Assembly: GCA_951828585.1 (NCBI GenBank)
Contig: OX639991.1
Span: forward strand, 2,450,576 to 2,514,575
Reading direction: 5' to 3'
Length of the DNA: 64,000 nucleotides
DNA from: Longimicrobiales bacterium
Lineage (GTDB): Bacteria > Gemmatimonadota > Gemmatimonadetes > Longimicrobiales > Gaopeijiaceae
Shown here one piece after another: positions 1 to 64,000 of the stretch (positions are counted from its first letter, which is position 1; every line of letters starts with the position of its first letter). The notes beneath the pieces are model-generated. The model had not been told where the DNA came from. It made no database searches and worked only from the letters and a program-made list of their open reading frames with translations. Both the position numbers and the translations under genes were made by a program.

Positions 1-3000
1 GGACCTGGTCGTCGTCGCGAAGCAGGCCGGCGGCGGCGTCCACACCCGCCAGTCCGTAGGCCGCCGCGAGGTGCCAGCGGGCCGCGGCCGCCAGATCGGC
101 CGACTGCCGCAGGCGATTCATGGCGCCGACCTCGTAGTCGTCGGCCAGCGCGAGGGTGTACAGCCGGTATGCCTGGTCCATCGCCGGCGTGTCGCCGCGG
201 CTCCTCCACGAGCGGGCGCGGCGGCGCTGGTGAGCCTTCCAGCTCGAGACGATCCCCGGATCGACGTAGTAGCCCAGGCGCTCGGCCTCGACCATGAAGT
301 GGCCCGCGTAGTTGGTCACCCATGCGTTGCGGGCGTTCGCACCCGAGAGCGTGCCCGGCCAGTACGAAAACCCGCCGGACGACACCTGGAACCCCCGCAG
401 GCGGTCGATGCCGGCGCGCACGTTCTCTTCCACGCGCGCGCGATCGGTGTCGTCGAGGTTCACCAGCAGCGGGAGATACAGCTGGGCGAAGACCGCCGAG
501 ACGATCTGCTCCAGACACCCGTACGGGTAGCGCACCAGGTATCCGAGGCGCGCCTCGAGGTTGAGCGGCGGGAGTGGCGTCAGCTCCAGCGTGGCCGAGT
601 TGGTTCCCGGGATTCCGTGCGGATCGAACTCGGCGCTCCACGCCTCGCCGGGTGCGATCCGGGCCCTGACCTGGGTGGCCGTCTCGGGGTTCGTCATGCG
701 GATGGGCAGTGTGATCTCCGACCGTGCGCGGTGCTCCCCCGCCACTGCGGCGAAGCGCAGGACGCCCACGCCGGGCCGGTTGCCCGCGCGAATCCGCAGC
801 CGGGCCAACCGCTCTTCGGCGCCGTCGAAGGTGACCGTTTCGCTGGTGCTCCCCACCACCTGGAACTCGTCGCCGACCTCCACGGTGACGGTGGCCTGCT
901 CGATGCCCTCCTCCATGGCGAAGAGCGACACCGGCACGGCGATCTCCTCACCCGGTCCGACCACCCGGGGCGCGGTGGCTAGGAGCGACAGCGGCTGCCG
1001 CACGAACACCGACTGCGATGCCGAACCGTAGGCGCCGTCCTGGCCCGCGACGACCATCACGCGCACCTGCCCGATGTACTCCGGGATGTCCACCGAGTGC
1101 GCGCGCCACTGGCCGAGCCCGAGGGTGAAGGGCCCCAGGAAGCGCACGACCGGCGGGAACCGGCTCCGGTCCTGCTCCTGGATCTCGACCGCGTCGTCCC
1201 CGCCCAGGGCGAGCAGGCGCTCCAGTTCGGCCGCGTACGCACCGGCCACCTCGTCGAAGATGTCCCAGGTGGAGACTCCGAGCGCTTCCTTGCTGAAGAA
1301 GTGGCCGTGCGGATCGGGCGTCGGGAAGTTGGTGAGGCCCAGGAGCCCTTCGTCCACGACGGCGAGCGTGTAGGTCATGGGGCGGCCGGACGCCTCGGAC
1401 ACCCGCACGGAGACGGTCGTGTCGGGACGCCACTCTTCGGGAACCGCGACCTGCGGCCGCAGGACCGTCGCCGAATTCTCCACATCGAGCGGGATCACCC
1501 CGTACAGACGGATCGGCAGGTCGTTGGCGCGGCCGGAATGCGGCTGGATCAGGCTGACGCCGACGTAGACGTTCGGGCTCATCTCCGCGGTGATCGGCAC
1601 CTCGAAGCGCGTGCGCGCGCCGCCCATCTCCACCCACCGCTGGTCGAGGATCCGCGTGCCCGTCTCCAGGGTCACCAGCGCCCGGCCGGAGCTTGCCTCC
1701 GGCAGCTGAATCTCGCCCACGTCGCCCACGTCGTAGCTGTCCTGGTCCGCGAGCAGGGTGAGCACGCTCGCCCCGGCGTCGCCTTGCTCCCGTGGCCGGC
1801 TGGCCCATCCCGGCCAGTCGATGTACACGGTCCGCCCGGTGCAATGGCCCCCTTCGGTGTCGCACGCGCGCAGCAGATACCGGCCCCAGTTCGGGTAGCT
1901 GACGCTGAAGTCCCACGTCCCGCGCCCCTCCGTCGTCGCGACGCGCCCACGCGCCACCACCGCGCTGTACCGCGACTCGGTGAAGCGGGCCAGCGATTCC
2001 GCGGAACGGTCCCACCACCAGCGCCAGTCGATCTTGTAGAGGGTGAGGTCGACCGAATCGGCCGCGACCGGCTCGCCGTCGGGAGAGAGGGTCGCGATGT
2101 CGACCGTGTGCACCGTGTCGGTGAGGAGCATGCCGCGCTGCGCGTCGCCGGGCGGCACCCGGATCCCGACGTACCGGTCGTAGGGAGAAAAGCGCTCGCT
2201 GCGCCGGTTGGTGCTGAAGGCGCCGCCGGGCTCGAAGATGCGGGTGGTGAAGTTGGCCGAGAGCATCCCGGGGGAATGGCCGCCGGGCGCGAGTTCCGTG
2301 GTGAAGGTGGTGTGGCCTTCGTCGTCCAGCGTGCCGTCGAAGACCGTGCTCGGCTCGTCGGCGTAGTCGCGCGCGGGGTCGTCGAAGGTGTAGTCGGAGA
2401 AGCGGGTGAAGGCGGTGCGGACGGGCCGGAACGACACCTCCACGTCCGTGTCGAGGTTGCGCGCCACGGCACCGCTCAGCCACTGCCCGAAGAGGGTGGC
2501 TTCGTGCGGCACACCCCCCTGAAGGAGCCCGTCTTCGCCCAGGTCGAGGTCCACCTTCAGGCGGTTGGGCATCACGGTCTCGATCTTGAGCGGGGTCGAG
2601 AAGCGGGCGCCGCCGACCTCGACGGCCGCGTTCCAGTTCCCGGTGGGCGCGTCCGGGGCGGTCCTGAGCGCGAAGGCGTAGAAATCGCCGACGGGATCGG
2701 AGTTGGTGACCGTGTGAACCACCTGGCCCGACGGATTGAGGAGTCGCAGGGTGGCCGGGTGGCCGGCAGGCAGGGGATTGTCGGCGTCGTCGAGCACGAA
2801 GGTCAGATGGATGTCGTCGCCGGGGCGCCATACCCCGCGCTCGCCGTAGATCATCCCCTTGAGCCCTTCCTCGACGACCGCGCCGCCCACCTCGAAGTGA
2901 CTCGTCGGCAGCGCACTGCCGGAGCTCATCTTGAGGTAGCCCTTCTCGCCGCCCCGGGTGGCCACCGCGTGGTGGGGCTCCGCGGCAAGTGTGGTACGGG

Positions 3001-4699
3001 CCAGTCCCCCGGGTCCCGTCACCACGGTTTCGAGCGGCTGGTTCTGGTAGTTCATGAAGGTGATCGCCACGCCCCGCATCGGTTCGGAGCTGCGGAGGTC
3101 CGTCGTGGCGACCAGGATGCCGCCGCGGGCGTCCCGCTTTGCCGTCATGCCGATGTTCGAAGCCAGGAAGTTCCGCGAGTCGCTCGCCCGCGAGGACCAG
3201 CGGAAGTAGGCGTCGAGGCACGGGTCGTTGCGGTCTCTCCAGTCGACGGAGCCCTGGTAGGATGCCTCGATCCCGTCCCAACTGCTGGGCGAGCTCCCCA
3301 CGGCGTCCATATCGGCCGGCCACGGTTCCTCCAGCACGGGGATCCGGTCCTGCTCTTCACCGCACGCGAAGGTGGAGTTGCCGCGGTTGAGCGACAGAGT
3401 CAGCCGGACCAGGCCGCCCGGGTAGGCACGCACCAGGTCGCTCACGTCCAGCGTGTACCTGGTCCATCCCCCGCCCGGTTCCTCCGGCAGCTCGACGGTG
3501 CGCCGCCACAGGGTGCGTCCGGTGCGCCGGAGCTCGCGGCCGCTGGACAGGTCGTTGGCTTGCAGGAACTGCCCGATGTTGGATTCGTACACGCGGAAGG
3601 CCGTCACCTGCACGGAGCGCACGTTGGCCGCCTCGATGGGGACGGTCAGCCTGTCCGCGCGCGGGAGCACCACGCCGCGCCCGGCGAAGCGCACGCCCGG
3701 CTTGATGTCGACAAAGGCCACCTCGAGCTCGTGGCGCTCCTCGAGCCGCTTTCCGCTCACGCTCTGGAGCCCCTCCTCGAGCACCAGGGTCATCAGTCCG
3801 ATGACGCGGTCGCCAGGGATGATGCGGAGTGTGTTGCCCTGCACCTCCAGGGTGACGCTCTCGTCCCCCAGGCCCACCAGTCCGTTGAGGTTCTGGTTTG
3901 GGTCGAGCGGGTCGGAGAAGCGGACCAGCACGTACTGGCGGTCGTCCGACTCGGCGCGCGCCGTGATGATCCGGAACACATCGCGCGCAGGGATCGCAAC
4001 GTCCTGGATTCCCCGTGTGCCAATCCCGATGCCCCGTGCGTTCCAGCGCAGCCGAACCTCGTCTTCGCGCCCGCTCCGGGTTACGCCCTGAACGGCGTAG
4101 CGATGATTCACCCCGTCGGGGTCGTGCTGCCACCGAATCTCCAGGCCGTCCCCGTCCTGCTCGGCGGTGAGAATCCCCTCCACGGCCTCCGGTTCCGCGA
4201 AGTCGGCCGTCACGATCGACCCGGTCAGGACGAGAACATCCTCGTCTTCCCCGGACTCCGCTTCCAGCCCGTCCACGAAGACCTCCAGGCGCTGGTACAT
4301 GACGCTGAAGTCGAACGGGTAGTCGCCCAGGTCGTCGGGCACGCCCAGCAGACTCTCGCGGACGAGTGTGGCTCGATATTCCTGTCCCGAAGGCAGGTTG
4401 GCGGCGGGTGCGAAGACCAGCTCGCGAGGGCTGACGAAGGTGGCCGCGCCCTCGACGGCCGGTTCGAGAACGAGCACGTCGGTCGTGGGACGGCCGATGA
4501 GGTAATCGCCCGCCACATCCTGGGTGAAGACGATCGTGATCCGGTCGCGCTTCGAAATGGCGCCGTAGGTACGCGCGCTGATCAGCCCGTCCCAGCGTGG
4601 GTCGGCTGTCGGGGCGTTGGGCTGGGCGCATGCCGTAAGGGTGATGGCGGCGAGGGTGGCGGCCAGGCAGGTGAGGCGGCGGGAAGGGTGAAGGGCCAT
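1..4699 (-). CDS. Bacterial alpha-2-macroglobulin family lipoprotein (3' end outside window)
   Basis: Large periplasmic or surface lipoprotein of the bacterial alpha-2-macroglobulin family, whose members are thought to trap proteases through a reactive thioester. The frame is open from ATG 4699 to the left edge (about 1566 codons, no stop). The start is preceded by a GGAG element about 9 nt upstream. The N-terminus has a signal peptide with lipobox LTAC (Cys24). MG-type beta-rich segments follow, including the typical AVVDEGLLGLTNF stretch. The thioester motif GCLEQ lies at 506-520 (Cys about 1395), followed by the alpha-helical TED-like region. The gene is transcribed away from fic. No penicillin-binding protein 1C partner is visible on this side; one could lie beyond the edge. 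The long ORFs on the opposite strand here are GC-codon mirrors. Confidence 0.9.
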   Translation of the reverse strand, partial: MALHPSRRLTCLAATLAAITLTACAQPNAPTADPRWDGLISARTYGAISKRDRITIVFTQDVAGDYLIGRPTTDVLVLEPAVEGAATFVSPRELVFAPAANLPSGQEYRATLVRESLLGVPDDLGDYPFDFSVMYQRLEVFVDGLEAESGEDEDVLVLTGSIVTADFAEPEAVEGILTAEQDGDGLEIRWQHDPDGVNHRYAVQGVTRSGREDEVRLRWNARGIGIGTRGIQDVAIPARDVFRIITARAESDDRQYVLVRFSDPLDPNQNLNGLVGLGDESVTLEVQGNTLRIIPGDRVIGLMTLVLEEGLQSVSGKRLEERHELEVAFVDIKPGVRFAGRGVVLPRADRLTVPIEAANVRSVQVTAFRVYESNIGQFLQANDLSSGRELRRTGRTLWRRTVELPEEPGGGWTRYTLDVSDLVRAYPGGLVRLTLSLNRGNSTFACGEEQDRIPVLEEPWPADMDAVGSSPSSWDGIEASYQGSVDWRDRNDPCLDAYFRWSSRASDSRNFLASNIGMTAKRDARGGILVATTDLRSSEPMRGVAITFMNYQNQPLETVVTGPGGLARTTLAAEPHHAVATRGGEKGYLKMSSGSALPTSHFEVGGAVVEEGLKGMIYGERGVWRPGDDIHLTFVLDDADNPLPAGHPATLRLLNPSGQVVHTVTNSDPVGDFYAFALRTAPDAPTGNWNAAVEVGGARFSTPLKIETVMPNRLKVDLDLGEDGLLQGGVPHEATLFGQWLSGAVARNLDTDVEVSFRPVRTAFTRFSDYTFDDPARDYADEPSTVFDGTLDDEGHTTFTTELAPGGHSPGMLSANFTTRIFEPGGAFSTNRRSERFSPYDRYVGIRVPPGDAQRGMLLTDTVHTVDIATLSPDGEPVAADSVDLTLYKIDWRWWWDRSAESLARFTESRYSAVVARGRVATTEGRGTWDFSVSYPNWGRYLLRACDTEGGHCTGRTVYIDWPGWASRPREQGDAGASVLTLLADQDSYDVGDVGEIQLPEASSGRALVTLETGTRILDQRWVEMGGARTRFEVPITAEMSPNVYVGVSLIQPHSGRANDLPIRLYGVIPLDVENSATVLRPQVAVPEEWRPDTTVSVRVSEASGRPMTYTLAVVDEGLLGLTNFPTPDPHGHFFSKEALGVSTWDIFDEVAGAYAAELERLLALGGDDAVEIQEQDRSRFPPVVRFLGPFTLGLGQWRAHSVDIPEYIGQVRVMVVAGQDGAYGSASQSVFVRQPLSLLATAPRVVGPGEEIAVPVSLFAMEEGIEQATVTVEVGDEFQVVGSTSETVTFDGAEERLARLRIRAGNRPGVGVLRFAAVAGEHRARSEITLPIRMTNPETATQVRARIAPGEAWSAEFDPHGIPGTNSATLELTPLPPLNLEARLGYLVRYPYGCLEQIVSAVFAQLYLPLLVNLDDTDRARVEENVRAGIDRLRGFQVSSGGFSYWPGTLSGANARNAWVTNYAGHFMVEAERLGYYVDPGIVSSWKAHQRRRARSWRSRGDTPAMDQAYRLYTLALADDYEVGAMNRLRQSADLAAAARWHLAAAYGLAGVDAAAGLLRDDDQV

Positions 4700-4896
4700 G
4701 ACCGTTTGCTCCGTGACGGGGTCGAGTGCGCTTCGGGGGGAAGTTCGGGTGAGAAGGGGGGTGGGGCAAGCGACTTTGCGGCGGGCGCTCGTGCGAGGCG
4801 CTATTTGGCGACGAGGTCGGCGGGTTGTGGGCCGACCGCCATGGCGCCGACCGTAGCCGGGGCGGTTGTGCCCTCCGAGATTGGTTTTCCGGCCAT

Positions 4897-4931
4897 CGTT
4901 AGTTTAGTTTACAATGTAATCTATACTAACG
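4897..4931. promoter_or_regulatory. 35-bp palindromic operator upstream of fic
   Basis: An almost perfect palindrome centred on 4914: outer arms CGTTAGTTTAG (4897-4907) and CTATACTAACG (4921-4931), inner arms TTACA and TGTAA around a central A. Fifteen of 17 position pairs are complementary. It is an AT-rich island in GC-rich DNA, ends 17 bp before the fic start codon, and sits where a promoter would lie. The upstream side faces the divergent alpha-2-macroglobulin gene, whose start is 198 bp away. The remaining intergenic DNA (4700-4896) shows no recognisable element. Confidence 0.6.
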
Positions 4932-4948
4932 TAGACAGGTGATTCAGC

Positions 4949-6169
4949 ATGGCCGGTCATCACATTCGTCTGCTCTGGCGCTACGATCCCATTCTCTACG
5001 CGCCGGCAAAGTACCGGAAGGCCTGCGCCTACCAGGCTTTCGTCCCCGAACCCCTCGCGGACCTGAACCTCGCGCTGGATGGGGCCACGGCCGGTGTCGT
5101 ATCGGACGCCGAGGGGGCGATACGGGAGCTGAACTCGCATCCGCCCGGCGCCCTCGCCCCACTGGCCCGGTTGCTGCTCCGAACCGAGTCAGTCTCCTCG
5201 TCCAGGATCGAGGGGATGGCCCTCGGCGCTCGTGCTCTGGCGCGCGCCGAATCACGTGCGGAGGCCGGCATGCGAGTGGGTCCCACGGCCCGTGAAGTGC
5301 TGGCCAACGTCGATGCCATGCAGGCCGCGATGGACGCAGCCACTGGCGATTGCCCGTTCACGGCCGCGGACATCACCGACATTCACCGGCGTGTGATGGC
5401 CCATGCGCCCAGCCGCCACATCGCCGGGGTGGTGCGCACCGTTCAGAACTGGATCGGGGGAAACGACTACAACCCCTGCGGCGCCGACTTCGTGCCCCCG
5501 CCGCCCGAACACGTTCCGCCGCTGCTGCAAGACCTCGTGGACGCGGTCAACCGCGATGACCTGCCGCCCCTCGTCCAGGCCGCCCTGGTTCACGCGCAGT
5601 TCGAGACCATTCATCCCTTTGAGGACGGGAACGGGCGGACCGGGCGCGCCCTGGTGCAGGTTGTGCTCCGGCGGCGCGGTGTAGCCCCGGGCTACGTGCC
5701 TCCGGTCAGCGTGATCCTGGCCGCCGACCGCCACGCGTACATCGCGGGCCTCGGGCAGTTCCGGTGCGGCGAAGCGGTCCGCTGGATCGCGGAGTTCGCC
5801 GCCGCCACCGCACGAGCAGCCACCCTCGCTGCCCGCTGCCTGGACGCCGTGCGTGACCTGCAAACGGAGTGGCAATGTCTCCTGGCGGCGGCCGCCAACC
5901 CCCGGGCCGACGCGGCCGCGTGGGCGGTCATCGAGGTGCTGCCCGCCCTCCCCGTGGTCTCGACGGCGAGCGCCATTTCCGCGACCGGGCGCGCCAAGTC
6001 CGCGGTACACGCGGCCGTGCGCCAGCTGGTCGAGTCAGGGGTGCTGCTTCCCCTGTCGACGTCCAGGCGCAACCGTCTTTGGGAGGCGTCGGGGCTGCTC
6101 GATCTGGTGGAGGGGCTGGAGGCGGGGAGGGCGCCATCCGGGAGCACGCTCTTCAAGCCGGCATCGTGA
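4949..6169 (+). CDS. Fic family AMPylase-like protein
   Basis: 406-residue Fic-domain protein, predicted to transfer AMP from ATP to hydroxyl side chains of a target protein. The core motif HPFEDGNGRTGR is at residues 222-233, with the catalytic His and phosphate-binding Gly/Asn/Arg all present. An inhibitory-helix motif of the S/TxxxE(G/N) type, SSSRIEG, is at 83-89, so this is a class II (self-inhibited) Fic protein with an N-terminal DUF4172-like region. The C-terminus (about 300-390) looks like a winged helix. The ATG is the only start that follows the operator. The 3' end overlaps the convergent PIN toxin gene by 17 bp. Target unknown. Confidence 0.92.
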   Translation: MAGHHIRLLWRYDPILYAPAKYRKACAYQAFVPEPLADLNLALDGATAGVVSDAEGAIRELNSHPPGALAPLARLLLRTESVSSSRIEGMALGARALARAESRAEAGMRVGPTAREVLANVDAMQAAMDAATGDCPFTAADITDIHRRVMAHAPSRHIAGVVRTVQNWIGGNDYNPCGADFVPPPPEHVPPLLQDLVDAVNRDDLPPLVQAALVHAQFETIHPFEDGNGRTGRALVQVVLRRRGVAPGYVPPVSVILAADRHAYIAGLGQFRCGEAVRWIAEFAAATARAATLAARCLDAVRDLQTEWQCLLAAAANPRADAAAWAVIEVLPALPVVSTASAISATGRAKSAVHAAVRQLVESGVLLPLSTSRRNRLWEASGLLDLVEGLEAGRAPSGSTLFKPAS

Positions 6170-6536
6170 CCACGTCGTAGAGCGGAATGCGAGAGTCGCG
6201 CGTGACCAGCGTCAGCCCCTCGGCCTGCGCCTGGGCGATCAGCATTCGGTCGAACGGGTCACGGTGACGCGGCGGCAGGGAGGCTGCCCGCTCCGCGTGA
6301 GCGAAGGTCAACGGAAGGTGTTCGAACCGCTTTTCCTCGACGATGGCCGCAAGATTGTCCGGGGCTTCCAACCGGCCCCTGGCCTTCTTGATGCCGATCT
6401 CCCAACCTGACACCGCGCTCACGAATACCTCGTTCTTCGGGTCCGCGATGGCTTCGCGCGCGGGCTCGGCAATCTTCTCCCAGTCGGACACCCACCAGAG
6501 GAACGTGTGTGTGTCGAGGAGGAGTCGCATCGTCAC
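6153..6536 (-). CDS. PIN-domain toxin (VapC-like)
   Basis: 127-residue PIN-domain protein, predicted Mg-dependent RNase toxin of a type II toxin-antitoxin pair. The acidic PIN positions are visible in LLLDTHTFLW near the N-terminus and in the HRDPFDRML segment near residue 90; length is typical of the family. The start is GTG at 6536, overlapping the antitoxin stop (GTGA), which indicates translational coupling; ATG 6530 is an alternative that would shorten it by two residues. It converges on fic and shares 17 bp with its 3' end. Confidence 0.88.
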   Translation of the reverse strand: MTMRLLLDTHTFLWWVSDWEKIAEPAREAIADPKNEVFVSAVSGWEIGIKKARGRLEAPDNLAAIVEEKRFEHLPLTFAHAERAASLPPRHRDPFDRMLIAQAQAEGLTLVTRDSRIPLYDVVTMPA

Positions 6537-6784
6537 TCGTCGCCCGGAAAGAGGCCGCGGTCTTCGAAGGCCGCGATGATCTCTTCGTCGTGGGCCTCGA
6601 AATCCGCGCCGATCACGATCTGACCTTCGAGGCCTCCGGGTTTCCGCTCTTCAACGGGTTCCCGGTAGGGTGTAAGCCGAACCCAGGGCTCTCCCGATTT
6701 GCAGATCACCACGTCTTCCCCTTCCCGGACCAGTCTGGCCAGGCGGGAGAGCTGTGATTTTGCCTGATGCATGTTGACTTTCAT
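6533..6784 (-). CDS. Phd/YefM-type antitoxin
   Basis: 83-residue antitoxin (MKVNMHQAKSQLSRL at the N-terminus, the typical Phd/YefM DNA-binding start), expected to repress its own operon and to neutralise the downstream PIN toxin through its acidic C-terminal half. ATG 6784 is chosen because GGAGCG lies 4 nt upstream and the family begins here; a longer open frame to 6880 has no family resemblance. The stop overlaps the toxin start. Confidence 0.85.
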   Translation of the reverse strand: MKVNMHQAKSQLSRLARLVREGEDVVICKSGEPWVRLTPYREPVEERKPGGLEGQIVIGADFEAHDEEIIAAFEDRGLFPGDE

Positions 6785-6857
6785 GACTCGCTCCCGTCGG
6801 TGGAAGCCCGCGAAGCCTCGCCACCCCTGGTACTCGCGCGGGCTTGTCCACAAGATA

Positions 6858-6881
6858 CTAGCTAAGCTAAGTCTAGCCAAG
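6858..6881. promoter_or_regulatory. Probable operator/promoter of the toxin-antitoxin pair
   Basis: AT-rich island containing two direct repeats, CTAGCTAAG (6858-6866) and CTAGCCAAG (6873-6881), spaced 15 bp, about 75-100 bp upstream of the antitoxin start. Repeats of this kind are common autoregulatory sites of Phd-type antitoxins. No clear -10/-35 pair can be fixed by eye. Confidence 0.35.
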
Positions 6882-7044
6882 TCATATCACCCGGTCCCCT
6901 CCTCGATGCTGCGCCAGCGCCCGGGACCGTGCATCCCTCCACTCGCATCGACGGCGCCGGCCGCTCGAGCGTTGGCCCTGGCGCGCGCGCACCCCCTACT
7001 ATGTGACGATTCGACCGCCAGTCCCCCAACCCGCGAGCATCCAC

Positions 7045-8104
7045 ATGCACAGACGTGATTTCGTGAAGACCGCCGCCGTGGGTGCGGCCGCCGGAGCCGT
7101 GCCCATCGTGGCCGCGCCGGGCACCGCAGCCGGCAACGCCACCCCCGCCATCCACACCCGCCCCACCCGCCCCCTCCTCGTCGCGGACGTGTCCTCGATC
7201 CGGTACCGGAACGGCGGCCCCGAGAGCGCGATCGAGCGCGCCTTTCGCGGCATCACCGAGGGCGAGGACATCCTGGACGCGTGCGTGGCCGGGGTGAACA
7301 TCCCCGAACTCGACCCCGAGGAGCGGGGCATCGGGTACGGCGGCCTTCCCAACGCCGACGGCGCGGTCCAGCTCGATTCGTGCCTCATGCACGGGCCGCG
7401 CAGGTGGGCGGGCGCGACCTCAACACGGCCGCCTCTCGCGAACTGTGGCTGGAATGGCGCCGCCGCGTCGATCCCGGCCACTGGCTCGACCCGGACGAGC
7501 GCCTGCGCGGCCGCGGGCGTCCCGGCGAGGACACGGACCCGGACGCGATCCGCCGCTTCCACGACGCCTCCCTCGCCGCCGGCCTCTCCATGGTCGACGA
7601 CGGCCTCATCGACCCCGACTCGTTCTGGGGCACCACCAGCTTGGAAGCCGTCTCCCCCGACGGCGACCTCTGCGGCGTCACCACCACCAGCGGACTCTCC
7701 TGGAAGATCCCGGGCAGGGCGGGGGACTCCCCGATCCTGGGCGCGGGCCAGTACGTCGACAACGATGTGGGTGCGGCAGGTTCGACGGGCCGCGGCGAGG
7801 CCAACCTCTACAACCTGAGCTGCTTCATGATCGTCGAGTTCATGCGCTAGCTAGGGGGATGTCCCCGAAGGACGCCGGCATGGCGGTCCTCGAGCGCGTC
7901 CGCGGCAACACGGTGGAGTCGCGACTCCTCAATTCACGCGGTCTGCCAGCCTTTGACCTGCGATTCTTCATCCTCAACAAGGCGGGCGACTACGCGGGCG
8001 TGGCCATGTATGGCGCGGCGGAATCGGCCTTCGCGGTGTGCGACGAGAACGGGGCCCGGGAAGAACCGCTGGAAGGGCTGCTGGAGGGGTCGCCGCGGGA
8101 CTGA
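7045..8104 (+). pseudogene. N4-(beta-N-acetylglucosaminyl)-L-asparaginase-like (decayed)
   Basis: Remnant of an Ntn-hydrolase of the glycosylasparaginase/isoaspartyl peptidase family with a Tat-type signal (HRRDFVKTAAVGAAAGA). The family core is recognisable in three consecutive frames. The first runs to about 7400 (ends DSCLMHGPRRWAGA). The second runs to a stop at 7848-7850 and includes GVTTTSGLSWKIPGR and DSPILGAGQYVDNDVGAAG. The third carries MSPKDAGMAVLERV to 8104. The first junction lacks roughly 50 residues that intact homologues have. The second looks like a 5-nt insertion (TAGCT) just after ATGCGC near 7848; removing it restores MRRGMSP. ATG 7045 is the natural start. Confidence 0.8.
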
Positions 8105-8273
8105 GCCCACCGTGGCAGCCCGCGGAAAGACCGGCCGCTCGCCTGTGTGCCCGCCGGCGGTGGGCGCCGGGTTGTGCGCCCCGGAAGACCGCCGCACGAT
8201 ACAGCCGTCTCCTGTCCAATGACGGGATGAAGCCGTATGGGTAACGACAAGACCACTTTACAACGGAGGATTC

Positions 8274-8840
8274 ATGCGCAAGTCGCGAGCGCGACCATTC
8301 CCGGTTCTGGCCCTTTGCGCCCTCCTCCTCGCGCCGCGGGCCGCCTTCGGCCAGGAAACGGTCCGCCGCGTGTCGCTTGCGGAGGCGCTGGAGGCGTTCG
8401 CCGAAAACAGCCTGGCGTTGAAGATCGCAAGATCCGAGGCCGCCGGTCTGGTCGGAGCCGCCTGTCAGTCGTGCGCCTACTACAATCCCGGGTTTCTGTT
8501 TGAACGCGACGACCTCGGTCACGATTCCGAGAGCGTCTGGGAACAGACCTGCCTTCTTCTCCAACAGGTGGAATGGTCGGCCCGCCCGGCCGCGGGGAAA
8601 AGGCCGCCACGCACGCGATCGGTGCGGGCGCCGCCCGTTTCCGGGCCGACTCGGTCGCTTTGGCCTTCGAGGTGCGGGACGCGTATGTGCAGGCCTGGCT
8701 CGCCGAAGAGGCGGAGTCGATCGTGCGGCGGACCACTTCCGTCATCCAATCGGTGGCGGAGGATGCGGAGATCCGCCTGGAGGAGGGCGACATTTCAGCC
8801 TTCGAGGCCCGGCGGCTGCGACTCGCGGGTGCAGGCCTAG
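8274..8840 (+). pseudogene. TolC-family outer membrane efflux protein, 5' fragment
   Basis: N-terminal part of a TolC/CusC-like outer-membrane channel: signal peptide, then SLAEALEAFAENSLALKIA, the usual first-helix signature. A frameshift near 8570-8600 moves the match to another frame (FEVRDAYVQAWLAEEAESI, then EEGDISAFEARRLRLA). Homology stops near 8830-8840 where IS66-derived sequence begins, so about two thirds of the gene is missing. The start follows GGAGGATTC. Upstream, 8162-8181 holds a small GGGCGC/GCGCCC hairpin that could be a terminator of the preceding gene. Confidence 0.72.
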
Positions 8841-9686
8841 CGGGCAGAGCCAGACGTCCTTGATGGGCTTGCCGTACTGCTTGGCGGTGTCGTAGCGTCC
8901 GCGTCCCTTGGTGGTGCCGACGCGGATCCAGCGGGAGGCCCTGTAGAGGCCGCCGGTGAAGCGGGGGACCTCGACGAAGGTCTCGACGAGGACGGGGGGG
9001 TGTTGTAGCGGCGGGTCCAGTCGCGGGGCAGGCGGCGGCGGACGAGGGCGAGGATGTGGGATTCGAGGTTGGGGATGCGGATCCAGGGCAGGATGAGGAA
9101 CCGGGGGTTGTCGACGATCAGCGGCAGGTTCTTCCTGCGCAGGGTGGGGGTCCATCCGATGAAGCGGTCGCGCGGCGCGAGCGCCGATGCGGCGGTGCTG
9201 AAGCCGAGCATGGCGAGCGGCCAGCCGTTACGGTCGTGGACGGCATAGCGCATCTGGGCGCCGACGAGAATCTTGTAGCCGAGGTAGTGGTGGTGGGCGA
9301 CGAACTCGTTCCACAGCCTGCCCGGTCGCGTCCCGCCGACTACGGTGCGGATCTCCAGCGGGCGGACCTCGTCGAGGGTCGTGGGCGGTTGGGAAGAGGG
9401 GCGGCTCGGTATCCTGTCCGAAGACGATGGGGCCGGGCCGCCTCTGTTTCCCCTTCGGGGGCGGCAGGACGATGAGGCCGTCCCCGTGCATGGCGAGCAT
9501 GGTGACGCGCGCCATCATGTCCTTGAGCCCGCCGTCGGGCTTGAGCCAGCCGATGCGCCGGCAGAACTCCTTCGACAGGGCGTGGCGGTTGAGCGCGGGC
9601 GGCCCGGCGATCAGCCTACGCAGCAACGCCATCTCCCCTTCGGTGAAGTCGCGCCCGTGGTAGCGGCACTCGATGCGCTCGCTCAT
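8840..9686 (-). pseudogene. DUF4338 / DruA-like protein coupled to IS66 transposase (frameshifted)
   Basis: Begins at ATG 9686, overlapping the TnpC stop (ATGA). Family landmarks: MARVTMLAMHGDGL early, then GWPLAMLGFSTAA, RFLILPWIRIPNL, SHILALVRRRLP and ETFVEVPRFTGGLYRASRWI, which are typical of DUF4338, the domain of DruA from the Druantia phage-defence system. Two frameshifts are visible, near 9395 and near 9000 (a C-run). The reading continues to KDVWLCPL at about 8845 and then enters tolC, so the C-terminus is lost. The function of DUF4338 inside IS elements is unknown; a role in transposition is inference from the coupling. Confidence 0.72.
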
Positions 9687-11687
9687 GCGGGCGCCGTCAT
9701 CTCGCGCCTGCGTCCGGCGTCCATCGACCACGGCAGCCAGGGCGACAGGTCGTCCGGCGGTCGGCCGCCGCCCTCGGCGCACGCCGCCAGCCAGTCGGCG
9801 AGCCAGCGCGGCACGTCGAGGCCGTTCAGCCTCAGGGTGCCGGTCACCGAGTACATGAGCGCGGTGAAGCGGGCGCCGGACTCGCTGTCGGAGCCGAACG
9901 ACAGGCGCCGTCCGATGGCCGGGCCGCGCAGCAGCCGCTCGGCGAGATTGTTGTCGAGCGGCACGCGGGGCCGGTCGAGGAAGACGCTCAGCCCCTCGCG
10001 GTGGTTGAGGAGCGAGCGCAGCGGCTTGCCCTCCCTCGCCTCCGGCGGCAGGCGGGCGAGTTGGCCCTCGGCGGCCGCGAACATGTCGCCGAGCGCCTCG
10101 CTCAGCGCTCCGTGCGCCGCGTCGAACGCCGGCGTCTGGCGGTCGAGGCCGGGGTCGTGGCCGGCCAGCCGCGCCTTGTTCAGGCGGTAGACCGTCGCGA
10201 TCCGTCCGAGCCACTCCCAGCGCCAGCCGGCCAGATCGACTTGTACGGCCGCGCACCGGATGAAATCCCTGCGTATGTGCGCCCAGCAGAACGACAGGGT
10301 CACCCTGCCCCCGAGGAGACGCGCCAGCTTCTTGTAGGCGCTGTAGCGGTCGCACACGAGGACCGTCGGACACATCGCCCCGTCGAAGAGCTTCATGGCC
10401 GCCTCGGCGCTCCTCGACGGATCGACGTGGAAGTAGACCGCGCTGCGGCCGACCGAGGTCCACAGCCACGCGTACCCCGATCCGTCCCCCTCGCGCGACG
10501 CACGCACCCGCCAGCTGGTCTCGTCGGCGTGGCGCGGCGACGCGCCGTTCTGGTGCGCGAGGATCGCCGCGCCCACCGGCTCGAACAGCGGTCGGAAGCG
10601 GTGCACGCTGTCCGCCGGCGTCCCCGGCGAGACCGGCAGGCCCTGGTCGGACAGCCACGAGGAGACCCGGTGCAGCGGGCGCAGGCACGCATAGCGCTCG
10701 AACAGGAAGCGCGACCAGACGCTCGTCCCGTACGGCGTGCGAGCGAACAGCCGGGGCACCGGGGGCGCCGTCGCCTCGGCGGGCGACGACACGCACCCGC
10801 ATGTCCGCCGCCAGCGCGGGCGCCGGATCACGCGCCGGTGCGCACTGACCTCGATCTCGACGAGCGCGGACTCCTCGGCGCCGTTGGCCGCGTACGGGCT
10901 CCTGCAGCCCCGGCACACCCGCGCACCGGAGGGCGGGTTGTGCTCCTCGGCGCGTTCCTCAAGCCCCGGGCGCTCCGTGCGGCCATGGCCGGGCGCGCCG
11001 GGCTGTCGGCCCCGCCGCCGCCCCGAACGCGGCCGCTCCCGCCTCTCGCACGCGCCGCGGGACTTCCCCTTGGGCAGCCCCGATCGCGACGCGCGAAGCT
11101 TCGCCAACTGGCCTTCGAGGCGCTCGATCCGCCGCCGCGCCGCCCGCACCCTCTTGCCGAGCCGGGCCTTCTCCCGCGTCAGAGATCCGATCGTCGCCTT
11201 CTGCCGCCGCGACCGGCGCAGGGCCTTGCTCAACTGCCCACGCAGCGCCGGGATGACCGCGTCCGCCTCGATGCGGTCCCTGTGAAGGTTCCGCACCTCG
11301 GCCGCGCGGGCATCGAGCGCCTTCTCCAGCGCCCGACCCTTCTTGCGAAGCCGCGCCACCTCCATTCGAAGCGCCATCACCGTGCTGCGCTTCCCCGCGT
11401 CCACGCCGGTCTCCCGAAGCAGAGCGAGCAGACGCTCCACCTCGCGCTGCAACGCCAAGGCGTCCCGCGCCGCCCGGCGGGCCTCCCGCGTCTCCGCGAC
11501 GACCTTCCTCAGCCTCCAGCGCGACGCCTCCCACCGCCACCTCCGCCCGATCGCGCTCCCGCTCGTACAGCCAACGCCAGTCCGGAGGCTCCGCCGCCTC
11601 GGAACCGGACACCGGCCAAAGCTCCTCCGGCCCCTCGGCCAGCGCCACGCCCGCATGTCCGTTTGTGTCCCGTATCGCGATGCCCAC
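9683..11687 (-). pseudogene. IS66 family transposase (TnpC), 5' frameshift
   Basis: IS66 DDE transposase. The C-terminal two thirds are intact in one frame: a coiled-coil basic region, a CRGC/CGC zinc-binding part, HADETSWRV, DRYSAYKKL, CWAHIRRDF, NNLAERLLRGPAIGR and a closing RLNGLDVPRWLADWL. The likely native start is ATG 11687 (MGIAIRDTNGHAG, then PPDWRWLYERERDRAE). That segment is in a different frame, so a shift occurs near 11560. An alternative uninterrupted frame from 11740 exists but its first 70 residues look non-native. The stop overlaps the DUF4338 start. Confidence 0.78.
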
Positions 11688-11765
11688 GACGATACTACAT
11701 TCCGGATCGCGTTACCAGTCCCCCCCAAATCAATCCGCACGACCGTTCCACGGCTAGGCCGAACA

Positions 11766-12225
11766 GTTACCTGTGCACGGTGTCGACGCGCACGAAGCCC
11801 GGACGGCCCTCCGGCCGGGGCCTGCGCCGCTAGCCGATCGGCGAAGGCGGGCCCCGCGTCGTCCGGAACGTCGTCCGGGCACGCCGGTACGTCCGGCGGT
11901 TCCGCAGGTTGTAGATGTGGCCGTTCGAGATCCCGGCCAGGAGCTGGAAACGCGAGTCATCGAAGACATGGTACATGCGCCACAGGATCCTCTTCGTCGC
12001 CGGTCCCGAGAGCTGGCCGAAGGCCTCGTCAACCTCGGCCAGCAGTATCGCGTCGGCGGTCGTGTAGACGGTGGCGAAGGGCCGCGCAGGAGGCCGCAGC
12101 CGGTGGTCGCGGATGCGCGGCCCGGTGCGGCGCTGCTGCCTGATCAGGCGGGTCAGCTGGGCGTCCGAGTAGCCGGTGACCTTGGCGAGGTACTTCGTGA
12201 CCAGGCCCTTCCCTTTTCGGCATGA
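11766..12225 (-). pseudogene. Integrase-core transposase, N-terminal fragment
   Basis: Fragment of an HTH/integrase-core transposase: GLVTKYLAKVTGYSDAQLTRLIRQQRRTG, then GPATKRILWRMYHVF and YNLRNRRTYRRARTTFR, ending RPEGRPGFVRVDTVH. An in-frame TAG lies near 11832. The sequence stops at 11766-11772 exactly where the IS66 right end begins, so the catalytic domain is missing. The 5' end is also lost near 12225. Confidence 0.7.
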
Positions 12226-12458
12226 TTCGTTACGTTCACTACATATCGGTATCGGAGAGACCGGACTGGAATACCACATTGCCCTCTTCCCCCAACCACA
12301 GGAGCCTTGAAGCGTTATGGGAACCGGATTACCGCCATGGTCCTCACCGCCTTGGTCGTGACAATTCATCGGGGCTGGGACTCTACCCACTTCCACACTT
12401 TCCAAGGCGGATTTCCTATTTTTGGCCAACCACCTCAGCAAATGGAGACTATACCACG

Positions 12459-12686
12459 ATGATCAAACGACTCTGCTTCCCTTTCTTCGCCTTTGCGCTC
12501 CTGATCTCCGCATTCGCGACCTCACAGTCCGTCAATGCGACCGAGCCCATTTCATGCAACAGAAAAGATTGCCATTTCGTTGAGTCCCAGTCCCCGTGGC
12601 TTCCAGACTACTACATTTGTATTGGTTCAAATAGACACTGCGTTATGGGTAAGTGGCAGATGACGTGTGATGATTATGCTTGCTGA
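12459..12686 (+). CDS. Small secreted cysteine-rich protein, function unknown
   Basis: 75-residue protein with a clear signal peptide (MIKRLCFPFFAFALLISAFA, likely cleaved after NA near residue 27). The mature part of about 48 residues has six cysteines (for example SCNRKDC, YYICIG, NRHCVMG, TCDDYAC). GGAG lies 11 nt before the ATG. Base composition is markedly more AT-rich than the neighbourhood, suggesting transfer. A strong hairpin follows. I do not recognise the family; the cysteine number suggests a disulfide-stabilised extracellular peptide. The upstream 12226-12458 holds no gene I can support. Confidence 0.6.
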   Translation: MIKRLCFPFFAFALLISAFATSQSVNATEPISCNRKDCHFVESQSPWLPDYYICIGSNRHCVMGKWQMTCDDYAC

Positions 12687-12697
12687 CGTTGTGGTCT

Positions 12698-12730
12698 GAG
12701 AGCACGGGTGGCTGGCCACCCCGTGCTCTC
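12698..12730 (+). terminator. Hairpin terminator after the Cys-rich peptide gene
   Basis: Arms GAGAGCACGGGTGG (12698-12711) and CCACCCCGTGCTCTC (12716-12730) pair along their whole length with a single bulged base and a 4-nt loop. The hairpin begins 11 bp after the stop codon at 12686. Only a short T-run (CATTT) follows, so termination may be weak or the hairpin may protect the 3' end. Confidence 0.6.
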
Positions 12731-12777
12731 GCCATTTGGAACCGACTCACGTTCGATCATGAGGGCTAACAGAATGA

Positions 12778-12956
12778 TGGGGACCTCGAATAATTGCCGT
12801 TTCGCGGCGACCGAGGCATGTGTAACGTCACCCGGGCTTGCTGGTCAAAGACGGGAGATGGACAGGTTCGAATATCGCCTGCGGACGTTGTGCCGGAAGA
12901 CTTGCAACGGACGACTGCGAAGGCTGTGATTCCTCTTTGCCCCGCAACCGTCCTTG
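12778..12956 (+). repeat. 179-bp dispersed repeat, copy 1 (inverted relative to 41450-41628)
   Basis: Begins TGGGGACCTCGAATAATTGC and ends near CGTCCTTGG. The same 179-bp unit, about 85-90% identical by eye, is present on the other strand at 41450-41628. The unit has no credible ORF of its own; short ORFs crossing it are similar only because the DNA is. The copy lies immediately upstream of an IS5 remnant. No clear terminal inverted repeats were found. Confidence 0.75.
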
Positions 12957-12999
12957 GGACCGACGCTTCAGCGCGGCGGACCCATCCGGCAGCGAGTGT

Positions 13000-14281
13000 C
13001 TACGCGTTAGCCGAGGCCGTCTCCAAGTACGTGAGCCTCCGCATGTTGTAGGCCACGTTCCTCAGCCCGATGTGAGCTCGCGCCCGCATGACGCCGACGC
13101 CGCGTACTAGGCTGCCGCCCATGTCGTTCGTCTGCGACCCGAAGACATGCTCCACCCGCGCCCGCACTCTTGCCTTCGTCCTGTTGCCCTGCTCCTCGCG
13201 CTTGGTCAGCTTCTTCGCCGCCGACCCCTTTCGCAGGATTCTGCTCGTGTACCCCAGCTCCTCCAACAACGCCTCGATCTCCTCCGAGCGGTACGCCTTG
13301 TCGGCCCACACCGCCGCGGCCGTGTTGTCCGGGTCCAGAACCTGTCCGATCACCTGGCTGTCGTGCGTGGCCGCGTCCGTCACCGCGTAGCTGCGCACCA
13401 GCTTGTGGCGCCAGTCCGTCGAGACGTGGTTCTTGTAGCCGTAGCGGCTCACGCCGTTCCTCTTCGTCCACCGCGCGTCCAAGTCCTTCTGGGCCAGCTT
13501 GTTAGCTGAGCCTTCCACCCAACCCGCCGGAATATCGCCCGCCTTGATCTCGGCGTTCTCCTTCTATCTAGGAGATGCGGGGCCTGAAGCGGGAGAACAA
13601 GCGCCTGAGGATGGAGCGGGACATCCTAAAGCAAGCGGCGGCCTGGTTCGCGAGGGAGGGCGAATCGATCCCCAGCGGGGGTATGCGTCCATGAAGGCGA
13701 ACCGGGCCGCGTTTCCGCTTGCGGCCATGTGCCGGGTGCTGGGTCTCTCCACCAGCGGGTACTACGGCTGGCTGCGGCGCCGGCCCTCGGCGCGGTCGCG
13801 GCGCGACGAGGAGGTCAAAGTCCAGATCATGGAGACGTGGATCGAGAGCCGCAGAACGTACGGTTTGTCCCGCGGATCCACGCGGTGCTGCACCGGCACG
13901 ATAGAGGCGTCGACGATCTGTCCCCCCATCGCCTGGTAGCCCCGCTCCTGCAGGAAGGCGTCGAACATCCCGAACAGCCTCTCGACGATCCCCGCCCTCG
14001 CCAACTGCTCCCGGTACAGCCACACGGTCGTCGCGTCCAGAATCCGGTCCTCCAGGCCCAGGCCCAGGAACCGAATGAAGGTCAGCCGGTTCCCCCCCAT
14101 CTCGTGCTCGAGCGCCTCGTCCGACAGGTTGTACAGCGCGCCCAGGATGATCGCCTTCAACATCAGCACGGCGTCCCACGGCTTGCGGCCCGCCGCCGAC
14201 TTGCGCTCGTCATCGGCCTTCCGCCAAAACCGCCTCGAGCACGGGCCGGAAGTCCTCCCATGGGACCAACTCGCCGATCAT
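13000..14281 (-). pseudogene. IS5-family transposase, broken
   Basis: N-terminal part from ATG 14281 (MIGELVPWEDFRPVLEAVL) with a frameshift near 14215, then LMLKAIILGALYNLSDEALEHEMGGNRL and QIVDASIVPV. The match is lost in the IS3 insert and resumes with ENAEIKAGDIPAGW, then RYGYKNHVSTDWRHKLVRSY, DSQVIGQVLDPDN and a C-terminus ending at 13000 (RARVEHVFGSQTNDMGG). DDE landmarks remain in both halves, but at least two lesions make the gene non-functional. Confidence 0.78.
13565..13900 (+). mobile_element. IS3-family fragment nested in the IS5 transposase
   Basis: Contains the 3' end of an IS3 OrfA (LKRENKRLRMERDILKQAAAWF, the leucine-zipper tail) overlapping in another frame with the start of OrfB (MCRVLGLSTSGYYGWLRRRPSARSRRDEEV, ending SRRTYG and then PRIHAVL). 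The frame change between the two halves matches the natural OrfA/OrfB overlap used for -1 frameshifting in this family. Neither IS3 terminus is present, so this is an internal scrap rather than a mobile copy. Confidence 0.7.
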
Positions 14282-14376
14282 CTCTCTCCCTCGAGGTGCC
14301 CTGAATAAGGTAGCTTGAGCCCTTCTTGTTGCAATGTTGACCAGCACAGCTTGCTTCCCAGCCGCAGAACAATAAG

Positions 14377-16144
14377 CCTGCCTTATTCATGAATTCGCGA
14401 GTCGAGGGCAAGGTAGGGGGCTGAGAGGCCTCTCACAACCCCGATGGCGGGTCGGGGGCGGTTCCGGGGGCCAAAAACAGGCGTTTCGAGTCCGAAAAGG
14501 TTAGTTTGTTCGACCGAACCGAGCCGGTTTCCGGCGCTTGGAGACACCTCGGCGTCCTTGCGGCCGCCGGGGCCGGGAAAGGGTTCGGCGCCTGGCGGCG
14601 CCCGCGCTATCCGGAGGGCCCGTGCAGGGTCGCGAGCCCGCGGGCGAGCATGCGCCAGTGCGCCGACGCGCCTCCGATGGTCATCGTAATCCGGCGGCCC
14701 GATACGGTGAAGCGCGCCGGGGTGCGGAGCACGCGGTCCGCGAGACGCCGCAGGCTCCAGCCGGTTCCGGTCATGCGCTCCAGCACGGCGCGCTGGACGT
14801 GCATGATCTGGTAGCCGAAGCCGGCGAGCAGCAGGCGCACCTGGTTGCACGCGAAGGGGTCCACACCCTTCTCGCGCTTCGCGATCTTCTTGCCCCGGTA
14901 GTGGCTCTTGCGGCGCGACGTGGACGACAGGGCCGGGGAGACGACGCTCATCAGCTCGCCCAGGTGGCCCTCCGCCTTGCCGCGCTTGCGGTACAGCGCC
15001 AGGAGGTCCTCGCCGGACATCTCCTCCGACGGCATCGAGGTCAGCAGCCAGAAGCAGCGCGGGATGAGTTCGCCCGGCCGCTCGACGACGACCTGCACGA
15101 CCCGGCGGGAACGGGACCACGACCCGGCCCGGTAGGACGACTCGCAAACCCAGGTGCGGGGCTCGCCGCCGGGCGCCCCGTTGTTCAGCGCATCCCAGAC
15201 CACGGCGTCCATGGCCGGCAGCGCCAGGCGCTTCAGCACGGCGTTGTTGCGCACCCGGGCCACGTAGTGCGTGCCCCGCTCCTCCAGCGCCGCCATCAGC
15301 GGCTCGCCGGGATATCCCGCGTCGAAGCGCACGGCGGCGTTGCCGCACAGATGCCGCTCGCCCGCTCCAGCACCTCGAGCACGAACTCCAGCCCGCCGTC
15401 CGCCGTGTGCACCTGCCCTTCGCGCAGCCGCAGGTCCAGGATGTCGCCCGTCTCCCCCGCCGACGCCACGATCGGATGATACACGCGCCGCCGGTAGTAG
15501 CCGTTCCACGCGCTGCCCGGTTGTTCCCCGTGGACCTCGACCGGCAGGCTGTCAATGTCGATCACCAGCGTCTTCGGACGCCGCCGGCCGCCCATCGCCT
15601 TCAGCCGCCACCCCGCCAGCCGCTGCAACCCCTCGCGCAGCACCTCGACGCCCTCCTTCGCCGACCACGCCGCCACCCGCCGCGACAGCGTCGGCTGCGA
15701 GGGCAGGCACCCGCCCTCGCCCAGCGGAGCCGTGCCCGCCCGGTCGCCGGTGGCCAGCCGCAGCGCCGGATCGTCGCGCAGCTCCGTCGCGTCGCCATGG
15801 TCCCGGCGGCCCTGCCCCGCCAGCAGCAGAAGCGTCCGCGCCAGCCGCCTCTGAGAATGCCGGATCCGGCGCCCGTCCCGCTTGTCCGGCAGCCCCTCCG
15901 CCAGAAACCGCGCCACCCTGCTGCGCCGCAGCAGCTCGCGCCCCGTCAGAGCCCCCGAATCCCCCGTGATCCGGTCCCGGCCGGACCCAATCCTGATCGA
16001 CCTGTTGAAGCTGAACGGCGCATCCATTATCTTCACCCCCGACGTGATGGCTGGCAGGTGCTCGCGATCCTTCTAACACTCTGAATCTAAAGCACTTGCC
16101 GCCTCACGTCGCCTCGCCTCCCGGCCATTCGTGAATAAGGGGGG
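14377..16144 (-). mobile_element. IS1380-family element, copy 1
   Basis: 1768-bp element with ends CCTGCCTTATTCATGAAT (left) and, inward from the right, CCCCCCTTATTCACGAAT. It is an inverted near-identical partner of copy 2 at 17865-19634. The exact terminal bases are inferred from where the two copies stop matching. The pair surrounds an ISL3 element. Confidence 0.85.
14607..16036 (-). pseudogene. IS1380-family transposase, copy 1 (1-nt deletion)
   Basis: Starts at ATG 16036 (MKIMDAPFSFNRS). Landmarks: LVIDIDSLPVEVHGEQ, GNAAVRFDAGYPG after the shift, and YRKRGKAEGHLGELMS. Compared with copy 2 it lacks one G near 15359 (GCGGAGC became GCGAGC), which moves the frame. The coding span is 1430 nt; an intact gene would be 1431 nt (476 codons plus stop). 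Confidence 0.85.
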
Positions 16145-16149
16145 ATAAG

Positions 16150-17792
16150 GGGTTCTTCCCCTTTTCTGGTGGGTAGCAGGTCATGTGCGCAGGCCATCGG
16201 GGTAGAGGTCGAGGCCGCCGAGGTGGAAGAGGATGGCGTTCGCGAAGCGTTCCCGGTTGCGAAAGCCGCGGCTGCGGACCTTGACTGTCTTGATCCGGCT
16301 GTTGATGCCTTCCGCCGGTCCGTTGGTGGCGCGGAGGATGATCGCATTGACGATTCCCCACAGATGCTCCCGGATCATCCGGGCGGTTTTCAGGACCGGC
16401 TCCAGATCGCAGTCCGATGCCCACTCCAGCCACCGGTGCCATCCGGCCAGCGCCCAGGTTCTGCTCCGGTAGTTCCAGAGGTTCGCGGCCGCTTCCTTCA
16501 GCTCCCAGGCCTGGGCGGTCCGGCGGGTGCCCGCACGGAGCCTCGCGAACGCCAGCTTTTCGGCGTGCGTCTTCCGTCTGGGGCCCTTCAGCCACTGCCA
16601 CTTGGTGCCCACGAGGATCCCGTTGCCCTCCTTCACCAGCGCCCGGTGCTCCGCCCGCCGGACCTTGTCCACCGCGTCGCCGAGGTGCTTGGCCACGTGG
16701 AACCGGTCGAACGCGATCTTCATCACGGCGTCCGGGATCATCGCCAGAGTCGCCGAGATGTAGGGCCCCCACATGTCCATGCTGACGCTCTCGACAGCCT
16801 CCCGGTACTTCTCTCCCATGCCCTCGTAGAACGCCAGGAGCACGTCCTTGCCCCGTCCCGGGGCGACATGCACGACGTGGCCCGTCTCCGGATTCGACAC
16901 CACGGTCACGTACTGGTGCCGGCGGCGGAACGAGGTCTCGTCCACCGAAAGGCGCCGAACCGCCTTCGTCTTGCGGCGCGCAAGTCCCCGCGCCACTGCA
17001 CGTTGCATGATTCCGTCCACCGCGTTCCAGCTCAGCCGCATCCGGCTGGCGACCGCCTGTACGCTCGCCACCTTGAGCCACCGGATCACCTCCGCCTCGA
17101 ACTCCATCGTGTACCTCGTGCTCCCCTCCGCCCACGGCACCTGAATCGTGACCACCCCGTGCTCCGGGCACTGGACCCGCGGGACATTGCAGACCAGAAA
17201 GGTCTTGTAGCCCCAGGCATCCAGGTTCCGCCACTCGCGGCGGCGCGTATCGTAGCCCGGGCACGCCTCGCCGCAGTGAGGACACCTCAACGGGCTCCCT
17301 CCGGTCCGTTGCAACTCCACCCGAAGTTCCTTGGGGTCCCGGGTCGGCTCCACCCTCGTGACCTTCCACTCCGGACCCAGGCCCAGAACGGCGTCCAGCC
17401 AGTCTCTTCCGGCCATGTCTGCGAGTTCCCTTCCGTCTCGTTGTGGACACCTGCCGGGAGCGAGCGCTCCGCGGCCTGACCACGCAATTTCCTCCGAGTC
17501 TCGCGATCCCGAAAGGCAACCCGCTACTCTCCTCCCCGTTCAGCACCAGCGCCGGTGGCTTCCGCGCCCAACCAAGTCGTTGTGCGAGGAGTGGTCGAGA
17601 GGGTCACCCCGGCCGGTCGGCGGCACGTCAGCCTTCGCCGAAGGGGATCGCCCCTCCCGTCGTCTACTACATCCTCGCTGTTCCACTCTCTCCACCCACG
17701 CTCATCCCACCGCCGCTGTTGCGAAAGCCCGCCAACCCGCCCCATAATTCGACCCTCCCCCTTGCCCGCCCACCACGACAGGGGAAGAACCC
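16150..17792 (-). mobile_element. ISL3-family element between the IS1380 copies
   Basis: Ends GGGTTCTTCCCC (16150-16161) and its inverted form GGGGAAGAACCC (17781-17792), matching the GG(G/C)TCTTTCCCC-like termini of ISL3. The element is 1643 bp and carries one intact transposase gene. About 370 bp upstream of the transposase start (17417-17792) contain no convincing gene. No matching 8-bp target duplication is seen. Confidence 0.8.
16181..17416 (-). CDS. ISL3 family transposase
   Basis: 411-residue transposase, intact. An N-terminal zinc-ribbon (CPHCGEACPGY, then CNVPRVQCPEHG) precedes an HTH and a DDE catalytic core with LSVDETSFRRRHQYVT, MDMWGPYI and FDRFHVAKHL. The C-terminal NGPAEGINSRIKTVKVRSRGFRNRERF is diagnostic for the family. 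Of all the transposase genes in the 8-20 kb belt this is the only one free of lesions, so it is the likeliest active one here. Confidence 0.93.
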   Translation of the reverse strand: MAGRDWLDAVLGLGPEWKVTRVEPTRDPKELRVELQRTGGSPLRCPHCGEACPGYDTRRREWRNLDAWGYKTFLVCNVPRVQCPEHGVVTIQVPWAEGSTRYTMEFEAEVIRWLKVASVQAVASRMRLSWNAVDGIMQRAVARGLARRKTKAVRRLSVDETSFRRRHQYVTVVSNPETGHVVHVAPGRGKDVLLAFYEGMGEKYREAVESVSMDMWGPYISATLAMIPDAVMKIAFDRFHVAKHLGDAVDKVRRAEHRALVKEGNGILVGTKWQWLKGPRRKTHAEKLAFARLRAGTRRTAQAWELKEAAANLWNYRSRTWALAGWHRWLEWASDCDLEPVLKTARMIREHLWGIVNAIILRATNGPAEGINSRIKTVKVRSRGFRNRERFANAILFHLGGLDLYPDGLRT

Positions 17793-17864
17793 AGATTCTT
17801 CGGCCTGACGGAACGATTGAGGCTAGCATTGCAGCATCTGCATCACCCAACACCGGGCTATCAG

Positions 17865-19634
17865 CCCCCCTTATTCACGAATGGCCGGGAGGCGAGGCGA
17901 CGTGAGGCGGCAAGTGCTTTAGATTCAGAGTGTTAGAAGGATCGCGAGCACCTGCCAGCCATCACGTCGGGGGTGAAGATAATGGATGCGCCGTTCAGCT
18001 TCAACAGGTCGATCAGGATTGGGTCCGGCCGGGACCGGATCACGGGGGATTCGGGGGCTCTGACGGGGCGCGAGCTGCTGCGGCGCAGCAGGGTGGCGCG
18101 GTTTCTGGCGGAGGGGCTGCCGGACAAGCGGGACGGGCGCCGGATCCGGCATTCTCAGAGGCGGCTGGCGCGGACGCTTCTGCTGCTGGCGGGGCAGGGC
18201 CGCCGGGACCATGGCGACGCGACGGAGCTGCGCGACGATCCGGCGCTGCGGCTGGCCACCGGCGACCGGGCGGGCACGGCTCCGCTGGGCGAGGGCGGGT
18301 GCCTGCCCTCGCAGCCGACGCTGTCGCGGCGGGTGGCGGCGTGGTCGGCGAAGGAGGGCGTCGAGGTGCTGCGCGAGGGGTTGCAGCGGCTGGCGGGGTG
18401 GCGGCTGAAGGCGATGGGCGGCCGGCGGCGTCCGAAGACGCTGGTGATCGACATCGACAGCCTGCCGGTCGAGGTCCACGGGGAACAGCCGGGCAGCGCG
18501 TGGAACGGCTACTATCACCGGCGCGTGTATCATCCGATCGTGGCGGCGGCGGGGGAGACGGGCGACATCCTGGATCTGCGGCTGCGCGAGGGGCAGGTGC
18601 ACACGGCGGACGGCGGGCTGGAGTTCGTCCTCGAGGTGCTGGAGCGGGCGGAGCGGCATCTGTGCGGGAAGGCAGCGGTGCGCTTCGACGCGGGATATCC
18701 CGGCGAGCCGCTGATGGCGGCGCTGGAGGAGCGGGGCACGCACTACGTGGCCCGGGTGCGCAACAACGCCGTGCTGAAGCGCCTGGCGCTGCCGGCCATG
18801 GACGCCGTGGTCTGGGATGCGCTGAACAACGGGGCGCCCGGCGGCGAGCCCCGCACCTGGGTTTGCGAGTCGTCCTACCGGGCCGGGTCGTGGTCCCGTT
18901 CCCGCCGGGTCGTGCAGGTCGTCGTCGAGCGGCCGGGCGAACTCATCCCGCGCTGCTTCTGGCTGCTGACCTCGATGCCGTCGGAGGAGATGTCCGGCGA
19001 GGACCTCCTGGCGCTGTACCGCAAGCGCGCCCGTGGCGGAGGGCCACCTGGGCGAGCTGATGAGCGTCGTCTCCCCGGCCCTGTCGTCCACGTCGCGCCG
19101 CAAGAGCCACTACCGGGGCAAGAAGATCGCGAAGCGCGAGAAGGGTGTGGACCCCTTCGCGTGCAACCAGGTGCGCCTGCTGCTCGCAGGCTTCGGCTAC
19201 CAGATCATGCACGTCCAGCGCGCCGTGCTGGAGCGCATGACCGGAACCGGCTGGAGCCTGCGGCGTCTCGCGGACCGCGTGCTCCGCACCCCGGCGCGCT
19301 TCACCGTATCGGGCCGCCGGATTACGATGACCATCGGAGGCGCGTCGGCGCACTGGCGCATGCTCGCCCGCGGGCTCGCGACCCTGCACGGGCCCTCCGG
19401 ATAGCGCGGGCGCCGCCAGGCGCCGAACCCTTTCCCGGCCCCGGCGGCCGCAAGGACGCCGAGGTGTCTCCAAGCGCCGGAAACCGGCTCGGTTCGGTCG
19501 AACAAACTAACCTTTTCGGACTCGAAACGCCTGTTTTTGGCCCCCGGAACCGCCCCCGACCCGCCATCGGGGTTGTGAGAGGCCTCTCAGCCCCCTACCT
19601 TGCCCTCGACTCGCGAATTCATGAATAAGGCAGG
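17865..19634 (+). mobile_element. IS1380-family element, copy 2
   Basis: 1770-bp inverted partner of copy 1. Left end CCCCCCTTATTCACGAAT, right end ATTCATGAATAAGGCAGG. Its right end truncates a beta-propeller gene. The length difference from copy 1 (2 bp) is fully explained by the two opposite frameshifts inside the transposase genes. Confidence 0.85.
17973..19404 (+). pseudogene. IS1380-family transposase, copy 2 (1-nt insertion)
   Basis: Starts at ATG 17973 and reads correctly through the position damaged in copy 1, but carries an extra base near 19028 (GCGCGGCAAGGCGG in copy 1, GCGCGCCCGTGGCGG here). This splits YRKR from MAEGHLGELMS. The coding span is 1432 nt against 1431 expected. So neither copy encodes a full transposase without frameshifting, although each holds the part missing from the other. 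Confidence 0.85.
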
Positions 19635-20166
19635 ATCAGAGTCACCACTGGAGTTGATACGGGTGTTGGGAAGAGCGAACGACCAAGGCGATATTTGGAG
19701 TGCGCACGCCAATCGCTACCGCGTCGTCCGTTACGGAGTTGATGGAGCAGAGAAGGCCCGCATTGACCGCATCTCCGAGTGGTTCCGGCCATACTCCGTC
19801 ACCACGCCGGGCGCGCCATTCACCGCACCTTCCGACCCGGGAGTAGCAAGCATCCACCAAGATGCGGCTGGGCTGCTCTGGGTTGCAATTGTGCGTGCTC
19901 CTCGGTCGTTTGCGGGAATGGCGGGCGGAAGAGGACTTCGCGCCGAGAGACCCCTGAATCCATACATGGATATGAATGAGTTTTTGCACACTACTATTGA
20001 GGTACTTGATCCGGTGAAGGGGGAAGTGCTTGCGCGCCATGAGGTCGCGGAATTCGTTAGGTTCGTGAATACGCCAGGTGATGACGTGTTTGTGTTTGCG
20101 CTTCGTCCCGATGCCCTTGGTAGTCTTGAATGCATCGTTACGCCTTTACGGCTTGATCGGGAGTAG
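19635..20166 (+). pseudogene. Beta-propeller protein, C-terminal fragment
   Basis: C-terminal part of a six-bladed beta-propeller (NHL/6-bladed family) protein: DIWSAHANRYRVVRYGVDG, SIHQDAAGLLWVAIV, then TIEVLDPVKGEVLARHEV. Its 5' part is cut off by IS1380 copy 2. Blade-like repeats with aromatic and LLW motifs support the assignment. The first in-frame ATG belongs to the IS end, not to this gene. Confidence 0.6.
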
Positions 20167-20193
20167 GCCCGGCGGGCCACCGTCGTCTACTTC

Positions 20194-21130
20194 ATGGATA
20201 GCCGCGGGCGGCAAGGTACTGGTAGAGAGTTTTCACTCTTCGCCCGTGTTCGACCCAACACGGAGGAGCCGCTGAGTTTTTCGTTCGGGCCGGTTACGCA
20301 GGATGTGAGCACGTCGGACATTCGGCCGCTGGTGCGGGAGCAGTTGCGTTCTGGGACGGCAGCATGCTCGCCCGGGTGACCCTCGCACGCAGGTTGACGG
20401 TCGACTCGATCGCCAGGGAGTTCGACATGAAAGCCGTTTCGGGTCCTCGCACCGTGCTGCGTGTGCGTCTTGACGGAGACGAGGCGAGCGAATCGGAGAT
20501 CGCGCGCGCCTCCCGCCCGGATGTTGAAGAGGGTTTCCATTACGCGGTACTCCCCGGCCTTCGGGTCGCATACTCGGACACGACCGCCTACCTGATCAAG
20601 GTGGCGGATCCCGCGGGGAACGTCGACAGGGCTCTGGTCCGCTCCTTCACTCCGCGCAACTGGGACGACCGCACCGCCATGGCCTTCCGCGAATACCTCA
20701 GGAGAAGCATCGATGAGGCCATCGCCGAAGGAGGTGGCCGCGCCAGATTGATCGCCAGTTTCGGAGGAGTTCATTTTTCCGGCAACGGGCGGACGACTGG
20801 GAACCGGAAGGCGCGATTCCCCACGTCGCCGCCCTGGAGACGACCTGGGACGGAACCATCTGGGCGCTGCGCACTCCCGCTCGAGGTTTCATCGATTTCG
20901 ACCCCGTCGGGACGTACCTGACGGCCTTGCAGTCGACCCCGAGCGGGTTGACGGCAGCTGGACCGGGTCCGATCGACATCATCACGCCCGAGGGAGGGTA
21001 CCTGGGCACCGTTCCCGACTCGCGGCTGCCCAATGCCTTCGGCCCCGACGGGCTGGCGGCCTACGTGCAGCTGGACGAACTCGGTGTACCCACCGTGGTG
21101 GTGAGGCGGGTGCCCGACGGGATCAGGTAG
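20194..21130 (+). pseudogene. Six-bladed beta-propeller protein, frameshifted remnant
   Basis: Remnant of a second propeller protein. The match runs through three frames: LFARVRPNTEEPLSFSFGPV to about 20365; LTVDSIAREFDM through FHYAVLPGLRVAYSDTTAYLI to about 20790; then AALETTWDGTIWALRTPA, GPIDIITPEGGYLGTV and ELGVPTVVVRRV to the stop at 21130. The N-terminal half and signal sequence are missing. Downstream 21131-21245 contains no element I can name. Confidence 0.65.
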
Positions 21131-21245
21131 CGGGGCAGGCTGAAGCATCGTCAGCAATGCGGGGGACCAATCGCACTTGCTTCGGCTCGTACGTAATCGC
21201 TAACCTGTTGGCGAAGTGTCCCGGAGCCAACACAGGAGCAGAGCG

Positions 21246-22646
21246 ATGTCCGACCTGGCGCGCAGAACCACCCGAAGTGCGTTCCTCATCGTGGCGCTGG
21301 GCACCCTGGCCGTCGTTTTGGGGCTCCGTTTCAGCGGGAACGGGCCCATAACCGGCACCGGCGAGCCCGGCGATCCCCGAATCGACGCGCGCGCGGTCGC
21401 CGTCCTGGAAGCGAGCGAGGATGCCTTCGCCAAGAGCCGGTCGCTCATCGCCACCCACCAGATGACTTCGACTTCGGAGAGTTTCGACCGAACCGAGCGC
21501 ACCGAGCTCCGCCTCGCCCGCCCCAATCTCTTCCACGTCACGATGCAGAGCAGCTACGCCTACGAGGGGCCGACCAGCCAGGACGACCCGACGCCGATGC
21601 GCAGGGAGTCCTCCAGCGAGCACATCCTGGCCTCCGACGGGAAGACGAAGTGGAGCGTCAGGACCACCGAGGGCGCACCGTCCTACTGCACCACCGCCGA
21701 TATGGGACCGCCGGGCAAGATGCGCGAGGTGGACACCTTCAACACCATCCACTGGAGCTTCTTCGATCTCGGCCAGTGGCTCATTCGTTCCGCGGTGACC
21801 GGGCACTGGTCCACGAAGTGGCGCCTCGAGGATCCGGGACTCCGTTCCGTCGAGTACATCGGGAAGGACGAGGTGAACGGCGTCCCGGTGGATGTCGTGG
21901 AGTGGCACTACAAGATCGCGTACAACTACCCGGAAGATGATCCGCTCTACAAGAGCCGCCTCTACATCGGCGAGGACGGGTTCACCCGCAAGATCGTGAC
22001 CACCACCGAGGGCGAGGGCGGCAGTGTGTGGAACACGGGTGATTCGGACGAGTTGATCACCGAAATCCGTGAGGGCGGCGAGGCCGATCCGGCCGACTTC
22101 GCCTTCGAACCGTCGGACGGAGTCGACTGCCAGGCGGTCGATCCCGACCACGGACTTTCGAGCGGCAAGTACGCCGATCTCCCCATCGGGACGCAGGCAC
22201 CGGACTTCACCCTGGAGTCATCGCTCGGGGGCACGGTCACGCTTTCCGAATTGGCCGCCGAGAGCAAGGCGGTGCTCATGATCTTCTGGTCGTATTCCTG
22301 CGCCGGCTGCCGGGTGGAGATGCCCCACGCCGAAAAGCTCTACCGCGAGCTCAAGGACCAGGGACTCGCTGTGATCACGGTGACCTTCGACGATATGGAG
22401 AGCGTCCGCCGCCTGGTCGAGTACAACGGAATCACGCACCTTCTCGTGAGCGACCCCAGCGGCGTCCTGGACGAGAGCGGCTTCGGCTACCTGTCGATGC
22501 CCGAGGTCTACCAGAACTACAACGCCTACGACGGCAAGCACTACATCATCGACCCGGACGGCAGGATCGCCGGGGCGATCTCGAAGTTCGGCATCTCGAT
22601 CCCGATGATCCGGGAGGAACTGAAGAGGTTCGGGATCGAACAATGA
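21246..22646 (+). CDS. LolA-like domain fused to TlpA-like thioredoxin
   Basis: 466-residue membrane-anchored or secreted protein (hydrophobic segment 12-27). The first part (about 50-295) resembles outer-membrane lipoprotein-sorting/LolA-like (DUF2092) beta sheets. The second (about 310-460) is an AhpC/TSA-Redoxin/TlpA fold, with APDFTLESSLGGTVTLSEL leading to the active site CAGC (Cys352, Cys355) and a cis-Pro in LSMPEVYQ. It is predicted to carry out thiol-disulfide exchange outside the cytoplasm. ATG 21246 is preferred over 21216 because AGGAGCAGAGCG lies just upstream. It opens the redox cluster; dsbD-type genes follow after 65 bp. Confidence 0.75.
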   Translation: MSDLARRTTRSAFLIVALGTLAVVLGLRFSGNGPITGTGEPGDPRIDARAVAVLEASEDAFAKSRSLIATHQMTSTSESFDRTERTELRLARPNLFHVTMQSSYAYEGPTSQDDPTPMRRESSSEHILASDGKTKWSVRTTEGAPSYCTTADMGPPGKMREVDTFNTIHWSFFDLGQWLIRSAVTGHWSTKWRLEDPGLRSVEYIGKDEVNGVPVDVVEWHYKIAYNYPEDDPLYKSRLYIGEDGFTRKIVTTTEGEGGSVWNTGDSDELITEIREGGEADPADFAFEPSDGVDCQAVDPDHGLSSGKYADLPIGTQAPDFTLESSLGGTVTLSELAAESKAVLMIFWSYSCAGCRVEMPHAEKLYRELKDQGLAVITVTFDDMESVRRLVEYNGITHLLVSDPSGVLDESGFGYLSMPEVYQNYNAYDGKHYIIDPDGRIAGAISKFGISIPMIREELKRFGIEQ

Positions 22647-22660
22647 ATCACACCGTTGGG

Positions 22661-22697
22661 TATGGAAAGCCACATATGTGATATGGAAAACCACATA
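22661..22697. promoter_or_regulatory. Tandem 16-bp direct repeats before the dsbD genes
   Basis: TATGGAAAGCCACATA (22661-22676) and TATGGAAAACCACATA (22682-22697) differ at one base and are offset by 21 bp, two helical turns, so a dimeric or paired regulator could bind one DNA face. They lie immediately upstream of the DsbD-alpha start, whose ribosome site (AGGAGACGAG) begins just after. Confidence 0.5.
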
Positions 22698-22711
22698 GGA
22701 GACGAGAAACC

Positions 22712-23236
22712 ATGTCGAAAAGTATATCGTTGACGGCGCTGTCTTCGGCGCTCGCGGTTTCGGCGGCGCTCGTGACGGGCAGCGCCCAGGCCCAGGATCC
22801 GGTCCACTGGACCGCGGAGATCGAAGAGGAGAGCCTCGCGCCGGGGGCGAAGGTGACCGTGGCCGTCAAGGCGACGATCGACGCGGGCTGGTACATCTAC
22901 TCGATCACGCAGGGCGAGGGCGGCCCCGTGCCCAGCAAGATCTCGCTGAGCGCGGACCAGCCCTTCACCCTGGCCGGCAAGGTCGAGGGCACCAAGCCCG
23001 TGGTGAAGTTCGACCAGAACTTCCAGATGCAGGTCGAGGTGCACGAGGGCAAGGTCTCCTACACGGTGCCGATTCAGGTGTCGGCGGAGGTCGGCGCCGA
23101 CGTCAGCGAGATGGAGGTTCGCGCCCGCTACCAGGCGTGCACCAACCGCGTCTGCCTCCCCGCGCAAACCGAGAAGATCTCGGTGCCGGTGAAGATCGTT
23201 TCGAAGAGCAAGGTCGCCAGAAAGAAGAAGGGTTAG
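22712..23236 (+). CDS. DsbD N-terminal (alpha) domain protein, separate polypeptide
   Basis: 174-residue periplasmic protein with a signal peptide ending near AQA (residue 27). It matches the DsbD-alpha immunoglobulin-like domain. The functional cysteine pair is ACTNRVCLP (Cys143, Cys148), which receives electrons from the transmembrane DsbD-beta domain and passes them to periplasmic thioredoxin-like partners. In Escherichia coli this domain is fused to the rest of DsbD; here it is encoded alone, with the beta-gamma gene 3 bp downstream. The C-terminus ends in a basic tail (SKVARKKKG). Confidence 0.82.
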   Translation: MSKSISLTALSSALAVSAALVTGSAQAQDPVHWTAEIEEESLAPGAKVTVAVKATIDAGWYIYSITQGEGGPVPSKISLSADQPFTLAGKVEGTKPVVKFDQNFQMQVEVHEGKVSYTVPIQVSAEVGADVSEMEVRARYQACTNRVCLPAQTEKISVPVKIVSKSKVARKKKG

Positions 23237-23239
23237 ACC

Positions 23240-24583
23240 ATGATCGACGGCGCCTTCTTCTGGCTCGCCATCTCGGCCGGGGCCTTCGCGCTCATCACGC
23301 CGTGCGTCTTCCCGATGATTCCCATCACGGCCTCGTACTTCGCGAAGCATGGGGGAGAGAGCCGCCGGGCCGCGGTCAAGAATGCGCTGCTCTTCGGGGG
23401 AGGGATTATAGGGACCTTCACCGCCGTGGGGCTCGCGACCTCGATTCTGGTCGGCGCCGCGGGGATGGCCCGTTTCGCGGCCAGTCCGTGGACCAACCTG
23501 GCGATCGCGGCCATGTTCGTGGCCTTCGCGCTCAACTTCTTCGGCCTGTACGAAATCCGGATCCCTTCCGGGCTGCTCACCCGCCTCGACCGGGTCAGCC
23601 GTGAGCAGGGCTCGGGCGGGGGGGGCGTGGGCGCGGTGCTCATGGGTGGGACTTTCGCGGTCACCACCTTCACCTGCACGGCCCCGTTCGTGGGCACCCT
23701 GCTCGTGCTGGCGTCGCAGGGTCAGTGGCAGCAGCCCGTGGTGGGACTCCTCGTATTCTCGACGACCTTTGCCGTGCCGTTCTTCTTCCTCGCCCTCGCA
23801 CCGCGCATGCTGAAGCGCATGCCGCGCTCCGGGGGCTGGCTCACGTCGGTCAAGGTGGTGCTGGGCTTGGTTGAGCTGGGCGCCGCGCTCAAGTTCGTCT
23901 CGAACGCGGACCTGGTGCTGGGGTGGGGGATCTTCACCCGCCAGCTGGTGCTCGTGTCGTGGGCGGTTTTGTGTGTTGTGATCGCGGCCTACATCCTGCT
24001 GAGCGCAAGGTCCGCCGCGGCCGTGGCTGCCGGGAGTGGGCCGACGGCCCGTCCCAAGCCCGTCCGCCTCGGCTTCGCGGGCGGCTTTGTCGTCCTGGGT
24101 ATCTGGCTCACCCTCGGCCTCGACGGACGCCCGCTCGGCGAGATCGAGTCCTTCCTGCCACCCCGCCTGGAGGACACCCCGGCGGGGGCGCTCGCAATGG
24201 CCGAACGGGGCGAGGAACACGATGGCCTCCACTGGTATCAGAACGACCTCGACGGCGCTCTCGCCGCCGCGCGCGAGAGTGGCAACCGCGTCTTCATCGA
24301 TTTCACCGGCTACACCTGCACGAACTGCCGCTGGATGGAGTCGAACATGTTCACGATTCCCGAAGTCGCGGAGCAGCTGGAGCGATTCATCCTGGCCCGC
24401 CTCTTCACCGACGGGGAGGGCGAGGTCTACGAGGATCAGATGGACTACCAGAAGGAGACCTTCGGTACGATCGCCCTGCCGCTGTACGCGGTGCTCGACG
24501 GCGAAGGTGAAACGATCGCCACCTTCCTTGGGCTGACCCGGGACCGCGAGGAGTTTCTGGAGTTTCTGAAGGGGGCGCTGTAG
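23240..24583 (+). CDS. DsbD beta-gamma: CcdA-like transmembrane reductase with C-terminal thioredoxin
   Basis: 447-residue membrane protein of the DsbD type. Eight transmembrane segments (about 5-295) carry the electron-relay cysteines Cys22 (ITPCVFPMIP) and Cys146 (FTCTAPF). The C-terminal thioredoxin-like gamma domain (about 330-447) has FTGYTCTNCRWME with Cys360 and Cys363 and a cis-Pro near IALPLYAVLD. It transfers reducing power from cytoplasmic thioredoxin to the outside. It starts 4 bp after the DsbD-alpha stop codon, so the pair is one operon, and is followed by five TlpA-like genes that could be its clients. Confidence 0.88.
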   Translation: MIDGAFFWLAISAGAFALITPCVFPMIPITASYFAKHGGESRRAAVKNALLFGGGIIGTFTAVGLATSILVGAAGMARFAASPWTNLAIAAMFVAFALNFFGLYEIRIPSGLLTRLDRVSREQGSGGGGVGAVLMGGTFAVTTFTCTAPFVGTLLVLASQGQWQQPVVGLLVFSTTFAVPFFFLALAPRMLKRMPRSGGWLTSVKVVLGLVELGAALKFVSNADLVLGWGIFTRQLVLVSWAVLCVVIAAYILLSARSAAAVAAGSGPTARPKPVRLGFAGGFVVLGIWLTLGLDGRPLGEIESFLPPRLEDTPAGALAMAERGEEHDGLHWYQNDLDGALAAARESGNRVFIDFTGYTCTNCRWMESNMFTIPEVAEQLERFILARLFTDGEGEVYEDQMDYQKETFGTIALPLYAVLDGEGETIATFLGLTRDREEFLEFLKGAL

Positions 24584-24645
24584 GGAGCCGAGGTTTCCGC
24601 CACGGGCCTCCACACCCCCGGCCGCGTCGAGAAAGGACGCCCGCA

Positions 24646-25596
24646 GTGCATAGAGCGAACGGACAACGGACCCGCCTCGTTGTATTCATCACTGTGGTGG
24701 CCGCCTTCGCCCTGGGGCTGGCGGTCGCCGACAGCCTTGGCTGGACCGCTCCCGAAACGGCCACCGCGCCGACCGAGTCAACCCCCCTCCCGCCCGGCTC
24801 GCTTGCCGAGTGGTCGCGACCCCACCCCCATTCCGCCGACCTCCGCCCGATCATCGACGCCGAACTGGACGCCCTGCTGGCAAAGCTCGACACGATCCTC
24901 TCCAGCTATGAACCGGGCACACAGTACTTCACCCACGGCGCCGAGTCCGCTCTCTGGCGTTTCAACTCGCTGCTGCAACAGGGCCGCCTGGCGCCGGAGC
25001 AGGCCGCGCGCATCCACGCCTACTACGACGACCTCGAGAAACAGCACCCGGACGAGACCGCGATGGTCGACCGCTCCCGCTACATGCTCGACAACCTGAT
25101 GCCGGGCCACGTCGCCCCGAACATCGTCGGGAGGGACACCAACGGGCTGCGGTTCGCGCTGGAGGACTACCGGGGCAACATCGTCGTCCTGATCTTTTCG
25201 GGAGAGTGGTGCGGGCCCTGCCGCGAGGAGTATCCGTACCAGCGCTTCATGCTCGAGCACTTCAAGGACGACAACGTGGTCCTGCTGGGTGTGAACAGCG
25301 ACGAGGATCTCGAGGTTGTCCGAACGGCGAAGAAGGAGAAAGGGCTCGCCTACCGGGTCTGGTGGGATGGGCACGACGAAGTCTCCACCGGCGGGCCGAT
25401 CGCCACCGCGTGGAACGTCTATGGATGGCCTGTCATCTACGTTCTGGACGCGGAAGGCGTGATCCGGTACGCGAGCATCAACAAGGCCGAAGTCGTTGCG
25501 GCCGTTGACGAACTGGTGCAGGATCAGAAGAATCGGGAAATACAGGCCGAGTTGGACAAGATGCCCAACCCGGAAGCGGTCCGGGCGCTGAAATAA
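24646..25596 (+). CDS. Membrane-anchored TlpA-like thioredoxin, paralogue 1 (single helical module)
   Basis: 316 residues. GTG start with GAAAGGACG upstream. One N-terminal membrane anchor (11-28), then a single helical module (about 65-148, with LWRFNSLLQQGRLAPEQAARI and DDLEKQHPDE). The linker MPGHVAPNIVG leads into a TlpA-like thioredoxin domain with WCGPC at 188-192 and cis-Pro in YGWPVIYVLD. Predicted periplasmic disulfide reductase. It lacks the first of the two helical modules seen in paralogues 2-5, so it may represent the ancestral form. It starts 62 bp after dsbD-beta-gamma. Confidence 0.85.
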   Translation: MHRANGQRTRLVVFITVVAAFALGLAVADSLGWTAPETATAPTESTPLPPGSLAEWSRPHPHSADLRPIIDAELDALLAKLDTILSSYEPGTQYFTHGAESALWRFNSLLQQGRLAPEQAARIHAYYDDLEKQHPDETAMVDRSRYMLDNLMPGHVAPNIVGRDTNGLRFALEDYRGNIVVLIFSGEWCGPCREEYPYQRFMLEHFKDDNVVLLGVNSDEDLEVVRTAKKEKGLAYRVWWDGHDEVSTGGPIATAWNVYGWPVIYVLDAEGVIRYASINKAEVVAAVDELVQDQKNREIQAELDKMPNPEAVRALK

Positions 25597-25616
25597 TGTA
25601 TACTGCACATGACATA

Positions 25617-25636
25617 ATGTAATGTTGACATTACAT
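25617..25636. promoter_or_regulatory. 20-bp palindrome upstream of TlpA-like paralogue 2
   Basis: Perfect 9-bp arms ATGTAATGT and ACATTACAT around TG, within an AT-rich island (25592-25645) that also contains GTATAC and CATAATGTAA. The ATGT...ACAT symmetry resembles operators of PadR-type repressors. This is the only strong regulatory-looking gap inside the thioredoxin array, so paralogues 2-5 may be controlled separately from paralogue 1. Confidence 0.5.
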
Positions 25637-25692
25637 CACAATCGATTTTGTCCACGGGCGGATAGAGCATCCCCAAAGCAGAAAGGCCTTCC

Positions 25693-27012
25693 ATGAAGAA
25701 GCCCCAGGCAGTCCTGATCCTCGCGATCGCGTCGTTCCTCCTCGGCGTGGTCGCGTCGGAGTTCGTCCTTCCCGGCGCCGGCGCCGCGGCCCCCGCCGAA
25801 TCCGAATGGCAGCTGCCGGTCGCGGCCCAGAGGGAGTGGTTCCCACCCATCGGCGACTACGCGACCGAAGGGGGAACGCTCGACGACGAGAAGTTCGAGG
25901 CGCTCATGACCGCGGTCGACCAGGCCATGACCGCCGAAGAGACCCTGGCCGATTTCAAGCGTGAGGCCGAAGTCCATCTCATGAACTTCATCCGCCGCCT
26001 CTCCCCCTCCGAGATCAGCGACGACCAGAAGGAACGGGTCAAGTCGTACCTCACCGAGCTCGCCGAGGCGCACCCCGATCACGCGGGCGTGATCAACGCC
26101 AGGGCATCGCTCGTCGACAGCTACTCGGAACCCAATGACCGTCCGCCACCTTCCCTGTCCGGCTCCCTGCTACTCTACGGGGACGAAATCAACCCGGACG
26201 GCGACCTCTTCGACGACGCCATGCTCGACGAGATGATGTCCCGGCTGGACGTGGCCATGAACATCCCCGAGACGCTGGCAAGCTTCGAGGAGGAAGCCAG
26301 CCTCCACTTCTGGCGCTTCAACGGCCGCCTGCAGCAGGGACGCCTGTCGCCGGAGCAGGTTGAGCGGGTCGCGGGCTACTACGAAGACCTCAAGGCGAAG
26401 CACCCCGAAGCCGCCGAGATGATCGACGACAAGATCTTCGTTGTGAGGAATCTCGTTCCCGGCAACGTCGCGCCCAACATCGTCGGGACGGACACCGACG
26501 GCGTCGAGTTCGAGCTCGAGGAGTACCGGGGCAACATCGTGGCCCTGATCTTCACCGGGCAGTGGTGCGGGCCGTGCCGGGGCGAGTATCCTTACCACCG
26601 GTTCGTGCTCGAGAACTACGGCGACCGCCCGATCGTCCTGCTGGGAGTCAACAGCGACGCGGAGCTAGAAACGGCCCGCCAGGCCAAGATCGACGAGAAT
26701 CTGCCGTACCGCACCTGGTGGGACGGCCACAGCCAGCCGGATGCCGACATCGTGGCCGCCGAGGGACCGATCGCGACCCGCTGGAATGTGACCGGATGGC
26801 CGCAGATCTACCTCCTCGACGAGGAGGGCGTGATCCGGTACGTGGGCAAGCGCGGGGGTGAGTTCATCGCGGCGCTTGATGAGCTGTGGATGGAGAAGAT
26901 CATGCGCGACTATGAGGCATCCGGGCCCGTGGGCATGAGGCCGGCGGCTCCGGCGGAAGAGGCAGGGGGCGAGACAGAGACGGACGCCGAGACCGAAACC
27001 GGAACCAGCTGA
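25693..27012 (+). CDS. Membrane-anchored TlpA-like thioredoxin, paralogue 2 (double helical module)
   Basis: 439 residues. An N-terminal anchor (5-27) is followed by two copies of a roughly 85-residue helical module: module A (about 62-145, with LADFKREAEVHLMNFIRRL) and module B (about 172-255, with LASFEEEASLHFWRFNGRL). Then comes PGNVAPNIVGTDTDG and a TlpA-like thioredoxin domain with WCGPC at 291-295 and cis-Pro in TGWPQIYLLD. The extreme C-terminus is an acidic tail. Each module keeps the pattern L-(D/E)-x-A-(M/L)-x(3-5)-E-T-L-A-x-F-E. Module function is unknown; partner docking is a guess. Confidence 0.85.
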   Translation: MKKPQAVLILAIASFLLGVVASEFVLPGAGAAAPAESEWQLPVAAQREWFPPIGDYATEGGTLDDEKFEALMTAVDQAMTAEETLADFKREAEVHLMNFIRRLSPSEISDDQKERVKSYLTELAEAHPDHAGVINARASLVDSYSEPNDRPPPSLSGSLLLYGDEINPDGDLFDDAMLDEMMSRLDVAMNIPETLASFEEEASLHFWRFNGRLQQGRLSPEQVERVAGYYEDLKAKHPEAAEMIDDKIFVVRNLVPGNVAPNIVGTDTDGVEFELEEYRGNIVALIFTGQWCGPCRGEYPYHRFVLENYGDRPIVLLGVNSDAELETARQAKIDENLPYRTWWDGHSQPDADIVAAEGPIATRWNVTGWPQIYLLDEEGVIRYVGKRGGEFIAALDELWMEKIMRDYEASGPVGMRPAAPAEEAGGETETDAETETGTS

Positions 27013-27125
27013 CACCGGGGGGGCCGGCACCCGTGCGAAAGCACCCGCGGAGTGCTACCGTGATCGGAGAATCGTAGCCGGTCCCCAGCCGCAACAGCAA
27101 TCCCCGCAGAAAAGAGAGGTCCCCC

Positions 27126-28427
27126 ATGCGGCAGCCCCTGGCAGTAGTCTGCGCAGTAATCGTTTCGTTCGGTCTGGGAATGTTCCTGGCCGGAGGCACT
27201 AGTTCGTCCGCCTCGGATGACGAGGTGGGATCGCCGCTCGACCGCATCCCCGTCGCGCTCCAGCGTGAGTGGTTCCCCCCAATCTCCGAATACGACACCG
27301 AGGGAGAGCCGCTCGACGACGAGCGCTTCGACGCCCTTCTTGCCGACCTCGAAGCGGCGCTCACCGCCGAGGAGACGCTCGCCGACTTCGAGACCGAAGC
27401 CGAGGCCCAGATCTGGAGCTTCATCCGCCGCCTGGCAGTCCCCGAGGTCACCGATGAGCAGAAGGAGCGGGCCACGGAATACCTGGGGGAACTGGCCGAG
27501 CGGCATCCGGACCATCGCTCGCTGATCGAACGGCAGGTGGGGATGCTCGATTCCTACGCCGCCTCGATGCCCGAGGCCCCGCCCGCCACCATGACCGTCA
27601 TGTTCTTCGGCATGGCCGATGAGTACGACAACGACGGCGAGCCCTTCGACGACGCACAGGTGGACCGACTGCTCGGCACGCTCGACGCCGCGCTCACGTT
27701 GCCCGCGGTGGCCGCCGATATCGAGGGCGAAGCCAGCACCCTCTTCTGGCGCTTCGGCAACCGACTGCAGTTGGGGCAGACCAGCGATGAGCAGACAGCG
27801 CGGATCGTGGCATATCTGGAGGATTTGAAGGAGAAGAACCCGGACGCCGCGGAGTTCATCGACCGCCAGCGCTTCCTGGTCGAGAATCTGGTTCCCGGCA
27901 ACGTCGCGCCGAACATCGTGGGGACGGACACCGAGGGCGTCGAGTTCGCGCTCGAGGATTACCGGGGCAGGATCGTCACCCTCATCTTCTCCGGGCAGTG
28001 GTGCGGCCCCTGTCGTGGTGAGTATCCGTACCAGCGCGGCATGCTCAAGATCTACGACGAGGAAGACGTGGTGCTCCTGGGCGTCAATAGCGACGCAAAG
28101 CTGGAAACGATCCAGCGGGCGAAGATCGACGAAGAGCTTCCGTACCGGACCTGGTGGGACGGTCACAGCCAGCCGGACGCCGACGTGGCCGCCACCGAGG
28201 GGCCGATCGCCACCGAGTGGAACGTCAGCGGTTGGCCCGCGATCTACGTCCTCGACGAAGAGGGGGTGATCCGGCACGTGAACAAGCGCGGGGGCGCCCT
28301 CGTTGCGGCGGTCGACGCGCTCGTCATTGAAAAGCGGATGCGCGGATGGGAGGCCCAGCGGGAGGCCGCCGAGGCCGAGGCGGAGACGGAGGAGGCTGGG
28401 GACGACGCGGAGGGCGAGCGCGACTAA
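27126..28427 (+). CDS. Membrane-anchored TlpA-like thioredoxin, paralogue 3 (double helical module)
   Basis: 433 residues, the same architecture as paralogue 2: anchor 5-23, helical modules about 63-145 and 173-256, WCGPC at 292-296, cis-Pro in SGWPAIYVLD, tail rich in Glu/Ala. AAGAGAGGT precedes the ATG. The leader and first 60 bases of coding sequence are nearly identical to those of paralogue 4, so the two are recent duplicates. The C-terminal acidic tail differs in length between paralogues while the catalytic region is almost invariant. Confidence 0.85.
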   Translation: MRQPLAVVCAVIVSFGLGMFLAGGTSSSASDDEVGSPLDRIPVALQREWFPPISEYDTEGEPLDDERFDALLADLEAALTAEETLADFETEAEAQIWSFIRRLAVPEVTDEQKERATEYLGELAERHPDHRSLIERQVGMLDSYAASMPEAPPATMTVMFFGMADEYDNDGEPFDDAQVDRLLGTLDAALTLPAVAADIEGEASTLFWRFGNRLQLGQTSDEQTARIVAYLEDLKEKNPDAAEFIDRQRFLVENLVPGNVAPNIVGTDTEGVEFALEDYRGRIVTLIFSGQWCGPCRGEYPYQRGMLKIYDEEDVVLLGVNSDAKLETIQRAKIDEELPYRTWWDGHSQPDADVAATEGPIATEWNVSGWPAIYVLDEEGVIRHVNKRGGALVAAVDALVIEKRMRGWEAQREAAEAEAETEEAGDDAEGERD

Positions 28428-28532
28428 GGCGGAGACGGGGCCAAGGCTGACCCGGGGGACGGCACGAGTTGACGCTGCGGTCGCCAGTCGGCGTTGCGCC
28501 GGCTGACTAAACGCCAACGCCATCTTCGTTTG

Positions 28533-28552
28533 CGGCTGCGGCACTGCAGCCG
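28533..28552 (+). terminator. Hairpin between TlpA-like paralogues 3 and 4
   Basis: CGGCTGC (28533-28539) and GCAGCCG (28546-28552) pair perfectly around a 6-nt loop, in the 200-bp gap between the two genes, the longest gap in the array. There is no T-run, so this may be an attenuator or an RNA-stability element rather than a full terminator. The rest of the gap shows nothing else. Confidence 0.3.
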
Positions 28553-28627
28553 TAGTGTGAACGTGGGTCCCAACATCGGCCCTTGATTGGCCGCATCCAG
28601 CTATCCCCGCAAGAAGAGAGGTCCACC

Positions 28628-29974
28628 ATGCGGCAGCCCCTGGCAGTAGTGTGCGCTGTAGTCGTTTCCTTCGGACTGGGGGTGCTCCTGGCGGGCAGCA
28701 TCGGAGCCCCCGACGGCGAGGCCGAGGCAAGCACCTGGGAACTCGTCGTCCCCGCGGCGGCGGAGCGCATGTGGTTCCCACCGGCCGAGCAGTACGACAA
28801 CGATGGCGAACCCCTGTCCGACGAGAGCTTCGAGGAGCTGATGGCGGCGCTCGAGGTCGCCATGACGGCCGAGGAGACCCTGGCCGACTTCGAGCGGGAG
28901 GCGGATCTGCACCTGTGGAACTTCATCCGCCGGCTCGCGATCCCCGAAGTCAGCGAAGAGCAGAAGGAGCGAATCAACGCGTACATGGACGCCTTGGCCG
29001 AGGAGCACCCCGACAGCCGGGCGATCAGCCAGCGTAGGATGCTCGTCGACAGCTATTCGTCGCCCATGCCGACGATGCCGTCGTTCGTCGGCTTTGCCAC
29101 GCTGTTCCCCGACCCGGAGGGGCTGCCCACCGAGGGTGAGCCTTTCGAGGACGCACAGGTCGATCAGCTGCTGGCGATCCTCGATGCCACGCTCAACGTT
29201 CCCGAAGCCACCGGCAACTTCGAGGAGGAAGCCTCGGTCCCCCTCTGGCAACTGGGGATGCAGCTGCAGCGCGGAGCCGTCAGCGAGGAACAGACCGCGC
29301 GCGTGGTGGCCTTTCTGGACAAGCTCGCGGACAAGTACCCGGACGGCGCGGAGAAGGTGGACCAGCAGCGGTACCTGATCGAGAACCTCATGCCGGGCAG
29401 GGTAGCCCCCAACATCGTCGGCACGGATACGGAGGGGGTCGACTTCGAACTCGAAGACTACCGGGGCAGGATCGTCGCCCTGATCTTCTCCGGGCAGTGG
29501 TGCGGGCCGTGCCGCGGCGAATACCCGTACCAGCGCGCCATGCTGGACATCTTCGAGGAGGACGATGTGGCGCTGCTGGGCGTGAACAGCGACGCCGTGC
29601 TGGACACGATCGTGCAGGCCAAGGAAAGGGAGGGCCTCGCCTACCGCACCTGGTGGGACGGGCACGACCAGCCGGACGCCGAGTATGCGGCTACCGAGGG
29701 GCCGATCGCGACGCAGTGGAACGTGCTGGGCTGGCCGCAGATCTACGTCCTGGACGAGGAGGGCGTGATCCGGCACACGGACAAGCGCGGGGGTGGGCTG
29801 ATTGCCGCGGTGGACGCGCTGCTGATGGACAAGAGGATGCGCGAGTTCGAGGCGCAGCGCGAGGCTGCGGAGGCCGAGGCGGAGGCGGAGGAGGCGGCCG
29901 AAGGGGACGAGGGGGAAGCGAACGAGGCGGGTAAGGCAGACGGCAATTCCGCGACTGAAGCGGAGAGAGGATAG
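28628..29974 (+). CDS. Membrane-anchored TlpA-like thioredoxin, paralogue 4 (double helical module)
   Basis: 448 residues from ATG 28628, chosen because AAGAGAGGT precedes it exactly as in paralogue 3; an in-frame ATG at 28583 lacks this. Anchor 5-23, modules about 63-145 and 173-255, linker MPGRVAPNIVGTDTEG, WCGPC at 291-295, cis-Pro in LGWPQIYVLD, and the longest acidic/Ala tail of the set. The stop is 5 bp before the start of paralogue 5, so the two are probably co-translated. Confidence 0.85.
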   Translation: MRQPLAVVCAVVVSFGLGVLLAGSIGAPDGEAEASTWELVVPAAAERMWFPPAEQYDNDGEPLSDESFEELMAALEVAMTAEETLADFEREADLHLWNFIRRLAIPEVSEEQKERINAYMDALAEEHPDSRAISQRRMLVDSYSSPMPTMPSFVGFATLFPDPEGLPTEGEPFEDAQVDQLLAILDATLNVPEATGNFEEEASVPLWQLGMQLQRGAVSEEQTARVVAFLDKLADKYPDGAEKVDQQRYLIENLMPGRVAPNIVGTDTEGVDFELEDYRGRIVALIFSGQWCGPCRGEYPYQRAMLDIFEEDDVALLGVNSDAVLDTIVQAKEREGLAYRTWWDGHDQPDAEYAATEGPIATQWNVLGWPQIYVLDEEGVIRHTDKRGGGLIAAVDALLMDKRMREFEAQREAAEAEAEAEEAAEGDEGEANEAGKADGNSATEAERG

Positions 29975-29979
29975 GAAAA

Positions 29980-31278
29980 ATGCGTCGATCCCTGGCAATC
30001 ATCGGTGCGGTAGTTGTTTCGTTCGGGCTGGGCGTGCTCCTGGCCGGCGGCATGGGAGCTCCCGCCGAAGAGGGAGTGGCCGTCCCCGCCGAGCTGGACA
30101 TCCCCGTCGCCGCGGAGCGTCCCTGGTTCGCGGACGCGGCCCAGTACGACAACGGGGGCGAGCCGCTCTCGGATGAGAGCTTCGAGGAGCTCATGAAGGC
30201 CCTCCACGTGGCCATGACCGACGAGGAGACTCTGGCGGACTTCGAGCGCGAGGCGGACTTCCATCTCTGGAGCTTCACGCGGCGCATCGCCGTCCCCGAA
30301 GTCGGCGAGGAGCAGCAGGAGAAGATCAACGAATACCTGGACGCCCTGGCCGAGCAGCACCCCGACAGCCGCGACATGATCGAGCGGAGCCGGAGCATGC
30401 TGGGCTACTATGCGACCGCCCTGCCGGAGATGCCGTCCTTTGTCAGCCGTGCCCTGTCGGTGCCGGGACTCATGGTGTATCCGAGCGCCGGCGAGATGTT
30501 CACGGACGCCCAGCTGGACCGGATCGTCGCGGCGCTCGATGCCGTCTTCGCCCTTCCCGAGTCAACCGCCGACTTCGAGAGTGGTGTCGAGGTCTCCATG
30601 TCGAGCATAGGCTGGGGACTGCAGCGGGGACGCATGAGCGACGAGCAGACCGCGCGCGTGGCGGAGGAGCTGGTGGCGCTAAAGGAAGCGTATCCCGCCG
30701 CCGCCGAGGCGCTAGACAGGGTGCGATTCCATATCGAATACCTGATGCCCGGCCGGGTGGCCCCCAACATCGTGGGCACGGACACCGAGGGCGTCGAGTT
30801 CGAACTGGAGGATTACCGCGGCAAGATCGTGGCCGTGATCTTCTCCGGGCAGTGGTGCGGGCCGTGCCGCGGCGAGTATCCCTACCAGCGTGCCATGCTG
30901 GATCATCTCTTCGAGGAAGAGGACGTCGCGCTGCTGGGCGTCAACAGCGACGCGGAGCTGGAGACGATCGTCGAAGCCAAGAAGGAGGAGCGCCTCGGCT
31001 ACCGGACCTGGTGGGACGGACACAGCCAGCCGGACGCCGAGATCGTGGCCGCCGAGGGGCCGATCGCGACCGAATGGGGCGTGTACGGATGGCCCACGAT
31101 CTTCGTCCTCGATCAGGGCGGTGTGATCTTGCACGTGAACAAGCGCGGGGGCGCGCTGATCGAGACGATCGACAAGCTGGTGATGGAGAAGCGGATGCGC
31201 GGGTACCAGGCGGAGGCGGAGGCGGAGGCCGAGGTCGATTCAGAGGAGCAACCTGATCCTCCCCGCCTAAACGGTTGA
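29980..31278 (+). CDS. Membrane-anchored TlpA-like thioredoxin, paralogue 5 (double helical module)
   Basis: 432 residues. Ribosome site AGGA just before the ATG. Anchor 5-23, modules about 63-145 and 175-257, WCGPC at 292-296, cis-Pro in YGWPTIFVLD. Module B is the most diverged of the array: the conserved aromatic FWRF/LWQL stretch is replaced by VSMSSIGWGL, hinting at changed specificity. The 3' end overlaps the convergent gene by 12 bp, which closes the array. Confidence 0.85.
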   Translation: MRRSLAIIGAVVVSFGLGVLLAGGMGAPAEEGVAVPAELDIPVAAERPWFADAAQYDNGGEPLSDESFEELMKALHVAMTDEETLADFEREADFHLWSFTRRIAVPEVGEEQQEKINEYLDALAEQHPDSRDMIERSRSMLGYYATALPEMPSFVSRALSVPGLMVYPSAGEMFTDAQLDRIVAALDAVFALPESTADFESGVEVSMSSIGWGLQRGRMSDEQTARVAEELVALKEAYPAAAEALDRVRFHIEYLMPGRVAPNIVGTDTEGVEFELEDYRGKIVAVIFSGQWCGPCRGEYPYQRAMLDHLFEEEDVALLGVNSDAELETIVEAKKEERLGYRTWWDGHSQPDAEIVAAEGPIATEWGVYGWPTIFVLDQGGVILHVNKRGGALIETIDKLVMEKRMRGYQAEAEAEAEVDSEEQPDPPRLNG

Positions 31279-32400
31279 GTCCTTGGGGGAGCGGGCCTCT
31301 TCCGCCCCTGGCGAACGAGAAGCTGTCGAGTGGCGGTCCAGAAACTCGTCGGTGTGCTCGGGAAGGAGCAGGTTGTCGGCGATCGCAGCGATCTCCTCGG
31401 CTTCGCGCCACGCCTGCTCCAACTGCGCCAGTTCGCCTTCAAGCGCGCGCCGTTCCTGCTCTTCATGCAGCGCCATCTCCAGCGCGAGGCGCGTGGGCTT
31501 GGGCATCTTGCGGACCCATCCGGGCCCGGACAGCCGGATTGTCCCCCAGCGCCCGGGCGTGGGGACCTCGCGCGCAGTGGCAGCGGACCCTCGCTCGGTG
31601 GAATCGGCGACAAACCGATGCGGGTCGCCGTGGAATTCGATCCGGGACACCGCTTCCCTGATGTGGTGAGGCGTAGCGCCTGCGCCATTGACCAGGGGAA
31701 GGATGGTGGTGATGGCTCGCGCGGCATCGTCGCCCTCGAACGAGTCCGGGGCTTTCCGTGAGAACGGCCCCTTGTGGATCTCGATGCGAAAGCCGGGTTC
31801 GTCGTCAGCGGCCAGTATGCGGACGAATTGGGTGACCTGGTCCCGTGTGAGCGTGCAGGGCGTGCCGTTGGAGCGCCGAAACCGGGCTGAATTGGCCTGC
31901 CTGTTCAGCAATCGCTGCACCGTCACCAGGACCGCCCCGGCGACTCCGCCGCCCAGCCCAGCTGCCGCAGCTCCTCCGATCAATCCGCCCATCGTCAAGT
32001 TGATGGTCGTCGAGGTAGCGACGTTCGCCACGGCGGCCGCCGACCCGGCCGCGATCCAGCGCCGACGTCGACGGCGGAACTGGTCGCCGTAGCGCCAGGC
32101 GGCGAACTCGGGACGGAGGGGCTCGCCGATGCGGACCAGTTCGAGGCCTTCGCTGTGCCGCGCCAGGCCGATATTCTCGGTGGACGTGCGGATCCGCGTT
32201 GCGCGGAAGAGTTTTTCGCAGGTCTCGACCGCCTCCCAGCGCTCTTCGAGGGGGGTGAGGTTCCAGCGCTCGCAGCTGCGGCAAACCACCCAGAGGCGGC
32301 CCTTCGCCGGATCGAAGGCAAGGCGACGGCCGACCGGGAAGGCCTCGACGACCTCGTTGGAGCCGAGGGACTTCTTGCAGAACAAGCAGGTCCGGTACAT
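31267..32400 (-). CDS. Zinc-ribbon membrane protein of unknown function
   Basis: 377 residues from ATG 32400 (AGAGAGGGA directly upstream; a longer frame to 32427 lacks a site). The N-terminus has two CxxC pairs, CLFCKK and CRSCERW, suggesting a zinc ribbon. A basic stretch RRRRRRW then precedes one or two hydrophobic segments (about 118-163, GLIGGAAAAGLGGGVAGAVLV). The C-terminal half is soluble and ends in a Glu-rich helix. I do not recognise a named family. It converges on the last thioredoxin gene. Confidence 0.7.
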   Translation of the reverse strand: MYRTCLFCKKSLGSNEVVEAFPVGRRLAFDPAKGRLWVVCRSCERWNLTPLEERWEAVETCEKLFRATRIRTSTENIGLARHSEGLELVRIGEPLRPEFAAWRYGDQFRRRRRRWIAAGSAAAVANVATSTTINLTMGGLIGGAAAAGLGGGVAGAVLVTVQRLLNRQANSARFRRSNGTPCTLTRDQVTQFVRILAADDEPGFRIEIHKGPFSRKAPDSFEGDDAARAITTILPLVNGAGATPHHIREAVSRIEFHGDPHRFVADSTERGSAATAREVPTPGRWGTIRLSGPGWVRKMPKPTRLALEMALHEEQERRALEGELAQLEQAWREAEEIAAIADNLLLPEHTDEFLDRHSTASRSPGAEEARSPKDSTV

Positions 32401-32460
32401 TCCCTCTCTGGTGGTGGGATTCTGCAAGGTGGCCGAATCGCGCGGCCGTCAGCCCTAAAC

Positions 32461-34038
32461 CTAAAGATACGTCGCCGGCGGCATCCCGAAGATGTTGTCG
32501 ATCAGTTCGCGCGCCTGCGGCGGGACGCCCTTGAGCGACGATGGAATCCCCAGTGCGCGCATCTCCTCCACCGCCCGCTTCAGCACCAGCGCGCCGGTCA
32601 GATCGATCCGGCCCAGACCCTCGAGGTGAATGACCACCTCGGAAACGCCACCCGCATCCGTGAGCCGACTCATCAGCGCCTCTTCCAGGCGGGGCGCCGA
32701 GGCGAACCAGAGGATCCCCATCACCTCCAGGTGCAGCACATCCCCCTCCATCCAGCTGTGGAAGCCGGCCCGCCGTTCCCGCCACACGTGAATGGCCAGC
32801 GACATGAGGATCCCCAGCAGCAAGGCCTGTTCGATCCGCGGCGCCAGCAACAGGCACAGTGCCAGCGTGAGCCACACCACGAGCGCCTGAATCCGGGAAA
32901 GCGTCCACACGTTGAGGAGAAGGCGCGGCCGCACCAGTCCGCCCACCGCTGCGATCACGATCCCGGCGAGCACCGCCTTCGGCAGTGAGGACAGGACCCC
33001 GGCGAAGGGGAGGAAGACGAGCACGGCCAGTCCGGTGATGGCGCCGGACCAGCGGCTGCCCGCGCCCGAAAGGTGGTTGAGGCTGCTGCGCGACAGGGAT
33101 CCGTCGGCCGCCATTCCTCCGCACACCCCCGACACGAGGTTGGCCGCGCCCTGGGCCAGGAATTCGCGGTCCGGACTCCAGTGGGCCCGGTCCTGGTTGG
33201 CGAAGCTGCGGGCGATGGCGGTCGTTTCGGCAAAGCCCACCAGCGCGATCACCACGCCCGGAACGACCAGCGCCGGCAGCATCCCCCAGGGCAGGGCAAG
33301 GCTGATGGGAGGCAGCGAACCCGGGATGTCGCCCACGATCGGGCCCTGATAGCCGGCCAGCACCGAGAAGAGCACCCCACCGAGCACGGCGACCAGGGCG
33401 CCGGGAAAGAGCGGGTGGATCCGGCGCGCCAGCAGGGTGATCGCCACGGTGAGGACGGTCAGCACCAGGGCGATGAGGTTCCACGAACCCGGGCTGCCCA
33501 GGACGCGGATGGTGTTCCCGACGAGTCCGCTCTCGCCCGCCGACGCTACGCCAAGCGTGGACGGAAACTGGGACAGGAGGATGAGGATGGCCGCCCCGGA
33601 GGTGAAGCCGCGGACAACGGGCTGCGACATGAGGTAGGTGACCTTGCCGGCATGCACGATGGCGATGGCCAGCCGGGTCACGCCGACGATCAGGGCCAGA
33701 AGGGCGGCCGCGCGCACATATTCCGCGCTCCCGGGCACGGCAATGGTGACCAGGGCGCCGTGGGTCAGCAGGGCGGTGAGGGCGACGGGACCCGTCTGCA
33801 GGTAGGGGCACGATGCGAAGACGCCCGCCGCGAGGAGGGGAAGCGCCGATGCGTAGAGGCCGTGTACGCTGGGCAGGCCCGCCAGCTCGGCGTAGGCCAT
33901 GCTCTGGGGGATGATAAGCAGGGTGACGCTGAGCCCCGCGATCACGTCCCGCGAGGAGAAGCGGCGCCCGGTCCAGGCTTCGGCGCCGACGACGGGGGCG
34001 TCGCCGGCGCGCTTGCGACTCGGAACGGGGGTGCTCAT
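32461..34038 (-). CDS. SulP family anion transporter with STAS domain
   Basis: 525-residue SLC26/SulP transporter. The membrane domain (about 28-410) begins with the signature DVIAGLSVTLLIIPQSMAYAELAGLP and includes GFAETTAIARSFA. A C-terminal STAS domain (about 430-520, ILWFASAPRLEEALM, GRIDLTGALVLKRAVEEM) follows. Members move sulfate, bicarbonate or related anions. Its start overlaps the stop of the TorD-like gene (ATGA, 34035-34038), placing it in the molybdoenzyme operon. There, sulfate efflux is a sensible though unproven role. Confidence 0.88.
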   Translation of the reverse strand: MSTPVPSRKRAGDAPVVGAEAWTGRRFSSRDVIAGLSVTLLIIPQSMAYAELAGLPSVHGLYASALPLLAAGVFASCPYLQTGPVALTALLTHGALVTIAVPGSAEYVRAAALLALIVGVTRLAIAIVHAGKVTYLMSQPVVRGFTSGAAILILLSQFPSTLGVASAGESGLVGNTIRVLGSPGSWNLIALVLTVLTVAITLLARRIHPLFPGALVAVLGGVLFSVLAGYQGPIVGDIPGSLPPISLALPWGMLPALVVPGVVIALVGFAETTAIARSFANQDRAHWSPDREFLAQGAANLVSGVCGGMAADGSLSRSSLNHLSGAGSRWSGAITGLAVLVFLPFAGVLSSLPKAVLAGIVIAAVGGLVRPRLLLNVWTLSRIQALVVWLTLALCLLLAPRIEQALLLGILMSLAIHVWRERRAGFHSWMEGDVLHLEVMGILWFASAPRLEEALMSRLTDAGGVSEVVIHLEGLGRIDLTGALVLKRAVEEMRALGIPSSLKGVPPQARELIDNIFGMPPATYL

Positions 34039-35066
34039 CGGGCGGTCGCGGTGGTGGGCGATCGGTCACTGGGGCTCGCGGGCTCGCCCGGCGCCGGATC
34101 CGGGGGCGCGGGAGTGGATCCGGAGTGAAGCTCTTCGGACAGCTCTCTCAGCACGAGGGCGGTTTTCTCGGCGCGCTTCGACCACCACGCGGCAATCGGA
34201 GCGGGTCCCCTCGCCGTGACCCTGTCGCTCCAGTCCTCGGCGTGGCGAGCCAGCCAGCTCAGCGTCCGTCCCGGATCCTGTGCCAGAAACGCGTTCAGGA
34301 CGTAGCGCCGCTCGCCGGCGCGGCAGGCCAGTCCCGCCTCCTCCCCGAGGCGTTCCAGGTCGTCCCGCAGGAGGATCACGCCGGAGCGCACCGGCGCCAG
34401 CAGCGAAGCGATGAAGGCCGCGCCCCCTTCAACGCGCGGGTCCGCGAACTCCGGAGCGTCGCGCAACGCGGCCGGGAGATAGTTGGGGGACTCGATCTCC
34501 AGTTGTGACAGCGCGTCATGCACAAGCGCCGCCCACGCCTCGTAGAAGGGGACGCCGCACCCCTCGAAAGAAGTCAGGTAGGGCCCGGTCCAGGACGCCA
34601 GATGTTCCCAGAGCAGGGTCGCGCGAGCCTGTGTGAGGAGTGCCCGCCGCGCGGGGTCGGACTCTTCCCCGCGCCACTGTTCCAGAGCGGCCAGCAATCC
34701 GAGCAGCGCAGCCAGGTGGTCGGCTTCACGGTTGGGACCGTCGGCTCCAATGACTTCCTCGCCACCCAGAGGGACCCCACCCGAATCCCCCTCCAATCCC
34801 AGCGCCCGCCTAAACCCCGCGATCCGGTCCCGCGCCTCGCCCCCCAGCATCCCCTCCGCCCCGAGATACACCGACGCGTACGGATACCGCTGCTGCACAA
34901 CCACCCTCGCTTGCTCCGCCGGGGCAGGCACCGCCGGGAGGCCGAGCGCCGCCGCGACCCGCGCATGCTCCGGCGACGGAGACTCGATCAGCGAACCGAG
35001 TGCGCGGAAGAGTTCCATCAGCCGGAAGTGTGAACAGGTGAAGCGAAGCGGCCAGCGCGGATGCAT
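34035..35066 (-). CDS. TorD/DmsD-type molybdoenzyme chaperone
   Basis: 343 residues. All-helical TorD family landmarks: PYASVYLGAEGMLGGEARDRI early and the READHLAALLGLLAAL motif in the middle. These chaperones bind the apo catalytic subunit and help insert molybdopterin cofactor. The start is uncertain: ATG 35066 is given, ATG 35018 (MELFRALGSL) is possible, and neither has a strong ribosome site, in keeping with translation reinitiation after the catalytic subunit gene 39 bp upstream. The C-terminal Pro-rich tail (TPAPPDPAPGEPASP) is unusual. Confidence 0.8.
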   Translation of the reverse strand: MHPRWPLRFTCSHFRLMELFRALGSLIESPSPEHARVAAALGLPAVPAPAEQARVVVQQRYPYASVYLGAEGMLGGEARDRIAGFRRALGLEGDSGGVPLGGEEVIGADGPNREADHLAALLGLLAALEQWRGEESDPARRALLTQARATLLWEHLASWTGPYLTSFEGCGVPFYEAWAALVHDALSQLEIESPNYLPAALRDAPEFADPRVEGGAAFIASLLAPVRSGVILLRDDLERLGEEAGLACRAGERRYVLNAFLAQDPGRTLSWLARHAEDWSDRVTARGPAPIAAWWSKRAEKTALVLRELSEELHSGSTPAPPDPAPGEPASPSDRSPTTATAR

Positions 35067-35105
35067 CGCCGCGCGAATGCCGGGGGGATTCTGTCCACGG
35101 GCCGC

Positions 35106-38100
35106 TTAGGGATCGGATTGCGGCCCGCGTCCAGACCGCCCTTCCCCATCAACCGCGGCCTGACCACCATTGCCCGCCTCGTCCGGCAGCCGGAACGCCG
35201 CCCGCTCCGGCCTCACGGGGCGCAGCAGCCAGTGCGGCCGGCGAGTGCCATCGGGAGAATGCCGCGCGGCGGACCGGGTCAGCTTCAGCCACCGCCGGAA
35301 CGTCCGCCGCGACTTCGCCGTGTCGACCACGATGTCCCCATAACCGTCGCCCGCCGCCGCCTTCCTCACGCGCACCGCCTGGTGCCAGCAGTGCGCACCC
35401 GACACCGGATCGGGCTGCACGGGAAAGGTCATGTTCTGGTGCACGCCCACATCCGTCCACCAGATCCGCGACGTGTCGGGATCGTTCGACCGGAACGGCC
35501 CCGTCCCCCGCTTCCTTTCCATCCCCCAACCGCTCCCCTCGCGGTTGAGCGCCACCGTGGCCATCGACTGGCGCGGCCCGTCCCCCGTCTTCCACCGCCC
35601 CATGTGGTGCGAGCACGCCACCACCCCGGGATGGATGCCCTCGATCACCCACGCCTTCACCACGAAGTGCCCGATCTCTGTCTCGACCCGGACCAGGTCA
35701 CCCGTCTCCACGCCCACCCGCGCCGCGTCGCGCGGATGGAGCCATAACGGGTTGGTGTGCGCGATCTCGTTCAGCCACTTCGCGTTGGCGCTGCGGGTGT
35801 GGATCTGCACCGGGAGCCGGAAGGTCGATATCAGGCACATCTGGTCCCCATCCAGCTTCGACCTGTGCACGTGGCTGCGCACGTAGCCCGGGACGGCCAG
35901 CTCCGGCCATCCCCACTCGGCCAGCGTCCTCGACCAGAATTCGAGCCGCCCCGAGGGCGTCGGAAAGCCCTTCCGCACCGCGCCGTCCACCTCGACCCCC
36001 ACCCGCCGCCGCCCCTCCCCGTCGCCATCGAGCGGCGGCAGCGGCACCACATTCAGCGCCGGCGGCGCCCCGGCACGCGTAAAGGCCCGCCCGTCAGCGT
36101 CCACATGCACATCGTCCAGTTCACCGTCCGGTACCGGCTCCTCGTAGACCGCCCCGATCGTCGCGTCGATCTCGAAGGCCCCGTAGCGGCGCATGTACTG
36201 GAGCGGCGTGAGGCCTTCCCGCGCGGCCTTCTCGGGCAGCCCCGGAACCGAGTTCTCGAAGATCCAGCCGTAGTACTCGTCCACGGTCATCTTCTCGCCC
36301 GGCCGCTCGCGCGACTCGAAGAACTCGCGGATCCCCAGCGAGCCGTCGGGATCGATCCGCCAGGTCAGCTCGATCCAGAACTCGTTCTCCTCCCACACCT
36401 CGCCCGGGGTGACGTCGCGGGTGGACGCGATCTCTTCGCCGAGACGCTCCCGCGCCGCGCGCAGCACCGGCTGCCTGAAACCGACCCAGAGCCCGTCGTA
36501 CTGCTCGTACGAGGTCAGGTCGTGGCGCTCCGACGAGTGGCCCATGGGCAGGACGTAGTCCGCGAAGAAGGCGGTCTCGTTCCAGGTCGGGGTGAGCGCC
36601 ACATGCAGCCCGATCCGCCCGGGGTCGGTGAGCATTTCGATCCAGGAGAAACCGTCGGGGTTGGTCCAGACGGGGTTGTAGACGCGGGTGAAATAGACGT
36701 CCAGGCGGCGGTCCTGCTCCCGAACCAGGTGGGGCAGCAGGAACGACATCTCCATCAGGCTGAGGGGGTAGTCGGCGGGCCAGGTGAGATCGTTCCAGTG
36801 TTTCGGGTGCCTTGGGGGCATGCGAATGGGCCGTGGAACAAATTTGTTCCACGAATTCGGGTACGTCCCGCCGGGCACCGCAATGGCGCCGAGGAGCGCG
36901 TTCAGCATGAAGAGGGCGCGCGCGACCTGCCAGCCGCCCAGGTTGCCCGCGGCGGCGCTCCGCCAGTTGTGGGTGGAGAGCCGGGTGCCGGCCCCCGCGA
37001 CGACTTTCGCCACCTCGGCGAGCGTTTCAGCTGAAACGCCGCTCTCGGCGGCCGCGAAGTCGAAGGTGTACTCGGCGTAGAGGTCGCCGAGCGCGCGCTC
37101 GAAGGCCTCGAAGATGACGGGCTCGCCGGGGTGGTTCTCCTCCAGGTATTCGCGCCAGTTCCACCACCGCTTCACAAACGCCTTGTTGTAGCGGCCGGAG
37201 GTTATCAGGTGGTTGGCAATCGCCAGCATCACCGCCGCTTCGGAGCCCGGGTAGGTGGACAGCCAGTGGTCGGCGTGGGTGGCGGTGTTGGAGAGGCGGG
37301 TGTCGAAGACAATCAGCTTCGCGCCCCGCTTCTTCCCCTCCATGACGCGCTGGGCGTGCGGGTTGAAGTAATGGCCGGCCTCCAGGTGACTGCTGACCAG
37401 CAGGATGACCTGGGCGTTTTCGTGATCGGGGCTGGGACGGTCCATCCCCATCCATAGATGATAGCCCGCGCGCGCGCCCGAAGAGCAGATGTTGGTGTGC
37501 GAGTTGTGTCCGTCGATGCCCCACGCGGCCAGCGTGCGTTCGGTGAAGCCGTCTTCGCCGGGACGGCCGACGTGGTACATGACCTCGTCGTGCCGGTCCT
37601 CGTCGATGGCGGCGCGGATCCGCCCGGCGATGTCGTCCAGGGCCTCGTCCCACCCGACCGGCTCCCACTTCCCCTCCCCGCGCTCCCCGGCGCGTTTCAA
37701 GGGCGTGAGTATCCGGTCCGGGTCGGTGAGCTGGGTGACGGTGGCGGGGCCTTTGGCGCAGTTGCGGCCGCGGGAACCGGGGTGCTCCGGGTTGCCCTCG
37801 AATTTGCGGACTTCGAGGGTGTCGCGGTCGACGTACGCGAGCAGACCGCACGCCGATTCGCAGTTGAAGCAGGTGGTCGGGACCAGCATGTAGCGGCGTT
37901 CGACGCGTTCGGGCCACGCCTTCGAGTCGAGTTCAACCCAGTCGCTCCAGCGCTCCTTGGGGGGGAAGGCGGCCAGGTGGACACGGCTCGCGCCGGGGTA
38001 GAAGGTCTCGCCGCGGGCCTCCGTTTCGGCCCGGGCGGCGGAGACGCGGCGGTTGAGGTCGTCGAGGTTGGGGCGTGTCCGGCCTGCTGCCGGTCCGCCG

Positions 38101-38135
38101 CCGCGCGCGGGGCCGCCTCGGTCGTTTGGCGTCAT
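35106..38135 (-). CDS. Molybdopterin oxidoreductase catalytic subunit (SoeA/PsrA-like)
   Basis: 1009 residues from ATG 38135, overlapping the upstream stop (ATGA). The N-terminal [4Fe-4S] motif CFNCESACGLL...GRNCAKGPA is followed by the bis-MGD domains: ICSSGARAGYHLWMGMDRPSPDHENAQVI, SHLEAGHYFNPHA and GTYPNSWNKF. The C-terminal cofactor-binding barrel includes HPRDAARVGVETGDLVRVETE. There is no twin-arginine signal, so the enzyme should face the cytoplasm. A Tat-less catalytic subunit with an NrfD-type anchor is the arrangement of the sulfite dehydrogenase SoeABC; polysulfide or other oxyanion chemistry is also possible. The ORF extends far upstream in this frame, but only as codon mirror. 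Confidence 0.85.
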   Translation of the reverse strand: MTPNDRGGPARGGGPAAGRTRPNLDDLNRRVSAARAETEARGETFYPGASRVHLAAFPPKERWSDWVELDSKAWPERVERRYMLVPTTCFNCESACGLLAYVDRDTLEVRKFEGNPEHPGSRGRNCAKGPATVTQLTDPDRILTPLKRAGERGEGKWEPVGWDEALDDIAGRIRAAIDEDRHDEVMYHVGRPGEDGFTERTLAAWGIDGHNSHTNICSSGARAGYHLWMGMDRPSPDHENAQVILLVSSHLEAGHYFNPHAQRVMEGKKRGAKLIVFDTRLSNTATHADHWLSTYPGSEAAVMLAIANHLITSGRYNKAFVKRWWNWREYLEENHPGEPVIFEAFERALGDLYAEYTFDFAAAESGVSAETLAEVAKVVAGAGTRLSTHNWRSAAAGNLGGWQVARALFMLNALLGAIAVPGGTYPNSWNKFVPRPIRMPPRHPKHWNDLTWPADYPLSLMEMSFLLPHLVREQDRRLDVYFTRVYNPVWTNPDGFSWIEMLTDPGRIGLHVALTPTWNETAFFADYVLPMGHSSERHDLTSYEQYDGLWVGFRQPVLRAARERLGEEIASTRDVTPGEVWEENEFWIELTWRIDPDGSLGIREFFESRERPGEKMTVDEYYGWIFENSVPGLPEKAAREGLTPLQYMRRYGAFEIDATIGAVYEEPVPDGELDDVHVDADGRAFTRAGAPPALNVVPLPPLDGDGEGRRRVGVEVDGAVRKGFPTPSGRLEFWSRTLAEWGWPELAVPGYVRSHVHRSKLDGDQMCLISTFRLPVQIHTRSANAKWLNEIAHTNPLWLHPRDAARVGVETGDLVRVETEIGHFVVKAWVIEGIHPGVVACSHHMGRWKTGDGPRQSMATVALNREGSGWGMERKRGTGPFRSNDPDTSRIWWTDVGVHQNMTFPVQPDPVSGAHCWHQAVRVRKAAAGDGYGDIVVDTAKSRRTFRRWLKLTRSAARHSPDGTRRPHWLLRPVRPERAAFRLPDEAGNGGQAAVDGEGRSGRGPQSDP

Positions 38136-39661
38136 GCCAGCGGCACCGATTGCCCCGCCTGCACGTATCCATGCTCGTAGGCGAGCAGGGCGACGAGTCC
38201 CAGAGGAACGACGGTCCATCCGAGCCAGGGGGCGGCCGCACCGGTAAGCGCCCCGAGCACGCCCAGGAGGAACCAGCGGCGGAAGCGGCCGTGGGTCATC
38301 TCGCGTTCGGCGAGGCGGGCGTGGGCGGTGGGGGGAGGCATGAAGACTTCGCCGGCGATCATGACGGCGTGGGCCGCGCTGGAGATTGCGAAGGCCAGCA
38401 GCGCCGCTTCGGTGACGGCTGTGGGCGCCCCGAGCGCGAGGGCGGCGAGGGTGGTCGCACCCGCTCCCGCAACGCCGGCCTGGACCAGGAAGTGCACCGG
38501 CAGCAGCGGGTTCTGCCACATGTCGCGCGCCTTGGCCTGCCCGAAGAGAAAGGCGGTGTAGACGGCGGTGAGGGCCGCGAGGGCGGCACCGGTCCAGCCG
38601 AGCCAGAGGGGTGGGGAGGTGGCGGTGAGGGTAAGCGTGAAGTGGGCAGCCAGCACCGCCCCGTAGCCGCCGATGATGAAGCCTCCCCGCACCAGCCAAC
38701 TTCGCCACTGTGGGCGGCGAAAGATGAGGTGGAAGCGTTCGGGGTGTTCCAGGTCCCAGATCAGGATGGCGCCGGTCAGGGCCAGGAAGACACCGGCCAA
38801 GATCGGCGCGGCCCACGTCCAGAGGGGACTGGCAGCACCGATCGCTCCGGTCAGGAGGAGGAGGAGGGGAATCAGGTACGCCCCCGCCGCGATGGACTTG
38901 GTCCAGGTGTAGAGCGAGACACGGAAGTCCCAGGGAGCCGTGTGGGGGATGTCGTAGCTGAGCACCGCCGCCGCCGAGGAGTTCCACGGACCCGGATGTC
39001 CCGCCGGCACCCCGTGGTCCACCTCACCCTGCTCGCTCCACATGAAAAGGCCGCCGCCCGGTCGCTGCGCGGCCAGCGGGTCGAGCGTCACCTGGTCGGC
39101 GCCCTTGTAGTACAGCTTGGGCCTCGTCTCCTTCTCCGGCCGCCGCACCGCCACCGGGTCCCGGTTGATGATCCCGGCCACCTTCGAGGACGGGTCGTTC
39201 ATGTCACCCACCAGGAGCGCCTCGGTGGGACACACCACCACGCACGCCGGCTCCAGCCCGATGTCGATCCGGTGGGCGCAGAAGTTGCACTTCTCGGCCG
39301 AGTGGTCGTCGGGGTTGATGAAGATCGCGTCGTACGGGCATGCGGCGATGCACGCCTTGCACCCGATACAGGCGCTCTTGTCGAAATCCACGATCCCGTC
39401 GGCACGCTGGAACATGGCCGAGGTGGGGCACGCCTCCACGCAGGGCGCATCGGCGCACTGGTTACAGCGCGTCACCTGGAAGGAGCGGCGGGCCTCGGGG
39501 AAGATTCCGGTGTCGACGTACTTCACGTAGGTGCGCGTCACCGAGAGGGGGACTTCGTTTTCGGATTTGCAGGCCGTGGTGCATGCGTGGCAGCCGATGC
39601 ACCGGGTCTGGTCGACCACCTTGGCCCATGCGGGGCGACGCGCGCCGTTCACCGGTTCCAT
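38132..39661 (-). CDS. Fused ferredoxin-type FeS subunit and NrfD-type membrane anchor (SoeB-SoeC-like)
   Basis: 509 residues from ATG 39661. Part one (about 10-200) has four cluster motifs, CIGCHACTTACKSEN, CNQCADAPCVEACP, CIGCKACIAACP and CNFCAHRIDIG...CVVVCP, as in PsrB/DmsB electron-transfer subunits. Part two (about 260-505) has about eight transmembrane helices of NrfD/PsrC type, expected to exchange electrons with quinone. The two are separate proteins in most relatives; here they form one chain. No start has a good ribosome site; 39661 begins directly before the conserved region, and open frame extends to 39763. It is the first gene of the operon. Confidence 0.85.
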   Translation of the reverse strand: MEPVNGARRPAWAKVVDQTRCIGCHACTTACKSENEVPLSVTRTYVKYVDTGIFPEARRSFQVTRCNQCADAPCVEACPTSAMFQRADGIVDFDKSACIGCKACIAACPYDAIFINPDDHSAEKCNFCAHRIDIGLEPACVVVCPTEALLVGDMNDPSSKVAGIINRDPVAVRRPEKETRPKLYYKGADQVTLDPLAAQRPGGGLFMWSEQGEVDHGVPAGHPGPWNSSAAAVLSYDIPHTAPWDFRVSLYTWTKSIAAGAYLIPLLLLLTGAIGAASPLWTWAAPILAGVFLALTGAILIWDLEHPERFHLIFRRPQWRSWLVRGGFIIGGYGAVLAAHFTLTLTATSPPLWLGWTGAALAALTAVYTAFLFGQAKARDMWQNPLLPVHFLVQAGVAGAGATTLAALALGAPTAVTEAALLAFAISSAAHAVMIAGEVFMPPPTAHARLAEREMTHGRFRRWFLLGVLGALTGAAAPWLGWTVVPLGLVALLAYEHGYVQAGQSVPLA

Positions 39662-39934
39662 GTTTTGACAATAGACAGATGGGCGCTTCCCGAACAGGCA
39701 CCCGCGCCCGTGGGCGGCGGAATCGATACTTTCGGTCATCATGTTCCCGAGTCGACCAGGCAAGGCGCCAAACGCGTACCCGGCGGGATGGGTCCGGCCA
39801 ACCCGCCGCGACGCCGTTCACGGGCGCTACGGCGCGCACCTGCCGATCACCGGCGGCCGGACGACCGCGCGCGACGGGGCTCGCTTCGGCCGAACTGCCG
39901 ACGGACTGCCGGGGACCTTACGGGGTGCGGACCG

Positions 39935-40771
39935 GTGAGAGCCTGCCTCTTCGCCCGCGAACGCCTTGTGCTGACCGACGGGGCCGGCTGTCTGCCTTCC
40001 CTGGAGGAGGCGAAGACCTGGGGCCTGGGCGAGGTCGAGTGGTTTCCGATTGAGGCGCGTGGCCGACAGGGCATCCGGGGTGTTGCCGCGCTGGCGGGTG
40101 CGAAGTGGACCGCACCCCCCGGGGTGACGAGCCTGGGCCTGCGGAGCGTCCTGTCACTTCTCGCACCGTCCGAGGTCGGCCTGGCGCTGACCGCCGCCCA
40201 CCTGGTGCGCGGGCGTCGTACCTCCCGCTTCTGCGGCGTGTGCGGCACGGCCACCGTCTCCTCACCGCTCCACCAGGCCAGGTCCTGCCCCGAGTGCGGC
40301 CACTTCGTCTTCCCGAAAATCTCCCCCGCGGTGATCGTCCAGGTTACCCGGGGGAACGAGATCCTGCTGGGGCGCTCGCGGCGCCACCCCCAGGGCTCCT
40401 ACTCCGTGCTGGCGGGCTTCGTGGATCCGGGCGAGAGCCTGGAAGACACGGTACGGCGCGAAGTGGAGGAGGAGTCGGGCGTCCGCGTGAGCGGCATCCG
40501 CTACTTCGGCAGCCAGCCCTGGCCCTTCCCCGATTCCCTCATGGTGGGATTCACGGCCATCTGCGACGGCGACGGCACCCTCCACAACCACGACGACGAA
40601 CTCGAGGACGTGGGTTGGTTCAGCGCGGACGCCTTGCCTCCGGTCCCCCCGCGATACAGCATCGCGCGTGCGCTGATCGACGACTTCGCGCGACGCCGTG
40701 GCGTGGACCCCGCTACCATCCCAACTTGGCGGAGGCCGCCGTCCACCCGTCCCAACCTGGAGAACCAATGA
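39935..40771 (+). CDS. nudC: NAD(+)/NADH diphosphatase (NudC), also decaps NAD-RNA in known members
   Basis: 278 residues from GTG 39935. An N-terminal NudC-like domain precedes a four-cysteine zinc ribbon (Cys100, 103, 118, 121: CGVCG and CPECG). The complete Nudix box is at 161-183 (GFVDPGESLEDTVRREVEEESGV), and SQPWPFP (193-199) is the NADH-pyrophosphatase signature. The much longer open frame upstream is an antisense mirror of the molybdoenzyme genes; the length with this start fits the family. The divergent gap 39662-39934 must hold promoters for both directions, but none is clear by eye. Confidence 0.9.
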   Translation: MRACLFARERLVLTDGAGCLPSLEEAKTWGLGEVEWFPIEARGRQGIRGVAALAGAKWTAPPGVTSLGLRSVLSLLAPSEVGLALTAAHLVRGRRTSRFCGVCGTATVSSPLHQARSCPECGHFVFPKISPAVIVQVTRGNEILLGRSRRHPQGSYSVLAGFVDPGESLEDTVRREVEEESGVRVSGIRYFGSQPWPFPDSLMVGFTAICDGDGTLHNHDDELEDVGWFSADALPPVPPRYSIARALIDDFARRRGVDPATIPTWRRPPSTRPNLENQ

Positions 40772-41145
40772 CCAGCCGACACCTCACCACCATCCTGGCC
40801 GCGACCACCCTGGCTGCCTGCGCCTCCGGCCCGTCGGGGCCGCCACCCTACGACCCGGCGGGCACCTTTGAGTTCACCGCCGTGGTCGAAGGGCAGAGCA
40901 TCACGGGGACCATGACCATCGAAGCGGACGCGGAAGGATACACCGGAATCCTCCGGGCCGCGTCAGTCCCCATGCCACCCGCTCCCATCAGCGCGGTCGA
41001 GGTCGTCGATCAGACCGTCACCATCCATGCGGACGGCCCCGAAGGCCCCCTCATCATCGCGCTCACCGTCACGGAAACCGGCCTGGAGGGCACCTGGGCG
41101 ATGGGAGAGGGAACCGGCACCTTTTCGGCCACCCGGTCGAACTGA
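40768..41145 (+). CDS. Small putative lipoprotein
   Basis: 125 residues. The ATG overlaps the nudC stop (ATGA) and GGAG lies 7 nt upstream. The signal peptide ends in lipobox LAAC (Cys18). The mature protein is beta-rich (FEFTAVVEGQSITGTMTI, VTETGLEGTWAMGEGTGTF), resembling small lipocalin-like or substrate-derived beta-barrel proteins of unknown role. After the stop, CTGAGCC and GGCTCAG (about 41144-41170) could form a hairpin terminator. Confidence 0.7.
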   Translation: MTSRHLTTILAATTLAACASGPSGPPPYDPAGTFEFTAVVEGQSITGTMTIEADAEGYTGILRAASVPMPPAPISAVEVVDQTVTIHADGPEGPLIIALTVTETGLEGTWAMGEGTGTFSATRSN

Positions 41146-41183
41146 GCCCGGTTGGGGGGATCAGGCTCAGCGGTCCGTGGAAT

Positions 41184-41230
41184 CTGGCCAGCTTATTCGG
41201 CTAGCCAGAAAAGCTGGCCAGCTTTTCGGC
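41184..41230. repeat. Direct repeat downstream of the small lipoprotein
   Basis: CTGGCCAGCTTATTCGGC (41184-41201) and CTGGCCAGCTTTTCGGC (41214-41230) are near-identical and offset by 30 bp. The second overlaps a 12-bp palindrome AGCTGGCCAGCT. No gene is present; role unknown. Confidence 0.4.
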
Positions 41231-41249
41231 GAAATCGGTCGGCCTGCGA

Positions 41250-41455
41250 CTACGAAAGGAATCTCATAACGCATAGCGCCACGGCGCGCGCGCCTTCCAC
41301 CAGCTCGTCCACCCCGATCGACTCGTTCTCGCGGTGAGCCTCGGCCACATCGCCCGGCCCGAAGAGAATCCCCGGCGTCCCCCCCGCATTGACCAGGTGG
41401 CGCAGGTCCGAACCGTACGGCACGTCAACGATCTCGTCGCCGCCCACCTCCGAAG
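41250..41455 (-). pseudogene. M20-family peptidase, C-terminal stump
   Basis: About 65 codons matching the end of M20 (ArgE/DapE-like) metallopeptidases: VPYGSDLRHLVNAGGTPGILFGPGDVAEAHRENESIGVDELVEGARAVALCVMRFL, in two pieces GDVAEAHRENE and SIGVDELVEG being most diagnostic. The upstream nine tenths of the gene is gone; homology ends exactly where the 179-bp repeat begins, so the repeat or its parent element removed the 5' part. Confidence 0.72.
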
Positions 41456-41628
41456 GACGCTGCGGGGCAACAGGAATCGCAGCCTTCGCAGTCGTCCGTT
41501 ACAAGTCTTCCGGCACAACCTCGGCGGGCGGTATTCGAACCTGTCCGTTTCCCGTCTCTGACCAGCAAGCCCGCGTGGCGTTACACATGCCTCAGTCGCC
41601 GCGAATCGGCAATTATTCGAGGTCCCCA
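41450..41628 (-). repeat. 179-bp dispersed repeat, copy 2
   Basis: Inverted counterpart of 12778-12956, with the same length and the same ends when read on this strand (TGGGGACCTCG ... CGTCCTTCGG). It abuts the M20 peptidase stump. The unit behaves like a small non-autonomous or remnant mobile sequence, but no terminal repeats or duplications are evident. Confidence 0.75.
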
Positions 41629-42022
41629 ATAGTAGTGGGTAGAGGTCCATGGTCCTTCTCGCTCTCCGAGGTCGCCGCCGTCCAGGTCCCGATCCCGGGG
41701 GCAGGAGAGTGATGTTCTGTGACTGCAATCATTTGTGTGGACATGCCTGCCTGCCAATCCGCTCTCTGGGTGCCTGACGAGATCCTGTTAGGCCGGGAGC
41801 CGGAAATGGTTCCCGCGTTCCAGTCGCCCAGGATATTGAGCTGTGGGATCCGTAAGGTCACCGTGCACTCCTGCTCATGCGGCCACGCTACGGCGGTTTC
41901 CGGCGCGCCATGCCAGGGTGCGTTCGTGGAGGCAAACGGCATCCACCCGGCTGCGCGAGCGTCCCCCGGACGATTCGTGCCGGCCATTCCACCGGATTCA
42001 CCCACGCGCCCAACTCCCCACC
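41629..42022. other. Gene-poor stretch between repeat and PadR operators
   Basis: About 390 bp, less GC-rich than the surroundings. An open frame on the minus strand (MPFASTNAPWHGAPETAVAWP..., ending at 41613 inside the repeat) has a protein-like composition but no recognised family and its end is set by the repeat, so it may be a truncated remnant. Nothing else can be supported. Confidence 0.3.
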
Positions 42023-42064
42023 GTTTCAATTTTGAAACTTTCGCGATATATTGACGATATATCG
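42023..42064. promoter_or_regulatory. Two adjacent palindromes upstream of padR
   Basis: GTTTCAA/TTGAAAC around TT (42023-42038) is a perfect 16-bp palindrome. CGATATAT/ATATATCG around TGACG (42044-42064) is a second one with perfect 8-bp arms. They lie 97-138 bp before the padR start. PadR regulators generally bind AT-rich palindromes in their own promoters, so the second is a good candidate for autoregulation and the first may belong to another factor. Confidence 0.5.
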
Positions 42065-42160
42065 AATAACAACGTGTGATCGGCCTCGGGGAAACCGTCG
42101 CTTCGCTACGGTCCGCCCCACCCCGACTCCACATGCAGCCACCAAAGGAGGACCCATCCC

Positions 42161-42823
42161 ATGCGATTCGACGATTTTCTGGACCTCGACGCCTTCCCCT
42201 GGCCCTTCGGCACGGGCACGCCCCCCTGGCAGCGCCGCCAGGGACAGCGACGGACGCGCTGGAAGTGGTTCGAGCGCGGCGACCTCAAGTTCGCCATCCT
42301 CGGCCTCATCGAACAGAAGCCCATGCACGGCTACGAGGTCATGCAGGAGCTGGAAGAACAGTCCGCCGGATGCTACCGGGCCAGCCCCGGATCCGTCTAC
42401 CCGACCCTGCAGCTCCTCGAAGACCAGGGCCTGTTGGCGGCCCGCGACCACGGCGGCAAGAAGATCTATTCGATCACCGACGCCGGCACCGAGTACCTGG
42501 ACGAGAACCGGGACCATGTCAACAGCATCTTCGAGCGCGTCTCGCGGTTCAGCGACCGTCTCTTCGGACGCGACATGGCCGACCTGTCGCGGAGATTCTC
42601 TCATCTCGCCCGGAGCACCTTTCAGAGCGCACTGGGCTGGATCGAGGACGAGCAGCTGTTCAAGGACATGAAAGACGTCCTGGACCGGGCGGTGAAGGAC
42701 ATGGACACCGCATGGGACGAGGCCCGTGAGCGCTGGCGCGCCGCGAAGGCGGAGCGACGAAGCGCCACGCGGGACAGCGCCCCGGCGGAGGAACCGGAGC
42801 CGGCCAAAGCCAAGGAGGAATAG
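42161..42823 (+). CDS. PadR family transcriptional regulator
   Basis: 220 residues. A strong AAAGGAGG site precedes the ATG. The PadR winged helix lies at about 40-115 (LKFAILGLIEQKPMHGYEVMQEL, SVYPTLQLLEDQGLL and a wing near KKIYSITDAG). The C-terminal part is a long helical dimerisation region, then a charged Ala/Glu/Lys tail. The N-terminal 35 residues rich in Pro/Trp/Gly extend beyond the usual domain. Neighbouring genes do not reveal the target; self-regulation is suggested by the palindromes upstream. Confidence 0.9.
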   Translation: MRFDDFLDLDAFPWPFGTGTPPWQRRQGQRRTRWKWFERGDLKFAILGLIEQKPMHGYEVMQELEEQSAGCYRASPGSVYPTLQLLEDQGLLAARDHGGKKIYSITDAGTEYLDENRDHVNSIFERVSRFSDRLFGRDMADLSRRFSHLARSTFQSALGWIEDEQLFKDMKDVLDRAVKDMDTAWDEARERWRAAKAERRSATRDSAPAEEPEPAKAKEE

Positions 42824-42862
42824 GAGCCTCGGAGAAGGCCCCGCCATCGGCTCCACAATCGG

Positions 42863-43753
42863 TCAGCGGGCCAGGTCCCCCGCTTCCCGTCCCTCCCGCC
42901 ACAGATGCCGCAAGTACCGTTCGGGCGCCTGCATGAACGCCCTGACGAGCTGAACTCCCTCAAGGGCGTCGTACGCCACCTCCCGGAGCGGCGACTCGTC
43001 GAAGTTGTAGATCGTCGCGCCGGGCACGGCCATCAGCACGGGCGAATGGGTCGCGATGATGAATTGACCCCCCTGCGCAACCATTTCCCTCATCATCGCG
43101 ATGAACCCCAGCTGGCTCTGTGCCGACAGGGCCGCCTCCGGCTCGTCCAGGAGGTACAGGCCGTCCGGCACGAAACGGGCCCGAAAGAGGCGCAGAAAGC
43201 TCTCCCCGTGCGAATTCGCATCGAGATCGCGGCCGTAGCTGGCCTCCATCGCCCCCAGCGACGCGGCGGCGGGCCCCATGGCGAGCCGCTTCGCCAGTTC
43301 GGACCGCCCTTCGTATTCCCGCTCCACCTGCTCGATCCGCGCTTCCATTTCCGCCCTCTCCCTCTGCAGCCGTTGCACGAAGCCGAAGAAGTCCTCCGCC
43401 CGCAGGAAGAACCCCCGGTGCGCCCGTTTTCGCCACACTGCCCTCAGCAACCCGGCCAGCCTCCGCTGATTGACCAGCGAGTCGTCCGTTGAGGCGTCGG
43501 CCCTGCCCACCGCCGGAAGGTCCGTCGCGATCGCGAGGGCTTCCAGCAGCGTCGACTTGCCGGAGCCGTTCTCGCCGGCGAAGAAGGTGACCGGACCCGG
43601 CAGTCCGATCTCGTGGAGACCCTGCAGCGCCGGGATGTTGAAGGGGAAGCGGTCGCGGTCGCGGTCGGGGGGTGTGCCGAAGCGTACGGAAGAGAGTCGC
43701 GGGTGCCGCATGTGGGACTCGGGATCCCAGGCGTCAGCGGGCATTTCGTCCAT
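42863..43753 (-). CDS. AAA/ABC-type ATPase (COG3910-like)
   Basis: 296 residues. Walker A GENGSGKST (60-68), a central coiled-coil-like helical insert (LQRERAEMEARIEQVEREYEG), Walker B LYLLDEPEAALS and an H-loop ATHSP. This order fits the small SMC/RecF-like ATPases of COG3910, which often act alone and lack a known substrate. It converges with padR (40 bp gap) and its start lies 17 bp before the reversed end of the propeller gene region. No nuclease or toxin partner is adjacent. Confidence 0.82.
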   Translation of the reverse strand: MDEMPADAWDPESHMRHPRLSSVRFGTPPDRDRDRFPFNIPALQGLHEIGLPGPVTFFAGENGSGKSTLLEALAIATDLPAVGRADASTDDSLVNQRRLAGLLRAVWRKRAHRGFFLRAEDFFGFVQRLQRERAEMEARIEQVEREYEGRSELAKRLAMGPAAASLGAMEASYGRDLDANSHGESFLRLFRARFVPDGLYLLDEPEAALSAQSQLGFIAMMREMVAQGGQFIIATHSPVLMAVPGATIYNFDESPLREVAYDALEGVQLVRAFMQAPERYLRHLWREGREAGDLAR

Positions 43754-43769
43754 AGCCTTTCAGCTGGTG

Positions 43770-44936
43770 TCAGGGGTCCCGGCGGTCCCGGCCGGCCCCC
43801 GGGAAGACCGGTTGTGCCGTGAGACTGTCGAAGTCCAGGTTGTAGAGTTGAATCCGCGTTCCGTCCAGTTCATACCACGCCGCCAGCGCGGCCGTCCCGC
43901 TCACGAAGATCGCGGCGGCCCGCGGGACCGGAAGAACAAGCTGTCCGCCATCGCGGCTCCGCGTGAGTAGTCGCACGCCAACCCATTCCTCGGGGTCTAT
44001 CGGCGACAGATAGACCAGCGCTTCGTCCCCGGCGGCGCGAAACGCTAAAAAGGGCGGGAAGTGCTCGGGGCGATGCACTCGGATCCCCGCGTTGTGGTTG
44101 CTCATCTCCATGTATTCGTCGGCGAACTCCTTCGGCACGGGCACCCGGTTGATCCAGTCGTGACAGATCCGTTGCAGCAGCTCGCCCTCGAAGTCGAACA
44201 GGCCGAGGCAATCCTCGCCCGTGTGACCGAAGACGAAGCCGCGCGCGTGGGCGGCAATCCTCGCGTATCCCCGATCCCACCGGAACTCGGTCACGTCCGC
44301 CGTGTCGGTGACCAGGGTACGGGCCGTGCCCGTGTGGTCGTTGACCACGACCCTCGGTCTCGTCTCCACTCCGTAGCGCTGATAGCATCGCGCCACGAAG
44401 AGCAGGCCCGCGGGACTCGTCGCCATGTCCACGACCGCCGACACCGCACAGTGATCGTCACGCACCCGCCGGTCGTCCAGGGGCCTTCCGTCGAGCCGGT
44501 AGAGGTGGACCCCCCAGTCGTCCAGCACAACGACCGAGTCCCCGTGCACCACAATCCGGCCAGCGTTGGCCCGCAGTTCGCCGGGCCCCTCACCCCTCCC
44601 GGCAAAACTCCCCTGCCACGTTCCGTCCGTGCCGATGCGGTGGATCCGGTCGGCGCGGCCATCCAGCACGAACCAGACGCCATCGTGCAGGACGGCGTCC
44701 CCGACCAGCGCCACGTCCGAGTAGAGTCGCGCCCCCGCCGGAGCGACGGGTGGGTTGATAGCGGCGATCTCCCGGGTGACGGCGTCCGCCCCGGCCCTGG
44801 ACGGCGCATCCGGACCGGCGCAGGCAGCCACCCCCGCCAGGCTCAATGTCGGCAGGCCAACAACCGCCGCCACGCTCACACGTGGTGCCCGGCGGCGACG
44901 CCTCCGTGTCCGCCCCCGCGGCTGGTCCGCTCTCAT
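43770..44936 (-). CDS. Six-bladed beta-propeller lipoprotein
   Basis: 388 residues from ATG 44936 (AAAGGGGACC before it; the longer open frame to 45299 is a mirror of the S9 peptidase leader). A Tat/basic-rich N-terminus precedes a hydrophobic stretch ending VAAC, a likely lipid-attachment Cys. Blade-like repeats (DGVWFVLDGRADRIHRIG, GRGEGPGELRANAG, VVVLDDWGVHLYRLDG) are typical of the six-bladed propeller family. The two decayed propeller genes near 20 kb belong to the same type. The function is unknown. Confidence 0.78.
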   Translation of the reverse strand: MRADQPRGRTRRRRRRAPRVSVAAVVGLPTLSLAGVAACAGPDAPSRAGADAVTREIAAINPPVAPAGARLYSDVALVGDAVLHDGVWFVLDGRADRIHRIGTDGTWQGSFAGRGEGPGELRANAGRIVVHGDSVVVLDDWGVHLYRLDGRPLDDRRVRDDHCAVSAVVDMATSPAGLLFVARCYQRYGVETRPRVVVNDHTGTARTLVTDTADVTEFRWDRGYARIAAHARGFVFGHTGEDCLGLFDFEGELLQRICHDWINRVPVPKEFADEYMEMSNHNAGIRVHRPEHFPPFLAFRAAGDEALVYLSPIDPEEWVGVRLLTRSRDGGQLVLPVPRAAAIFVSGTAALAAWYELDGTRIQLYNLDFDSLTAQPVFPGAGRDRRDP

Positions 44937-45178
44937 GGTCCCCTTTCGCGTGGTGCCGGCGAACGAGCTACCGGGCGAACATGGGTCGCCGGCCTGACTC
45001 CCCCCATCGCGTGGGCGGAAAAAATCGGTCGCTGTTGCATGCCTGATATGGTGGGAGCATCGCGGCGCGTCCACAATCCGTGTCCGCCCGCAATCCGCCT
45101 TGTTGGCGCCGGTCCACCCGCCCATAATGGCAGCACGGGAAACTGTCCCGCACCGTCCGCTCCCCGAAGGAACCGACC

Positions 45179-47239
45179 ATGTCCAAATCGCGCCTCCGGC
45201 ACGCCCGTCCGCTGTGGACCGCCCTGCTGCTCGCCGCCTCCACGCTGGCCACGGCGGCGTTTCCCACCACCGCTCAGACACCCGCGGACGACCCACCACC
45301 CGACGACCGCTGGACCCCCGCCCTCTCCATGCGCTACCTCCAGCCCTCCGGCGTCGCGATCTCCCCCGACGGCTCCCGCATCGCCTACGTGGTGCGCGAA
45401 CCCCTCATGGAAGGCGAAAAGTCCGAATTCCGCAGCCACATCTGGATGGCCGACGCCGACGGCACCCGCAACGCCCAGTTCACCCGCGGCGAGTCATCCG
45501 CCTCCGGCCCCGCCTTTTCGCCCGACGGCCGCTGGCTGGCCTTCACCACCGCCCGTTCGGGAAAGAACCAGATCTGGGTCCTCCCCCTCGACGGCGGCGA
45601 GGCCCGGCAGGTAACGGAAGCGAAGTCCGGGGTCGGACAGTACCGCTGGTCGCCCGACGGAGGCGCGTTCGCCTTCCTCATGCGCGACCCGCAGACCGAA
45701 GAGGAGGAGAAGGCCGCAAAGGAGAAGCGGGACGTGATCCTGGTGGACCAGAACTTCAAGTACGGCCACCTCTACACTGTCCCCTTCGACCCGGCGGCCA
45801 CGGAGACCGCCGAGGCGACCCGCCTCACCGAGGGCGACTTCCACGTCACCAGCTTCGACTGGTCCCCCGACGGGCAGCGCCTCGTCTTCGCCCACCAGTC
45901 GGACCCCCGCATCAACACCGGCCGCCTCTCCGGAGACATTGCGGTGGTGGACGCGACCGGAGGCGAAGTCACCCAGCTCCTGGCCGGCCCCGGCATCGAG
46001 TCGTCCCCCCGCTGGTCCCCCTACGGCTCGCTGATCGCCTACGCCTCGACCGGCAACCAGCCCGAGCCCATCGGACTGGCGGACCTCTACGTCGTCGACC
46101 CCGCTACCGGCGAATCCCGCATGCTCCCCGAGACCCCCAACCGCAGCGTCTCCATCCTCGGCTGGTCCGCCGACTCCGACGAGGTCTTCCTCAACGAGTC
46201 GCTGGGGACGACACGCCACATCCTCGCTGTACCCACCGGCGCCGGTCAGATCCGCCAGGTGACCGAGGGAGCCGGCGTCGTCGGCTCGGCCGCAATCGCG
46301 GCGCACGCCGGCAGCCTCGCCCTCACCTGGCAAACCACCGACAACCCCGCCGAAGTCTACGTCACCGCACTCGACACCTTCTCCCCCACCCCCGTCACCA
46401 CCCTCAACGCCGACGCCCCCCGCCCCCCCATGGGCCGCACCGAGCTGCTGGCCTGGAACGCCCCCGATGGCACCCCCGTCGAAGGCCTCCTCACCTACCC
46501 CGTCGGCTACGACAACGGCGCCCCCGTCCCCCTCATCCTCAACGTGCACGGCGGACCAGCGGGCGTCTTCTCCCAGTCCTTCACCGGAGCCCCGAGCATC
46601 TACATGATCCAGTATTTCGCGCAGGAGGGCTACGCTGTCCTCCGTCCCAACCCGCGCGGAAGCACCGGCTACGGCAAGGAATTCCGCTACGCCAACTACA
46701 TGGACTGGGGCTACGGCGACCTCTCCGACCTTCTCGCGGGGGTCGACGAGGTGATCGAGATGGGGGTCGCGCACCCCGACAGCCTGCTCCTCATGGGCTG
46801 GAGCTACGGCGGCTACATGACCTCTTTCGCCGTGACCCAGACCGACCGCTTCCGCGCCGCGTCGATGGGCGCCGGGCTCCCCAACCTGATCAGCATGGTG
46901 ACGACCACCGACATCGGCGACTACCTGGTCGGCCACATGGGCGAGGAGTACTTCGAGAACTACGAGGCCTACGAGCGCCACTCGGCCATCTACCACATCG
47001 GCAACGTGGCCACGCCCACACAGGTGATCCACGGTGCGCAGGATCTCCGCGTCCCCTTCACGCAGGGCCAGGAGTTCTTCAATTCGCTGAGGCGGCTTGG
47101 GGTGGAGACGGAGATGGTTGTGTATCCGCGCACCCCACACGGTCCGCGCGAGCCCAAGTTTCTGATGGACGTGTCGGAGCGGATTCTGACGTGGTTCGAG
47201 AAGCATCTGCGGCCGGTGAAGCCGGCTGCGGACGGGTAG
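45179..47239 (+). CDS. S9 family peptidase (acylaminoacyl/dipeptidyl peptidase type)
   Basis: 686 residues with a signal peptide (to about 33). N-terminal WD40-like propeller (about 45-420, repeats such as SPDGSRIAYVV, SPDGRWLAFTT, SPDGGAFAFLM). C-terminal alpha/beta hydrolase has the catalytic Ser542 in GWSYGGYM, Asp622 in GAQDLRVP and His654 in RTPHGP. Predicted periplasmic serine peptidase cutting short peptides. Transcribed divergently from the propeller lipoprotein (242-bp gap with no obvious operator). Confidence 0.93.
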   Translation: MSKSRLRHARPLWTALLLAASTLATAAFPTTAQTPADDPPPDDRWTPALSMRYLQPSGVAISPDGSRIAYVVREPLMEGEKSEFRSHIWMADADGTRNAQFTRGESSASGPAFSPDGRWLAFTTARSGKNQIWVLPLDGGEARQVTEAKSGVGQYRWSPDGGAFAFLMRDPQTEEEEKAAKEKRDVILVDQNFKYGHLYTVPFDPAATETAEATRLTEGDFHVTSFDWSPDGQRLVFAHQSDPRINTGRLSGDIAVVDATGGEVTQLLAGPGIESSPRWSPYGSLIAYASTGNQPEPIGLADLYVVDPATGESRMLPETPNRSVSILGWSADSDEVFLNESLGTTRHILAVPTGAGQIRQVTEGAGVVGSAAIAAHAGSLALTWQTTDNPAEVYVTALDTFSPTPVTTLNADAPRPPMGRTELLAWNAPDGTPVEGLLTYPVGYDNGAPVPLILNVHGGPAGVFSQSFTGAPSIYMIQYFAQEGYAVLRPNPRGSTGYGKEFRYANYMDWGYGDLSDLLAGVDEVIEMGVAHPDSLLLMGWSYGGYMTSFAVTQTDRFRAASMGAGLPNLISMVTTTDIGDYLVGHMGEEYFENYEAYERHSAIYHIGNVATPTQVIHGAQDLRVPFTQGQEFFNSLRRLGVETEMVVYPRTPHGPREPKFLMDVSERILTWFEKHLRPVKPAADG

Positions 47240-47266
47240 CGGGCGAACCGAGGGCCACTACCCACC

Positions 47267-48040
47267 ATGCGCATCGCAACCTGGAACGTGAACTCGGTCA
47301 AGGCGCGGCAGGCGCGGCTGCTCAAGTGGCTGCGCGACCACCGCCCCGACGCACTGTGCCTGCAGGAAATCAAGACACTCGACGAAGCGTATCCCACCGA
47401 AGCCGTCCGCGCCGAAGGCTACGACTCCGCCACCTTCGGCCAGAAGACCTACAACGGCGTCGCGCTGCTGAGCCCCCACCCCATCACCGAGGTCAAACGA
47501 GGGACCGGCGACGGCGATCCCCAGGCGCGGCTCATCGGCGGCACGGTCCAGGGCGTGACGGTCTACTCGGCCTACTTCCCGAACGGGCGCACCGTCGGGT
47601 CGGAGTCGTACGAGTACAAGCTGGCATGGATGGCGCGCATCCTGGAGCTGTTGGAAACCCGTCACGATCCCCGCGACGCCGTGGTCCTGACGGGGGACTT
47701 CAACGTCGCCCCCGACGACCAGGACGCCGCGAATCCCGAGAAGTGGGCCGCGAGCGTCCTCTGTCACGCCGACGCCCGCGAGGCCCTCGAGCGGATCCGC
47801 GACTGGGGACTGGTCGACGTGGTCAGGAAACACAACCCGCAGGGGGGAGTCTACAGCTGGTGGGACTACCGGCGGCTGGCCTTCCCCAGGAACGACGGCC
47901 TTCGCATCGATCACGTCTTCGCCACACTGCCGGTCGCGGAGACGTCGACGGCGGCCTGGGTGGACCGCGACCAGCGCAAGGGGCCGAAGCACGACACTCC
48001 CTCGGACCATGCGCCCGCGGTGGCGGACTTCGACCTCTGA
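47267..48040 (+). CDS. xthA: Exodeoxyribonuclease III
   Basis: 257 residues, typical length. ATWNVNSVKAR at the N-terminus, LCLQEIKT (metal-binding Glu), VLTGDFNVAP, GLRIDHVFAT and the closing SDHAPAVADF are the conserved metal and catalytic motifs of the ExoIII/AP-endonuclease family. It repairs abasic sites in base excision repair, downstream of glycosylases such as the fpg and AlkA-like genes located within 4 kb. Confidence 0.95.
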   Translation: MRIATWNVNSVKARQARLLKWLRDHRPDALCLQEIKTLDEAYPTEAVRAEGYDSATFGQKTYNGVALLSPHPITEVKRGTGDGDPQARLIGGTVQGVTVYSAYFPNGRTVGSESYEYKLAWMARILELLETRHDPRDAVVLTGDFNVAPDDQDAANPEKWAASVLCHADAREALERIRDWGLVDVVRKHNPQGGVYSWWDYRRLAFPRNDGLRIDHVFATLPVAETSTAAWVDRDQRKGPKHDTPSDHAPAVADFDL

Positions 48041-48216
48041 GCGGGGCCGACAACGTTCGCCAAACGGGGGGACGATCGTCCATGGACAGGAAACGTGGCC
48101 GTTCTTCGGCGCGGCCAGGAGTCCGGAATCCGGAACCTGGGGCCGTGCGCGCAGGTATCAGGTAGTGTACATTGGACTAGAGCCTACGACTCTTGCAGGA
48201 ATGAGGGGAGGGTGCA

Positions 48217-48918
48217 TTGAGCACTCGTCGAATCCGTAACAGACAGAACCGGGCGGCCGTGGTGGCCTGCTTCACCATTTCGGTGGCCGTGCACGGCGTC
48301 CTGCTGGGCGCCCTGACCTTCCAGGTGCCGGAGCCACCCTCCGAGGCACCCGCCGGTGTGACGGATCCGGTGGCATTCCTGGCACCCGCGATTGAAATCG
48401 TGCAGATCGACGAAGTCAGGGAACCGATCGAGCTCGAACCGATCCACGTCCAGGCACGCCCCGCGCTGGCGACACCCACCCCGGAGGAATTGCCGCAGCC
48501 CGCATCCGGCGACGTGTCCGTGGCGAAGGCCGGCGATGCGCCCCCCTCCCACGCCGTCACCGGTGTCGACGTACATGCCCAGGGCGACGCCTTCCCCTCC
48601 ACCCCGATGCTGGCCGAGTCGGGTCCCACCGCCCGGTTGGCCGAGTCCCTGAGGCCCCGCTTCGGCATGTTGAAGGAACTCCCCAAGTCGGCCCGCCAGC
48701 CCGTCGCAATGCTGGACCCTCACGAGGGCCATGATCACGGCGAGGGCAACGGCCGCGAGGAGGAGAGCTGGTGGGATCGCCTGGGCAGGAAGTTCGGCTT
48801 TGGCGGAGGCAAGATCTGCATACCCCGCCCCGAGCTCATCGTCGACGAGGAAGAGCCGGACAAGGACAAGGACGAGGACGAGGAAAAGCCGGACAAGGCA
48901 GAGTCCTCCGGTTCATGA
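48217..48918 (+). CDS. TonB-like N-terminal membrane protein, function unknown
   Basis: 233 residues. Start TTG 48217 is supported by AGGGGAGG 6 nt upstream. One membrane segment (about 15-36, VACFTISVAVHGVLLGALTF) is followed by a Pro/Glu-rich periplasmic stretch (VQIDEVREPIELEPIHV) as in TonB-type energy transducers, but no TonB C-terminal domain is seen. The C-terminus ends in a Lys/Glu/Asp run. The 3' end overlaps the fpg 3' end by 6 bp. The preceding 48041-48216 carries no other feature. Confidence 0.6.
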   Translation: MSTRRIRNRQNRAAVVACFTISVAVHGVLLGALTFQVPEPPSEAPAGVTDPVAFLAPAIEIVQIDEVREPIELEPIHVQARPALATPTPEELPQPASGDVSVAKAGDAPPSHAVTGVDVHAQGDAFPSTPMLAESGPTARLAESLRPRFGMLKELPKSARQPVAMLDPHEGHDHGEGNGREEESWWDRLGRKFGFGGGKICIPRPELIVDEEEPDKDKDEDEEKPDKAESSGS

Positions 48919-49827
48919 TTCCGGCTCGGGCGCCCGCCTGAGTTCCTCCAGTTCTTCCACGCTGCGCGGCCAATCGCGCCCGAGCAGCCTTGACAGCGCC
49001 CGGTCGGCGAGCAGCCGTCCCCCCGTCTGGCAGGCAGGGCAGTAGTTCGTCTCGCGGGTGGCGTAGACGATGCGCTGGATGGGGGTCCCGCATTGGTCGC
49101 AGGGTTCGCGGTACTTGCCGTGGGCCGACATGGCGGGGTGAAAGGCCGTCACCTTGGCGGGGAAGTTGTCTCCCGCCTCCTCGATCAGCCGCGCCGACCA
49201 CTCGGTGAGCGAGGAACGGGTGGCCGCGCGGAGGCGTTCCACTGCCTCGTCGCTCAGCCGCCGGGTGAGCTGCACCGGCGACAGACGCGCCCTGAGCAGG
49301 ATCTCGTCCGAGTGCGCGTTGCCGATCCCGGAGAGGATGCGCGGATCGGTCAGGGCGCGCTTGAGGGTGCGGTTTTCTCGCCGGAGGGCGGCCGCGAAGA
49401 GGTCGGCCGGCGCCTCGAGCGGCTCGATGCCGCCGGGATCGAGTTCCATGAGCGCGGCCTCGCCCCGAACCAGGTGCAGGGAGGCGCGCTTGTGCGTGCT
49501 GGCCTCGGTGAGGAGGAGGGTGCCGCGGGCGAAGTCGAAGGCGGCATGGCCGCGCTTGCGGGGGACGGCCGCGCCCGGCCTGCGCCACTGGAAGCGGCCC
49601 GCGATCATGAGGTGGATGACCGCGAAGAGATCCTCCTCCACTCCCAGCACGATGCGCTTCCCGAGCCGCGACAGGGTCTCCACGCTCTTGCCGTGAAGCT
49701 CGGCGGGGGTGGGATCGAAGGTCTTGAGCAGAGAGGGAGATACGATCCGCACCCGTTCGATCCGCTCTTCGAGGATGCGTGGGCGGAGCGCGTGCAGGTA
49801 CAGGGTGACTTCGGGCAGTTCGGGCAA
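48913..49827 (-). CDS. Formamidopyrimidine-DNA glycosylase (Fpg/Nei)
   Basis: 304 residues. The start is TTG 49827, giving Met-Pro-Glu-Leu-Pro-Glu: after Met removal Pro is the catalytic N-terminus. AGGGGG lies 8 nt upstream. ATG 49851 would bury the catalytic Pro behind eight residues and is rejected. The helix-two-turn-helix GIGNAHSDEILLRARLSP and the C-terminal zinc finger CDQCG...CPACQ are present. It removes oxidised purines and nicks the abasic site. Confidence 0.9.
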   Translation of the reverse strand: MPELPEVTLYLHALRPRILEERIERVRIVSPSLLKTFDPTPAELHGKSVETLSRLGKRIVLGVEEDLFAVIHLMIAGRFQWRRPGAAVPRKRGHAAFDFARGTLLLTEASTHKRASLHLVRGEAALMELDPGGIEPLEAPADLFAAALRRENRTLKRALTDPRILSGIGNAHSDEILLRARLSPVQLTRRLSDEAVERLRAATRSSLTEWSARLIEEAGDNFPAKVTAFHPAMSAHGKYREPCDQCGTPIQRIVYATRETNYCPACQTGGRLLADRALSRLLGRDWPRSVEELEELRRAPEPES

Positions 49828-49993
49828 CTGGTGTCCCCCTCTCCCGTCCATGCGTTAGCGTTAGCATTGCAGGGCACCTTCGCATGAGTACCCCACCCAC
49901 GATGATACACGCTCACGCGCCGAGGCGCGTTCCCCCGGGACGGCCCGGGAGGCACGACGGTACATCGACACAGTCACCACAACCCACCCAACC

Positions 49994-51187
49994 ATGATCA
50001 TCCGTCCGCGAGTTCGCGGTTTCGTCTGCGTCACCACGCACCCCACCGGATGCGCGCGCAACGTCGAGGCCCAGATCGCGCATGCCCGCGCCCACCCCAT
50101 CGCCAATCCGCCGCGTTCGGTGCTCGTCCTGGGATCCTCGACCAGCTACGGACTCGGGTCGCGGATCGCGCTGGCCTTCGGCGGCGGGGCGGCCACCTTC
50201 GGCGTCTTCTTCGACCGCGCTCCGAACGCGCGGCGGCCGGGCACGGCGGGGTGGTACAATACGGCGGCCTTCGAGGAAGAGGCCGCGCGGGCGGGGCTCA
50301 AGTCCGCCTGCTACAACTGCGACGCCTTCTCGCACGAGGCGAAAGCCAAGGTCGTGGCGGCGCTCAAGCGGGACTTTCCCCTGGTCGACTGCGTGGTCAA
50401 CTCGCTGGCGGCGCCCCGGCGCATCCATCCGGACACCGGGGAGCGGTTCACCTCGGTGCTGAAGCCGATCGGGGACGTGTACCGGTCGAAGACGCTGAAC
50501 ACCGACAAGGCACGGGTCACCGACGTGGAGCTGGCGGCGGCCACACCCGGGGAGGTCGACGCGACCGTCGCGGTCATGGGGGGCGAGGACTGGCGGATGT
50601 GGATGGACGCGCTTCGAGACGGGGGCGTCCTGGCGCCCGGATGCCGCACCTTCGCGTACAGCTACATCGGACCCGAGCTGACTTGGCCCATCTATCGCGA
50701 CGGCGCGATCGGGCGCGCCAAGGCCGACCTGCACCGCACGGCGGACGAGCTCAACGGGGATCTGGCGGGGACGGGGGGCGGGGCCCACATCGCGATCATG
50801 AAGGCGGTGGTGACGCAGGCGAGCGCGGCGATCCCGGTCGTGCCGCTCTACGTGTCCATCCTGTATGGGATCATGAAGGAGAAGGGCGACCACGAGGGCC
50901 CCATGGAGCAGGCCCGGCGGCTCTTCGGCGACAAGGTCTACGGCCCCGGCGGCATCGAGACCGACGGCGACCGCTTCATCCGCCTCGACGACCTCGAGAT
51001 GAAGCCGGAGACGCAGGCCGCGGTGCTGGACGTGTGGGACTCGATCTCGACGGAGAACCTGCGTGAGGTGTCCGACTTCGACGGATATCGCAAAGCCTTC
51101 CTGCAGCTCTTCGGATTCGAGGTGCCGGGGGTGGACTACGGAGCCGAGGTCGATCCGATGATCGGGATCCCCGGGGCTGATTGTTGA
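49994..51187 (+). CDS. fabV: Enoyl-[acyl-carrier-protein] reductase, FabV type
   Basis: 397 residues, the usual FabV length. N-terminal Rossmann motif VLVLGSSTSYGLGSR, VNSLAAPRR, and the active-site signature Y-x8-K (Tyr234, Lys243 in YRDGAIGRAK). It reduces the enoyl group in the last step of fatty-acid elongation with NADH. FabV enzymes are often triclosan-insensitive, as known for the family. It is divergent from fpg. Confidence 0.95.
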   Translation: MIIRPRVRGFVCVTTHPTGCARNVEAQIAHARAHPIANPPRSVLVLGSSTSYGLGSRIALAFGGGAATFGVFFDRAPNARRPGTAGWYNTAAFEEEAARAGLKSACYNCDAFSHEAKAKVVAALKRDFPLVDCVVNSLAAPRRIHPDTGERFTSVLKPIGDVYRSKTLNTDKARVTDVELAAATPGEVDATVAVMGGEDWRMWMDALRDGGVLAPGCRTFAYSYIGPELTWPIYRDGAIGRAKADLHRTADELNGDLAGTGGGAHIAIMKAVVTQASAAIPVVPLYVSILYGIMKEKGDHEGPMEQARRLFGDKVYGPGGIETDGDRFIRLDDLEMKPETQAAVLDVWDSISTENLREVSDFDGYRKAFLQLFGFEVPGVDYGAEVDPMIGIPGADC

Positions 51188-51260
51188 CTGAGCCCGTCGC
51201 CTGGCGCACGCGATGCGTCTGCACTGGGCCCGCACTCCTTTACCCAGTCACAACGTAAAG

Positions 51261-51293
51261 CATAATTTACATTATGTTATGTATAGTATACAT
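51261..51293. promoter_or_regulatory. Two palindromes upstream of the alkylation-repair genes
   Basis: CATAAT/ATTATG around TTAC (51261-51276) and ATGTATA/TATACAT around G (51279-51293, perfect 15 bp). The AT-rich island ends 34 bp before the glycosylase start. TTACATTATG here is the reverse complement of CATAATGTAA in the island upstream of the second TlpA-like gene (25613-25622). Confidence 0.5.
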
Positions 51294-51326
51294 CATTGCC
51301 GTTCAACAGCGTGACCACGCTGCCTC

Positions 51327-51971
51327 ATGCCACGTTCCATGAAACCGACCAATACCCAACTCCGCAAGCTCGCCACCCGCGATCCCGAACTCGGGGCCGC
51401 CATGGAATGCGTCGCCCCCTTTCCCGGCTTCCCCGCGGGACCGCTCGCCCGCGGCTCCCATTTCCAGGCCATCGCGCGTTCGATCGCCTACCAGCAGCTG
51501 GCCGGGGCCGCCGCACGTACGATCTACGGCCGGGTTTGCGCCCTGACCCCCGGACCGAGGTTCCCCACGGTGGAGGAGTGCCTGGAACTGCCGGACGAGA
51601 CTTTCCGGAGCGCCGGATTCTCCGCCGCGAAGACCCGCGCGGTGAAGGACCTGGCGGCCAGGTGCGCGGCCGGTTCGGTGCGCCTTCGCAGCGTATCCCG
51701 TATGTCCGACGCTGAAGTGGTCGAAATGCTGTCGGCGGTGTGGGGGATCGGGGAGTGGACGGCACAGATGTTTCTCATGTTCCGGCTGGGGCGCCTCGAT
51801 GTCATGCCGGCGGGTGATCTGGGGGTCCGGGAAGGTGTGCGCATTCTGGACGGGCTGGAGGAGCGCCCGTTGCCGAATGTCGTGCTGGAACGGGCCGAGC
51901 CGTGGCGACCGCTGCGCTCGGTGGCGACCTGGGTGCTGTACCGGCTGTGTGACGAGGCGAAGGAGGGTTAA
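51327..51971 (+). CDS. AlkA-like DNA-3-methyladenine glycosylase (HhH-GPD)
   Basis: 214 residues. The HhH-GPD fold is visible: FQAIARSIAYQQLAGAAARTI, then LSAVWGIGEWTAQMFLMF (hairpin-helix-hairpin), and the catalytic Asp164 in PAGDLGVREG. It removes alkylated purines. Start 51327 or 51339 (MKPTNTQL). It is followed 5 bp later by an alkyltransferase gene, giving a compact alkylation-repair operon. Confidence 0.9.
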   Translation: MPRSMKPTNTQLRKLATRDPELGAAMECVAPFPGFPAGPLARGSHFQAIARSIAYQQLAGAAARTIYGRVCALTPGPRFPTVEECLELPDETFRSAGFSAAKTRAVKDLAARCAAGSVRLRSVSRMSDAEVVEMLSAVWGIGEWTAQMFLMFRLGRLDVMPAGDLGVREGVRILDGLEERPLPNVVLERAEPWRPLRSVATWVLYRLCDEAKEG

Positions 51972-51976
51972 GGGAC

Positions 51977-52510
51977 ATGATTTCCAGTCGCAACCAGGTC
52001 GTCACGACACGACTCGATACCCCGCTCGGATCCATGGTGGCCGGAGCCACCGGCGACGGCGTCTGTCTGCTCGAGTTCGCGGACCGCCCTCTGCTTCCGA
52101 CCCAGCTCGAGCGGATCGAGGAGCGGGTGGGACCGCCGGCGTCCGGGAGCCATCCACACCTCGATCGGCTGGATGCGCAGCTGGACGAGTACTTCGCCGG
52201 CACGCGGCGCGACTTCGACCTTCCGCTGGTGTTGGCGGGGACCGGGTTTCAGGAGCGGATCTGGAACCGGTTGCTCGAGATCCCCTACGGACGAACGATC
52301 AGCTACGATGAGCTGGCGAGCCGGGCCGGATCGCCGGGAGGGTCGCGCGCCGCGGGGAGGGCCAATGGCGACAACCGGATCGCGATCGTGGTGCCGTGTC
52401 ACCGGGTGATCCGCGCCAACGGCGATCTCGGGGGCTACGGCGGCGGTCTGGACCGCAAGCGGCGCCTTCTCGATCTGGAGGCGGGGGGACCGCAGACGAG
52501 CCTCTCTTGA
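51977..52510 (+). CDS. ogt: Methylated-DNA--protein-cysteine methyltransferase
   Basis: 177 residues. N-terminal Ogt-like domain, DNA-binding helix region FQERIWNRLLEIPYGRTISYDELA and active-site Cys141 in PCHRVIRANGDLGGYGGG. It accepts methyl groups from O6-methylguanine in a single-use reaction. Starts 5 bp after the glycosylase stop, so both probably share the palindromic promoter. A cysteine near the N-terminus (Ada-type) is absent. Confidence 0.92.
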   Translation: MISSRNQVVTTRLDTPLGSMVAGATGDGVCLLEFADRPLLPTQLERIEERVGPPASGSHPHLDRLDAQLDEYFAGTRRDFDLPLVLAGTGFQERIWNRLLEIPYGRTISYDELASRAGSPGGSRAAGRANGDNRIAIVVPCHRVIRANGDLGGYGGGLDRKRRLLDLEAGGPQTSLS

Positions 52511-52537
52511 GCTGGTGCCGGTCTATCCCAAGAACTG

Positions 52538-54466
52538 CTACGCGTCCATCACCTCACGCGGCTCCGCCGTGGCCGCCAGCCTGGCACTCGGCGCGGCCGC
52601 CGTGACCGACCCGCCCACGAAGACCACGGCGATGGCCAGGAACAGCGGCGCGTTGAAGATATCCACGCCCGGCGGGGCCAGGACGCCCACCACCAGCATC
52701 GCGCCCCACAGCCCCACCCCCACCCCCGCCACCCCCATCCTCAGCGCCTCACGCAGAATCAGCCGCTTGAGCGCGCGCGGCGCGGCCCCCAGCGCCGACC
52801 GGATGCCCATGTCGCGCAACCGGGACCGGACGTGCGTCCGCATCGTGCCCACCATGCCGAACACGGCCACCAGCGCGGTCACCAACCCGGCGCCTCGCGA
52901 CGCGCCCCCCAGCCAGACAGCCGTGCCGTGCACCCGCTTCAGCTCTTCGGCGGCGGGTCTCAACCCGGTGACTGACAGCCCGCTTCCGGGCAGCCCGGCC
53001 AGCGACTCGCGCACGATGCGCACGGAGTCTTCCTCGTCCGCCGCCGAGCCGGCGGACACCGAGGCCACCAGTTCGATGCGGGCGGGCGGGTGGTCCAACG
53101 CCGAGAAGTAGACCGAATAGGGCGACCCGGAGGCGCCCAGTCCCCGGCCGCCGGCGTCACGCACTACGCCCACCACGACGTGCCACTCCCCGCGCAGCCC
53201 CCCGAGCGCCACCCGCCGCCCGATGACCGGGGGCTCCAGAAAATGCGCTCTTGCGTACGCCTGGTTGATGACGACTTGGCGCGTTTGCTCCGCCCGGGTG
53301 CCTTCCGTGCCGAAGCCGCGTCCGGCGACGAATTGCAGCCCACGCTGCGCGAAGAAGCCCGGCATGACGGCGTGGTGCTTGACGATCGCGATGTGCACCG
53401 GGTGCGGCATCCCGCCGTTCGAGCATCTGCCGCATTCATTTGCGGTACGCACCTCCGGGCCGCGCCCGATCCACGCCCCCGGTGTCGCCAGGGATTCCGC
53501 AACGAGTTCGGGTGCGCGTTGCACGGTGGCCAGCGCCGACTCGTAGAGGGCGGCGCGGGCGGACCCGTTCTCCACCGCCTCCCCCGTTGGCGTGAGCACG
53601 CCGAGCACCGTTTGGCCGTCTGCGGCACGGGGACCGGAGACGCCACCCGGGTCCCCACCGCGCGACAACAGGAAGAGACCCGACGCGGTCACGATCGTCA
53701 CCGCCACCGTGAGCTGCAGCACAATCATGAGGACGCGGTTGAAACGCCTCGGCCGGGGGTCGGTGAGGTGCTGGCTTTCCGCTTCCTGCACCAGCGGCCG
53801 CGTGGGGCTGTACAGGCTCCGTACCGGAAGGAGCGTGGCCAGCGCCAGGAGCCCGGCAAGGACGAGCAGGCCGCTCAGTCCGGTCAGCCAGGAGGGGGCG
53901 GCAAAGGAGATTCCGGACGGTGCCAGACCCGCCATCACCAAAGCCATGCCCGCGGCCACCACACTTCCAACCGCCAGGCTCCACAGCAGGCAGCGGCCCC
54001 ACCACCGCGCCGTCCCGCCCACCAGTCGGCGCGGGGGGGCCCCAAGCATGACCTCGATCACCCGCCGTCCCTCGAGCGACAGGTTTTCGGCCGCAATCAC
54101 GCCCAGCAGGCTCACCAGTGCGGTCGCGGCGGCCAGGACGAGGAGCACCAGGGTGGTCTGCACGAGGCGGTCGACATCCGCCAGCTCGGCGACGCCGGCC
54201 CGGTAGTCCGGCGCGGGGAACCCCTCGGTCTCCACCGTCGGCGTCACGGCTGCGTCCACCGTGTGGAAGGGTGCGCCGCCGCCGCGCACCAGGAGCGCCG
54301 CGGAGAGCACCAGCGCTACGGCGGCGGTGCATGTCAGGATCGCGAGTCGTCGAAGCGTTACGGGCCGGTGGCCGGCGGACAACGCCGCGGCGGCATTCGG
54401 GCGACGGCGCTTTCGGACCGGACCGCTGCGCTTCAATCGTTCACGGTGTAGGGGCGACATGTCCAC
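52538..54466 (-). CDS. FtsX-like ABC transporter permease (ADOP-type), short
   Basis: 642 residues with about eight transmembrane segments: four in the N-terminal half (about 38-250), a periplasmic MacB-like domain (about 280-480, including a Cys pair ECGRC), and a C-terminal FtsX core with RSRLRDMGIRSALGAAPRALKRLILREALRM. ADOP permeases are usually about 800 residues; this one is shorter at the N-terminus. GTG 54466 or ATG 54460 may start it. No ATPase gene is adjacent, so it would need a partner encoded elsewhere. Confidence 0.82.
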   Translation of the reverse strand: MDMSPLHRERLKRSGPVRKRRRPNAAAALSAGHRPVTLRRLAILTCTAAVALVLSAALLVRGGGAPFHTVDAAVTPTVETEGFPAPDYRAGVAELADVDRLVQTTLVLLVLAAATALVSLLGVIAAENLSLEGRRVIEVMLGAPPRRLVGGTARWWGRCLLWSLAVGSVVAAGMALVMAGLAPSGISFAAPSWLTGLSGLLVLAGLLALATLLPVRSLYSPTRPLVQEAESQHLTDPRPRRFNRVLMIVLQLTVAVTIVTASGLFLLSRGGDPGGVSGPRAADGQTVLGVLTPTGEAVENGSARAALYESALATVQRAPELVAESLATPGAWIGRGPEVRTANECGRCSNGGMPHPVHIAIVKHHAVMPGFFAQRGLQFVAGRGFGTEGTRAEQTRQVVINQAYARAHFLEPPVIGRRVALGGLRGEWHVVVGVVRDAGGRGLGASGSPYSVYFSALDHPPARIELVASVSAGSAADEEDSVRIVRESLAGLPGSGLSVTGLRPAAEELKRVHGTAVWLGGASRGAGLVTALVAVFGMVGTMRTHVRSRLRDMGIRSALGAAPRALKRLILREALRMGVAGVGVGLWGAMLVVGVLAPPGVDIFNAPLFLAIAVVFVGGSVTAAAPSARLAATAEPREVMDA

Positions 54467-54497
54467 GGACTGCTCGACCGTTTAGTATGGGGGACCC

Positions 54498-55622
54498 ATG
54501 AAAGTACCCCTTCTGGACCTCACCGCGCAGTACGCCTCGATCAGGGACGAGATCGACGCTGCGCTCGCCGAGGTCGTCACTTCCCAGCGTTTCATCCTCG
54601 GCGCGGTGGTGGAAGCGTGCGAGGCCGCGATCGCCCGATACACGGGAAGCGCCTTCGGGATCGGTGTCTCGTCCGGAACGGACGCGCTCCTCGTCGCCCT
54701 CATGGCCGAGGACATCGGCCCCGGGGACGAGGTCGTCACCACCCCCTTCTCCTTCTTCGCCACCGCCGGCGTGATCGCGCGCGTCGGAGCGACGCCCGTC
54801 TTCGTGGATATCGATCCGGTCACCCTCAACCTGGATCCGGGGCGGGTGGCCGACAGCGTCACCAAGAGGACCTGCGCGATCATTCCCGTGCACATCTTCG
54901 GGCAGATGGCCGACATGGCGCCGATCATGGAGATCGCCCGGTCGCATGGCCTGGTGGTGATTGAGGACGCGGCCCAGGCGATCGGCGCCGAACACGCGGG
55001 CAAGCGCGCCGGATCCATCGGGGACTACGGCTGCTTCTCCTTCTTCCCGTCCAAGAACCTGGGGGGTTTCGGCGACGGCGGAATGGTCGTCACGCACGAC
55101 GCCGCGCGGGCGGAACGGGTCCGGGCCCTGCGTGTGCACGGCGAAGGCGTGAAGTACCATCACCGGGTCGTGGGCGGGAACTTCCGCCTCGACGCGCTGC
55201 AGGCCTCCGTGGTCCGGGCCAAACTGCCGCACCTGGACGGCTGGAGCGACGCGCGCCGTGCCAACGCGGCCCTCTATTCACGCCTCCTGGGGGATCTCGC
55301 GGTCCGGGAGCCCTCGCTCCTGACCCTGCCCGGAATCGTCACCGACAGGCACGTTTTCAACCAGTACGTGGTTCGGGTGGCGGACCGCGACCGGGTGCGG
55401 GAAGAGCTCACCTCCGCCGGTATCGGCACGGCCATCTACTATCCCCTGCCGCTCCACCTGCAAGAGTGCTTTGCCGAACTCGGATACCTCAGAGGCGACC
55501 TGCCCGAGACCGAGCGGGCGGCCGATCGCGCCATTGCGCTGCCCATCTATCCGGAACTCACCACGGACCAGGTCCGCACCGTGGCCGATGCGCTTCGCGG
55601 CGCTCTGGCAGGACTCGCCTAG
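54498..55622 (+). CDS. DegT/DnrJ/EryC1/StrS-type PLP-dependent sugar aminotransferase
   Basis: 374 residues. PLP lysine Lys186 in FFPSKNLGG, the preceding IEDAAQAIGAEH (Asp157, Gln160) and VSSGTDALLVAL are the family signature. Such enzymes aminate keto-sugar nucleotides for cell-surface glycans or glycosylated products. No other sugar-biosynthesis gene is in the window, so the substrate cannot be told. Starts 31 bp from the divergent permease gene. Confidence 0.92.
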   Translation: MKVPLLDLTAQYASIRDEIDAALAEVVTSQRFILGAVVEACEAAIARYTGSAFGIGVSSGTDALLVALMAEDIGPGDEVVTTPFSFFATAGVIARVGATPVFVDIDPVTLNLDPGRVADSVTKRTCAIIPVHIFGQMADMAPIMEIARSHGLVVIEDAAQAIGAEHAGKRAGSIGDYGCFSFFPSKNLGGFGDGGMVVTHDAARAERVRALRVHGEGVKYHHRVVGGNFRLDALQASVVRAKLPHLDGWSDARRANAALYSRLLGDLAVREPSLLTLPGIVTDRHVFNQYVVRVADRDRVREELTSAGIGTAIYYPLPLHLQECFAELGYLRGDLPETERAADRAIALPIYPELTTDQVRTVADALRGALAGLA

Positions 55623-55695
55623 ACCAGGTCGTTCCCACCGCGGTTGTCGGGACGGACAAGAGCGACGACATTGGTCACGAAGCGAAAAGGCCGCC

Positions 55696-55812
55696 GTGGA
55701 GATCAGCTTCGAAGGCAAGGAGTACCTGGTCGTGCCCCAGGCGGCCATCCTGACCCTGGTCCGGGACGGGGACAAGGGACTAGGACTGGTACCGGAGCCG
55801 TTTTTCGCCTAG
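55696..55812 (+). CDS. Possible 38-residue protein
   Basis: GTG start with AAAAGG 6 nt upstream; reads MEISFEGKEYLVVPQAAILT and ends PEPFFA. It has a protein-like alternating hydrophobic pattern and faintly recalls the end of GroES, but the evidence is slim. It lies alone between the aminotransferase and NSS transporter genes. Confidence 0.25.
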   Translation: MEISFEGKEYLVVPQAAILTLVRDGDKGLGLVPEPFFA

Positions 55813-55830
55813 CCCCCAGAGGAAAGCCGA

Positions 55831-55859
55831 GAACTTAGTCAGATAAGTTGACTAAGTTC
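55831..55859. promoter_or_regulatory. 29-bp perfect palindrome before the NSS transporter gene
   Basis: GAACTTAGTCA (55831-55841) and TGACTAAGTTC (55849-55859) are perfect 11-bp arms around a 7-bp spacer, 30 bp before the ATG. A bound repressor here would block transcription of the transporter-mmuM pair. It could alternatively be an RNA hairpin. Confidence 0.55.
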
Positions 55860-55889
55860 GCCAATCCGACTCACCAGACCGAACCGCCG

Positions 55890-57320
55890 ATGCGCGAACA
55901 ATGGAGCAGCAGGGTCGGGTTCATCCTGGCCACCGCCGGTTTCTCGATCGGGCTGGGAAACATCTGGCGCTTCCCCTATCTGGCCGGAGAGAACGGCGGC
56001 GGCGCCTTCATGCTGGTATACGTCGCCTTCGCAATCCTGATCGGCATCCCCCTGATGACCGCGGAGCTCAGCCTTGGCCGCAAGACGCGCCTGACACCCA
56101 TCGCGGGCATGCGTCGGCTGACCGGATCCGGGAAGAGTCCGTGGAACCTGATCGGCTGGCTTGGCGTGACCACCGCGGCGCTGATCACGGCGTACTATGT
56201 GATGCTGATCGCGTGGCTGGCGGCCTACTTCGTCACCTTCGCCGGTGGCGGCGGGATGGGAGGAACGCCCGACGAGACCAGGGCCGTCTTCGACCGGTTC
56301 GTCGCCACTCCCGGCCCGGTCGTCGGCTACGCGGCGGTGGTCATCGTTCTGATCGCCTTCGTGGTGAGCCGGGGCGTGACCCGCGGGGTGGAACGCTCGG
56401 CCAGGTTCCTCATGCCGGTCCTCGTCGTGCTGCTCGCCGCGCTCGCGATCCGCGCGATGACCCTCCCCGGGGCCGGCGCCGGATTGGCCTGGTACCTGAC
56501 ACCCGACTTCTCGGCGCTGAGCGGCGGGTCCATCCTGGCCGCGCTGGGACAGGCGTTCTTCTCGATCGGGATCGGGATGGCGGCGGCGTTCGGACTGGGC
56601 AGCTATCTCGATCCCCGCGACAGCGACGTGCCGGGCAACGCCGCGATGGTGGTCGCATTCGACACGGGCGTGGCGGTGGTGGCGGGGCTGGTCCTCTTCC
56701 CCGCCATCTTCGCCTTCGGGATGGATCCCGACCAGGGCGCGGGCCTCCTCTTCGTCACCATGACCGCCCTCTTCCATGAGATGCCGGGAGGCGGGGTGTT
56801 CGGCGCGGCCTTCTTCTTCTTTCTGCTGGTCGCCGGGTTCACCTCGCAGGTCGCCGTCTTCGAAGTTCTGGTCGCTTCAATCACCGATTCCACCGGCATG
56901 AGCCGCATGCGGGCCGTCGCGCTCTGCGCCGCGGCCGCGTTTCTTGTCTGCGTGCCCGTCGTCCTGTCGCTGGGACCGTGGTCGGACTTCCTCGTCGCGG
57001 ACATGAACCTCTTCGACTTGGCGAACCGTGTTTCGGGCGACTACCTCCTGCCGGTGGTGGGGCTGCTCACCGCGTTGTACGTGGCGTCGAAATGGGGATG
57101 GAGCGGCTTTCGCGACGAGACCAACCGGGGAGCGGCGGGGCCCGTCACCGTGAGCCCGTGGTGGCGGCCCCTGATCCGTTTCGTGATTCCCGTCGCGGTG
57201 TCCCTGGTGCTCCTGGGAGCGTTCGGGGTGGGCATGGGCAACCCGGTCGCATTCATGGGGTGGTTGGCGGTGGTCGTGGTGCTCCATATCGTCATGTTCC
57301 TGCGGCGGGCACCCGATTAG
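55890..57320 (+). CDS. Neurotransmitter:sodium symporter (NSS) family transporter
   Basis: 476 residues from ATG 55890, which gives the family start MREQWSSRVGFILATAGFSIGLGNIWRFPYL (the GLGNIWRFPY sodium/substrate site in TM1). An upstream TTG at 55848 lies inside the palindrome and is not used. About 11-12 transmembrane segments. Bacterial NSS proteins import amino acids with sodium. The 4-bp gap to a homocysteine methyltransferase gene suggests a sulfur amino acid such as S-methylmethionine or methionine, an inference from context. Confidence 0.9.
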   Translation: MREQWSSRVGFILATAGFSIGLGNIWRFPYLAGENGGGAFMLVYVAFAILIGIPLMTAELSLGRKTRLTPIAGMRRLTGSGKSPWNLIGWLGVTTAALITAYYVMLIAWLAAYFVTFAGGGGMGGTPDETRAVFDRFVATPGPVVGYAAVVIVLIAFVVSRGVTRGVERSARFLMPVLVVLLAALAIRAMTLPGAGAGLAWYLTPDFSALSGGSILAALGQAFFSIGIGMAAAFGLGSYLDPRDSDVPGNAAMVVAFDTGVAVVAGLVLFPAIFAFGMDPDQGAGLLFVTMTALFHEMPGGGVFGAAFFFFLLVAGFTSQVAVFEVLVASITDSTGMSRMRAVALCAAAAFLVCVPVVLSLGPWSDFLVADMNLFDLANRVSGDYLLPVVGLLTALYVASKWGWSGFRDETNRGAAGPVTVSPWWRPLIRFVIPVAVSLVLLGAFGVGMGNPVAFMGWLAVVVVLHIVMFLRRAPD

Positions 57321-57324
57321 CACG

Positions 57325-58281
57325 GTGCATTCGAGCGGGTTTTCGACGCTCCTTGCCCGCAAGGGGTTCATCCTGCTCGACGGGGGACTCGCGACGGAAT
57401 TGGAGCGGCGGGGCCACGATCTGAACGATCCGCTCTGGTCCGCCAAAGTGCTGCTCGAAGACCCCGGCGCGATCCTGGCCGCGCATCTGGCCTACCTGGA
57501 AGCGGGTGCCGACTGCGTGACCACCGCGACCTATCAGGCCACCTTCCAGGGCTTTGCCGCGCGGGGCATCGGCAGCGCCCGCGCCGGGGAAATCCTGCTG
57601 GGGGCGGTGGCGCTGGCCGTGCACGCACGGGACCGGTTCCGGGCGAGCCTACCGAACCGCGGCGGGCGTCTTCGGCCACTGGTCGCGGCCAGCATCGGGC
57701 CGTATGGGGCTTTCCTGGCCGACGGCTCCGAGTACCGCGGCGACTACGGGATTGGTGCGGGCGACCTGGCCAGCTTCCATCGTCGGCGCATGCACCTTCT
57801 CGCGGAGAGTCCCGCCGACGTGCTGGCGTGCGAGACTCTGCCTTCTCTCGAGGAGGCACGGGTGCTGGCAGCCCTGGCAGGGGAGGTGCCCGAGAAACCT
57901 GCCTGGTTCAGCTTCACCTGCCGCGACGACGGTCACCTCAGCGACGGAACCCCGATCAGCGAGGTCGCCGGTTGGGCGGAAGACACCGCGGGCGTGAGCG
58001 CCGTCGGGGTCAACTGCACCGAGGCCGCATTCGTGCCGGGCCTGATCGGCGCACTTGGGGCCGGGACCCGCAAGCCCGTGATGGCCTACCCGAACGCCGG
58101 GGGCGCCTGGGGCGCGGAGACGAAGCGCTGGGGCCGCGCGGAAGAGGTTGCCGACTGGGGAGCGGCGTGCCTGCGCTGGATTGCGGCGGGGGCGGTGGGG
58201 GTGGGGGGCTGCTGCCGCGTCGGACCGGAGGACATCCGGCGGATGAAGGCGGTGCTTCCCCACCCGGTACGGAAGGATTAG
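57325..58281 (+). CDS. mmuM: Homocysteine S-methyltransferase (MmuM type)
   Basis: 318 residues from GTG 57325. The zinc-binding cysteines are Cys231 (GVNCTEA) and Cys296-297 (VGGCCRVGPEDI), and LLDGGLATELERRG is the family N-terminal signature. It methylates homocysteine to methionine using S-methylmethionine or S-adenosylmethionine as donor. It follows the NSS transporter by 4 bp, so uptake of a methyl donor and its use are probably coupled. Confidence 0.93.
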   Translation: MHSSGFSTLLARKGFILLDGGLATELERRGHDLNDPLWSAKVLLEDPGAILAAHLAYLEAGADCVTTATYQATFQGFAARGIGSARAGEILLGAVALAVHARDRFRASLPNRGGRLRPLVAASIGPYGAFLADGSEYRGDYGIGAGDLASFHRRRMHLLAESPADVLACETLPSLEEARVLAALAGEVPEKPAWFSFTCRDDGHLSDGTPISEVAGWAEDTAGVSAVGVNCTEAAFVPGLIGALGAGTRKPVMAYPNAGGAWGAETKRWGRAEEVADWGAACLRWIAAGAVGVGGCCRVGPEDIRRMKAVLPHPVRKD

Positions 58282-58293
58282 CTTCATGACCCT

Positions 58294-58367
58294 CGGGACG
58301 TGGCGCAGTCCGGTAGCGCACCTGAATGGGGTTCAGGGGGTCGCCGGTTCGAATCCGGCCGTCCCGA
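58294..58367 (+). tRNA. tRNA-Pro (anticodon GGG)
   Basis: 74-nt cloverleaf: acceptor CGGGACG/CGTCCCG with A discriminator, D arm GCGC/GCGC, anticodon stem CCTGA/TCAGG with loop ATGGGGT (anticodon GGG), T arm GCCGG-TTCGAAT-CCGGC. CCA is not encoded. It begins 12 bp after the mmuM stop and ends 2 bp before the convergent metalloprotease stop. Confidence 0.97.
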
Positions 58368-58369
58368 CT

Positions 58370-60184
58370 TCAGCGTGGCAGGCCCTCGCTGATCACAATG
58401 TCGATATCGCCATCGACGAATTCGTAGCCGCCGTTCCAGTTGCGAAGCACCCCGCGTACCCGTCCGGTGTTGCGGTCGGTAATCATCGCCATCGGCCGTG
58501 TTCCGAAATGCTCCAGGGCGAAGAACCCTTCGGGTCCCGATAGCACAACCCGCTCCAGTGCCCCGTCCCGCGAGGGGTCGTAGGGCACTGCGAAGAGGAA
58601 ACTCCCGCCGCCGAACTCCGTTGGACGGGGGGCGAAGCTGAACGAGAAACGGCGCTGCCCGGCCGGTCCCGAACCTTCCAGGCGATAGGGTCCCTCGACT
58701 TCCGGAAGGGTCACGGGAAGGTCGGTCATGAAGGCGGGCTCCAGCTCCAGTCCCATATCACCCGTGCTTCCCCACAGCAGCAACGTCCGGTCCTCGGCGG
58801 TCCCCGCGATCGCCGCGCGCGGCGGTCCAACCAACTCGCTCTCCCGGGTCTCGCGAAAGTCCATGGCCCTGTTGAAGTGATAGTCGCTGACCCACGTGGG
58901 GCTGCAGTACCCCATCACATCCTTGTAGAGGAAAGGGTTCACCAGTCTTTCCCCATACATGTCATAGCCCCACACACCGGTGACTCCGCCTTCGTACGGG
59001 TAGTCCTCGTCCGCCCCGCCCGTCCCCCCGCAGGGTGCATGTTGCAGCCCCTGATTGTGGCCCAGTTCGTGCGCCAGGGTCCCACCGTCGGCGATACCCA
59101 CGGCCACCGGAAAGGCAACGACGGCCAGGCCACTCCACCGGCTGCCCGGAATCGGTGCGACCGCTCCGTAGTAGTACCCCTGCGACCCCTCGCTGACGCG
59201 CAGCAGGGTGATCTGTTCCAGGAGGTCGCCCCATCCGATCCCCGTGTTCAGGTCGGCGTTCGTCACCACGCCCTCATGGACCCGCACCGCCATGCCGCCG
59301 ATGGGGAGCACGGAGCGGGTCAACCGCAGGTCGTCGCTGCCCCCCGCCAGCTCCTCCGCCCAGTCGAAGGCAAGCTGATCCGACACCGTGTCCGACGCGA
59401 CCACGACCGGCACCACGGTAAGGTCCAGACGGTTCAGCCTCCGCACATCGAGCTCGATACGTCCCTGCCCGGGGACTCTCAGACGACTCTCGGGACCATG
59501 CGGGATCACCCTCTCCGGGTCCACCTCGATCACCATCGCGGTGCCGGGCTTGATGGTGCCTCCCGGGATTCGGGCATTGAAGGACCGGTCCAGACGGCCC
59601 TCCTCCACCTCCGTAGGCAACCGCTCCCAATCGAGGCTCATCTCCACCCGGTGCGCCAACCTGTCCCCATGGTAAAACGAAGCTCTTACCTGCGGCTGGT
59701 AGAAGCTGGGCAAGTCGCCGGCAACGAAAACCCGCAGGAAAGCCGCTCGCCCCGAAATGAGCGGTACGCTGCCTTCCTCGTTCTGGACACCCTGCGTCAG
59801 TGTGTACGCGGCTGTCCTGACCGTAAGCACATCCGGATTCACCCTGAGACGCGTCCGTGCCTTCACCCCGGCGAAGGACACCCGCACCTCCGTCTCGATT
59901 TGAATGGCAGCCTCCGCCCGCCCGTCCTCGGTCATGTACACGGCCTGCGGTACCGGGGTGGTCCACAACGGATGGACCCAATCCGGTATCTCATCCATCA
60001 CCACGCTGTCCTGGTCCAGGACCGTCACCCGGTACTGAACGGTGTCGCCCACGCGCAAGAGGGTGTCCGACGGCGCAATCGCCAGGAAGGAGGGTATGCG
60101 GTCCGGCTCAAGCGCGAGGTCGCTGCACGCGCCTGTCGCCAACGCCAGGACTACGAACAGCGATCCCGGCCGGCCGCGAACCAC
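58370..60184 (-). CDS. Zinc metalloprotease lipoprotein, paralogue B
   Basis: 604 residues from GTG 60184, which gives a normal lipoprotein signal (VVRGRPGSLFVVLALATGAC) and avoids overlap with the upstream gene; the open frame to TTG 60277 does not. An Ig-like N-terminal region precedes the zinc site HELGHNQGLQHAPCGG (near 59030-59085), and a Met-turn-like segment YKDVMGYCSPTWVSDYHF follows. Same layout as paralogue A 15 bp upstream; about 45% identical by eye in the catalytic half. Predicted cell-surface protease of the metzincin-like HExxH type; substrate unknown. Confidence 0.82.
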   Translation of the reverse strand: MVRGRPGSLFVVLALATGACSDLALEPDRIPSFLAIAPSDTLLRVGDTVQYRVTVLDQDSVVMDEIPDWVHPLWTTPVPQAVYMTEDGRAEAAIQIETEVRVSFAGVKARTRLRVNPDVLTVRTAAYTLTQGVQNEEGSVPLISGRAAFLRVFVAGDLPSFYQPQVRASFYHGDRLAHRVEMSLDWERLPTEVEEGRLDRSFNARIPGGTIKPGTAMVIEVDPERVIPHGPESRLRVPGQGRIELDVRRLNRLDLTVVPVVVASDTVSDQLAFDWAEELAGGSDDLRLTRSVLPIGGMAVRVHEGVVTNADLNTGIGWGDLLEQITLLRVSEGSQGYYYGAVAPIPGSRWSGLAVVAFPVAVGIADGGTLAHELGHNQGLQHAPCGGTGGADEDYPYEGGVTGVWGYDMYGERLVNPFLYKDVMGYCSPTWVSDYHFNRAMDFRETRESELVGPPRAAIAGTAEDRTLLLWGSTGDMGLELEPAFMTDLPVTLPEVEGPYRLEGSGPAGQRRFSFSFAPRPTEFGGGSFLFAVPYDPSRDGALERVVLSGPEGFFALEHFGTRPMAMITDRNTGRVRGVLRNWNGGYEFVDGDIDIVISEGLPR

Positions 60185-60198
60185 CCGCCGCCGAGCGT

Positions 60199-61998
60199 TC
60201 AGCTTCCGCCTCCGGGCAAGCCTTCGCTGACCATGATTTCGACATCGCCGGCCACGCGAGCGAAACCGCCCGCCCAATTGCGCAGGATCGCCCGCACCTG
60301 GCCAGTTGCGCGGTTGCGGATGATCGCCATCGGCGGCGCTCCCGACCGGCCGAGGGTGACTTCGCCGTCGGGGCCCGACAGGACCACGCTCTCGAGCGCC
60401 CCATCCCGCTGAGGGTCGTAGGGGATGTTGAACATGAAGTCGGCGCCGCCGTGATCCGTCGCGCTTGGCGTAAACCCGAAGTCGAAGCGCCGCTCACCGC
60501 CCGGGCCGAATCCCGTCAGCCGCCACGCGCCACCCCCGGTGGGCATGTCGGGCACCGCCTCGACCAGGAAGGCCGGTTCGAGCAGCACCTCCTCGTGGCC
60601 CGCACTCCCCCACAGCATGAGTGTCTGCTCCGGCATCGCAGCCGCGGCGGGCGTTTCGTTGGTCGCCAGCCGGTGTTCCATGGCCTTCTTGAAGTGATAG
60701 TCGCTGACCCAGTTCGGGCTGCAATACCCCATGAGGTCCTTGTACTGGCTCGGACTGATCAACCGGCTGGCCTGGAAGTCGTATCCCCACCTTCCGATGC
60801 TGCCGTGAGACGACGGGAACCCGGGATCGGGCGAACCTGCGCCCCCGCAGGGAGCATGCCGAAGCGTCATGTTGTGGCCGATCTCGTGGGCGTAGGTATC
60901 GGGGTTCGTTGCACCTACGCTTACGTGCGTGCCGTCGATGTAGCCGAGGCCACCCCAGGGGGACCCCCCCGGCAACTGCACGACCCCGTAGTAGTAGCCA
61001 ATCCTCCCTTCCATGGTCCAGATCACCCGGACCTCGCGAAGGTACGCTTGCCACCCGTTGTCGGTCGTGAGATTGGAATCCGTGTAGAAGGTGTCGTGTA
61101 CAGAGATTTCCATGTCCCCGATGGGGAGCAGGGTTCGAGTGACTTCCACATGGCGGCTGTCGGGGGCGATCCCTCTCAGCCATGCAAACACGCGATGGTC
61201 GGGGCTGCGGTTGAGGATTGTGGGCACGAACGTCTGCTGGAAGACCGGCATTTCGATGATGTTGAGCGGCGTGGTCCCCTGGGCCGGGTAGCGCGTTATG
61301 CTGCCGGGGGCCTTGGGAACCGTGTTTTCCGTATCCAACTCGACGACGAACTCGAGACCCGGCTGAATCAGATCCGCGGGAATCTCCATGTTGAAGGACC
61401 GATCAAGCGTGCTCTCATCGGGTTCGTTCAGGAGCACATCCGATCCCGAGGGCATCACGGCGGACTGAACGACTTCGCCGTCGCGGTAGAGTTCCGCGCG
61501 CACGCTCAGCTGGTAGAAGCTGACTTCATCACCGGTGGCGAAGACCCGCAGAAATGCCGGGCGCCCCGCGATCAGCGGCACGTCGCCCTCCAGATTCTGG
61601 ATGACCTGGTTGAAGTAGATCGAAGGCGCCGTGAGTACGATGCTGCTCGGATTGATCCGGAGCTTGGTCCACGCTGTCAACCCCGCCAGGTTGGCCGTGA
61701 CCCGCAGGTCGCCTCCGGTGTGGGTCTGCAACCGGCCGTCGGTCGCGATATCCACCGCGCCGGAGTCCGTCCATTCCCAGGTGGGCGGCGCCCAGGACGG
61801 GGGTCCGGGCAGAGGATTGTAGTCTCTGTCGAAGACCAGTATCTCCAGCTGGGCCGCATCGCCCGCGGTCATCAGCGTGTCCTCGGGCGTGAGTTCGATT
61901 ATGGCGGGATCCTGGCCAGGGTTCAGCGCCAGGTCACCGCAGCCCGCGGTGGCCATCAGGGCAAATGGCCACAAGATCCTGTGAAGCGTCGCTTTCAT
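60199..61998 (-). CDS. Zinc metalloprotease lipoprotein, paralogue A
   Basis: 599 residues. The signal peptide ends in lipobox ATAGC (Cys20), then GDLALNPGQDPAIIEL. An Ig-like region is followed by HEIGHNMTLRHAPCGG (near 60850-60900) and YKDLMGYCSPNWVSDYHF, the Met-turn segment with a Cys. The C-terminal domain ends in RNRATGQVRAILRNWAGGF, also shared with paralogue B. The tandem pair is likely one operon. Gap 61999-62205 to the ISNCY element shows nothing else. Confidence 0.85.
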   Translation of the reverse strand: MKATLHRILWPFALMATAGCGDLALNPGQDPAIIELTPEDTLMTAGDAAQLEILVFDRDYNPLPGPPSWAPPTWEWTDSGAVDIATDGRLQTHTGGDLRVTANLAGLTAWTKLRINPSSIVLTAPSIYFNQVIQNLEGDVPLIAGRPAFLRVFATGDEVSFYQLSVRAELYRDGEVVQSAVMPSGSDVLLNEPDESTLDRSFNMEIPADLIQPGLEFVVELDTENTVPKAPGSITRYPAQGTTPLNIIEMPVFQQTFVPTILNRSPDHRVFAWLRGIAPDSRHVEVTRTLLPIGDMEISVHDTFYTDSNLTTDNGWQAYLREVRVIWTMEGRIGYYYGVVQLPGGSPWGGLGYIDGTHVSVGATNPDTYAHEIGHNMTLRHAPCGGAGSPDPGFPSSHGSIGRWGYDFQASRLISPSQYKDLMGYCSPNWVSDYHFKKAMEHRLATNETPAAAAMPEQTLMLWGSAGHEEVLLEPAFLVEAVPDMPTGGGAWRLTGFGPGGERRFDFGFTPSATDHGGADFMFNIPYDPQRDGALESVVLSGPDGEVTLGRSGAPPMAIIRNRATGQVRAILRNWAGGFARVAGDVEIMVSEGLPGGGS

Positions 61999-62205
61999 CG
62001 TCTCGGACTCCTTGTCCGGTCCGCTCCTACAGTCGGACCACTACCCGAATAGCACCTGCACGGTCGTTATCGTAAGCGCCCCGCGAGCCGAGGGCAAATC
62101 GCCCTGTTCGGGGAGCACGCGCCTACCGCCCGGGGTTGCCGGCGGTCGCGTTGGTCTGGGTCACACCCTGCCTTGCCCGGACGGTGTGGGTCCACGAGGC
62201 GGTGA

Positions 62206-63603
62206 TCATACCGATCCCGCATCCGATTTCCGGCGAGGTCCCCGGCCATCAGCGCCGCTCGCGAGTCCGGCATCCGGCAGATCGGCAGGCCGTCCGTTGC
62301 GCGCAGCCTCTTGTTCCGCGAGGCGCTTGTCCCGCCGTGCCATGGCCATCCGGGCACCCCCGTGGATTTGCTTTCGCCATGGATGGTCCGGTGGGGGCTT
62401 CGGCGGCTTCGACCCCGGCTTGCGGGGCTTCGCGGGCTGAGTCTTCGTCGGTGTTGCCGGGGGACGGGCCCGACCCAGGGACTCGACGGCCAGGTAGCGT
62501 TGGCCGATCCGGAAGTGGATGTCCCCGCAAAGTCGGCGCTCAACGACGACCTCGTCACCGGGCCGAACACCTCGGGCCTCCCGCTCCGGGATCTGCCAGT
62601 ACCGGTTCTTGAAGCGGATGATGAAGTCACGGGCCACCTTCCGGGTCTCCGTCTCGGCAAACAGGGCCTCCAGATCTATGCCGGGCGGCAAGGGCCGGTG
62701 CGCGTCGAGGGCACTCTGGGGCGCGACCACGAAGCGCTCGTTCCAGAACGGAACCCAGGAATCGGCCAGGAAGCGGTTCGCTGCGTCAAGGGTGGAGATC
62801 CCTGCCACCCGCATTTCCTTGATCAGGCGGTCCTGCGCCGTACCGAAGGTCCGCTCGACTCGTCCCTTCGCCTGGGGAGAGCCTGCCAGGATCACCTCGA
62901 CCCCCAACTCTCCCAGCGCCCGCGAGATGATCGTATCGGTCCGCTCCTCCTTCTTCGCCAGCCACTGCCCGAAGTGTCCGGCGTGGTCCGTGTAGACAGC
63001 CAGGGGGCGGCCGTGGCGCTGCAGGTATCCGATGATCGCCCGGCGGTTCTCCGCACCGTCGTCGCGCTCGACGAAGCGGGCCATCATCAGCCGGCTCGTC
63101 GCATCGTCATGGATCGAGATCAGCACCTGGTCGCCCGCAGCCCGGTCCTCCAGCCACGCATGCACCGAGCTGTCCCACTGTTCCAGCTCGCCCAACGCCG
63201 CCCGCCGCGGACGCCGGCTGCGGTGCTTGGCCCGCCTGCGCTGCCGCTTCCACAGGCCGGCCTCCATCATCCAGCCCCGCAGCGTGTCCGGGCTCACCCG
63301 CAGCGCGAAGCTTCTCTCCAGGTGCTCCGCAAGCAGCGTAGGCCCGAAGTCCCGGTACAGCGGTTCCCTCGCGACTTCCAGCGCCCGCTCTCGAAACCCC
63401 CGCGGCCACGCCCTGTTCGACCGCCGCCCGCGCAGTCCGTGCACTACGGCCGCATCGCCCTCAGCCTCGAACTTCCGGCGCAACCTGCGAAATTGCCGTC
63501 GCGTCACCCCGATCCGCACCGCTCCCGCAGCCGCGCTAAGCACTCCCTCCTTCACCTGTCTCAACACCGAGATGCGATCCCTCTCCTTCAGACTCAAGTC
63601 CAT
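62206..63603 (-). CDS. ISNCY-type (IS1202-like) transposase
   Basis: 465 residues, intact. N-terminal HTH (LRQVKEGVLSAAAGAVRIGVTRRQFRRL), then an integrase-type DDE core with DDATSRL, YTDHAGHFGQW and GRVERTFGTAQDRLIKEM. The C-terminus is a basic Pro/Lys tail. Upstream, GAGGACATT occurs twice (63654-63662, 63678-63686) and may mark the right end of the element; the left end was not found. Confidence 0.85.
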   Translation of the reverse strand: MDLSLKERDRISVLRQVKEGVLSAAAGAVRIGVTRRQFRRLRRKFEAEGDAAVVHGLRGRRSNRAWPRGFRERALEVAREPLYRDFGPTLLAEHLERSFALRVSPDTLRGWMMEAGLWKRQRRRAKHRSRRPRRAALGELEQWDSSVHAWLEDRAAGDQVLISIHDDATSRLMMARFVERDDGAENRRAIIGYLQRHGRPLAVYTDHAGHFGQWLAKKEERTDTIISRALGELGVEVILAGSPQAKGRVERTFGTAQDRLIKEMRVAGISTLDAANRFLADSWVPFWNERFVVAPQSALDAHRPLPPGIDLEALFAETETRKVARDFIIRFKNRYWQIPEREARGVRPGDEVVVERRLCGDIHFRIGQRYLAVESLGRARPPATPTKTQPAKPRKPGSKPPKPPPDHPWRKQIHGGARMAMARRDKRLAEQEAARNGRPADLPDAGLASGADGRGPRRKSDAGSV

Positions 63604-63837
63604 TTGCTCCTCTCCCGGATCCGGTTCCGTCGTTGACCGAACATGATCCGAAAGAGGACATTTCTACTTCGCTAAGGGAGGACATTGCTAAATCGGCGCG
63701 ACAGATCCGCTTCCCGGTGGCGTTGCGGGTGGGCGACTGGTGTCTGTATTCTGCCCGGATTCCACCAACTTGATGTCGACTCACCGCAACGTTGGTCAGG
63801 AGGGCACCGTCCCACGGAAGGAGGGGATCCAGAGCAC

Positions 63838-64000
63838 ATGAACGACCATCGGCCGCGAGCCGGGACCTGGAGTTCGGTCGCCAAAGTGATGCTGCTCTGG
63901 ATTCTGGTGTTCGTCATCGCGAAGCCGTTGCTGAACTTCCAATGGCCTCCACACCAATGGTCGGGGTCGTTTCTCAGATGGGTGAGTTACGCCGCCGCCG
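63838..64000 (+). CDS. Membrane protein, 5' end only
   Basis: ATG 63838 follows AGGAGGGG. The N-terminus MNDHRPRAGTWSSVAKVMLL leads into a hydrophobic segment WILVFVIAKPLLNF. It continues past the edge and the family cannot be told. Confidence 0.5.
   Translation, partial: MNDHRPRAGTWSSVAKVMLLWILVFVIAKPLLNFQWPPHQWSGSFLRWVSYAAA

What the first reader, a model, noticed from the sequence alone, without database searches (positions are those of the whole stretch)
8840..11687. DUF4338 (DruA-like) gene translationally coupled to an IS66 transposase
The TnpC stop and DUF4338 start overlap as ATGA. DUF4338 defines DruA of the Druantia defence system; finding it as an IS66 passenger or accessory gene suggests that this defence component came from, or still serves, transposons.
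Basis: partly seen in the sequence, partly recalled or inferred. Interest (0 to 1): 0.55.

Follow-up and report, generated by a model that had tools for sequence, protein, structure and literature searches.

The report
Transposon carrying a Mom-like modification gene
A jumping gene (IS66 type) carries a second gene, read together with its transposase, whose product looks like the phage Mu enzyme that chemically disguises DNA; the copy in this window is broken, but intact copies sit in other bacteria.

Summary
On the minus strand an IS66 transposase gene (tnpC) overlaps a DUF4338 gene by ATGA (9686-9683). Here tnpC has lost its start codon and some codons, DUF4338 has two frameshifts, and its last 10 codons and the right inverted repeat are gone.

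The same pair lies between IS66 inverted repeats elsewhere. Of 36 related loci that hold the DUF4338 start, 28 keep the 4-nt overlap; two complete elements have 8-bp duplications. DUF4338 also precedes or is fused to ISKra4, IS4, ISAs1 and IS1634 transposases.

'DruA-like defence gene' is a poor reading. Transposon-borne DUF4338 resembles phage Mu Mom, a GNAT-fold DNA-modifying enzyme, about as strongly as Druantia DruA. Its model's best match among 999 aligned PDB chains is Mom (Z 14.6), and it keeps the serine whose mutation inactivates Mom. DruA lacks that serine and arginine and forms a separate clade.

Best explanation: a transposon-encoded, Mom-like base-modification enzyme with an extra N-terminal domain. 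Activity is untested.

The parts
11734..11770 (-). left end of the IS66 element with its inverted repeat (GTAACTGTTCGGCC... on the minus strand); outer end at 11770
   Evidence: the same GTAAC(C/T)GTTCGG start as L047, L061, L043, L032; the partner repeat is missing here
9683..11740 (-). open frame that holds tnpC (IS66 DDE transposase); its N-terminal part is out of the native frame
   Evidence: NF033517 E 6.9e-77
11535..11711 (-). native N-terminal frame of tnpC (residues 1-59 of L061 TnpC), start codon lost, then frameshift and missing codons
9698..11569 (-). tnpC residues 75-762 as aligned to L061 (73% identity)
9683..9686 (-). ATGA overlap of tnpC stop and DUF4338 start
9390..9686 (-). 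DUF4338 piece 1: N-terminal domain, residues 1-99 of L030
8999..9388 (-). DUF4338 piece 2: GNAT core, residues 100-229, with HYLG, NPRF and NLESH motifs; frame changed
8838..8996 (-). DUF4338 piece 3: GNAT C-terminal part, residues 231-283, ETFVE and GLYRASRW motifs; last 10 residues missing
8837..8838 (.). break point: element truncated here, right inverted repeat absent; 8274-8837 is an efflux-like gene fragment (by eye) with a paralogue in the same genome
11771..12213 (-). flanking repeat-family gene (integrase/transposase-like by eye), interrupted at the element's left end; about 91% identical to three other copies tested

Best explanation
The gene after tnpC encodes a GNAT-fold, Mom-like nucleic-acid modification enzyme with an N-terminal domain of about 90 residues that is probably a winged helix. 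It is a standard second gene of one IS66 lineage, translated through a stop-start overlap so that it is made together with the transposase. Most likely the N-terminal domain brings it to DNA of the element (or to DNA the transposase handles) and the GNAT domain puts a small acyl-type group on a base, as Mom does on adenine. The mark would protect moving transposon DNA from host restriction or tune transposition.

Shown: the gene is inside the element, overlaps tnpC, is under purifying selection, has a GNAT fold model with Mom as best structural match, and keeps the Mom serine and the HY, R, Y, G and A positions. Inferred: that it modifies DNA, which base, the role of the N-terminal domain, and the benefit. 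The window copy itself is dead.
For: Element: left and right inverted repeats pair at 20/25 or better in 9 of 13 loci tested and in contigs L039, L041 and L045. L037 and L043 have 8-bp target duplications; L031 and L032 have 6-bp repeats. The outer end of the right repeat lies 34-120 bp after the last DUF4338 codon in the loci where I found it.

Coupling: 28 of 36.

Selection: DUF4338 dN/dS median 0.28 over 78 pairs of 13 genes.

Mom relation: profile-profile IS-borne DUF4338 (A2, 23 sequences) against phage Mom (A3, 11 sequences) E 1.9e-11; three ordinary GNATs of the window's genome give A2 E 0.072 to 0.3. Pfam Mom matches 13 of 23 A2 members at E<=1, best 4.1e-4. A Mom search of 249 genomes gave 7 places, 3 of them (all under the cut-off) DUF4338 places already found with the DruA model. 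PHROG 'Mom-like' matches L030 (0.0019) and 3 of 3 phage DUF4338-like proteins (4.5e-3 to 7.9e-7).

Fold: model pLDDT 87.8; of 999 chains aligned, 8bv8 (Mu Mom, 'inactive mutant S124A') ranks first with Z 14.6, 170 residues; the next is 13.1.

Residues: Mom S124 is S or T in 23 of 23 IS-borne and 17 of 17 phage DUF4338 sequences; H58, Y59, R111, G156, Y159, A161 and G168 are identical in all 40.
Against: No activity is shown. The DUF4338 hits to Pfam Mom whose bits I saw (18.6; 19.9 to 21.7) stay under its cut-off of 27.1, and L030, L032, L043 and L051 scanned singly showed no Mom match up to E 10, so this is not a Mom family member by that test. With IS66-type sequences alone (A1) the Mom comparison is weaker (E 1.9e-4; A1 against ordinary GNATs 0.024). 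Mom against those ordinary GNATs gives 0.0034. Mom's N163 is glycine in L030 and in 19 of 20 IS66-type rows. Mom's D149 is D, E or Q in IS-borne proteins and not kept in phage ones, and Mom's E108 is not kept. In Foldseek's own ranking the listed top 50 are other acetyl- or acyltransferases and Mom is not among them. The HY match was favoured by how I cropped the rows.
Confidence: 0.5

Rival explanations
1. The GNAT acetylates a protein, most likely the transposase or a host factor, and so controls how often the element moves.
For: GNAT fold; coupling to tnpC and fusion to IS4 and ISAs1 transposases put it next to the transposase.
Against: Sequence similarity to the three ordinary GNATs tested is not significant (E 0.07 or worse for A2), while it is strong to a DNA-modifying GNAT.
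Confidence: 0.2
2. The protein no longer does chemistry: the N-terminal domain and the GNAT shell bind DNA or TnpC and help assemble the transposition complex or choose targets.
For: It recurs as a fused domain upstream of the transposase in IS4 and ISAs1 elements, as expected of a structural or targeting subunit.
Against: Mom active-site positions, including S124, are kept in 23 of 23 IS-borne proteins, and dN/dS is 0.28, though selection alone does not tell catalysis from structure.
Confidence: 0.2
3. It is a Druantia-type defence gene carried as cargo.
For: The Pfam family is named after DruA, and the profile match A2 to DruA is strong (E 2.2e-11).
Against: L031, L032, L037 and L043 hold only tnpC and DUF4338; the PADLOC DruA score is 16.8 bits; DruA is a separate clade without the Mom-type arginine and serine.
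Confidence: 0.05
4. GNAT toxin that addicts the host to the element.
For: GNAT toxins exist in toxin-antitoxin pairs (recalled).
Against: No room for a third gene that could be an antitoxin in the four elements above; no significant similarity to the ordinary GNATs tested.
Confidence: 0.05

Closest known systems
Phage Mu Mom (Pfam PF25680; PDB 8bv8) and Mom-like phage enzymes
   Same: GNAT fold, best structural match (Z 14.6); S124, H58-Y59, R111, Y159, G156, A161, G168 positions kept; profile E 1.9e-11
   Different: Has an extra N-terminal domain, is encoded beside or fused to transposases, falls under the Pfam Mom cut-off, and in IS66-type copies mostly lacks N163
Druantia DruA (Pfam PF14236, formerly DUF4338)
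   Same: Same Pfam family over cut-off and strong profile match
   Different: DruA is a separate clade on a branch of 3.18, matches the whole 297-position Pfam model where the IS-borne ones mostly match about 40-230, and lacks the Mom-type HY pair, arginine and serine
IS66 insertion sequences
   Same: IS66 transposase, GTAA...TTAC inverted repeats, 8-bp duplications at two loci
   Different: In L031, L032, L037 and L043 no room for tnpA or tnpB between repeat and tnpC; a DUF4338 gene instead after tnpC. In another IS66 branch DUF4338 lies between tnpB and tnpC (L127)
DUF4338 as N-terminal domain of DndF (PMC10853773, passage seen)
   Different: It concerns DNA phosphorothioate systems; the one passage seen names neither transposons nor Mom for this domain

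Membership tests
IS66 insertion sequence | IS66 DDE transposase | tested here: met
   NF033517 E 6.9e-77, 259 bits against cut-off 180
IS66 insertion sequence | terminal inverted repeats beginning GTAA | tested here: met
   left end in the window; pairs of 20/25 or better in 9 of 13 relatives; the window's right repeat is lost
IS66 insertion sequence | 8-bp target-site duplication | tested here: inconclusive
   of the 9 paired loci: 8 bp at L037 and L043, 6 bp at L031 and L032, none seen at L033, L049, L050 and L059, left flank off the contig at L061; cannot be seen in the window
IS66 insertion sequence | tnpA and tnpB upstream of tnpC (three-gene members) | tested here: not met
   in L031, L032, L037 and L043 the tnpC frame begins 36-154 bp after the left end; a one-gene IS66 subgroup (ISBst12 type) is recalled
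Druantia | DruE helicase and other Druantia genes beside DruA | tested here: not met
   only tnpC and DUF4338 between the repeats of L031, L032, L037 and L043
Druantia | DruA recognised by defence-system models | tested here: not met
   PADLOC DruA 16.8 bits for L030 (E 7e-4, part of the model) against 362 and 476 for L017 and L018
Pfam PF14236 (DruA/DUF4338) | score over curated cut-off | tested here: met
   93.6 bits window core; 134.2 bits L030
Mom family (PF25680) | score over curated cut-off | tested here: not met
   13 of 23 members match at E<=1, best 4.1e-4, bits not shown; bits seen for DUF4338 hits 18.6 and 19.9-21.7, cut-off 27.1
Mom family (PF25680) | GNAT fold most like Mom and catalytic serine | tested here: met
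   8bv8 Z 14.6 rank 1 of 999 aligned; S124 equivalent S or T in 40 of 40
Mom family (PF25680) | modifies adenine in DNA | not testable with these tools
   needs nucleoside mass spectrometry
GNAT superfamily | GNAT fold | tested here: met
   136 PDB chains at E<=0.001, the 50 listed being acetyl- or acyltransferases; 768 of 999 chains with Z>=8

The most novel reading that the evidence does not exclude
Transposon-borne DUF4338 is a family of Mom-like DNA hypermodification enzymes that several unrelated insertion-sequence families (IS66 in two arrangements, ISKra4, IS4, ISAs1, IS1634) have each joined to their transposase. Transposons would thus chemically mark DNA as they move. Druantia's DruA would be a defence-side relative of this enzyme whose Mom-type active site has been lost or rebuilt.
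Probability: 0.4. Interest if true: 0.8.

Novelty: new variant of a known kind. Interest (0 to 1): 0.62.

Why it matters
If true, simple insertion sequences carry their own DNA-modification chemistry; the passage I saw on Mom enzymes (PMC7824862) describes them from phage and bacterial genomes, not from insertion sequences. That would give a direct test of why IS66 elements with this gene occur in three bacterial phyla, and would replace the misleading label 'Druantia protein' on many transposon genes. It also gives a concrete lead on the chemistry that DruA may share, have changed or have lost.

Tried and rejected
Chance junction: rejected by 28 of 36 conserved overlaps and the complete elements.

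Druantia origin within IS66: not supported; DruA falls outside the 57-row group (SH-aLRT 87; the order of phage rows, DruA and the 57 is unresolved, and the program flagged long branches).

Direct DruA-Mom link: profile comparison E 0.11, not significant.

First structure model with 20 close sequences was poor (pLDDT 57.2); no fold search was made with it. Foldseek's own listed top 50 in PDB do not include Mom; the viral library's rows are mostly unnamed proteins, several annotated endonuclease-like or acetyltransferase.

Solved structures by sequence: nothing for A2 or A4 below E 0.2.

Plasmids and phages: only two plasmid records of one organism with the IS66-type and ISKra4-type queries, none in phage records with the ISKra4-type query.

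Selection on TnpC for comparison: my ungapped codon comparison gave values over 1 for pairs with indels, so I do not use it.

Papers: DUF4338 occurs in 3 held papers (passages of all three seen); PF14236 in 2 (one plainly unrelated); Druantia with acetyltransferase and GNAT in none; Druantia, DruA and transposase in 9 (listing; passages of one); Druantia since 2023 in 38, 15 listed (passages of two, no word on GNAT, acetyltransferase or transposons); IS66 family with passenger genes and tnpC in none; IS66 with insertion sequence, acetyltransferase and passenger gene in 2 (listing only). Mom was searched (passages of two papers seen). So 'not reported before' holds only for these searches of this library; the other listed papers were not opened. 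The Mom mechanism paper I tried to open is not held.
Full report
What is in the window. On the minus strand an IS66 element starts with its left end at 11770 (GTAACTGTTCGG...). The DNA outside, from 11771, belongs to a gene with at least 16 further partial matches in the same genome (83-91% identity; three copies aligned). tnpC follows and ends at 9683; its stop overlaps the ATG of the next gene as ATGA. That gene is DUF4338 (Pfam PF14236, now named DruA). The element breaks off at 8838, where an efflux-like gene fragment takes over; a second copy of that fragment elsewhere in the genome aligns exactly up to 8837. The genome is one contig of 4.47 Mb, and no second copy of the element was found in it.

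The copy is a relic. Against relatives L047 and L061 tnpC has lost its ATG and has a frameshift with missing codons near 11,550. DUF4338 matches L030 in three pieces in two frames and lacks the last 10 residues and the right repeat. The rest of TnpC is open and scores well as IS66.

The pair is general. A scan of one genome per species with the intact DUF4338 of a same-genus genome (L020) gave 47 loci, with record titles naming Gemmatimonadota, Acidobacteria or Acidobacteriota, Alpha- and Gammaproteobacteria among others. Most are metagenome bins, where small contigs can be misplaced, but L043 lies in a 5.1-Mb chromosome titled Terriglobia, L064 (a degraded copy) in a 3.4-Mb chromosome titled Alphaproteobacteria, and the window in its own 4.47-Mb contig. 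In 36 of the 47 the DUF4338 5' end is matched. Of these, 28 have exactly the 4-nt overlap (ATGA or GTGA), 3 have a 4-nt gap, 1 has a broken tnpC frame, and 4 show no TnpC C-terminus. The right repeat (...CGAACGCTTAC and variants) follows the DUF4338 stop closely. Of 13 loci tested, 9 have left and right repeats matching at 20 or more of 25 bases; L037 and L043 are flanked by 8-bp duplications, L031 and L032 by 6-bp ones, L033, L049, L050 and L059 by none that I saw. The four elements with duplications are 3.07 to 3.35 kb long. In three short contigs the paired repeats lie at or within a base of the contig ends (L039, L041, L045).

Census. In 38 genomes chosen because they carry such loci, 42 IS66 transposase matches are nearly full length and 21 are followed by DUF4338 at the expected distance. 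The split follows the transposase subfamily: of the 21 near-full matches with E between 8.8e-60 and 1.1e-49, a band I chose after seeing the table, 20 are followed by DUF4338, and the 21st lies 422 bases from a contig end. The set of genomes is biased by its choice. In wider draws DUF4338 of any kind is rarer: 17 of 298 genomes of the window's phylum, 27 of 297 of the phylum of G316, 17 of 398 of the phylum of G317.

Other transposons. DUF4338 lies between tnpB and tnpC in another IS66 branch (L127: TnpB_IS66, DUF4338, DDE_Tnp_IS66). By eye or tblastn L122, L123, L124 and L175 look alike, while L110, L112, L125, L132 and L177 show at least an IS66 transposase after DUF4338. It sits directly before ISKra4 transposases (L019, L136; over cut-off) and an IS1634 transposase (L114; over cut-off), and is fused in front of IS4 (L021, L119) and ISAs1 (L078) transposases (over cut-off). 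IS701-like (L115) and IS1182-like (L109) neighbours score below cut-off.

What the protein is. A published paper already calls DUF4338 a GNAT domain (PMC10853773, passage seen). Here the IS-borne family (alignment A2, 23 sequences) matches phage Mom enzymes (A3, 11 sequences) with E 1.9e-11 and Druantia DruA (A4, 11 sequences) with E 2.2e-11. DruA and Mom do not match each other (E 0.11). Three ordinary GNATs of the window's genome match none of the three better than 0.0034 (Mom), 0.072 (A2) and 0.36 (A4). Phage-borne DUF4338-like proteins, found in viral contigs, match A2 (7e-37), DruA (2e-14) and Mom (1.7e-11) but not ordinary GNATs (0.13). The Pfam Mom model finds 13 of 23 A2 members at E<=1, and 3 of its 7 places in 249 genomes are DUF4338 places. 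The DUF4338 hits whose bits I saw do not pass Pfam's Mom cut-off, so I call it Mom-like, not Mom.

Structure. With 35 sequences the model of L030 DUF4338 reaches pLDDT 87.8. Among 999 chains aligned by VIA-align 2, the crystal structure of Mu Mom 'inactive mutant S124A' (8bv8) is first: Z 14.6, rmsd 3.7, 170 residues; the next row is 13.1. The chains were those that Foldseek ranked highest, and Foldseek's own listed top 50 are other acetyl- or acyltransferases. Residues 1-100 were barely tested; that they form a winged helix is my reading of the helix-strand order.

Active site. In a joint alignment Mom S124 falls on L030 S209: S or T in 23 of 23 IS-borne and 17 of 17 phage sequences. H58, Y59, R111, G156, Y159, A161 and G168 are the same in all 40; the HY match was helped by my cropping. 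Against: N163 is G in L030, D149 varies and E108 is not kept. The window relic still reads HHHYLGY, NPRF, NLESH, ETFVE and GLYRASRW. In DruA the profile alignments put valine at the arginine and C, G or K, never serine, at S124; the pair HY occurs anywhere in only 1 of 11, though a few rows keep a histidine (LHW) near that place.

Evolution. In a tree of 80 rows (quick search) the IS66-tnpC type is one clade (16 of 16, support 99), DruA is one clade (10 of 10) on a branch of 3.18 outside the 57 transposon-borne or solitary rows, and Mom is the outgroup. So the IS66 gene is not the parent of Druantia's DruA on this evidence; which of the groups came first is open. DUF4338 is under purifying selection (dN/dS median 0.28, 78 pairs).

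Mechanism. The best-supported account is a transposon-encoded Mom-like modifying enzyme made with the transposase. Shown: anatomy, coupling, spread, selection, fold, residues. Inferred: DNA as substrate, the chemistry, and the benefit (protection of moving DNA or control of transposition). Protein acetylation and a purely structural role remain possible.

Noticed in passing
L067, L068, L069 (around 5,318-5,864): Three genomes share about 5 kb of 98.7-99.96% identical DNA (in one or two blocks) with a DUF4338 relic, but right after the same reading-frame stretch (...LSRRYISVP) each continues with a different leucine-rich-repeat sequence: possible tail switching of LRR genes.
   Followed up: partly
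window 11771-12213: Fragment of a repeat-family gene with at least 16 further partial matches (83-91% identity) in the same genome; the IS66 element ends exactly at its break.
   Followed up: partly
L179-L181, L185-L223: Viral contigs carry stand-alone DUF4338-like, Mom-like proteins, in L179 near a DNA-methylase-like gene (by eye).
   Followed up: partly
L224-L232: Viral contigs carry proteins 35-74% identical to a Druantia-type DruA.
   Followed up: no
window 7003-8110 and 8274-8840: Two further genes beside the element look frameshifted or truncated, so this stretch is either decaying or has assembly indels (by eye).
   Followed up: no

Follow-up and report, generated by a model that had tools for sequence, protein, structure and literature searches.

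We describe a family of ResA-like, probably membrane-tethered thioredoxins that carry one or two copies of an undescribed helical module and that accompany a DsbD encoded in two separate chains. The family is real, well bounded and undescribed in the libraries and papers available, and its parts are of known kinds. It was recognized in a stretch of 64,000 nucleotides (hereafter the window) from a Longimicrobiales bacterium of the phylum Gemmatimonadota, in which five such thioredoxins follow the DsbD genes in tandem. We found no description in the literature of this architecture, in which helical modules are joined to a tethered thioredoxin and linked to DsbD.

A two-chain DsbD and five tandem thioredoxins

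The gene for DsbD-alpha (22712..23236, + strand) encodes a separate exported protein with the Cys pair YQACTNRVCLP, and it matches the alpha domain PF11412 at 56.2 bits against a cut-off of 25 (E 4.5e-15). DsbD-beta-gamma (23240..24583, +) joins a membrane domain (PF02683, DsbD_TM; 105.8 bits, E 2.5e-30) to a C-terminal thioredoxin domain with the motif TCTNC (PF13899, Thioredoxin_7; 45.2 bits, E 1e-11). Both Cys of the membrane domain align with those of CcdA (5vkv), and the CxxC of the C-terminal gamma domain aligns with FTGYGCVNC of 3f9u. These domain matches bear out the first-pass annotation, which had assigned alpha and beta-gamma to separate genes with the right coordinates and order. 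Against the NCBIfam DsbD model (NF001419; cut-off 330), the alpha protein scores only 15 and beta-gamma 112. The pair falls short of the single-chain model; it is DsbD-like in two chains and not a classical DsbD.

Five consecutive WCGPC proteins had been proposed to follow the pair, and all five indeed have AhpC-TSA/Redoxin matches and the WCGPC motif. Paralogue 1 (24646..25596) has an N-terminal hydrophobic segment, one helical module and a ResA-like WCGPC domain. Paralogue 2 (25693..27012; AlphaFold2 pLDDT 85.9) has an N-terminal hydrophobic segment, two modules and the WCGPC domain. Two modules and WCGPC are likewise found in paralogue 3 (27126..28427), paralogue 4 (28628..29974) and paralogue 5 (29980..31278), and all five genes lie on the + strand. 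For paralogue 4, 28628 is the best start; the listed reading frame opens at a TTG at 28583. From DsbD-alpha to paralogue 5, the single-strand series has 3, 62, 96, 113, 200 and 5 nt between genes, a spacing that suggests an operon of the DsbD pair and the five thioredoxins. A simple scan of the locus for promoters and terminators returned matches no commoner than in shuffled sequence.

The redox domain is ResA-like

The family has an AhpC/TSA-type domain (PF00578; 51-68 bits) with a CxxC motif and a cis-Pro. Both cysteines and the cis-Pro are invariant in all 63 full-length members, and CGPC is present in 62 of the 63 aligned, so that the family is predicted to be catalytically intact throughout. 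The nearest known thioredoxin domain is that of ResA (1st9, E 9.4e-16 with the sequence of paralogue 1), and the fold gives the same answer. By sequence and fold together, the domain is ResA/TlpA/Etrx-like, with Etrx2 structures among the Foldseek matches. It falls below the NCBIfam cut-offs for ResA (46-61 of 170 bits), TlpA (24-28 of 230) and DsbE (25-36 of 123).

An undescribed helical module

Module counts are as first noticed, with one in paralogue 1 and two in paralogues 2 to 5. The initial estimate of about 85 residues was too short; each module spans about 95-105 residues. Modules 1 and 2 are homologous (hhalign probability 99.85, E 1.5e-30), and one-module members keep the copy that adjoins the thioredoxin domain. 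AlphaFold2 predicts the two-module region of paralogue 2 (residues 40-256; 25810..26460, +) to be all-helical, with four to five helices per module (pLDDT 93.0, pTM 0.85).

The suggestion that no described family has this architecture held up for the helical region in Pfam, PDB profile and structure searches of the paralogue 2 region and 47 members, none of which gave a specific match. Pfam searches of the 47 members gave only weak, generic helical matches, the best being DUF6176 and DUF4404 at E ~0.001, and no TPR family matched above cut-off. A PDB profile search with the module found nothing below E 0.04, and Foldseek with the two-module region found no match at E 0.001 (best E 0.23). With VIA-align, Z reached at most 8.8, which is within the chance range for helical models, and the structures matched were only designed helical repeats or unrelated solenoids. 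An EF-hand-like pairing of loops, raised by the DSSP pattern, was discarded because the loops misfit the ligand positions. We found no convincing module-only proteins; matches without an adjoining thioredoxin domain were short fragments or pieces at contig edges. On the predicted model, we call the module an undescribed alpha-solenoid-like domain and make no claim of a new fold.

Distribution of the family

The source genome (one contig, 4.47 Mb) has nine family members. In addition to the five in tandem, there is a two-module sixth copy at C1:2518053, with about 36 kb between it and paralogue 5 on its upstream side, and three more lie about 280 kb away (C1:2759-2767 kb). Selenocysteine was considered for the sixth copy and rejected, as the TGA there is an ordinary stop codon.

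Across the genus, 11 of the 23 genomes have the family, about 80 members in all, and each of the 11 has between 1 and 13 module-bearing places; the other 12 genomes have none. Among 395 Gemmatimonadota genomes, the module is confined to this one genus. We also scanned 84,980 species genomes with two peptide patterns based on the active site, which divergent members can escape. This recovered the lineage again, plus a single Pseudomonadales chromosome (OY282460.1) and two distant matches that were thioredoxin-only. The Pseudomonadales chromosome has a single two-module copy at 53% identity, which adjoins genes for a TonB receptor and a thioredoxin-ankyrin lipoprotein. The split DsbD pair was not found in that genome, where the search gave nothing beyond a CcdA-like match (33% identity). 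To judge from this one genome, the family can therefore probably function with a different donor, or can at least be maintained with one.

The matching Gemmatimonadota genomes are metagenome-assembled genomes (MAGs), including RHO1_bin_56, SB0661_bin_2 and bin94. Because the sponge MAGs of the studied order are reported to belong to a single genus (PMC10469786), the family-bearing genomes are probably marine sponge MAGs of the genus Candidatus Palauibacter.

The family and the split DsbD occur together

The proposed link to DsbD is borne out across the genus: DsbD-alpha and its cognate beta-gamma are present in all 11 family-bearing genomes and in none of the 12 family-free genomes. Among the 23 genomes, DsbD-alpha occurs only in those 11, as do beta-gamma copies with at least 80% identity. 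In the other 12, nothing closer to beta-gamma was found than a CcdA-like match (32-36% identity). If phylogeny is ignored, a perfect 11/12 split would arise by chance once in C(23,11), or ~7e-7, a figure that overstates the evidence because independent events are few; on the SulP tree, presence requires three changes, such as one gain and two losses.

It had also been reasoned that genes scattered and unlinked to dsbD would speak against the proposed set for distributing periplasmic reductant, with helical modules that choose clients. This is true of part of the family only. The DsbD locus holds at least one family copy in every one of the 11 genomes, and the minimal genome, G003, has one lipoprotein thioredoxin, with a single gene between it and DsbD. 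Many extra copies, however, are unlinked to dsbD, and the Pseudomonadales copy is found without such a DsbD.

The locus is an island in a conserved backbone

Family-free genomes have the order molybdopterin oxidoreductase, SulP, cupin and/or metzincin, nitrile hydratase alpha and gamma-glutamyltranspeptidase. This order varies slightly from genome to genome and includes no DsbD-alpha, beta-gamma or family thioredoxins. In family-bearing genomes, the stretch from SulP to metzincin contains alpha, beta-gamma, the thioredoxins in tandem and, in many cases, P8, and further thioredoxins form a second block past the cupin. Because family-free genomes keep the same neighbors, the DsbD pair, together with the thioredoxins, behaves like an island. 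In the window, the sulfate permease-family SulP gene (32461..34038, - strand; PF00916, E 6.4e-73) is the right-side marker outside the island. The metzincin (DUF5117/DUF4953) and the cupin were considered as clients and set aside as backbone genes, since both stay at the locus in island-free genomes.

Immediately 5′ of DsbD-alpha, P8 (21216..22646, +) encodes an N-terminally anchored, thioredoxin-fold protein with a C-terminal AhpC/TSA (TlpA-like) domain and the motif YSCAGC (PF00578, E 4.2e-20). Orthologues are present in six of the ten other family-bearing genomes (one of the six is partial) and in none of the 12 family-free genomes. P8 is an optional member of the island.

In the source genome, the thioredoxin blocks are 280 kb apart. 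Both are bordered by copies of the same insertion sequences (one with a DDE_Tnp_1_4 transposase, the other of the ISL3 family) at ~99% identity, and an IS-linked rearrangement is the most likely cause of the split.

Old paralogues with changing tethers

In the tree, orthologue lines match gene position across genomes, and the paralogues are old, position-conserved lines that are stably differentiated. Orthologues in near neighbors show purifying selection (dN/dS 0.23-0.29). For the island copies, these orthologues share 75-93% identity in module 1, 74-88% in module 2 and 79-93% in the thioredoxin domain. The two-module paralogues of the source genome resemble one another less: module 1 is 44-71% identical, module 2 is 26-55% identical, and the figure for the thioredoxin domain is 59-79%. 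Faster divergence of the modules fits partner-specific modules without proving them, and its weight is limited because any less constrained region would show it.

Each thioredoxin had been credited with one N-terminal anchor. The hydrophobic stretch is there in the two-module members and paralogue 1, and it fits either an anchor or a cleavable signal. One-module members outside the paralogue 1 group instead have a lipobox (for example LATAC-G, LAGAC-Q or VAAC-G). The tether thus changes in type without being lost, which suggests that membrane attachment matters.

A candidate reductive relay and its rivals

In the DsbD scheme, electrons pass from cytoplasmic thioredoxin through beta, gamma and alpha to periplasmic clients with a thioredoxin fold. 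We lean toward the view that the island encodes a dedicated, DsbD-fed reductive relay of the cell envelope, in which tethered ResA-like paralogues use their modules to dock different partners. DsbD-beta-gamma would accept electrons from thioredoxin in the cytoplasm and carry them through the inner membrane, and its gamma domain would hand them to the separate DsbD-alpha. DsbD-alpha would then reduce the active-site disulfide of the tethered thioredoxins, five here and four elsewhere in the genome, and these would reduce disulfides of envelope proteins, or possibly sulfenic acids or downstream enzymes. Lying between the tether and the thioredoxin domain, the helical modules would act as alpha-solenoid-like, paralogue-specific docking and spacing units, such that one electron source could serve several partners. 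We infer the direction of electron flow from the DsbD scheme, and the role of DsbD-alpha as donor from linkage, co-occurrence and homology. Docking of partners by the modules is a weaker inference, and they may instead be spacers or hold substrates.

Several observations support this relay. The DsbD parts have all the relay cysteines, and the thioredoxin domain is ResA/Etrx2-like, a group that is fed by CcdA/DsbD in known cases (PMC3914529). The invariant Cys, Cys and cis-Pro, the strict co-occurrence and the empty-site comparison point the same way, as do the single thioredoxin near DsbD in G003, the old orthologue lines and the maintained tether. The relay is weakened by the many copies unlinked to DsbD, by the Pseudomonadales copy that lacks the pair and by the lack of a client gene within the island. 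The first two of these would suit functionally independent thioredoxins that merely travel with DsbD, while DsbD-alpha serves P8 or other clients. We consider this very unlikely given the 11/11 versus 0/12 co-occurrence, which extends even to G003 and G018, whose loci are minimal and have no P8.

Other readings keep the link to DsbD and assign the modules differently. The thioredoxins may be envelope disulfide isomerases or chaperedoxins that DsbD keeps reduced, with modules that bind unfolded chains or oligomerize and paralogues that differ by substrate class. The models for such modules are the dimerization domain of DsbC, which makes oligomers, and the TPR part of CnoX. DsbD classically feeds DsbC and DsbG as well, a large helical part precedes the redox domain here, and a generic solenoid would suit substrate binding. 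The motif, though, is the thioredoxin reductase-type CGPC in nearly every member and not CGYC or CGHC, and the all-helical prediction neither resembles a DsbC-like dimerization domain nor comes with a TPR match above cut-off; we regard this reading as unlikely. Alternatively, the modules may be spacers only, one for lipoproteins and two for proteins with a hydrophobic N-terminus, which set how far the active site stands off from its membrane while the thioredoxin domain picks the partner. Tether type and module number do agree in the lipobox-bearing one-module members outside the paralogue 1 group and in the two-module members. Paralogue 1 breaks this pattern, having one module and a hydrophobic N-terminus, and paralogue-specific module sequence is kept between genomes, which a pure spacer would not need. 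We therefore rate a spacer-only role as quite unlikely.

We can also imagine, as a long shot, a trans-envelope thiol relay in which two-module thioredoxins in the inner membrane face one-module lipoprotein thioredoxins on the opposite membrane, and electrons from DsbD travel between the two kinds to paralogue-specific partners. This would be a private redox circuit of sponge-associated Gemmatimonadota, one member of which would also have been acquired by a gammaproteobacterium.

Comparison with known systems

DsbD is known to serve a few dissimilar clients. Like Escherichia coli DsbD, with its clients CcmG, DsbC and DsbG, the system described here has alpha, beta and gamma parts and all six relay cysteines. 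It differs in that alpha is a separate protein and in its presumed clients, a family of paralogues in tandem that is not known from E. coli. A CGPC motif in place of CEPC and the one or two modules ahead of the thioredoxin domain distinguish the family from ResA of Bacillus subtilis and TlpA. No DsbC-type N-terminal dimerization domain is present (AlphaFold2 all-helical, no Pfam match), unlike in DsbC and DsbG. The chaperedoxin CnoX also fuses a thioredoxin domain to a helical repeat part; it is a cytoplasmic protein, and its TPR part lies C-terminal to the thioredoxin domain. Here the helices come first, no TPR matches above cut-off and the protein is exported, so that the family does not qualify as CnoX.

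Outside the genus, the nearest relatives of the thioredoxin domain are redoxins of genome G213, from the same bacterial family. They share the signature WDGG...GPI.TKWGV.GWPTI, and one is a lipoprotein by its lipobox. Their helical N-terminus is different and has no module match, and an in-frame TGA replaces the first active-site Cys.

The closest worked example is the CcdA-Etrx system of Streptococcus pneumoniae, in which a relay runs from CcdA1/CcdA2 to Etrx1/Etrx2 to MsrAB2 (PMC3914529). Both systems have paralogous TlpA/ResA-like thioredoxins, tethered there and probably tethered here, with DsbD/CcdA-type membrane proteins encoded alongside. In S. pneumoniae there are two thioredoxins, both without such helical modules and each served by a separate CcdA, and the client is MsrAB2 (PMC3914529). 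The present system has a single split DsbD, which includes an alpha part, and up to 13 thioredoxin copies with extra modules.

Our findings add a domain family that was undescribed, for which the predicted model is of high confidence, and an island whose empty sites are clean. They point to one lineage in which a single tethered thioredoxin multiplied to as many as about 13 copies, together with an undescribed helical domain that was then itself duplicated. The copies stay distinct between species, always with their private DsbD. The distribution of reductant from one electron exporter to many partners thereby becomes testable by module swaps.

Genomic context of the thioredoxin family

The thioredoxin cluster is undivided in relatives, whereas here it lies in two halves, both adjoined by nearly identical (~99%) insertion sequence (IS) elements. 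These elements, a DDE_Tnp_1_4 transposase IS and an ISL3-family element, occupy 14375-16144, 16151-17791 and 17861-19638 on the window side and 2865-4635 and 16124-17900 on the side of locus L010. P8 (window 21216-22646), an anchored protein with a TlpA-like domain carrying YSCAGC, is confined to genomes that have the family, several of which lack it. At eight loci with unlinked family copies (L067, L068, L077, L078, L081, L086, L088 and L090), the repeated neighbors are six-bladed beta-propeller-like proteins, and a Pfam scan gave no match for those scanned. Some of these loci also encode BlaI-like repressors together with peptidases of the M56 (BlaR1) type, as well as a protein with HEAT repeats.

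Variant and distant members

Two fused family members of 667-677 aa (L065:2793-4823 and L073:12553-14553) have the domain order module-module-thioredoxin-module-thioredoxin and contain four cysteines. The closest thioredoxin-domain relatives beyond the genus are two redoxins, L144 and L145, in a genome of the same bacterial family (G213:C74:63738-64178 and C18:66109-66558). In both, an in-frame TGA replaces precisely the first active-site Cys (FWGDW-TGA-GPCR), and from their sequences we consider them putative selenocysteine (WUGPC) proteins. The Pseudomonadales chromosome OY282460.1 has a single family member, of the two-module type (L050), with a TonB-dependent receptor immediately upstream and, downstream, a lipoprotein that combines a thioredoxin domain with an ankyrin domain. 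Its presence there likely reflects inter-phylum horizontal transfer.
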